Of a DNA stretch of 20,738 nt, positions 1 through 20,738 are shown piece by piece. The notes under the pieces were generated by a model that saw only the letters and a list, made by a program, of their open reading frames with translations, did no database searches and was not told the DNA's origin. The position numbers were made by a program, and so were the translations under genes. Source of the stretch: a virus; the IMG/VR virus record IMGVR_UViG_3300037011_000129, positions 1 to 20,738 of that record; one strand, given 5' to 3'. Position 1 is the stretch's first letter. Each line of letters starts with the position of its first letter.

Positions 1-1203
1 GAGAATCTTGAGGTTCACGGCCCCCACGAACAGTCCTTGGGCGATCCGGTCTTCGGCGACCTCGTTGTACTGCTCCATCACGCAGTAGTGCTCCCCGTTG
101 GCGACCGAGGGGCAGGTATCCCCTTGATCCAGAACACGGGCAACTGCATCCGTCATTTGCAGGGCTTCCCGCTTGAGGGAGGATTGAACTCTCACCGTGG
201 CGTCGATGATGTAGTAGAGACGGGCGAACTGGAGCCGTCCCTCCTTTCGGGAGATGGAGCGTTCCAGTTCCGGAGTCCGCACGCGAATTGAGAGGTACTG
301 GGTCATCTTGTTCACGAAGACAACCACCGATGGAATCTTGCTGATCTGGAAGAATTCCTCTGCTCCGATGAACACCTCGGGGACTCCGACGAACTGGACT
401 TCGATCTGTCCAACCTGCGGGGAGACCATCGTGACCGTTCGATTGTTCGGCCCGCCGAGAGAGGCGAACAGGTCTATGTTCCGGGCCGGATCAGTGGTCA
501 GGTTGTAGACCTTGATAGGAGGCACGACCGTCACATCCAGTCCAATGTCCCGCTCAACCTCCACGGTGTCGCAAGGCGTGGCGATCTCCGCGATGAAGAA
601 CATCGGCACCTTGATCTCGGCGTCAAGGCACCGTTTGAGGGAGCGCGTCACGTCCTCGTACAAATCCATCGTGTGCTTGTTGAAGATGATGGTGTTTTTG
701 AGAACAGGGCGTTGCAATCCCCCGGCTCCGGGCGTGAGGAGGACTTTGAGCCGAACTTGATGAGGGGAAGAGAAGGGGAAGAGTGGCATCCTCCGGTCTA
801 TTGTCAGGATGTCGTTGTAAGTATCCGCGAGAATCCCAACGGCAGGGAGCCACGCATCCGGGCCATCAACCCACACGAGGAAACTTGCCCCGTCGTCGTT
901 CGATAGTTGGAACGCGATTTTGGCTTCCTGCGCGGGGAGAAGATTGTCGATGGCAGGCTCTATGGAGGCGACCACCTCGAACCCGAAGAGTTCCGTGATC
1001 CCCTCCCCCTTCCAGTTCGGGAGGATGACCGCAGTTTCGTAATACTTCCCCTGCGGGTCGTATTTGGTTTGGTCGAGATCGAGCTTCCGGAGGGTGACTC
1101 CAATATTCGGAAGAAGCACGGACTTCTCCGCCGTCGCCGGAACGATGGGGGACTCCAAGATAATGCCCTCGAACGTCGTGAGATCGTCAACACGAACAGG
1201 CAT
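1..1203 (-). CDS. Large virion structural protein, N-terminal 401 codons (runs off left edge)
   Basis: An open frame with no stop runs from ATG at 1203 to base 1, so the gene is cut by the window edge. I checked every codon of this frame by eye. The start overlaps the stop of the upstream tail-completion gene as TAATG, and AAGAGG lies about 8 bases before it. Residues about 90-180 look like a beta-sandwich (phrases such as FQLSNDDGASFLVW and PVLKNTIIF), of the kind found on tail and adsorption proteins. Residues from about 180 include MFFIAEI, YNLTTDPARNIDLFASL and VGVPEVFIGAEEFFQI. Residues about 330-400 (ARLYYIIDATVRVQSS, then EALQMTDAVARVLDQG) faintly resemble tail-terminator proteins. No signal peptide or membrane segment is visible. 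Following head-closure and tail-completion genes, it is probably a neck or tail protein, possibly a fusion. The exact function is not recognised. Confidence 0.8.
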   Translation of the reverse strand, partial: MPVRVDDLTTFEGIILESPIVPATAEKSVLLPNIGVTLRKLDLDQTKYDPQGKYYETAVILPNWKGEGITELFGFEVVASIEPAIDNLLPAQEAKIAFQLSNDDGASFLVWVDGPDAWLPAVGILADTYNDILTIDRRMPLFPFSSPHQVRLKVLLTPGAGGLQRPVLKNTIIFNKHTMDLYEDVTRSLKRCLDAEIKVPMFFIAEIATPCDTVEVERDIGLDVTVVPPIKVYNLTTDPARNIDLFASLGGPNNRTVTMVSPQVGQIEVQFVGVPEVFIGAEEFFQISKIPSVVVFVNKMTQYLSIRVRTPELERSISRKEGRLQFARLYYIIDATVRVQSSLKREALQMTDAVARVLDQGDTCPSVANGEHYCVMEQYNEVAEDRIAQGLFVGAVNLKIL

Positions 1204-1751
1204 TACCCGAGCCTCTTAACCAAATTGTCGAACATCGGAGCGAGAACCTCGTCCGCGTACTCGTCCAGTTCTTCAGCGGCAGGGGCGAACCACGGACGGG
1301 GCGGGATCGTCACGAACTTGGTATCCGCACGAAGAGGGAATCCTTGGGACAGGAAGAACCCGCGAATCCCTTCGGTCACGGGAACATTCGCGCCCTTCTC
1401 GTGGACCTCGCCGACCATCTCAAGGTCTTGACCCTTGTCTCCGGTAGCATCATCGGGGATTCCGGCGTACCACCGCTTCCCCTCTTTCCACGTCGTCATG
1501 GCGCGGACGAAAGTACCGCTCTCGATGAGGAGCTTGTCGTGCCCCTTGAGGGTCTTGGTCATGTCGTTGAGTTCGGCCCACCCTGCGCGGCCCCGGTTGA
1601 TTCCATCGACGATGAAGCCCTTGGCCGCTTCAGCCAACGCCTTCATTCCGGCGTCCGTCCGCTTCCCGGTGAGCGATTGTTGGGCTCTCGCCATATCGCG
1701 GATGAGCTTCCGGTGCTTTCCGTAGGGGGCAATTCGTATGCTGATAGCCAT
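1203..1751 (-). CDS. Tail-completion / virion morphogenesis protein, HK97-gp10-like
   Basis: The product is 182 aa. The start ATG at 1751 overlaps the upstream stop as TGATG, with GGGG about 8 bases before it; the frame stays open further upstream but that part lies inside the previous gene. The layout fits the HK97 gp10 / virion-morphogenesis group: a helical N-terminus (residues 12-75), a middle with a substrate-like stretch (KRWYAGIPDDATGDKG, about 92-107), then EVHEKGANVP (116-124), and near the end TKFVTIPPRPWFAPAAEEL (144-162), matching the usual 'vHE.G...T...IPaRPf' pattern. In siphoviruses and myoviruses these proteins finish the tail or its junction with the head. Its place after connector and closure genes and before a large tail-type protein agrees. 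The family call is by motif pattern only. Confidence 0.75.
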   Translation of the reverse strand: MAISIRIAPYGKHRKLIRDMARAQQSLTGKRTDAGMKALAEAAKGFIVDGINRGRAGWAELNDMTKTLKGHDKLLIESGTFVRAMTTWKEGKRWYAGIPDDATGDKGQDLEMVGEVHEKGANVPVTEGIRGFFLSQGFPLRADTKFVTIPPRPWFAPAAEELDEYADEVLAPMFDNLVKRLG

Positions 1752-2194
1752 CAGATCGACCCCAGCGACTTCCTCTGCTGTTCTACATCGACGTGCAAGA
1801 GGATAGGCTTGGCGAAGTGCTTCTGGCGATTCCCTCCGAAGGGCGACGCCTTGCTCGCCTTGATGACGTTGAAATCGCAAGGCACGCCACCGACCTCCAC
1901 GATCCGGTCACCCTTCTTCAAGAGGAACCCCGTCTGAACCCTGTCCAGATCGGAGAACCGGAAGACGAAATGCGCCGTGGAGGGAAGGGCATCCCCGGTG
2001 GCCGATCTCTGGAGCTTGAAGGTCTGTTCGAGGCCGACAACCTGACCGATGATTTCGACGGGGGCAGTGTAGACGCGATTCTCCTTGGCCTCTCGAAAGT
2101 CCTTGTCCCTGACCGTGGTGGCGGTCGAGAGAACGCGGACTTTCACCACGATCTTGTTGATCCGAACAGGACGCAGACCAAGGCCGGGAGGCAT
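1751..2194 (-). CDS. Putative head-closure (stopper) protein
   Basis: The product is 147 aa, starting at ATG 2194, only 4 bases after the stop of the upstream gene. The ribosome site is weak (AGAGAG directly before ATG), so translation is probably coupled. The N-terminus is basic (GLRPVRINKIVVKVRV). The body is predicted beta-rich, with AHFVFRFSDLDR (about 74-85), LLKKGDRIVEVGGVPCDFNVI (about 91-111) and PILLHVDVEQQRK near the end. The 'kGDri.......f.Vi.v' pattern and the size recall head-closure proteins of the SPP1 gp16 / Phage_H_T_join type, which seal the connector after DNA packaging. Position between connector and tail-completion genes supports this. No diagnostic residue is visible, so another minor neck protein remains possible. 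Confidence 0.5.
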   Translation of the reverse strand: MPPGLGLRPVRINKIVVKVRVLSTATTVRDKDFREAKENRVYTAPVEIIGQVVGLEQTFKLQRSATGDALPSTAHFVFRFSDLDRVQTGFLLKKGDRIVEVGGVPCDFNVIKASKASPFGGNRQKHFAKPILLHVDVEQQRKSLGSI

Positions 2195-2198
2195 CTCT

Positions 2199-2423
2199 CT
2201 ATTCTACCTTCTTCTTCGACTTTGTGGCAATCAGGCCGTCTTTGCCGAGAGGGGGAGGGGTCGGAGGCTTTCCCTCATAGCCGAAGGGCTTGACCTTGAG
2301 GGACTTCTTCCATTTCCGCTCATCGAAAGCATCCTGATCCTCGCGGCCTTCCGTGAGATTCCGGAGCATATCGTTCACGAGGCTGGCGGGCTTCTTCTTA
2401 CCCTTCCCAGATTCTTCGGCCAA
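2199..2423 (-). CDS. Small basic protein with TTG start
   Basis: The product is 74 aa and unrecognised. The start is set by the ribosome site: GGAGAGGAG, then six bases, then TTG at 2423, inside the last 26 bases of the Zeta-like kinase gene. A longer frame would begin with another TTG at 2471 but has no such site, and the first in-frame ATG (2369) would lose a well-placed start. The protein is lysine-rich and probably partly disordered: KGKKKPASLVNDML near the N-terminus, the acidic helix EGREDQDAFDERKWKK, a proline run (KPPTPPPLG) and a basic end (ATKSKKKVE). It ends at TAG, 4 bases before the next ATG. It may be a small head or DNA-associated protein, or an adaptor for its neighbours; the sequence does not decide. 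Confidence 0.65.
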   Translation of the reverse strand: MAEESGKGKKKPASLVNDMLRNLTEGREDQDAFDERKWKKSLKVKPFGYEGKPPTPPPLGKDGLIATKSKKKVE

Positions 2424-3630
2424 TGGTAGCTCCTCTCCTGACGGCGGGCTTGATCTCCGGGCGTTCGTCAATCGCCTTGAGTGCTCTCTTGTGAATTTCG
2501 TCCACGTTCCACTTCAAGGATTCTTCAGGTATTCGGTCGAGACGCTTTGGGGTTTTCCCGCTATTGTCGAGAATGAAGAAGTCCGCATCCCCTTGGTGTT
2601 GCTCCATGAAGGCGTGGAAGTTCTTGGCCCCGACAGCGTAGCTCTCCGCGAAGAGTTGGGCATCGACCACGCGGCCCGTTCTTTCGGCCCTCTCAAGAAC
2701 TCCGCGCTTGGGATTTTCCCAAGTCTCCTGTGGATTGGCGTGGACGTAGGCGAAGGTGGGCTTGATCCCGCGCTTCTCGCACTCTTCGAGAAGCCACTTG
2801 TTCTCGGTCCCGTTCTGCTCGCCCGCCGAGTCGTAGATCGCGCCTACTTTCTTGGCGACCTCGGACGCCTCGGACACACTAGAGATGGCGTAGCCCTTCC
2901 CAGCCGCAACGCCGCCCGACGTGACCAGCACCGTGCGCTTCTCGGGGGGAAGTTTCGACACCGTATCGTCGAGGTACTTGAGGAAGGCTTTCTTGGCGAC
3001 GGCGTTGGCCGTCTGGTGGACGGCGACGTTGTAACGAGCGCGGGAATCCTTGATCTCGTCCTCGGACTTTCCTTTGGGGTTGTAGTCCGGAGAGAGGAGC
3101 TTCACGTCGTCCGTGGCGAAGACGTTGGGCGCGTCCCCGATCTCGCCCTTCTTGAGACGGGCAAGGTAGTTGTCCACCACTTCGTCCGGGGAACTCTCGT
3201 AGAGATCGGCGAATCTGGATTCGACCTGCCGTTCGTCCGGGGTGAGGTTGGGAAGACGAGGCACCTTGGGCGGAGGGGGAACCTCGTCTCCGGGGACTCC
3301 CACGCGAGATGCGGAGGTCATCCCGCCGTCTCCCGTCTTGTACGGATTGGGGGTGTGGGGATTGGGAACGTGGGTCAGGGGCTCCCCGTCCTTGGAATGG
3401 GTCGCCGTCCCCGCTCTTGGAGGGGCCTCGGCCCTGCTGGATAGGCCGGGGGGCTCTGCCGCACGCCGGGGCTCGCTGGGCGGGGCTTGCTCTCGTTTGG
3501 CCCTCTGGCGGCTCTCCCACGCAAGCCGGGAGGCTTCGGAGCGATCTCCCGCCTTCTCGATCCAATGAGGGAAGGCACCGACAACGCGGCGATTTCCGAA
3601 CAGGGCTTTGTTCAGTTCGCCTGTCGCCAT
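2398..3630 (-). CDS. Zeta-toxin-like P-loop kinase with long disordered N-terminus
   Basis: The product is 410 aa. ATG at 3630 overlaps the stop of the connector gene (TGATG), so coupling is likely; the frame extends upstream only inside that gene. Residues 28-42 carry the motif RSEASRLAWESR, also found twice in the 595-aa protein at 14325-16112. Residues 45-130 are rich in proline and probably disordered. A P-loop kinase domain follows: beta strand plus Walker A TVLVTSGGVAAGKG (233-246, K245), GAIYDSAG (264-270, D267), and RGVLERAERTGRVVDAQLF (309-327), which matches the arginine-rich lid of Zeta toxins, then FFILDNSG (351-358). Zeta toxins phosphorylate UDP-sugars; some phage members have no known substrate. 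No Epsilon-like antitoxin is next to it. Role in the virion operon is unknown; it could be packaged. Confidence 0.7.
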   Translation of the reverse strand: MATGELNKALFGNRRVVGAFPHWIEKAGDRSEASRLAWESRQRAKREQAPPSEPRRAAEPPGLSSRAEAPPRAGTATHSKDGEPLTHVPNPHTPNPYKTGDGGMTSASRVGVPGDEVPPPPKVPRLPNLTPDERQVESRFADLYESSPDEVVDNYLARLKKGEIGDAPNVFATDDVKLLSPDYNPKGKSEDEIKDSRARYNVAVHQTANAVAKKAFLKYLDDTVSKLPPEKRTVLVTSGGVAAGKGYAISSVSEASEVAKKVGAIYDSAGEQNGTENKWLLEECEKRGIKPTFAYVHANPQETWENPKRGVLERAERTGRVVDAQLFAESYAVGAKNFHAFMEQHQGDADFFILDNSGKTPKRLDRIPEESLKWNVDEIHKRALKAIDERPEIKPAVRRGATIGRRIWEG

Positions 3631-4565
3631 CACGCCGTTCCGATATACATGGCGGGGGTCGCGTACTGCTGGAGGATGTCGTCCACTTCGGCGTTCCCGG
3701 TCGTCCACGAACCCCCGGCGGGTCCGTTGAGGGCTTTCATGGGACTCAGGCTGTAGGAGTACCCCTCGACCGACTCCGTGTTGAGGCGGGTTCCGATCCC
3801 GCCGGGAGACTCCGCCGTGTCGATGTCCCCGATCCTCTGCACCTTGTCACGAATGAGGAGGAGGGCGGCCCTCTGGATTGCGTCGGGCACACGCCCATAT
3901 CGGACAACGGGCACTCCGGAAGAGGGGATGGCGAACTCCGTGGGCTCGCAGAGAATCTTGTGGGGAGGACCCGTCACCACGCCCGTCACGATGAACCCGC
4001 CGGACTTCGGCTCAACTTCCTTTCCGACAAGAACAGAATCCCCTGCGCGGATAGGGAGGCTGGCGGGATCGGAAGCGATCTGGATTTCTGTCGCCCCGCG
4101 AAGTACGGGGGCCATCGTAGTCGTGCGAATGGGCGCATAGTCATCGACCAGCCACCCGAACACTCCGTCCATAACAACGAAGAAGGGGTTCTCGGGGAGC
4201 TTCATGTTTCGAGAGAGCATCATGACGTAGCGCGACTTCACCTGATAGGCGATGTCGGGAAGGTTGAACGTGAAGAGTCCCGGCTTCTCAAGCGCGAGGG
4301 CGAACAGTTGGAGGATGGGGATTTGGTTCGGCATCCGGGCGACACTCGACCGCCCGGAGTCCGTGGGCTGGCGGAGGCGAACGGGGAGGAACCATTGATC
4401 GGTCAAGCGATTGATGAGGTGGCACACCTCCGGAATGAGGAGACGGAGCCTGTCGTCGGGGATACAGAACTCTCCCCCGCCATCGGGAATTCCAGCGCAC
4501 CTGACCTGTTCGATGGTCACGTACCGGAAAACCGTGTGTAGGCCGTTCGCCAATCCAGCAGGCAT
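3630..4565 (-). CDS. Head-tail connector/adaptor protein with central insertion
   Basis: The product is 311 aa. ATG at 4565 has GGGG six bases upstream and begins 9 bases after the previous stop. The N-terminal part (IPDDRLRLLIPEVCHLINRL, then DQWFLPVRL, about 35-64) and the C-terminal part (PDAIQRAALLLIRDKVQRIGD, then IGTRLNTESVEGYSYSLSP, about 227-275) together match the helical adaptor proteins that dock under the portal (HK97 gp6 / SPP1 gp15 group, Phage_connect families). Those are usually 100-200 aa; here about residues 140-220 form an extra, probably beta-rich segment (TEIQIASDPASLPIRAGDSV, FIVTGVVTGPPHKILCEP) placed between the two halves. The neighbours, capsid upstream and closure/completion genes downstream, support a head-tail joining role. 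The assignment rests on pattern recognition, not on a search. Confidence 0.6.
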   Translation of the reverse strand: MPAGLANGLHTVFRYVTIEQVRCAGIPDGGGEFCIPDDRLRLLIPEVCHLINRLTDQWFLPVRLRQPTDSGRSSVARMPNQIPILQLFALALEKPGLFTFNLPDIAYQVKSRYVMMLSRNMKLPENPFFVVMDGVFGWLVDDYAPIRTTTMAPVLRGATEIQIASDPASLPIRAGDSVLVGKEVEPKSGGFIVTGVVTGPPHKILCEPTEFAIPSSGVPVVRYGRVPDAIQRAALLLIRDKVQRIGDIDTAESPGGIGTRLNTESVEGYSYSLSPMKALNGPAGGSWTTGNAEVDDILQQYATPAMYIGTA

Positions 4566-4574
4566 TTCAACCCC

Positions 4575-4943
4575 TTATGTGGGATTCATCTTCTTCCGAC
4601 TGATGTGGTAGTAGAGCCACGGGTCGGCAAGGTCTTCCGTGATTTCACGCCACTCCTTGACTGTAACATCCAGAGTGTCGGAACGGAACTTCTTCGGGTC
4701 GATCATGGACTCGCGCTTCGTGAAGTCGATGGGAGGGAAATCCCCGATGGGGACTCCTGCGCTGTCCGTCTCCCGAAGTAGGTACGTTCCGGATTCCGGC
4801 GTTCCCATGCGGAGGAACAAATCGGCGTCACGCTCATCCGCTACGGGAGTCGCGCCTGCCGAAGTGAAATGGTAGGAGAGGCCGCTCCAAGGACCGAGAA
4901 TCTGTCTGACACCACCAAAGCGGAAAGTGAAATACCTCGTCAT
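4575..4943 (-). CDS. Hypothetical protein between capsid and connector genes
   Basis: The product is 122 aa and unrecognised. It starts at ATG 4943, after a G-rich stretch (GGGGGGCGG) that can act as a ribosome site, and directly below a 12-bp hairpin that follows the capsid gene. It begins with a beta-like, aromatic stretch (TRYFTFRFGGVRQILGPW), then TSAGATPVADERDADLFLRMG (about 27-47), TYLLRETDSAGVPIGDFPP, and ends with a helix KEWREITEDLADPWLYYH before KKMNPT. No membrane segment or signal peptide is visible. The place suggests a capsid accessory, decoration or connector-docking protein. It ends at TAA, 9 bases before the connector start. Confidence 0.65.
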   Translation of the reverse strand: MTRYFTFRFGGVRQILGPWSGLSYHFTSAGATPVADERDADLFLRMGTPESGTYLLRETDSAGVPIGDFPPIDFTKRESMIDPKKFRSDTLDVTVKEWREITEDLADPWLYYHISRKKMNPT

Positions 4944-4955
4944 CCGCCCCCCGGA

Positions 4956-4983
4956 GTCCCCTCCCCCGGATGGGGGAGGGGAC
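4956..4983 (-). promoter_or_regulatory. Perfect 12-bp GC hairpin after the capsid gene
   Basis: Bases 4956-4967 and 4972-4983 are exact reverse complements with a 4-base loop, giving a 12-bp stem with ten G-C pairs. It sits between the capsid stop (5005-5007) and the start of the 122-aa gene (4943). No T-run follows on the minus strand, so it is not a classic intrinsic terminator. It may protect the 3' end of capsid mRNA, attenuate readthrough, or control access to the G-rich ribosome site just downstream. Confidence 0.7.
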
Positions 4984-5004
4984 AGGTTGGTGGTTCAGGG
5001 TTGG

Positions 5005-6387
5005 TTAGACCAAGAGCGTCCGGCGACGGATGTTCTTCGTCTTCACGATGGCGTCCACGTTCTCCACCTGCGCGTCCACCTGATTGTAGACGATGGTCTC
5101 GATCTGGTCCGTGTTCTTGTTGAACTCCGTGAAGATACGGGTTCCATCGAGAATGCCCCAGATGAAGTTCTTGGGGTTCGCCAGCCAGATGAAGGACCCC
5201 TCGAACACCGTGTTGGCCGAGCCGCTCGCCGCGCCCGCCTTCACCACGTCCACCGCCGGGAACGGGTCGATGAAGGGGACGTTCGGCCCGAGCAGGCCGA
5301 GGGTCGAGTACGCCTGCGACGCGCCCGCCACGGGCATGAGACGCAGTTCCGACGCCGCGCCCACCGTGGGCGAGATGAGGAGCAGACGACCTTCGCGGTC
5401 GTCGCGGGCCACGTCGGTCAGGAGCGTCGGGATCGCCGCCTTGAGCGCGGCGTTGATCTGACGCGCCACCTCAACCGCGTTGAGGGTGCCGTGCGTGAGA
5501 ACGATGGTCACGCCCGCGCCGGGGGCTCCGTCCACCTTCAGCTTCACCGTGTCGTTGCTGGAGGTGATGATGAACGGCTGGAACTCGGAACCGAGGAACT
5601 CCGCGCTCGTCGCCGCCGTGATCGTGATCGGGGCGTCGTCGGGGATGAGGGGGATGCGGATCATCGGCGTGCCGAGCGGAGCCATCTCCGCGCCCTGAAG
5701 GGCCGCGTCGCCGAGGATCGTGCCGCGATCCGACACGACATCCGCCCAGTCCGTTGCGATGGAGTCGCCCACCAGCCAGCGGAGACCGGGGTCGTTCTTG
5801 TACTGCTTGGGGATGCGACGCTTCATCTCGGAGAAGATGCCCTTCTGGATCGAGGCACCCTTCACGTCGAGGATGTGCGCCCCTTCGGTCTGGAGGTTCC
5901 AGCCGTTGAGACGGCGCAGGAGGCGGTCGCGGGGGCTCGTGCCGACCGTGGTCACGTCGCCGTTGATGGCGAGGTCTTCCATGTCGGTCGAGATGCGCTC
6001 GACCATCGTGTTCATGATGGTCTGCTCGAACTCGTTCTGCTCGATGTTGCCCTGCAACACCTCGGTCGTGATGTTCCACGCACTGCGGAGCTTCTGCGCC
6101 CGCAGGACGATGCGCTGGAACTTCGCACGGGACAGGTTGCCCGTGTCGGTGGCCTCGTCCACGCTCTCCGTGACGGGCTCGCCGATCCACAGCTTGTCCA
6201 CGTCCATCAGGGGACGGGGCATCCGGATGAACCGGGAGATCGGGAGCAGGACCGAGAACTTCTTGACGAGGGTGACGAACTGGGTCTGCTGAAGCGGGTT
6301 CAGCAACCCGCCCGTGAGAAGGTCGCTCGTGGCGATGGTCTTCTCGATCATCTCTTCGTTGGCATCACGGCTCGCTACAGCGTTCAT
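5005..6387 (-). CDS. Major capsid protein, HK97 fold, with inserted domain
   Basis: The product is 460 aa. ATG at 6387 is preceded by AGGAGG at 9 bases, one of the strongest ribosome sites here. Residues 1-60 resemble an N-terminal arm; LLTGGLLNPLQQTQFVTLVK starts the N-terminal fold. GNLSRAKFQRIVLRAQKLRS (83-102), AWNITTEVL and FEQTIMNTMVERISTDMEDL (120-139) match the E-loop and spine helix of HK97-type capsid proteins; INGD follows. The axial and P-domain end is seen at 395-450 (FEGSFIWLANPKNFIWGILD, then TDQIETIVYNQVDAQVENVD). Between them, about 255-375, is an extra domain like flagellin/hook 'IN' modules (AVEVARQINAALKAAIP, then GRLLLISPTVGAASELRL). It follows the protease/scaffold gene, as usual. 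It forms the icosahedral shell; no N-terminal cleavage site can be set from sequence. Confidence 0.93.
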   Translation of the reverse strand: MNAVASRDANEEMIEKTIATSDLLTGGLLNPLQQTQFVTLVKKFSVLLPISRFIRMPRPLMDVDKLWIGEPVTESVDEATDTGNLSRAKFQRIVLRAQKLRSAWNITTEVLQGNIEQNEFEQTIMNTMVERISTDMEDLAINGDVTTVGTSPRDRLLRRLNGWNLQTEGAHILDVKGASIQKGIFSEMKRRIPKQYKNDPGLRWLVGDSIATDWADVVSDRGTILGDAALQGAEMAPLGTPMIRIPLIPDDAPITITAATSAEFLGSEFQPFIITSSNDTVKLKVDGAPGAGVTIVLTHGTLNAVEVARQINAALKAAIPTLLTDVARDDREGRLLLISPTVGAASELRLMPVAGASQAYSTLGLLGPNVPFIDPFPAVDVVKAGAASGSANTVFEGSFIWLANPKNFIWGILDGTRIFTEFNKNTDQIETIVYNQVDAQVENVDAIVKTKNIRRRTLLV

Positions 6388-6425
6388 CTGATTCTTCCTC
6401 CTAAGTTTTCAAAAATCCACACGAT

Positions 6426-7457
6426 CTAGTATTTGGCGGTGGCCTCGCCCGCCGCCTTGTCGAAGAGTCCTCTCCACGTCCCGGCCCTGCCCTTCGACGG
6501 CACCTTGACCGTGGAATCCACCGTCCCGCGAGGTCCGCTCTGGCTCACACCGCCAGCCTTCTCCACCCTGACCACGCGACCCTCCAGATCAGCGAGACGC
6601 CTGTTGGAGTCGTTCGTGACCGAGCCGAGTTCCTCCAACGACTTCTGGAGAAGCTCGGAGTTCCGCGCCTGTTCCTCGGCCATCTTCTCGATGGCGACTT
6701 CGATGAAAGACTTGGTGATCTCGGTTTGCTTCTCGACCAGACCGCCCAGAGCCTTCTCCAGCGACTCCGGAGTGAGGGACTTGCCGAAGTTGTCGTTGGT
6801 TCCGACCTGCGGAAGATTGCCCGCCTCGCGGAGCTTCTTCATGGTGAGGTCGAGGGCTTCCTTGGCCGTCATCGTGGTGGACTTGATCTCCCCGCCCACC
6901 TGAATGTCCCGGCGGGAGTCGGTCACGGCAGTCGCGGCCATCGCCGCGTCGCCCGTGGCCTTGTCGGGGCTGAACGCACCCTTGGGGCTCGCGCCCGAAA
7001 GGTCGCGGGGCGCGAAGGGCGCATCCGCCGCGATCATGGACACGGCCATCTGCTCGCCCGCGCCGAGAGCGGCACCGCTGGCCTTGGCGAGAAGGTGCCG
7101 AGTCGTCCAGAGGGCGTTGTAGGCCGCGTTGACGATCTCCTTCTCCTCGTCGCTTCCGGAGGAGAGAGGGGCGTCAGGGGTCGGGTTGTTGTACTTGGAG
7201 AGAAGGATGGCGATGTCGTTGACGAGATCAGCCACTCCGGTCTCTCCCGCGTTCCGGGCTTTCATCTCAGGCTTCATGACTTCTTTCTCCGGTTGGGGTT
7301 TGCAGTCCTTGACGGCCACCTTGTTCTCGGTTGCGGCAGGGCAGACGGCCTTCTCCGCAGAAGCGGGGCTGGCGGTCGTGGTGCTTGCAGGAGTCCGGGG
7401 AGTCGTCTCCATCTCGGTCGGCGTCTCCTCTTCCGTGGGAGTCCCTTCCTTGTTCAT
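6426..7457 (-). CDS. Possible nested scaffold protein from internal start
   Basis: An in-frame ATG at 7457 (Met227 of the protease/scaffold) is preceded by GGAGGAAGAGGAAAG, a very strong purine-rich ribosome site for this genome. Translation from it would give a 343-aa protein holding only the linker and the coiled-coil scaffold part, without the protease. This is the arrangement of lambda C/Nu3, where the scaffold is made from an internal start within the protease gene. The same bases encode Gly-Gly-Arg-Gly-Lys, so coincidence is possible. The start lies exactly between the folded protease domain and the linker, which favours a real nested gene. Confidence 0.5.
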   Translation of the reverse strand: MNKEGTPTEEETPTEMETTPRTPASTTTASPASAEKAVCPAATENKVAVKDCKPQPEKEVMKPEMKARNAGETGVADLVNDIAILLSKYNNPTPDAPLSSGSDEEKEIVNAAYNALWTTRHLLAKASGAALGAGEQMAVSMIAADAPFAPRDLSGASPKGAFSPDKATGDAAMAATAVTDSRRDIQVGGEIKSTTMTAKEALDLTMKKLREAGNLPQVGTNDNFGKSLTPESLEKALGGLVEKQTEITKSFIEVAIEKMAEEQARNSELLQKSLEELGSVTNDSNRRLADLEGRVVRVEKAGGVSQSGPRGTVDSTVKVPSKGRAGTWRGLFDKAAGEATAKY

Positions 7458-8135
7458 CTTTCCTCTTCCTCCGAACAAACGCCCGAGGGTCGCAAGTATC
7501 CCCGCGCCCTTTTTCATGTCGTCCTCGTTGACGCCTTGGAGGGCATCCTTCTCGACGCCCTGCCAGCCGTCCTTCTCTGCATCGTCGAGAGCCTTGGAGA
7601 TGGCCTCGACGTATCCCGTCCGGGGATTCGCCGCCTGCTTCTCCCGCGTAGCGGCGATGTGGTCCAGATCGAGATCGTTGATGGTCCGAGCCAGTCCGCT
7701 CGGCGTCATCTCGACCGCCACGGAGTCGCGGTTCTTGAGGTTGAGCTTCCCGCCGATGGAAAGCTGACGTTTGCACTCGCCGCTCGCCACTTCCTTGAAC
7801 AGCTTGCGGGCCTGCGGGAACTCGCCATCGAGTTCGATGGTGGCGAAGAACTTGTTGATCTTCTTGCCATCCTTGCCCACGCTGGTCACGATCTCACCGT
7901 CCACGGTCTTCCCGAACTCGAACGTGGAACGGTGATTCTCCAAGAACGGAACGCCCTTCTTCGAGGCGGTCGCCATCTTGGTGAGCGCGGCGGTGCTCAT
8001 GCGATCACGCTGAAGGTCCAGCCCGTCGTCGCTGGCGACGGCACGGACGTACATCTTCCCGGTCTTCTCGTCCTGCCACGCCTTTTCGCAATCGGCGTCG
8101 AACTCGAACCGGACGGCAGAGAACTTATCGTTCAT
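6426..8135 (-). CDS. Prohead serine protease fused to scaffold (XkdF / S78-type)
   Basis: The product is 569 aa from ATG 8135, which overlaps the portal stop by 11 bases; G-rich sequence (GGGGGGAGCG) precedes it. In-frame GTG/TTG codons just upstream (to 8156) are possible starts without a better site. Residues 20-180 are a prohead-protease domain of the XkdF-like/S78 type: VASDDGLDLQRDRM (33-46), FLENHRSTFEFGKTVDG (64-80, probable catalytic H68), KRQLSIGG (122-129, probable nucleophile S126), and RTINDLDLDHIAATR (150-164, acidic partner D156 or D158). Residues 185-300 are a flexible linker rich in T, P, E. Residues 425-525 are helical with likely coiled coils (SLEKALGGLVEKQTEITKSF; NSELLQKSLEELGS), as in scaffolds. 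It should shape the procapsid and then cleave itself and the capsid arm. It ends with TAG. Confidence 0.85.
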   Translation of the reverse strand: MNDKFSAVRFEFDADCEKAWQDEKTGKMYVRAVASDDGLDLQRDRMSTAALTKMATASKKGVPFLENHRSTFEFGKTVDGEIVTSVGKDGKKINKFFATIELDGEFPQARKLFKEVASGECKRQLSIGGKLNLKNRDSVAVEMTPSGLARTINDLDLDHIAATREKQAANPRTGYVEAISKALDDAEKDGWQGVEKDALQGVNEDDMKKGAGILATLGRLFGGRGKMNKEGTPTEEETPTEMETTPRTPASTTTASPASAEKAVCPAATENKVAVKDCKPQPEKEVMKPEMKARNAGETGVADLVNDIAILLSKYNNPTPDAPLSSGSDEEKEIVNAAYNALWTTRHLLAKASGAALGAGEQMAVSMIAADAPFAPRDLSGASPKGAFSPDKATGDAAMAATAVTDSRRDIQVGGEIKSTTMTAKEALDLTMKKLREAGNLPQVGTNDNFGKSLTPESLEKALGGLVEKQTEITKSFIEVAIEKMAEEQARNSELLQKSLEELGSVTNDSNRRLADLEGRVVRVEKAGGVSQSGPRGTVDSTVKVPSKGRAGTWRGLFDKAAGEATAKY

Positions 8136-10020
8136 CGCTCCCCCCACGACCAACACTGGCTCCCATCATAACAAGACGGCGGGCATCCGCCATAAGTTCT
8201 GTTGCAATTCTGAAAGCACCTTCGGACATCCCTCGGGACCTGCTCTTTGAGGACAACTTGAGCCGGGGGTTTTCCTGCTTCCCGCGAGGTTCGTTGGTGA
8301 AAGCCGTAGGAGGCTCCTCGGGCATGAACGCATCTTCCGGAGCAGAAGGTTCTCCGCCCGCGCTCGGCTCCATCCCCGGCTCGCTCGGCGCACCTTCCTC
8401 GCCCGGCGCACCGCTCGGCATTTCCGGTTTCGGCATCGCCTGTTTTTCGTCGAGGGCGATGGCGAGTGCGAGCCCTGCGGTAAGTTCGGCCATCGCAACG
8501 GACAAAGGCTTGTCCGCGAAGTAAAAGTCCTTGGGGTAAGGGGGCTTCCCAATCTTCTCGCGCATTTCGTTCGGCGTCATAGCACCGAGCGAGGCGTAGA
8601 TTTGATCCATCCGCGCCATGTCGAGGGGATCGGTGAGCGTGAGACGGGCGAACCGGAACTGAACTCGGACTTGCTTCCGGTACTCCTCCATCTCCTCGCG
8701 GTCGTCCGGCGTCTTGGGGTCGTTCCCGAGGAGGGCGGACAGGAGATCGAACACAATGGTCTGGTTGATGATGTATTCCTTGGCGAGACGATCCGGCTCG
8801 AACTCCTGCTCGTTGGTGATCTCGCGGGACACCTGCGAGGATGCCTTGTTGACGTTCTCGGTGGAGAAGAATACCGGGGCCATGCCGAAGATTTCACGAA
8901 CCTCTTCGTCGTTGGCCGTCCGGTAGGTCTGGAAGCTGGCGTCTTCGGTCACGCCCACGGTGAGCGGCTTGAGTTCGATAGCCGTCTTGTTCTGCTGTTG
9001 AAAGCCGACCTTCGTGGGCTCGACCTGAATGACCATCACCCGATGAGCCTGATCTACGCCGCGAGCTTTCCCGCGAACGAAATCCTCGACCTGTTGCATC
9101 GAGTCCTGCGTGAGCCTTCCGCCGGAGACCAGAAGGGCCATGCGGGGCACGGCATCGTTCTCGAAGAAGTTGACGTTTCGGATCGCCGACTGGCGGTTCC
9201 CGGCGATGGCCGTCGAAGCCGGGACGTAGCGCGGAGCCCCGTAGTAGGAATTCGTGGGGTCGTAGATCATGAAGTGGAGAATTTCGGTCGCCCGACTCTC
9301 TGCGGAGAGGGCGTTCTTTCCTTCCGAGAACTCTCCCTTCACGGAGTCCATCCCGCGCTTGTCGCCGAACTCCTTGAAGTACCGCTTCTGGTTTCCGCGA
9401 ATCTGGACGAAGCCGTAAACCGTCTGCTTCCCGCTCTCGTCGCGCATGACCCGCTTCCGCATGGTGGTCGCGGGAACGTGGTAGAGGCGGATAATTTTTC
9501 CGGCGTTGTTCCGAACGACTTCGATGAAACCATTCCCCGTGGATTCCTCGTCGGTCTTCATCAGGTAGCAGAGTTCGGTGAACGGCATCTTCTCGTTGGG
9601 GTAGCTGAACAAAGAGCGGACGATCTCGGTCTGCTCCTCGATGGCTTTCTTTTCCTTGTCCTTGGTCTCCGGCGTGAGGGGGTGGATGGGTTCGATGTTC
9701 CATCCGAGGCCGACCGTATTCCGGGCGTAGGACCGGATGCACCGGGCAAGTCGAGTGTTGATCTTGGGCGTCTGCGCCCAAACGGAGGGGTTGTAGGTTG
9801 GGGCGACGAATTCTCCGGACGCCTGTTGCTCGAACTGGTCGAGTTGGCGAGACTTGGCCTCGCCCTCGTTGCTGTCGTCTTCCGATCCGCGCTTGGAGTT
9901 TGCGGCCTCTACGCGACCGCCGCCCAATAGCGCGACCTTGAGAATCTCGTCCATATCCTCTTTGGTGACACTCCCCTTGAGGAGCGTTTCTCTGACGGTT
10001 CCGTTGAACTCTTCGTTCAC
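8125..10020 (-). CDS. Portal protein
   Basis: The product is 631 aa, starting at GTG 10020, which overlaps the previous stop as GTGA; the frame is open further upstream but that lies inside the preceding gene. The core is a phage portal: TPKINTRLARCIRSYARNTV (84-103), YHVPATTMRKR (180-190), then DPTNSYYGAPRYVPASTAI (254-272), a hallmark of the PBSX/SPP1-like portal group, followed by NFFENDAVPRMALLVSGG (284-301), IFGMAPVFF (377-385) and MTPNEMREKIGKPPY (481-495). The last 100 residues are rich in P, G and E (about 528-590), then basic, probably disordered. The protein forms the dodecameric ring at one head vertex through which terminase pumps DNA and on which the connector docks. It is followed, with overlap, by the protease/scaffold gene, the usual order. 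Confidence 0.92.
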   Translation of the reverse strand: MNEEFNGTVRETLLKGSVTKEDMDEILKVALLGGGRVEAANSKRGSEDDSNEGEAKSRQLDQFEQQASGEFVAPTYNPSVWAQTPKINTRLARCIRSYARNTVGLGWNIEPIHPLTPETKDKEKKAIEEQTEIVRSLFSYPNEKMPFTELCYLMKTDEESTGNGFIEVVRNNAGKIIRLYHVPATTMRKRVMRDESGKQTVYGFVQIRGNQKRYFKEFGDKRGMDSVKGEFSEGKNALSAESRATEILHFMIYDPTNSYYGAPRYVPASTAIAGNRQSAIRNVNFFENDAVPRMALLVSGGRLTQDSMQQVEDFVRGKARGVDQAHRVMVIQVEPTKVGFQQQNKTAIELKPLTVGVTEDASFQTYRTANDEEVREIFGMAPVFFSTENVNKASSQVSREITNEQEFEPDRLAKEYIINQTIVFDLLSALLGNDPKTPDDREEMEEYRKQVRVQFRFARLTLTDPLDMARMDQIYASLGAMTPNEMREKIGKPPYPKDFYFADKPLSVAMAELTAGLALAIALDEKQAMPKPEMPSGAPGEEGAPSEPGMEPSAGGEPSAPEDAFMPEEPPTAFTNEPRGKQENPRLKLSSKSRSRGMSEGAFRIATELMADARRLVMMGASVGRGGSDER

Positions 10021-10367
10021 GGTACACCAATCTCGGCCCAAGTGATCGCAACGGAATGCTTCACGCCACCAGCGATTCCCGTCGTGCGAAAACGAATCCG
10101 TTGAGCGGGCACGAGGTCGATCTTCTCCGGGGAGCGCGAGTTGGGCCACGAGTAAACCTGCCCCGCGAACGCGGCCACCCTGTCGAGTTCGTACACTCGA
10201 TCCCCGTCAACGATTTCCACGAAAAGGGATACCGCGCCTGCGGCATCAGCCGACCACAGAATCGTCCTTGCGGAAAACGGATGGTAGCGTGCGCCCGCTT
10301 CCTTGGTGATGTTGACTCCCGTTTGGAAGTCTCGCTCAACCTGAAGAGTTCCTTCGCTTACGCCCAC
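10017..10367 (-). CDS. Small beta-rich virion-type protein upstream of portal
   Basis: The product is 116 aa, starting at GTG 10367; an in-frame TAG four codons upstream at 10380 limits the choice, and GGATGGGA lies about 6 bases before. An ATG at 10378 is in another frame and stops after six codons. Predicted strands dominate: GTLQVERDFQTGVNITKEAG, ARTILWSADAAGAVSLFVEI, YELDRVAAFAGQVYSW, IDLVPAQRIRFRTTGI, HSVAITWAEIGV. No membrane segment or catalytic motif is seen. It is the first gene after the 79-base gap and is joined to the portal by a GTGA overlap. A decoration or tail-side beta-sandwich protein is possible; I do not recognise the family. Confidence 0.65.
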   Translation of the reverse strand: MGVSEGTLQVERDFQTGVNITKEAGARYHPFSARTILWSADAAGAVSLFVEIVDGDRVYELDRVAAFAGQVYSWPNSRSPEKIDLVPAQRIRFRTTGIAGGVKHSVAITWAEIGVP

Positions 10368-10404
10368 AGGTGTCCCATCCTATCTATCCGTGTCCGCAAA
10401 TTCA

Positions 10405-10433
10405 ACTTTACGTTGTTTTTTCCTTTTTGTCCA
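10405..10433 (-). promoter_or_regulatory. Possible sigma70-like promoter before portal genes
   Basis: The 79-base gap 10368-10446 is one of the largest gaps in the window and is AT-rich compared with its flanks. On the minus strand it contains TGGACA (10433-10428), a 17-base spacer made mostly of A, and TAAAGT (10410-10405). This matches the sigma70 consensus at 5 of 6 and 4 of 6 bases. It would start transcription of the portal, protease, capsid group about 30 bases before the GTG at 10367. It is a consensus match only. Confidence 0.4.
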
Positions 10434-10446
10434 GTCACAACCAACA

Positions 10447-10974
10447 TCACGGAATCGTTATCGGAACAGGGGAGCAAGTCTCCGAGAAATCGAGAGCGGG
10501 TTCCACGAAGAAAGTGGCGATCTCAGTTCGGAAATCGTCCACGAATGTCGGAAGGACGATGTGCGCCTGAACTCGCCACTGACCCAACTGATCCAAGTCG
10601 CCCACCACGGTCTTGTACCGAAGTCTCCCGTCAGTCCCATCTGTCACGAAATCCGCGTTCTTGACCTTGGCACCGCTGAGAGGTCGTCCGAAGATTATCT
10701 GCTTGGTCGGCGCACTGCTCAGATCGACGATGACGCCGCTCTTGTCCAGAACGACGATCTCGAACACAACCCCGATGTCGCCGAACCTGACCGATCCGAG
10801 ATTCGCCACAACTGCCCCCGGACTAATGCCTCGATGCAATCTGGCCTCGATGCGCGGCGCGATCTTCAAGACCAGCAGAAACCCGTCAGAGGCGGGAATG
10901 CACGATGACGGGATGTTGGGGAGAACCAGCGGTTGCCCAAAGGGGCCGCAGGCACCGTCACAACATCCCGTCAT
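10447..10974 (-). CDS. BppU N-terminal-like (baseplate upper protein) domain protein
   Basis: The product is 175 aa from ATG 10974, with GAGG five bases upstream. Residues 1-30 hold CCDGAC and a further Cys (C4, C5, C9, C25). From about residue 60 the pattern is that of the BppU N-terminal domain of lactococcal and related phages: VRFGDIGVVFEIVVLDKSG (62-80), VIVDLSSAPTKQIIF (81-95), NADFVTDGTDGRLRYKTVVG (105-124), DLDQLGQWRVQAHIV (125-139). That domain is a small beta-sandwich that anchors receptor-binding proteins to baseplates. Here there is no long receptor-binding tail and the gene sits just before the portal genes rather than in a tail cluster, so the fold may serve as a head-decoration or fibre-attachment protein. 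Confidence 0.6.
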   Translation of the reverse strand: MTGCCDGACGPFGQPLVLPNIPSSCIPASDGFLLVLKIAPRIEARLHRGISPGAVVANLGSVRFGDIGVVFEIVVLDKSGVIVDLSSAPTKQIIFGRPLSGAKVKNADFVTDGTDGRLRYKTVVGDLDQLGQWRVQAHIVLPTFVDDFRTEIATFFVEPALDFSETCSPVPITIP

Positions 10975-10984
10975 CTGGACCTCG

Positions 10985-11227
10985 TTAGACGTTCACCAAC
11001 GAGTCGATGACCTGCACCCGGCGCGGCAAGGCCGCCACCGCCGTCTGGAGAGCACCGAAGTTCGCCGCCGCGATGATCGCGGCACGGAGTTCCTGACGTT
11101 CTTCGATGAGAGCCATGAGCACGTCACGCAGGTCCCAGATGTCCGAGTTCCCACGGCCCGTCTCGGGACGAATGAAGACGGTCTGCCCGTCTCCAACAAC
11201 TTTCGGATCGCCACCACCCATCGGCAT
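10985..11227 (-). CDS. Small helical hypothetical protein
   Basis: The product is 80 aa from ATG 11227, with AGGAG seven bases upstream, so the start is well supported. It begins with a glycine-rich loop (MPMGGGDPKVVGDGQ), a short strand (TVFIRP) and then a long amphipathic helix (DLRDVLMALIEERQELRAAI, about 32-51) followed by an alanine-rich helix. No Cys, His cluster or membrane segment is seen. It may form an oligomer through the helix. It lies between the HAD phosphatase gene and the BppU-like gene, with short gaps, in one operon. I do not recognise it. Confidence 0.6.
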   Translation of the reverse strand: MPMGGGDPKVVGDGQTVFIRPETGRGNSDIWDLRDVLMALIEERQELRAAIIAAANFGALQTAVAALPRRVQVIDSLVNV

Positions 11228-11241
11228 AGTTCACTCCTTAA

Positions 11242-11871
11242 TCAAGCGGCCTCGGCCCACAAATACGTCCCTTGGAGGCCCAACAGGGCCTTGAGAAAAT
11301 CTCGTCCTTCGTCGGGCCGGACAATTCTATCATCCAGTTCGACACCGTTCTTGAGAATGTCGCCGACAATCGAACTCTTCGAGCCCATCCGCTCAACCAC
11401 GAGACCATTCTCGAAATCGAAAATGGCAATGGGGGCGACTTTCCCTTCGCGGTCGGCAACCATGAGCTTGACGGAAGATTTGGTCTCCCCGTCTATCTTC
11501 CACATCGAGCGGCGGCGGTCGAGTTCGGCGATGGTCTTCTGCCAGTCCCCGTCGAAGGCAACGGCCTTGTCGTCCACGGTTGCGTTGAAGAAAATCTTGC
11601 GCGAGTAGTCCTTGGCGTCAGTATCGGGGTCCTCGTTGATATGATCGAAGGGGATTCCGTGACGCTCCAGAAGATTCCGGGTCTGGGCAAGATCGGAACG
11701 GTGAGTCCAGATGATGATCTTCCATCCGGTACTCTTGAGGTAGATCAGAGCCTCCTTCGCGCCGGGAATGAGATTCTCATTCTCGTCCACGAGAGTCAGG
11801 TCGCAGTCAACCCCGATGACAGGGGCTTCTGCGCCCTGCTTTTCTACCACAACTCGCCGAGTTTTTCCCAT
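11242..11871 (-). CDS. HAD-superfamily phosphatase with C-terminal extension
   Basis: The product is 209 aa. ATG at 11871 lies inside the last 28 bases of the kinase-like gene, so the two are probably translated together; the ribosome site (GAGGGT) is close to ATG and weak. Residues 18-110 carry all HAD motifs: motif I GVDCDLTLVD (20-29; nucleophile D22, D24, T26), motif II IIIWTHRSD (52-60; T56), motif III K92, and motif IV VDDKAVAFDGDW (99-110; D100, D101). There is no large cap, so it should act on an exposed or macromolecular phosphate; this compact 'DDKAV.FDGDW' type is common in phages and bacteria. Residues 125-209 form an extra beta-rich domain ending RDFLKALLGLQGTYLWA. Pairing with a kinase-fold gene suggests linked phosphate chemistry; the substrate is unknown. 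Confidence 0.8.
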   Translation of the reverse strand: MGKTRRVVVEKQGAEAPVIGVDCDLTLVDENENLIPGAKEALIYLKSTGWKIIIWTHRSDLAQTRNLLERHGIPFDHINEDPDTDAKDYSRKIFFNATVDDKAVAFDGDWQKTIAELDRRRSMWKIDGETKSSVKLMVADREGKVAPIAIFDFENGLVVERMGSKSSIVGDILKNGVELDDRIVRPDEGRDFLKALLGLQGTYLWAEAA

Positions 11872-12746
11872 ACCCTCAGACCTTTGAGTTGCCGGATTCT
11901 TGAAATGACTCCGGCCTCTTCGTCGTTCTGGAAATTCCTCCCCCAGAGGAGGTCTTTCACTGCGGCCTCGTCGATGCTCTGGATTTCACCCAGTACGGAG
12001 GGGTGAATGGGAGTCCCTTTGAGATGCTTTCCTGCGCTCGTTCGGAACCACTTCCGGTTGTCGCCCTTCACGAAGGAGTACCCGTTGTCGATGGCGTAGA
12101 CGCGGCGTTCCGCATCCATGATCCAGTTGTTCGAGTGGCGGTCGATCTCGCCCCGGATGAAATCGAAGGCCGCGAGTCTGTGGAGCCAAGGATTCTTCTT
12201 GTCCTTGCGGTAGTCGTATCCCCGGTCGATCCACTGCCACGCGGTCGGCTGGTCGGCCCACGCCTGTAGGCTCCCGTAGCCGATGACGGCGATCTCCCTT
12301 CCGATGGTGGGGGGAGTGAGATCGAACCCGATAAGCTGGTCGAGTTCGTAGGACAACATCTCGCGTTCCGGCCCGGTGATCTTGGTGTCCACGCTCTCGC
12401 AGTACCGCTTGTTCTCAAACTGGAAGTGGACAGTCTTGAGAACAGCCTTCAGCGTGGTCATGATTCCGGACTCGATGCCGTCCTTGAACGTGACCTTGAA
12501 CGGACGGTGGATTCCCTGTCCGATGGATGCAACTTCGGACTCCTCGGAATCCATAAGAGCCCGGCACATGAGATCGCGGGTCTCGGAATCCCCGTGCTTG
12601 CGAGAGAGCGGAGTCCAATCCCCCTCGGCCCCTCGCATCATGTCGAGAAGGCCGAGTGAGAGTTCGGCGGACCCCTTTTCCGGGTGTTCCTCCGGACGGA
12701 GGCCGGAAAAGAGTCTCGCCGCTAGGACGGACTCTCTGGTTTGCAT
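11844..12746 (-). CDS. PI3/PI4-kinase / Fam20C / HipA-like kinase-fold protein
   Basis: The product is 300 aa. ATG at 12746 is chosen because the upstream gene stops 10 bases before and GGGCGG precedes it; the longer open frame lies within that gene. Residues 80-225 show the compact kinase fold shared by PI4K-like, Fam20C-like and HipA-like proteins: FKVTFKDGIESGIMTTLKAV (83-102), EREMLSYELDQLIGFDLTPP (127-146), IGYGSLQAW (155-163), then the catalytic loop FDFIRGEIDRHSNNW (194-208; D202, N206 or N207) and metal-binding VYAIDNGYSF (216-225; D220). The pattern 'E..aY.LD.l.G...vPpT...GSlQ.w...DRH..N...iD.G.sF' is characteristic. The C-terminal 75 residues are helical. It overlaps the HAD phosphatase gene. 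Substrate (protein, lipid or small molecule) is unknown; a kinase inside a structural operon is unusual. Confidence 0.75.
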   Translation of the reverse strand: MQTRESVLAARLFSGLRPEEHPEKGSAELSLGLLDMMRGAEGDWTPLSRKHGDSETRDLMCRALMDSEESEVASIGQGIHRPFKVTFKDGIESGIMTTLKAVLKTVHFQFENKRYCESVDTKITGPEREMLSYELDQLIGFDLTPPTIGREIAVIGYGSLQAWADQPTAWQWIDRGYDYRKDKKNPWLHRLAAFDFIRGEIDRHSNNWIMDAERRVYAIDNGYSFVKGDNRKWFRTSAGKHLKGTPIHPSVLGEIQSIDEAAVKDLLWGRNFQNDEEAGVISRIRQLKGLRVWEKLGELW

Positions 12747-12756
12747 CCGCCCTTTT

Positions 12757-13116
12757 CTAGTCGCCGATGGCGAGGAACCGAATGCGCTGGGACACGCCCT
12801 GCGCTTCGATTTCGAGATCGAGGACTCCGCTCGGCGTCGAGGCCATTTGCACGAGCATGGTCTTGTACGACTTGACGCCGAACGCGCCACCGTCGAACTT
12901 GAGCCTTGCGCCGTCGCCGTCCGCGAGGAGCAGAGCCCACAGGGGGTCCGCGATGGACGCGACGAGGGGCGCGAGATCGACGCTCAGAGGCCCCGGCCCG
13001 AACGTATCGTCGAGCAGAGCCTTGGCGTTCGCGTTGAGGCCCGTGAGGGCGCGACTCAGGGAGATGCCGTCCGAGGTCGAGAGGCCCGCCGTTGCGTTGA
13101 ACGTGAAGTTCGCCAT
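12757..13116 (-). CDS. Hypothetical virion-type protein
   Basis: The product is 119 aa from ATG 13116, preceded by AGGAGG at 8 bases, suggesting high expression. The N-terminus is a strand (MANFTFNATAGLSTSDGISL), followed by helices with small residues (LTGLNANAKALLDDTFGPGP) and VDLAPLVASIADPLWALLL (about 46-64). The second half is beta-rich: ARLKFDGGAFGVKSYKTMLV, VLDLEIEAQGVSQRIRFLAI. No Cys or His and no signal peptide. The strong ribosome site, compact size and place in the virion operon suggest an abundant structural protein such as a head-decoration or fibre protein. The family is not recognised. It ends at TAG, 10 bases before the kinase-like gene. Confidence 0.68.
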   Translation of the reverse strand: MANFTFNATAGLSTSDGISLSRALTGLNANAKALLDDTFGPGPLSVDLAPLVASIADPLWALLLADGDGARLKFDGGAFGVKSYKTMLVQMASTPSGVLDLEIEAQGVSQRIRFLAIGD

Positions 13117-13134
13117 TGGAAAATCCTCCTCTGT

Positions 13135-13728
13135 CTATGTCTTACTGGTCGGAACCCACGAATGGGTATGTCCGTCCGCTTCGGCGGTCGTACCCATGAC
13201 ATTGATGTTGTGGTCGTGACCGTTCACCATGTCGGTCTTCCCGCGAATGACCTGACCGTTCTTGTCGGCGATGACAACGAGGCGATGCTTGTGGCTCGGG
13301 GACCTGATCCCCTCCTCTTGCGTCGTGATTGCCTCGAATCGCTTCTCGCCGAACTCCGGTCGAGACTGCCAATGCCACGCGCCCTGCTCATCGACTTGAA
13401 CGGGGCCGGGGTTGGAGGTCACTGCCCCCGAAATATCCTTGAGGGTGAACTGGTCACACGCACCCATCGCTGACATGGCGAGCTTCCACGCGCCGCACCA
13501 TCCCGCGAGTTCTCCACTGGCTTCCTTCGCGTCCTGCGCCTTGAAGTGCTTGCAGTTCGCGCAGGCTTTCGCCATCCCCACCGGGGAGCCGCCCGGAAGA
13601 CACTTCTTGAAGTACGCATTTCCATCAACGACCGACACGAGTTCCCAACCCTCTTCACCCATCTGCTTCAGGAGATTGGGCTCGTTGGCGAGAAACTCCG
13701 CCTTCCGGACTTCGTGCGCGAACTTCAT
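13135..13728 (-). CDS. DUF4177-like / Cys4 / Gly-His-x-His protein
   Basis: The product is 197 aa from ATG 13728 with GGAAGG just upstream. Three parts are visible. Residues 1-42 resemble the small DUF4177/DUF1737 fold (LLKQMGEEGWELVSVV, 19-34, then AYFKK). Residues 56-94 have four cysteines, CANCKHF (C56, C59), AGWCGAW (C78) and ACDQF (C91), spaced like a high-potential iron-sulfur protein or a small zinc knuckle. Residues 140-197 carry HxH motifs: SHKHR (146, 148), NGHDH (171, 173) and DGHTH (187, 189) on predicted strands. The same Gly-His-x-His element recurs in the 310-aa protein at 16141-17073. Metal binding is likely by inspection, unproved. The mix suggests a metal-stabilised virion protein. 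Confidence 0.68.
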   Translation of the reverse strand: MKFAHEVRKAEFLANEPNLLKQMGEEGWELVSVVDGNAYFKKCLPGGSPVGMAKACANCKHFKAQDAKEASGELAGWCGAWKLAMSAMGACDQFTLKDISGAVTSNPGPVQVDEQGAWHWQSRPEFGEKRFEAITTQEEGIRSPSHKHRLVVIADKNGQVIRGKTDMVNGHDHNINVMGTTAEADGHTHSWVPTSKT

Positions 13729-13747
13729 CTAGTTCCTTCCCTTTGGC

Positions 13748-14305
13748 CTAGTAGACCTTCGGAGCCGGGGCCGGGAGCGATCCCGGCTTTCCCGCCTGAC
13801 TGGTCACCTGCGTCGAGGCTTCCGGAGACGCATCCTTCGGGTGCGCCCACGCACGGAACTGGCCGGGGGCGAGACGCACCTGCCCTCCCATCCGAGCGAG
13901 AGAGGACACGACCGCCGGGCCGTGAGTGGCGAGACCCGTCTGGGCGGCGACGATCCTCGGGATCATGTCCGCGTTTCCGCGACGGGCGAACGCGCCCATC
14001 TCGTCGGCCTCTGCGGGGGGAACGCCCTGCGTTCCCGATCCGGGGATGTTCGACGCCACGGACGGTTGCTTGTCCGGATCGGTCGCCATCTTCTCGACGC
14101 CGGAACGGGCGAAGTCCGCGAGAGACTTCTTGGCAGGGGCTTCGGAGGAGGCGTCCGAAGAAGTGGGAGTCGTCGGAGACTCCGACTCATCCGCGCTCTC
14201 CCACGGCTTCCCGCCCTTGGCCTTCTCGATGCCACGAGCCACGTTGGACTTGGAAATGTTTCCACCACCCTGCCCGCTACGGGCGTGCCCTGCGAGTCCG
14301 CTCAT
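13748..14305 (-). CDS. Ala/Pro/Ser-rich hypothetical protein
   Basis: The product is 185 aa. The start ATG at 14305 is set by AGGAGG eight bases upstream; the frame is open to 14452 but that part lies in the previous gene. The N-terminus is glycine-rich (GHARSGQGGGN), followed by a basic helix (NVARGIEKAKGGKPW), an acidic and Ser/Thr/Pro-rich linker (about 43-60), helices (KKSLADFARSGVEKM) and ALA/GLY-rich segments (EMGAFARRGNADMI, AAQTGLATHGPAVVSSLARM). It ends in a Pro/Ala tail (GSLPAPAPKVY). It is probably mostly flexible and may be a structural, scaffold or ejected protein. The gene ends with TAG, 19 bases before the next ATG. Confidence 0.62.
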   Translation of the reverse strand: MSGLAGHARSGQGGGNISKSNVARGIEKAKGGKPWESADESESPTTPTSSDASSEAPAKKSLADFARSGVEKMATDPDKQPSVASNIPGSGTQGVPPAEADEMGAFARRGNADMIPRIVAAQTGLATHGPAVVSSLARMGGQVRLAPGQFRAWAHPKDASPEASTQVTSQAGKPGSLPAPAPKVY

Positions 14306-14324
14306 GTTCCGATCCTCCTGAAAA

Positions 14325-16112
14325 TTATTGAGGGGCCACTTCACCTGTCGGCTGGGCCAGAGGCTCAAGCCGAAGAACCATTGTCGTATCCTTGGTGACC
14401 ACGGGGCAAGGACAAAGTTCCTCACCCTCCTTGCTGACCTCTTCGGACTCAAGCTCCATTCCCCACAGGCGATTCTCTACGACAGTCTGAACCTTGGAGA
14501 AATCGCTGGGAGCCTTTCCGGGCGGATAGGCGTTCTTCGACACCTTGGCGGGGCCGACGAACAGTTTCTTGACCTTCATGGCCTCGGGAACGTAGGGGAG
14601 ATCGAACGTGGCCCCGAATCTCCCAGCAGACATCCATTGCAGGGGGATCACCCGGTCGCCAACCTTGAGCCCGTCTTTCCCCGGCCTTGCGTATGCCGGA
14701 GGCTCCTCGGGCATGGCGTGTTCGACCATGATCTTTCCGGTGTATTCCGTCGAGGGCATCGCCCCGCGAGAGATGGCGTCTTCGATGACGCCCCTCGCCT
14801 TGTCCGTCAAGGGGAGCCTGTCGAAGCCGCTGGCCTTGAAGATTTTCTCGACCATTTCTTTTTCGAGCATTGGCTCAAAGCAGTCGAGCGATTTCCCGAC
14901 TTGCATAATGGACCTGCGCTCGCGGATGAAGGCTTCGTATTTGTTCGGATCAATCGTGTGGGAGACTTCAAGCCTCGCGGGGGTCTGTGGATCGACCTTC
15001 CCCTTTGCGGTGCTGATCGACACCATGACAGACTGACCCGTGGGATGATTGAACATGGAAACTGTTTCCTGTACGCCCTTGTGAGCGTCCATCTTCATCT
15101 CGCCCTTGGTCGTGTACCCGACATAGCGAAGACTGTTCTTCACCTGTTGGGCAATCCGGTTCGCGCTCTCCACAGTCCCGGCGTGCGACGATTCGTGATA
15201 GAGAGGGGTGATCTCGGGGTCCTTCTTGAGCCCTTTGATGCTTGCGATCATCGACCTTGTGACAGTTCCGGGGGTTGCGCCCCGTTCGGACTTCATCTTC
15301 TTGAACCAGTCCGTCCCGGCTTGACGGAGCTTCATTTCGTCCGGAGACAGGGCACCGGGTTGCGCCCGACCGCGCTTGTCCCACGCACGATTGGCGGCTT
15401 CGGAACGGTCTGCGTCGCTGTCGATGATTTGAGGATGGACCTTCGAGACCTCGGGGGAGACTTCTTCACGTTGCGGGAGAAACAGCTTTGCGACGGGTCC
15501 ACTCGGAGCGTCCTTCTCGGCCTTCTCTCGGGCGCGACGTTGCATCCCCGAGGTTACGATATTCGCCACTTCCTGTTGATGGGCGTCACGTTGACGGGAC
15601 GCCCACGCCTTCTTCCCGGCTTCGGAACGGGCACGGTCGGCATATGCCGCCGCCCTCTGATCTATGATCGAAGCTACGGGAATCTCTCCGAATTTTGCCT
15701 TGTTCTGGAACCCTTCCGCATCCGCGCCCTGCGCGGACTGATTCACGGCGGAAGGGCTATCGGGAAAAGACTCCGGCTCCTTCGCATCCACGCTTCTCGC
15801 GGACAGTCTCATGGCGAGGGAGCTATTCGGAAAATCCGAGGACTTCTCCACGTCCTGCGTCGTGGCCGGGACGTGCATCGGAGAACCGGGCGCGTGGAGG
15901 GAGCCCTTGACGTGGGACCGGAGGTGCATCACCGCGCCCAGCCCCTCCATCTCACCCTCGCCTTGGTAGTCCTTCTCGACCACCGCATCCTTCGCCGCCC
16001 CGAGCTTGGGGAGGAGGATTTGAGGGAGATGGAACTTGGTCATCGTCGTCCGCATGGACTTGTTGATTCTGTCCAACTTGTCCCTTGCGGAGCCGCTCAT
16101 CGGATCGCTCAT
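14325..16112 (-). CDS. 595-aa hypothetical protein with SEA...AW motifs and tandem repeats
   Basis: The product is 595 aa and unrecognised. ATG at 16112 is chosen for GGAGG five bases upstream; an earlier in-frame ATG at 16133 has a poorer site. Residues 72-134 hold a 22-residue repeat, seen best as FPNSSLAMRLSARSVDAKE (94-112) and FPDSPSAVNQSAQGADAEG (116-134). Two copies of RSEAxxxAWxxR occur at 162-173 and 236-247; a third is in the Zeta-like kinase. Residues 255-460 look folded: ITPLYHESSHAGTVESANRI (301-320), SVMVSISTAKGKVD (361-374), LEVSHTIDPNKYEAFIRERR. C567 and C569 form a CxC (CPCP) near the end. HESSHAGT recalls a metal-binding HExxH but lacks the spacing. It may be a large minor head or ejected protein. 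Confidence 0.68.
   Translation of the reverse strand: MSDPMSGSARDKLDRINKSMRTTMTKFHLPQILLPKLGAAKDAVVEKDYQGEGEMEGLGAVMHLRSHVKGSLHAPGSPMHVPATTQDVEKSSDFPNSSLAMRLSARSVDAKEPESFPDSPSAVNQSAQGADAEGFQNKAKFGEIPVASIIDQRAAAYADRARSEAGKKAWASRQRDAHQQEVANIVTSGMQRRAREKAEKDAPSGPVAKLFLPQREEVSPEVSKVHPQIIDSDADRSEAANRAWDKRGRAQPGALSPDEMKLRQAGTDWFKKMKSERGATPGTVTRSMIASIKGLKKDPEITPLYHESSHAGTVESANRIAQQVKNSLRYVGYTTKGEMKMDAHKGVQETVSMFNHPTGQSVMVSISTAKGKVDPQTPARLEVSHTIDPNKYEAFIRERRSIMQVGKSLDCFEPMLEKEMVEKIFKASGFDRLPLTDKARGVIEDAISRGAMPSTEYTGKIMVEHAMPEEPPAYARPGKDGLKVGDRVIPLQWMSAGRFGATFDLPYVPEAMKVKKLFVGPAKVSKNAYPPGKAPSDFSKVQTVVENRLWGMELESEEVSKEGEELCPCPVVTKDTTMVLRLEPLAQPTGEVAPQ
15718..15849 (-). repeat. Tandem 66-base repeat inside the 595-aa protein gene
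   Basis: Two adjacent 66-base units (15718-15783 and 15784-15849) both begin GCATCC on the plus strand and share roughly two thirds of their bases. The unit length keeps frame and encodes the 22-residue protein repeat. A weaker third copy can be seen in the protein about 22 residues earlier (M79, A83, D87, E89 align). It suggests growth of a flexible segment by duplication. Confidence 0.6.
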
Positions 16113-16140
16113 ACGGCCTCCGTTGTTTTCCATGACTCGT

Positions 16141-17073
16141 TCAGACTCCGGACTTTTCCTTGGCGACTTTTCCCTTGGCCCGCTCGATGGCCCTCGTGAG
16201 TTGGTCGCGGAACAGGTTGACTTCTTCGGGGGCCTCCTTCAACGCCGCCACGGGCTCCATGCCGGGGTTGAACGTGACGCGATGCTGGTGGGCGTGTCCG
16301 CCGACCGGGGACTGATCCGGGGCCGTGCGTGAGTCGAGGGAACCATCGGGGTTGAGAGCGGCCTCGACCATGTGGGCGTGCCCGTTGTTGTAGCTGGTCA
16401 ACCCTTGCACCCGGAACCCGGCGGGATCGGGGGAAGGGGTCAGGTGGAACTCGTGACGATGACCATCCTGCGGATCGGTCAGGCCGTGAAGAACGTCGGG
16501 CATTCCCGGCGTTGCGGCGATCACCGCGACCGGACCCTGATCGGGGAGGGCCAGTCCTCCTGACGCCATCGAGGTCGTCGTGATGCCGGGAGAGTGCATG
16601 GACGCCTGCCCGCCCTGCGAGGGACCTTCCTTCTCGGAGACGCCGACTTCGGCGATGACTCCGGGGGCGATCCACACCGCCCGAATGGTCTCGGGAGCGA
16701 GACGCTCGATGGAAACGTGGTAGGCGTGCCCGCCCACGTTCTCCACCTGTTCAGGCTCGCCGATCTCGCGGTCCTTGGCCCACGCCTTGACCGCATCCAC
16801 GCTGGCGAACTTGCGAACGGAGAAGTAGAGTCCCCCGATCACCATCTCGGGCTCCTCGGTCTCGCGCTTGTACTCCCCGAGGTCCCCGGTGAAAAGGGAA
16901 TGAGGAGTCTCTCCTGCCCGGATGGTCTTCAGGGTGGAGTTGCAGTAGCGGCAGGCGAGCTTCTGCCCGACTGTCTGAGGACGCCATTCGAGCATCGACT
17001 CGACACAGCATCCTTTCATCAGGCCCGGAACCTCGACCCCGAGGCGACCGTCCCATTGTGTCTTCGTGGTCAT
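16141..17073 (-). CDS. Cys-pair and Gly-His-x-His repeat protein
   Basis: The product is 310 aa. ATG at 17073 is set by AGGAG six bases upstream; the frame is open to 17124, inside the previous gene. The N-terminal 50 residues carry MKGCCVESM (C22, C23) and ACRYCN (C41, C44), a probable zinc site. Residues 75-150 form a beta-rich domain (MVIGGLYFSVRKFASVDAVK, YHVSIERLAPETIRAVWIAP). Residues 200-270 have three similar His strands: DGHRHEFHL (203-211), NNGHAHMVE (229-237) and GGHAHQHRV (258-266), spaced about 27-29 residues apart. The C-terminus is a charged helix. GHxH elements bind metal in phage fibre and needle proteins, which is the likely reading here. It is probably a metal-stabilised virion protein; the family is not identified. 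Confidence 0.68.
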   Translation of the reverse strand: MTTKTQWDGRLGVEVPGLMKGCCVESMLEWRPQTVGQKLACRYCNSTLKTIRAGETPHSLFTGDLGEYKRETEEPEMVIGGLYFSVRKFASVDAVKAWAKDREIGEPEQVENVGGHAYHVSIERLAPETIRAVWIAPGVIAEVGVSEKEGPSQGGQASMHSPGITTTSMASGGLALPDQGPVAVIAATPGMPDVLHGLTDPQDGHRHEFHLTPSPDPAGFRVQGLTSYNNGHAHMVEAALNPDGSLDSRTAPDQSPVGGHAHQHRVTFNPGMEPVAALKEAPEEVNLFRDQLTRAIERAKGKVAKEKSGV

Positions 17074-17083
17074 GTCGGCTCCT

Positions 17084-17827
17084 TCATCCCTTGATTCGAG
17101 CGGTGATTTTGTCGGCTTCTTCACGAGTAAGAAGCCCGACGCCCACCGCGTTGTTCACGACGAACTTCTTGATGCGGTGAGACTGCACTGCATCAAACTC
17201 TCCGGGGTCGCCATCGGCCCCGGCGATCTGGTCGATATCCAAGAACGCCTCGGCGATGAAATCCGGCGCACCCGAGACGATCTCCTTGATGACTGCAAAC
17301 GTCGGCAGATCGACTTCCTTCCGGACCTTGATCCGATCCCGCTTCTCGGTGATGAGCCGGGACACGTCGCGGAGAGCCGCCGCATTCGAGAGCCAGAACA
17401 TCTTGATCTTCTTGCCCTCTTCCGTGGTCGGCTCTTTCATGGCGCGAGCCTTGGACGTGTAGGAATTGGCGATGCCTTCGGCCTTCCCGATGGCGCGGTT
17501 CATCTTGTGCCACTTGGGGGGTTCGTTCCCGGCGTGATCCGCCTTGGGGGAGTAGAAAAGGAATCCCTTTTGACGCCCGGCTCCGATGGAAGCCTTCTCG
17601 TAGGCGTTCGCCTTCCCCTCAAGAACTTCTCGGCTGAGTTGGGCGGCGACGTTGAAAGCGGCGTTGGCTTCGTCGGTGAACTTCCCGAATTCGTCGCGCC
17701 ACGGATTTCCACGCTCGACGATCTCGGCAGTGTCCTCCGCTTCGGGAACATCAAAGTACGATTCCTTGATGCCGCCGAGAACAGAGGCGAACTTGAGACC
17801 GTAGCGAAGACTTTCTGTGGTCTGCAT
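17084..17827 (-). CDS. Hypothetical protein, first gene after putative promoter
   Basis: The product is 247 aa from ATG 17827; an in-frame TTG directly upstream (17830) is another possible start. No clear ribosome site is visible, unlike most neighbours. GNPWRDEFGKFT (about 40-51) matches the short 'NPwrD..GkFt' element seen near the N-terminus of many phage minor head proteins. The middle is helical and charged (FNVAAQLSREVLEGKANAYE; KMNRAIGKAEGIANSYTSKA), with FLFYSPKADHAG between. The C-terminal third is helical (LPTFAVIKEIVSGAPDFIAE; VVNNAVGVGLLTREEADKIT). No catalytic motif is seen. It is the first gene below a good sigma70-like promoter and ends 10 bases before the next start. Minor head protein is a reasonable guess only. 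Confidence 0.68.
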   Translation of the reverse strand: MQTTESLRYGLKFASVLGGIKESYFDVPEAEDTAEIVERGNPWRDEFGKFTDEANAAFNVAAQLSREVLEGKANAYEKASIGAGRQKGFLFYSPKADHAGNEPPKWHKMNRAIGKAEGIANSYTSKARAMKEPTTEEGKKIKMFWLSNAAALRDVSRLITEKRDRIKVRKEVDLPTFAVIKEIVSGAPDFIAEAFLDIDQIAGADGDPGEFDAVQSHRIKKFVVNNAVGVGLLTREEADKITARIKG

Positions 17828-17853
17828 CAATTCACACAGGGACGAAATCCAAC

Positions 17854-17880
17854 ATTATCGGGGAATCCCCCCTTTGTCAA
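17854..17880 (-). promoter_or_regulatory. Sigma70-like promoter with dyad in the spacer
   Basis: In the 67-base gap between the amber-interrupted gene and the 247-aa gene, the minus strand has a perfect TTGACA (17880-17875), 15 bases, then GATAAT (17859-17854), 5 of 6 to the -10 consensus. An alternative -10, TAATGT, is offset two bases and gives a 17-base spacer. The spacer contains GGGGATTCCCC (17870-17860), an 11-base palindrome, suited to a regulator. The ATG at 17827 would lie about 20 bases after the transcription start. Confidence 0.55.
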
Positions 17881-17895
17881 CTACAACCGCCGTGC

Positions 17896-18198
17896 CTAGA
17901 CTACGACCGGATCGGCAATGGAGGTCAGGACTCCTGCGTTGTCGATCTCGGTCGCCTTGAACCCGCTCGACGGCCCGCCGGAATTCTTGAGACCCTGCGC
18001 CAGCGCGTTCCCGCAAAGCACCGAGTTGTCGCCGTCATCAATGGTTGCTTGGATTCCCCGCGCCGGGGAGTTCGTCAGGAACGAGAACGGACTGGAGCCC
18101 ACCGCGTCGAAGACCAGCTACGCGGTCTTCGCCAGATAGCTCGCATCCGAATTGGGGATTCCCAGCCCCGCCACGGTGACGGTGATCTTCTTCGACAT
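17896..18198 (-). pseudogene. Paralogue B, small protein interrupted by in-frame TAG at codon 27
   Basis: ATG at 18198 has GGAG about eight bases upstream, and the frame runs to TAG at 17896-17898, but codon 27 (18120-18118) is TAG. Translated through, it gives 99 residues (the interrupting codon plus 26 and 72 flanking residues) closely resembling paralogue A at 18234-18542: VFDAVGS, then DDGDNSVLCGNALAQGLKN against DDADVSQDAANAIAQGVKD, then ATEIDNAGVLTSIADPVVV against AQQIDSAGVVTGLTAPVPV. The interrupting TAG aligns with a Lys AAG of A, so one base change explains it. After the TAG the frame stays intact; a GTG at 18102 could restart a 68-aa product but has no ribosome site. It may be a nonsense mutant, a sequencing error, or a readthrough gene. 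Function is unknown. Confidence 0.7.
18095..18115 (-). repeat. 21-base identical segment shared by paralogues (copy in B)
   Basis: The plus-strand segment starting GAGCCCACCG is identical over 21 bases to 18436-18456 in paralogue A and encodes the end of VFDAVGS. It lies immediately downstream, in reading direction, of the two codons (TAG CTG) where A has AAG AAG. It shows recent duplication or strong conservation of this part. Confidence 0.75.
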
Positions 18199-18233
18199 GA
18201 TCCAACTCCAAAACAAGTGGTTGAAAAGTTCGA

Positions 18234-18542
18234 CTACACCGGGACCGGGGCCGTCAGGCCCGTGACAACGCCCGCGCTGTCGATCTGCTGGGCGGAATAG
18301 GTCCGGCCCGCGCCGATCACGTCCTTGACGCCCTGCGCGATGGCGTTGGCCGCATCCTGCGACACGTCGGCATCATCGACGACCGCCTTGGCCCCGCCAC
18401 AGCCGGAAGCCCCGAACGTCCCGCAGGCGGCCTGAGAGCCCACCGCGTCGAAGACCTTCTTGCTGATGCGCTCCAGCAGGAGCGAATCCGTCCCTGCGCC
18501 TTGGCCGATGAGCGGGGTGAACGCCACAACGATCTGCTTCAT
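18234..18542 (-). CDS. Paralogue A, small Gly/Ala/Val-rich protein
   Basis: The product is 102 aa from ATG 18542, with AGGAG seven bases upstream. It has a strand (MKQIVVAFTPLIGQGAG), a helix (LLLERISKKVFDAVGS, about 21-36), a Gly/Cys-rich loop with C40 and C48 (ACGTFGASGCGGA), an acidic turn (VVDDADVSQD), a helix (AANAIAQGVKDVIGAG) and a beta end (TYSAQQIDSAGVVTGLTAPV). No signal peptide or membrane segment is convincing. Gene B directly downstream is a paralogue of the same layout, broken by TAG. Both end at TAG at the aligned place. The pair follows terminase; function is unknown. A small virion or assembly protein is possible. Confidence 0.68.
   Translation of the reverse strand: MKQIVVAFTPLIGQGAGTDSLLLERISKKVFDAVGSQAACGTFGASGCGGAKAVVDDADVSQDAANAIAQGVKDVIGAGRTYSAQQIDSAGVVTGLTAPVPV
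18436..18456 (-). repeat. 21-base identical segment shared by paralogues (copy in A)
   Basis: This is the partner of 18095-18115, identical over 21 bases and in the same reading frame. It covers the start of the conserved VFDAVGS stretch in paralogue A. It is useful for aligning A with B at base level and placing the amber codon opposite AAG. Confidence 0.75.
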
Positions 18543-18552
18543 ACCGAATCTC

Positions 18553-18762
18553 CTAATCTATCTCATCCATCATACGATACAGCCATTGCAAAACGAAGCG
18601 GTTTGCGTCGGAAAGAAGTTTCTCTGTTATCGGAAGACCCACGTACCTCTTCTCAAGCTCGTAGGCAAGGTCGTGATAGTAGGGATGGAACTTGTAGGGG
18701 ATGTTAAAAATAGAAATGGATTTAGAGGCCGGGTCATACTGGATGTATTGGGTCGGAGGCAT
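18553..18762 (-). CDS. Small AT-rich, aromatic hypothetical protein
   Basis: The product is 69 aa. Its ATG at 18762 overlaps the terminase stop as TAATG, so translation is probably coupled. It is rich in Tyr, Phe and Pro: QYIQYDPASKSISIFNIPYK at the N-terminus, HPYYHDLAYELEKRYVG, then a helical end (ANRFVLQWLYRMMDEID). By a rough count its DNA is about 45% GC, clearly lower than its neighbours, which suggests later arrival. No motif is recognised. It lies between terminase and the paralogue pair and could be a packaging accessory protein. Confidence 0.62.
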   Translation of the reverse strand: MPPTQYIQYDPASKSISIFNIPYKFHPYYHDLAYELEKRYVGLPITEKLLSDANRFVLQWLYRMMDEID

Positions 18763-20627
18763 TACAACACCACCACCTGCCCGTCACTGGACTTCCGTGG
18801 AATTGATTGGAGCGCATTCCCCGGAACCGTGACTCCCTGAACCGTCACCTGAGATGAAGTCGGAGGGGACGATCCTGCAAACGTGGGCCGGGGCCGCACG
18901 AGAACCTGATCGGGGGCCATCTCGTTCTCTTCCAAGTCCTCTCCGAACTTCTCCTCGAACTGGAAGTGGAGCATCGAGCAGAGCATGGCGTCGGGACCGT
19001 GGTCGTCCTTCTTGACAGGCTTCCCGTACTTATCCTGCCTGTACCTCTTGAGTTGTTCGACGAGTCCGGTGTGGCACGACCGGATAAAGAATCTTTCCTT
19101 GGTCGTGAAGTATTTGGTGCAGTTTCCGATCCCGTAGTCCTTCCACTTGAGGAAGAGGACGCGGTTCATGTCGAACCCGGCCTGCTCCACTTCGAGGTTG
19201 TTGAACGGGTGGCTCGCGTCGGCGTAGACGTGGAACTTGTCCTGCCCGTACTTTTCCATCCACGACATGAGGATTCGGAGGGCTTCGCTCGTGAGCTTCC
19301 CGGTCATGTATTCCGTTTCGAGAATCCCCACGCACTTCTTGGTGGGGGCTTCATCCATGAGTTTCTGTGCGATCCGGAGTTCCGGATTGTAGGACGGGTT
19401 GGGGATTTCGATGAGAGCGGAGAGGACGAGGGCAGTCTGCCCCTCCAGACCCCAGTCGATCCCCACGGATTTCTCGATGATCCGGGCCTTCTCCCCCGGC
19501 CACTCCGGGTCCACGAGACTGTTCTCGATCCAAATCGTGTCGTAGACCGGACGCATCCAGTTGGGACGCTCGTTCTCGTACTCGACAGCGAAGACGTTGG
19601 TCCCCCGGTTCATCTTCTTGGCGATGATGACGTTCTTCCGGGGGAGGAATCCTTGGGAATGACGAGCCTTCCCGTTGCACCCCTTGAAGTGCCAGCCCAT
19701 CTGGACTCCGTTCTCGTCGAAGGTCGGAGCCTTCTCGGTGAGAGGGCATTCGGTTTGGCAGTATTCCAGTGCTTGAGGGTCTTCGGGCGTGGCGGTCTCC
19801 ATCCCCGTATCGCACTTCTCGATGGCGTCGTAAATGTTCCAGTTGAACCGCGTGAATCCGCGCTCCTCCGCGAAGTCCCAAATCTCTTGGAAGAGGCCGA
19901 TGGGATGGTGGAACGTGGACAGGGCGAGGACCATGAAATTCGGTTCCGACATCGCGCCCTGCATGGCCGCAGAGATCATGCGGTCGGTGTTCTCGCCTTC
20001 CTGACACGACTCGTCCACCACGAACCCGGCGTTGTGCTTACCGCGAGCCTGCTTCTCGGACGCGGAGATGATCTTGAGTACAACGCCGTTGGTGAATCGA
20101 GTCTCGGTCTGGAGAGGGTCTCCGTCGATGATGGCGCGGGCGAACTCGGGAAAGCAGTCCCAGAAAGATTTCGTGTAGTGGTATACCTGCTTCGCCTGAT
20201 CCTGCGATCCGGCCATCATGGTGAAGCTCATCTTGTGGTAGACGAGCGAGAGCCAGATGATGATGGACGTGCAGAGGGAGCCTCCCGTTCCACGGCCCTT
20301 CCAGAGAATCGCCTGACAGGTTCTCCGGTAGAACAGATCGCAGATGAACGAGAGCATGGTTGGGGCGAGCTTGAGGGCGATTTTTCGGGCGTCCTTGGCA
20401 AACCACAGTTTCGTTTGAAGGAACTCGGAAAGTTCACGATTCTGCCGGGCGATGAAGCTGGCGTCCGTTTCGACTTCGGATTTCGGACGGAGGAGATCAG
20501 GGAGCCCGTAGGATCGAGGGTCCTCGACTTTGATCCTGCGCTTGATCTCGCTCTCGACGAGGGTGAGATGTTGGAGATCGGAACTGACCTGACGGAAGGC
20601 TTCGCCCTCTTTCTTAGTTCCTCGCAC
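18762..20627 (-). CDS. terL: Terminase large subunit (packaging ATPase and nuclease)
   Basis: The product is 621 aa from GTG 20627. No ribosome site is clear; codons upstream in frame (encoding LVYNNPAYQ) look coding, so the true start may be a little earlier. The ATPase half has an unusual Walker A, LWKGRGTGGS (108-117, K110), with no GK[ST]; the early Lys recalls lambda gpA. Walker B is GFVVDES (201-207, D205, E206) and the coupling motif LALSTF (234-239). Cys at 272, 290, 294 and 317 form a likely zinc-binding insertion before GFLPRKNVIIAKK. The nuclease half has SVGIDWGLEGQTAL (387-400, D391), VYADASHPFNN (467-477, D470) and DDHGPDAM (541-548, D541/D542/D546), the RNase H-like acidic set. 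It cuts concatemers and pumps DNA into the head through the portal. No recognisable small terminase is in the window. Confidence 0.93.
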   Translation of the reverse strand: MRGTKKEGEAFRQVSSDLQHLTLVESEIKRRIKVEDPRSYGLPDLLRPKSEVETDASFIARQNRELSEFLQTKLWFAKDARKIALKLAPTMLSFICDLFYRRTCQAILWKGRGTGGSLCTSIIIWLSLVYHKMSFTMMAGSQDQAKQVYHYTKSFWDCFPEFARAIIDGDPLQTETRFTNGVVLKIISASEKQARGKHNAGFVVDESCQEGENTDRMISAAMQGAMSEPNFMVLALSTFHHPIGLFQEIWDFAEERGFTRFNWNIYDAIEKCDTGMETATPEDPQALEYCQTECPLTEKAPTFDENGVQMGWHFKGCNGKARHSQGFLPRKNVIIAKKMNRGTNVFAVEYENERPNWMRPVYDTIWIENSLVDPEWPGEKARIIEKSVGIDWGLEGQTALVLSALIEIPNPSYNPELRIAQKLMDEAPTKKCVGILETEYMTGKLTSEALRILMSWMEKYGQDKFHVYADASHPFNNLEVEQAGFDMNRVLFLKWKDYGIGNCTKYFTTKERFFIRSCHTGLVEQLKRYRQDKYGKPVKKDDHGPDAMLCSMLHFQFEEKFGEDLEENEMAPDQVLVRPRPTFAGSSPPTSSQVTVQGVTVPGNALQSIPRKSSDGQVVVL

Positions 20628-20721
20628 TTGGTACGCCGGATTGTTGTAGACGAGAGAGAATCTCAGTTCTCTTGTTGAGAAGCTCCTGCGTCGTCATCTT
20701 CTTGATTTCTTCCACCGACAT
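20614..20721 (-). CDS. Short ORF overlapping terminase start, possibly 3' end of a larger gene
   Basis: An open frame from ATG 20721 to TAA at 20614-20616 gives 35 residues, with coding-like sequence VEEIKKMTTQELLNKRTEIL. It overlaps the terminase start by 14 bases. The frame is also open from the ATG to the window edge (20738), with no ribosome site before the ATG, so this may be the C-terminus of a gene lying outside the window. A second in-frame ATG at 20697 has purines (GGAAGAAA) upstream. A small terminase end or a short packaging protein would fit the place, but nothing in the sequence proves it. Confidence 0.4.
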   Translation of the reverse strand: MSVEEIKKMTTQELLNKRTEILSRLQQSGVPSARN

Positions 20722-20738
20722 ATTGATGTGTACCGGGG

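What the first reader, a model, noticed from the sequence alone, without database searches (positions are those of the whole stretch)
2398..3630. Zeta-toxin-like kinase in the head-tail joining cluster without an antitoxin
The P-loop (GGVAAGKG) and arginine-rich lid match Zeta-type kinases, but the gene lies between the connector and closure genes, and no Epsilon-like partner is adjacent. It also has a long proline-rich N-terminus carrying a motif shared with another virion-operon protein, which could be a packaging or docking tag. This suggests an injected effector.
Basis: partly seen in the sequence, partly recalled or inferred. Interest (0 to 1): 0.6.

Follow-up and report, generated by a model that had tools for sequence, protein, structure and literature searches.

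The report
Tagged cell-wall-precursor kinase in phage
An uncultured phage carries, among the genes that build its head, a toxin-like kinase of an unusual "shuffled" Zeta type behind a short N-terminal tag that other phage proteins also wear, which suggests that the tag loads such enzymes into virus particles for injection into bacteria.

Summary
The minus-strand ORF at 3630-2398 (410 aa) is a Zeta-family P-loop kinase between a head-tail connector and a closure gene, with a proline-rich N-terminus carrying a motif shared with gp14325-16133.

New here:
(1) It belongs to the permuted subclass of gonococcal zeta-1 (ng_zeta1), not the classical Zeta fold. Its catalytic Asp (D174) precedes the P-loop (K245), and the named UDP-MurNAc-binding residues are conserved. 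Foldseek's top six hits are all ng_zeta1.
(2) Kinase plus a 74-aa gene form an inserted cassette, under strong purifying selection (dN/dS about 0.05) and missing from 14 related contigs.
(3) The tag is portable. A sister phage has a second tagged gene with an unrelated payload. A motif scan of IMG/VR found the tag on a classical Zeta kinase directly after the portal gene in two unrelated phages. One of these also tags a topoisomerase IB, beside MuF-like and ADP-ribosyltransferase genes.

Best reading: a virion-loaded effector that phosphorylates UDP-sugar cell-wall precursors. Packaging, injection and substrate are inferred. "No antitoxin" is unproven: the 74-aa gene could be one. Published work already links Zeta-like kinases to phage head proteins, so this is a new variant of a known kind.

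The parts
2398..3630 (-). Tagged permuted Zeta-type kinase, 410 aa
3493..3630 (-). N-terminal tag, residues 1-46 (MATGELNKALFGNRRVVGAFPHWIEKAGDRSEASRLAWESRQRAK); core motif RSEASRLAWESRQRA, residues 30-44; predicted helix 24-48
3256..3492 (-). Proline-rich linker, about residues 47-125, predicted disordered
   Evidence: pLDDT below 50 for 50-118; dN/dS 0.086 for residues 51-125
2401..3255 (-). Kinase domain, residues 126-410; D174, K177, N201 N-terminal to the P-loop (K245), lid R314/R320
2199..2423 (-). Small co-inserted gene, 74 aa, TTG start with a Shine-Dalgarno-like AGGAGAGGAG inside the kinase 3' end; role unknown, candidate antitoxin/immunity or accessory protein
3630..4565 (-). Head-tail connector gene (left border of the insertion)
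   Evidence: phrog_442 E 1.3e-3; synteny
1751..2194 (-). Closure-type gene (right border of the insertion)
   Evidence: no family hit; identity by conserved order
14325..16133 (-). gp14325-16133, 602 aa, encoded between terminase and portal; two internal copies of the tag motif (about residues 169-186 and 243-260)

Best explanation
The gene is a cargo cassette inserted in the head operon of a contractile-tailed, probably lytic phage. Shown by sequence: a helical tag (residues 1-46), a disordered proline-rich linker, and a kinase domain of the permuted ng_zeta1 subclass with an intact catalytic set. Inferred: the tag docks on the procapsid (scaffold, portal or capsid interior) so that the late-made protein is loaded into virions, ejected with the DNA, and in the new host phosphorylates UDP-sugar peptidoglycan precursors (UDP-MurNAc/UDP-GlcNAc, probably at 4'-OH). 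That would halt wall synthesis early in infection, or help entry or takeover. A lytic phage that makes it late needs no antitoxin, though the small partner gene may restrain it before packaging. My estimates: kinase class 0.95, tag as a shared functional module 0.85, virion loading and injection 0.6, UDP-sugar substrate 0.55.
For: An HMM built only from four plasmid proteins hits the kinase at E 4.9e-11 (45.8 bits; best of 5000 shuffles 8.4), residues 130-325, spanning both the Asp block and the P-loop block. The family profile hits PDB 6EPH, Zeta_1 toxin, at E 1e-84. AF2 model pLDDT about 90 or more over most of the kinase domain; Foldseek top six all ng_zeta1, best E 2.8e-11, rmsd 3.1, classical zeta rmsd about 12. 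Asp56, Lys59, Asn75, Lys115, Arg175, Arg181 of ng_zeta1 correspond to D174, K177, N201, K245, R314, R320 (PMC5923241). dN/dS kinase 0.052, tag 0.026, small gene 0.067. Insertion: connector abuts closure in 14 related contigs. Tag on a second payload in L003, and on classical zeta (Pfam E 1e-17), topo IB (E 3.5e-25) and an unknown protein after portal, next to MuF-like and ADP-ribosyltransferase (E 1e-20) genes in G001. The tag is the only stretch the two kinds of zeta kinase share (76-80% over 15-17 aa). No tyrosine integrase in 9 related or tagged contigs, controls 14/14. Tail sheath- and tube-like genes downstream in L003 (by eye).
Against: No virion proteomics; the phage is uncultured. In gp14325 the motif is internal, not N-terminal, and one homologue (L029) lacks it, so it could do something other than packaging. 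Parts of the substrate pocket diverge from the subclass (FEGQL to YDSAGEQ; GRGAS..IQG..P to GRVVDAQ..YAVGAK; GKT/S to GKG), so the sugar substrate may differ. A co-inserted small gene is unexplained. Neighbouring insertions at this and nearby junctions are endonuclease-like, Mom-like or glycosyltransferase genes without a tag, so position in the head operon alone proves nothing. Only two genomes with this kinase are known.
Confidence: 0.55

Rival explanations
1. A toxin-antitoxin or immunity pair carried as a moron: the kinase is the toxin and the overlapping 74-aa gene its antitoxin (ng_epsilon1-like), used for exclusion of other phages or maintenance, not injection.
For: The small gene is always with the kinase (2 of 2), overlaps its 3' end with its own Shine-Dalgarno-like site, and is under purifying selection. 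ng_epsilon1 is a small extended polypeptide; AF2 gives the 74-aa protein two short helices and otherwise coil, at low confidence.
Against: No sequence relative of the small protein found. The other family members looked at mostly lack a credible adjacent small gene. The gene carries a tag shared with virion-operon proteins and no promoter of its own was shown. No integrase in related contigs, so little need for addiction.
Confidence: 0.2
2. A late-expressed moron enzyme that acts in the producing cell (host takeover, lysis help), with no packaging; the tag binds some other phage protein.
For: The junction is an insertion site for other non-virion genes (a homing-endonuclease-like gene in L030). 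Effects on cell wall late in infection could assist lysis.
Against: The other inserted genes have no tag. The tagged proteins in unrelated phages cluster immediately after portal and around MuF-like genes with an Alt-like ADP-ribosyltransferase, a typical setting of injected effectors (PMC5512222).
Confidence: 0.2
3. A structural or assembly kinase: the protein modifies a phage head or tail component (for example phosphorylates an assembly factor) in the head-tail joining step.
For: Lies between connector and closure genes.
Against: Dispensable: 14 related phages join heads to tails without it; family relatives are plasmid and conjugative-element kinases with no role in virus assembly.
Confidence: 0.05

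Closest known systems
ng_zeta1 of the gonococcal epsilon1/zeta1 system (PDB 6EPG/6EPH/6EPI; PMC5923241)
   Same: Permuted order (catalytic Asp before P-loop), all named catalytic and UDP-MurNAc-contact residues, overall fold.
   Different: No C-terminal OB domain; has an N-terminal tag and proline-rich linker; diverged parts of the pocket; lies in a phage head operon; antitoxin not identified.
Lone ng_zeta1-like kinases of conjugative plasmids and other elements (Sphingobium, Methylomonas, Paraburkholderia, Verrucomicrobia and Chlorobiaceae MAGs; L017, L018, L052-L079)
   Same: Same domain from the helical extension to the lid; usually no clear adjacent antitoxin.
   Different: No tag; C-terminal extensions instead, some with a KfrB domain.
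Zeta-like kinases in polyvalent proteins and MuF fusions (Iyer et al. 2017, PMC5512222)
   Same: Zeta-type kinase encoded with virion genes and proposed to be delivered with the DNA.
   Different: Here a single kinase behind a short tag, no MuF or other fused domain; the paper does not describe this tag in the passages read.
T4 internal proteins with a capsid targeting sequence (PMC3012670)
   Same: Diverse payloads sharing only a short N-terminal targeting peptide.
   Different: Packaging shown for T4, only inferred here; no sequence relation tested.
Tagged classical zeta kinase of IMGVR contigs 3300001765_000001 and 3300037882_001467
   Same: Same core tag RSEASRxAWxxRQRA, directly after portal.
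   Different: Classical, non-permuted zeta kinase (Pfam E 1e-17 over positions 11-174), no detectable similarity outside the tag.

Membership tests
Pfam Zeta_toxin (PF06414) | Score above the curated cut-off | tested here: met
   25.9 vs 22.3 bits, partial profile 94-191
ng_zeta1 permuted zeta subclass | Catalytic Asp block N-terminal to the P-loop | tested here: met
   Independent HMM E 4.9e-11 across both blocks; alignment to 6EPH with D56=D174
ng_zeta1 permuted zeta subclass | UDP-MurNAc ligands Asp56, Lys59, Asn75, Arg175, Arg181 and Lys115 | tested here: met
   D174, K177, N201, R314, R320, K245
ng_zeta1 permuted zeta subclass | Fold | tested here: met
   Foldseek top six all ng_zeta1, E 2.8e-11 to 2.3e-9
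ng_zeta1 permuted zeta subclass | C-terminal OB domain (gonococcal members) | tested here: not met
   Protein ends shortly after the kinase domain; the paper says the domain is nearly confined to gonococcal members, so it does not define the subclass
ng_zeta1 permuted zeta subclass | Phosphorylates UDP-sugars at 4'-OH | not testable with these tools
   Needs enzyme assay
Epsilon/zeta toxin-antitoxin system | Cognate antitoxin gene adjacent | tested here: inconclusive
   Co-inserted overlapping 74-aa gene, no homology to any antitoxin
Polyvalent protein (PMC5512222) | Two to fifteen domains in one polypeptide | tested here: not met
   One recognisable domain plus tag
Polyvalent protein (PMC5512222) | Encoded with virion components | tested here: met
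   Head operon
MuF polymorphic toxin | MuF domain | tested here: not met
   No MuF match
T4-type internal protein with targeting peptide | Short N-terminal peptide shared by unrelated payloads | tested here: met
   Kinase, L003 paralogue, classical zeta, topo IB, unknown
T4-type internal protein with targeting peptide | Present in the virion and ejected | not testable with these tools
   Needs proteomics
T4-type internal protein with targeting peptide | Tag removed by the prohead protease | not tested
   No cleavage rule known for this protease

The most novel reading that the evidence does not exclude
RS-x-A/S-S-R-x-A-W-x-x-R-x-R is a portable virion-loading signal used by unrelated tailed phages to package interchangeable effectors (permuted and classical zeta kinases, topoisomerase IB and others), so that scanning for it would reveal injected phage effectors at large.
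Probability: 0.5. Interest if true: 0.8.

Novelty: new variant of a known kind. Interest (0 to 1): 0.62.

Why it matters
Injected phage effectors are hard to recognise because no general loading signal outside T4-like phages is in common use (own knowledge). Here one short motif links a permuted cell-wall-precursor kinase to a second payload in a sister phage and, in unrelated phages, to a classical zeta kinase and a topoisomerase beside portal, MuF-like and ADP-ribosyltransferase genes. If it is a loading tag, it gives a simple, testable rule for finding injected proteins in metagenomic phages. It also places the ng_zeta1 toxin subclass, known from a gonococcal plasmid toxin-antitoxin pair, in a phage head operon.

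Tried and rejected
Sequence-only PDB search with the single protein: nothing. Phage records with whole protein or domain: no match. NCBIfam and PADLOC: no match for the kinase. First genome-contig scan with the window sequence first found none; with plasmid sequences first it gave 27 loci. IMG/VR scans with the kinase, the tag and the kinase-domain alignment found only the one sister contig, and with the plasmid subfamily nothing. Small ORFs next to plasmid relatives as antitoxins: rejected as mostly spurious overlapping frames on inspection. Homology of the far N-terminus of gp14325 and its L006 homologue (first 80 aa) to the kinase or L003-paralogue N-terminus: not supported (65 to 2312 of 3000 shuffles as good). 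Motif scan of 399 Pseudomonadota genomes: dominated by chance matches (about 70 forward or reverse against about 30 in the reversed control) and not pursued. Tag against 50,697 phage records by tblastn: no match, too short to be decisive. A structural/assembly role was set aside because 14 related contigs lack the gene.

Full report
1. What is there. The window is a complete IMG/VR record of 20,738 bp. Its genes run on the minus strand in a head operon: terminase (18762-20627), portal (8125-10149), protease/scaffold region (6426-8156), HK97-type capsid protein (5005-6387), a small gene (4575-4943), connector (3630-4565), the kinase (3630-2398), a small gene (2423-2199), a closure-type gene (2194-1751), a neck1 protein and a tail protein. 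The kinase starts at an ATG coupled to the connector stop (TGATG). K245 lies in GGVAAGKG.

2. An inserted cassette. Portal, connector and capsid-protein searches gave many related contigs. In 14 of them the connector is followed directly by the closure gene; one (L030) has an endonuclease-like gene at this junction, one (L043) a 256-bp gap, and only the window and L003 have the kinase and small gene. Other genes sit at nearby junctions: a Mom-domain protein in L021, a glycosyltransferase in L025. The cassette is functional: against L003 the kinase shows 85.5 synonymous and 17.5 non-synonymous changes (dN/dS 0.052), the tag 0.026, the linker 0.086, the small gene 0.067.

3. The kinase class. 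Pfam matched only profile positions 94-191. The reason is a permutation. Weak plasmid relatives led to a family on conjugative plasmids and in genomes of Sphingobium, Burkholderiales, Verrucomicrobia and Chlorobiaceae MAGs, the same family as gonococcal zeta-1. A profile from four plasmid proteins only, without the phage protein, finds the phage protein at E 4.9e-11 over residues 130-325. In ng_zeta1 two sequence blocks have swapped place, so the catalytic Asp56 precedes the P-loop Lys115 (PMC5923241). The printed alignment to 6EPH gives Asp56, Lys59, Asn75, Lys115, Arg175, Arg181 as D174, K177, N201, K245, R314, R320; Lys59 and Asn75 contact the carboxyethyl group of UDP-MurNAc. The AF2 model is confident for residues 125-400, and its six best PDB matches are all ng_zeta1 chains. 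BFVD also holds phage proteins with a similar fold, mostly as parts of 766-1114-residue proteins, and a giant-virus protein. So the fold is not new to viruses.

4. The tag. Residues 1-46 recur in L003 as the start of a second gene between connector and kinase, with an unrelated payload of about 170 aa (60% identity in the tag). A core motif also occurs twice inside gp14325-16133 and once in its L006 homologue (0 of 3000 shuffles as good). I then scanned IMG/VR for DNA encoding RSEA...AW..R.R, with no reference to kinases. Of eight stretches, three are this phage group, three are not in a convincing frame, and two (L086, L087) are N-terminal tags on a classical Zeta kinase that directly follows the portal gene. 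The larger contig (G001, 100 kb) has a row of such genes: portal; tagged zeta kinase; MuF-like protein; tagged topoisomerase IB; ADP-ribosyltransferase; tagged unknown; ADP-ribosylglycohydrolase. The window kinase and these zeta kinases share nothing detectable but the tag (15-17 aa, 76-80% identity). A looser pattern found 7 sites in 17 virus records, all at tagged genes and none for the reversed pattern; in 399 bacterial genomes its matches are mostly chance. Caution: two of those virus records had been chosen by the stricter motif.

5. How it most likely works. Shown: kinase class, catalytic set, insertion, purifying selection, a shared tag on different payloads in virion operons. Inferred: the tag is a helix in a disordered arm that docks the protein in the procapsid, as the capsid targeting sequence does for T4 internal proteins (PMC3012670); the protein is ejected with DNA; the kinase then depletes UDP-MurNAc/UDP-GlcNAc. 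Iyer et al. already proposed that zeta-like kinases in polyvalent and MuF proteins act on the wall on entry (PMC5512222). No tyrosine integrase was found in nine related or tagged contigs, which fits a lytic phage that would not need an antitoxin, but the contigs may be fragments.

6. The antitoxin question. No classical epsilon gene is present, but this subclass has a different, small, extended antitoxin. The co-inserted 74-aa gene has two short predicted helices and no relatives. It may be an antitoxin, an immunity protein or a loading partner; nothing here decides.

7. Novelty. A new variant of a known kind: permuted zeta kinase plus short portable tag in a head operon. The tag as a general loading signal is the interesting claim and needs virion proteomics.

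Noticed in passing
L091 (G001:45000-64900) 10083-19745: Array after portal in an unrelated 100-kb phage contig: tagged classical zeta kinase, MuF-like, tagged topoisomerase IB, ADP-ribosyltransferase, tagged unknown protein, ADP-ribosylglycohydrolase.
   Followed up: partly
window 17084-17830 and 11844-12740: Two conserved operon proteins share an N-terminal MQTxES(L/V) start (MQTTESLRYGLKF, MQTRESVLAARLF), possibly a second tag; the first also has NPWRDEFGKFTDE, resembling NPYRDGTNGQFTSKD in the ADP-ribosyltransferase of G001.
   Followed up: no
window 11844-12740: Kinase-like protein of the SCO1664/PI3-PI4-kinase type (TIGR03843 E 3e-11 but below its cut-off), conserved in related phages, next to a HAD-type phosphatase (11242-11871, phrog_1238 E 6e-18).
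   Followed up: no
L021 677-2176: Insertion between capsid and next gene: protein with a Mom domain (E 2e-17) behind an endonuclease-like N-terminal half (by eye).
   Followed up: partly
L030 6222-7265: LAGLIDADG-like gene (by eye) at exactly the connector-closure junction where the window has the kinase.
   Followed up: partly
L025 about 1450-2310: Glycosyltransferase-like gene (PF13524 E 2e-12) inserted before the connector.
   Followed up: no
L077 4084-6179: Herbaspirillum genome with a classical zeta kinase gene (by eye) directly before a permuted one, reminiscent of the zeta1/zeta2 pair of gonococcal plasmids.
   Followed up: no
BFVD A0A2R8FDL0 (Brazilian cedratvirus): Giant-virus P-loop protein that matches the permuted zeta model (E 1.3e-9, TM 0.67 by target).
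   Followed up: no

Follow-up and report, generated by a model that had tools for sequence, protein, structure and literature searches.

A putative PI4K/Fam20-type kinase and its small companion, joined to a HAD phosphatase domain in one clade, in the head-gene block of tailed phages

INTRODUCTION

Some eukaryotic viruses are well known to deliver protein kinases with the virion. For temperate phages, MuF toxins have been proposed to be loaded into the head and delivered with the DNA (PMC5576092), and RelA-type Apk toxins occur among the MuF polymorphic toxins (PMC12226406). In the HipT–HipS system, a small partner is able to block a kinase toxin (PMC9325769). Since gp16 of the haloviruses HCTV-6 and HSTV-2 carries the annotation 'phosphatidylinositol kinase', the bare annotation of such a gene is already known. 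In the open papers that we searched, we found none on PI4K/Fam20-type kinases joined to phage portal, MuF or head proteins. Nor did the open literature searched contain a phage system with the kinase–phosphatase pairing described here, in agreement with the initial annotation of the locus, which knew of none.

The DNA analyzed here, referred to as the window, is a 20.7-kb fragment (20,738 nucleotides; IMG/VR record IMGVR_UViG_3300037011_000129) of an uncultured tailed phage. We compared its overlapping kinase-type and HAD-type genes with those of related phages, and propose that they are one variant of a more widespread module.

RESULTS

Two overlapping genes in the head-gene block

The structural genes of the window all lie on the minus strand, in the order terminase large subunit (TerL), about ten small genes, kinase gene, HAD gene, more small genes, portal and major capsid protein (MCP) (Table 1). 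The MCP resembles proteins that are annotated as capsid proteins in Streptomyces phages. ORF coordinates confirmed that the kinase and HAD genes overlap by 28 bases, as the initial annotation had reported, and its description of a coupled arrangement of kinase-type and HAD-type genes among structural genes is supported, both assignments being made by sequence and the pair lying in the head-gene block between TerL and MCP. The catalytic residues that it had listed (D202 and D220 of the kinase; D22, D24 and D100/D101 of the HAD protein) are all present and are invariant in our alignments. Gene overlaps as such are ordinary in the window operon, a further example being found at 17084-17124. A PADLOC search gave no meaningful match, and a search of the window for RNA families found none. 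A zeta-toxin-like gene (2398-3708, minus strand; PF06414, 25.6 bits against a cut-off of 22.3) lies between g20 and g23. It has no match in the five relatives compared while the block is otherwise syntenic, and it is therefore probably a window-specific insertion.

Table 1. Features of the kinase locus and of its surroundings in the window
Feature	Position	Strand	Basis
Terminase large subunit	18762..20627	-	phrog_9 E 8.3e-11
g10, conserved, directly upstream of kinase	12757..13116	-	synteny in relatives
Kinase-fold gene, 300 aa (putative)	12746..11844	-	ORF and PF00454/TIGR03843 matches, seven lineages
K104 codon, candidate ATP-binding lysine (AVLKT)	12435..12437	-	invariant in alignment A3
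E129 codon, candidate helix-C glutamate (PERE)	12360..12362	-	invariant in A3, matched across paralogues
D202 codon, predicted catalytic aspartate in GEIDRHSNNW	12141..12143	-	invariant, all kinases in alignment A5
D220 codon, predicted metal-binding aspartate in YAIDNG(YSF)	12087..12089	-	invariant, all kinases in A5
AAAGG, ribosome-binding-like site for HAD gene, inside kinase gene	11881..11885	-	
Overlap of kinase and partner genes, 28 nt	11844..11871	-	same length in seven lineages
Partner gene, 209 aa: HAD phosphatase domain and C-terminal companion domain	11871..11242	-	
HAD domain, residues 1-130	11482..11871	-	phrog_1238 E 5.8e-18; PDB 2obb (BT0820) E 4.4e-07
Companion domain, residues 131-209, ends GTYLWAE	11242..11481	-	HMM of other kinases' companions
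g13, conserved, directly downstream of partner gene	10985..11227	-	synteny in relatives
Portal protein	8125..10149	-	PF04860 E 2.1e-27
Major capsid protein	5005..6387	-	phrog_1623 E 4e-66

Identity of the kinase

The window kinase matches the PI3/PI4-kinase family PF00454 with E 0.0011 and 19.4 bits, below the curated cut-off of 27.1, and its best curated match, TIGR03843 (SCO1664 family), reaches E 2.3e-11 and 43.5 bits against a cut-off of 172.4. Two kinase paralogues in a relative (G005) are 29-30% identical to it (tblastn E about 1e-23); one of them passes the PF00454 cut-off with 32.5 bits, and the other falls just under it with 26.5. When a profile of all eight kinases was compared to PDB, Fam20B, Fam20C and PI4K2 were among the best solved structures (best E for Fam20B/C, 8.5e-5). 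Because the nearest paralogue passes PF00454, we read the window kinase as a distant PI4K/Fam20-type kinase, with a predicted fold of that type.

The active-site residues are consistent with this reading. A D-x-x-x-x-N catalytic loop, whose N207 is invariant in the window clade (A3), is followed by the metal-binding D, and the Fam20-type pattern DRH...LDNG is found as DRH...IDNG. For the candidate ATP-binding lysine, the register with the AxYKP lysine of the paralogues was set by eye, as the automatic alignment shifts there. No signal peptide is evident by eye in the window kinase; the gene belongs to a phage, whereas Fam20 kinases are disulfide-containing proteins of the eukaryotic secretory pathway. 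Structure prediction, which had been proposed as a check on both folds, gave an AlphaFold model with a pLDDT of 42 for the kinase (six sequences) and one with a pLDDT of 77 for the HAD protein. A tblastn search of cultivated phages with the window kinase gave no match, and the paralogues served as bridges. Two scans of genome collections, with a kinase profile and with a capsid profile, detected no cellular or prophage relatives.

The HAD domain of the partner

HAD superfamily motifs I (DxD), II (Thr), III (Lys) and IV (DD) are all found in the partner protein, as D22/D24 (VDCDLT), T56, K92 and D100/D101 (VDDK); they are invariant in six aligned lineages (alignment A4) and visible in the seventh. 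The spacing of the motifs leaves no room for a large cap. Against the NCBIfam model of BT0820, the domain scores 33.4 bits, below the cut-off of 165. A search of PDB with the predicted model gave no match at E <= 0.001, returning only insignificant hits to thioredoxin-like and other folds, so that the assignment as a HAD domain is based on sequence similarity and motifs.

The pair is conserved at a fixed position

The kinase and HAD genes are adjacent in seven of seven independent lineages (the window; L003-L005; L045/G005; L035/G009; L019/G006; L025 and L033/G007-G008; L074/G028), and in each of them the distance from the HAD start codon to the last base of the kinase stop codon is exactly 28 nt. 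The start codon is ATG in six lineages and GTG in one. An AAAGG- or AAGGG-type site lies at the same distance upstream in five of the seven, in the form AAGGG in four relatives of the window. Relatives keep both the order of genes from TerL to MCP and the neighbors of the pair, g10 and g13, which places the pair in a syntenic slot. These loci were found via the kinase or the HAD gene, and a search with the capsid protein was added as a separate route. Among contigs with a capsid identity of at least 70%, those reaching the slot carry the pair, with the exception of G025; the remaining ones stop short of the slot or do not include it. Contigs with a capsid identity of about 42% (G029-G033) contain neither a kinase nor a HAD gene. 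The same slot and the same 28-nt overlap in seven independent lineages indicate that the pair is core and not a moron.

In the kinase tree, the seven HAD-bearing kinases group with G025 (support 100/99). The HAD gene may have been lost in G025, or G025 may have split off before the HAD gene was gained, and the tree is compatible with either. Collagen-like proteins with GPQ/GPT repeats are encoded between the kinase and portal genes at L003 11389-13098 and G025:92184-94466; they are absent from the window.

A companion domain, and not the phosphatase, is the constant partner

For a leave-group-out test (11,179 background ORFs), we built an HMM exclusively on companions belonging to other phage kinases; it recovered the C-terminal domains of the HAD genes, including that of the window, with E 2e-7 to 6e-5. 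Elsewhere it scored E 4e-9 in L073, 3e-5 and 1e-3 for the pair in L057, and 5e-5 in G025_30k; weaker matches were obtained in L087 (E 0.006), at the syntenic locus of G025 (E 0.029) and in a fused G025 protein (E 0.04). The HMM did not detect companion homology in the small genes that follow the kinases of HCTV-6, L084 and L088.

G025 has the syntenic kinase (39.6% identity), and no HAD of the window family was found in its whole 156 kb. The stop of this kinase overlaps a 108-aa ORF by 14 nt, and the ORF contains NTYLFAEVA, which resembles the GTYLWAE region of the window partner. Most of the other kinases found are likewise followed by small ORFs showing this pattern, and another G025 kinase has a companion domain fused at its own C-terminus. 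Altogether, a companion is found with 15 of the 22 phage kinases examined, fused to a HAD domain in seven and without HAD in eight (the syntenic kinase of G025 included). Next to four kinases (those of HCTV-6, L084, L088 and pMLP1) lies a small gene whose relationship to the companion is unproven, and three kinases, two in G025 and one in L087, have no companion. Adjacency of a partner or other small gene was seen for 18 kinases, in addition to the one fused case. In all loci read, most of which were chosen around kinases, clear companion matches sit only beside or within kinases.

As judged from these matches, the constant partner of the kinase is the C-terminal companion domain of about 80 aa, and not the phosphatase. 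The HAD domain was rejected in that role in view of G025 and of the paralogues. The neighborhood survey suggested by the initial annotation gave a divided answer: the pair is retained in close relatives, but more distant phages have just one of its genes. A phosphatase as constant partner was not borne out, since G025 keeps only the companion half and most other kinases have a companion without HAD. Consequently, the symmetric writer/eraser pair that it had considered is unlikely as the ancestral design; the HAD is missing beside most related kinases.

G025 (L131, L133) contains six kinase-like genes in its single 156-kb contig, four of them in tandem at 26.7-33.8 kb. Two of the tandem kinases lack a companion and have the catalytic loop DGH instead of DRH.

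Related kinases and HAD domains are linked to head proteins

Portal–kinase fusions are encoded in L084-L086 (phrog_18178, E 3e-183). Micromonospora phage pMLP1 encodes a MuF2–kinase fusion (PF06152, E 1.7e-75; PF00454, 29.7 bits, above the cut-off); this gene directly follows an ORF of 536 aa that occupies the place of the portal gene after the terminase, and is itself followed by an 87-aa ORF that overlaps it by 47 nt. The gp16 kinase of HCTV-6/HSTV-2 is located between head and tail completion genes, and the kinases of L087 and L088 between the portal and major head protein genes. Giant proteins (L048 1427-5302, L049 5028-9482) join a MuF-like region, a HAD of the window subfamily and a RelA/SpoT domain. 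That kinase domains related to the window kinase are fused to portal or MuF proteins, and related HADs to MuF, makes the packaging raised by the initial annotation more plausible.

The giant protein of L048 also has three HPRDxxGRF motif repeats together with further domains. In a set of 2261 ORFs, for which shuffling predicts 0.1 occurrences, the motif [HN]P[RW][DSR]..G[KR]F was counted 12 times, in the window (17084-17830, minus strand), in L057 (7321-9162 and 9497-10690), in L048 and in L088. Its carriers are kinase paralogues, MuF-HAD proteins and other phage proteins, and it is possibly a virion-targeting tag. In G005, the terminase is a single open frame of 1384 aa with two in-frame insertions (L059, G005:84749-88900), and the portal frame has one (L060, G005:103203-106331). 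The two insertion starts that were read have Cys first, in the style of inteins; no RNA intron family was found.

DISCUSSION

From the conservation of the pair, its fixed overlap, the companion domain, the gene context and the portal/MuF fusions of relatives, we infer a mechanism that covers the activity, packaging, binding, control and target of the kinase module. The pair would be one variant of a module, encoded among head and portal genes, in which a PI4K/Fam20-type kinase is paired with a small companion of its own. Analogy with Fam20C, HipA and HipT makes a protein the most likely target of the kinase. The kinase would travel with the portal vertex, or be attached close to it, and enter the next host with the DNA. 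In the producing cell, the companion made from the overlapping gene would bind the kinase and control it, in the manner of an immunity protein or antitoxin, and in the window clade the cap-poor HAD on the companion would strip phosphate from the kinase or from its targets. A layout like that of MuF toxins and the HipT–HipS precedent lead us to favor such a kinase effector, linked to the virion and paired with a cognate controller, the phosphatase having been acquired in the window clade; we hold this view tentatively, rating it at somewhat less than an even chance. Several observations do not fit it easily. The window kinase is a stand-alone protein without a MuF or portal domain and is conserved throughout the clade, whereas polymorphic toxins and their immunity proteins usually vary fast. 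Moreover, two kinases in G025 and one in L087 have no companion, no homology to the companion was detected in the small genes of HCTV-6, L084 and L088, several of the companion matches are weak, and structure prediction did not confirm the kinase fold.

The pair could instead serve virion maturation: as the virion is assembled, the kinase would phosphorylate a protein of the capsid, portal or tail, and the HAD would remove or trim the mark. The pair is a core feature, conserved much as portal and terminase are, and this, the position among head genes and the fixed overlap speak for such a role; protein substrates also suit a HAD that lacks a large cap. We nevertheless regard this explanation as unlikely, though a serious one, because a HAD partner is lacking for most related kinases and one close relative has retained the kinase without HAD; a single assembly role is also hard to reconcile with genomes that contain several kinases, as many as six in G025. 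The data are better explained by a kinase that has its own controller, to which a phosphatase was added in the window clade, than by a symmetric writer/eraser.

Alternatively, the companion may tether or activate the kinase in the virion rather than inhibit it, the HAD being a second delivered enzyme. The C-terminal fusion of a companion to a G025 kinase would be unusual for an inhibitor, and HADs of the window subfamily are fused to MuF and RelA/SpoT proteins. However, the companion is usually encoded by a separate downstream gene, as immunity genes are, and we consider an adaptor role doubtful. It is improbable that the pair acts on small molecules, lipids or nucleic acids, with the kinase using a lipid, sugar or nucleoside and the HAD nucleotides or nucleic-acid ends. 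PI4K and Fam20B do use non-protein substrates, the HAD is similar to the phosphatase portion of polynucleotide kinases from phages (phrog_415, E 1.8e-7), and a 515-aa phage protein fuses Nudix, P-loop kinase (AAA_33) and HAD domains (L051 8828-10372); yet lipid- or nucleotide-metabolism genes were not recognized beside the pair, and the module is tied to head proteins. Common as overlaps are in the window operon, a chance proximity of two genes without joint function is hardly credible, given that order and exact overlap are kept in all seven lineages and that the downstream genes of other kinases share the companion domain.

Taking the effector and its controller as our working model, we suggest, still more tentatively, that tailed viruses of bacteria and archaea share an apparently undescribed module, in which a PI4K/Fam20-type kinase linked to the portal, MuF or connector is accompanied by a controlling companion family; it would be delivered by the virion, occur in up to six copies per genome and have gained a phosphatase on its controller in one clade. 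If this is true, these phages phosphorylate proteins of the host or of the virion upon entry and bring along the means to control the kinase, to which one clade has added a phosphatase. The related kinases of the named viruses HSTV-2, HCTV-6 and Micromonospora phage pMLP1 make the idea directly testable.

Among known systems, the SCO1664 family (TIGR03843), which is known as a family of actinobacterial chromosomes and not from phage, differs in that the window kinase scores far under its cut-off (43.5 vs 172.4 bits). The BT0820-family HAD (PDB 2obb) and phrog_1238 share the HAD core and motifs with the partner, but the window protein lies under the NCBIfam cut-off of the former and has the additional C-terminal companion domain. 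The kinases of polyvalent proteins in phages and conjugative elements have likewise been proposed to be delivered with the invading DNA, but belong to a different kinase group that has lost its C-terminal subdomain (PMC5512222); PI4K-type kinases were not found in the passages searched.

HipBST and HipBA (PMC9325769) resemble the window in that a kinase and a small cognate control protein are encoded alongside each other. In contrast, HipS matches the N-terminus of HipA and is encoded upstream, while the window partner lies downstream and in a phage structural context. No match to HipA or Couple_hipA was found in the window proteins, and with the partner downstream, membership in the HipBST-type toxin–antitoxin systems was rejected. 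Hafunaviridae gp16 (HCTV-6, HSTV-2) has a PI4K-type domain in a head–tail block, followed by a small gene that overlaps it by 11 nt, but its N-terminal region differs, the record contains no HAD, and the small gene shows no detectable homology to the companion.

MuF polymorphic toxins differ from the window locus in that the window kinase has no MuF domain and the window partner is conserved and carries a phosphatase; the words 'kinase' and 'phosphatase' do not occur in the main text of the MuF survey (PMC5576092). The likeness lies in the joining of an effector to a head protein whose gene is close to those of portal and terminase, and in the small gene that comes immediately after it. In the window, the kinase gene is likewise near the portal and terminase genes and is directly followed by a small gene with a 28-nt overlap, and in pMLP1 a MuF2 domain and a PI4K-type kinase are joined in one protein.
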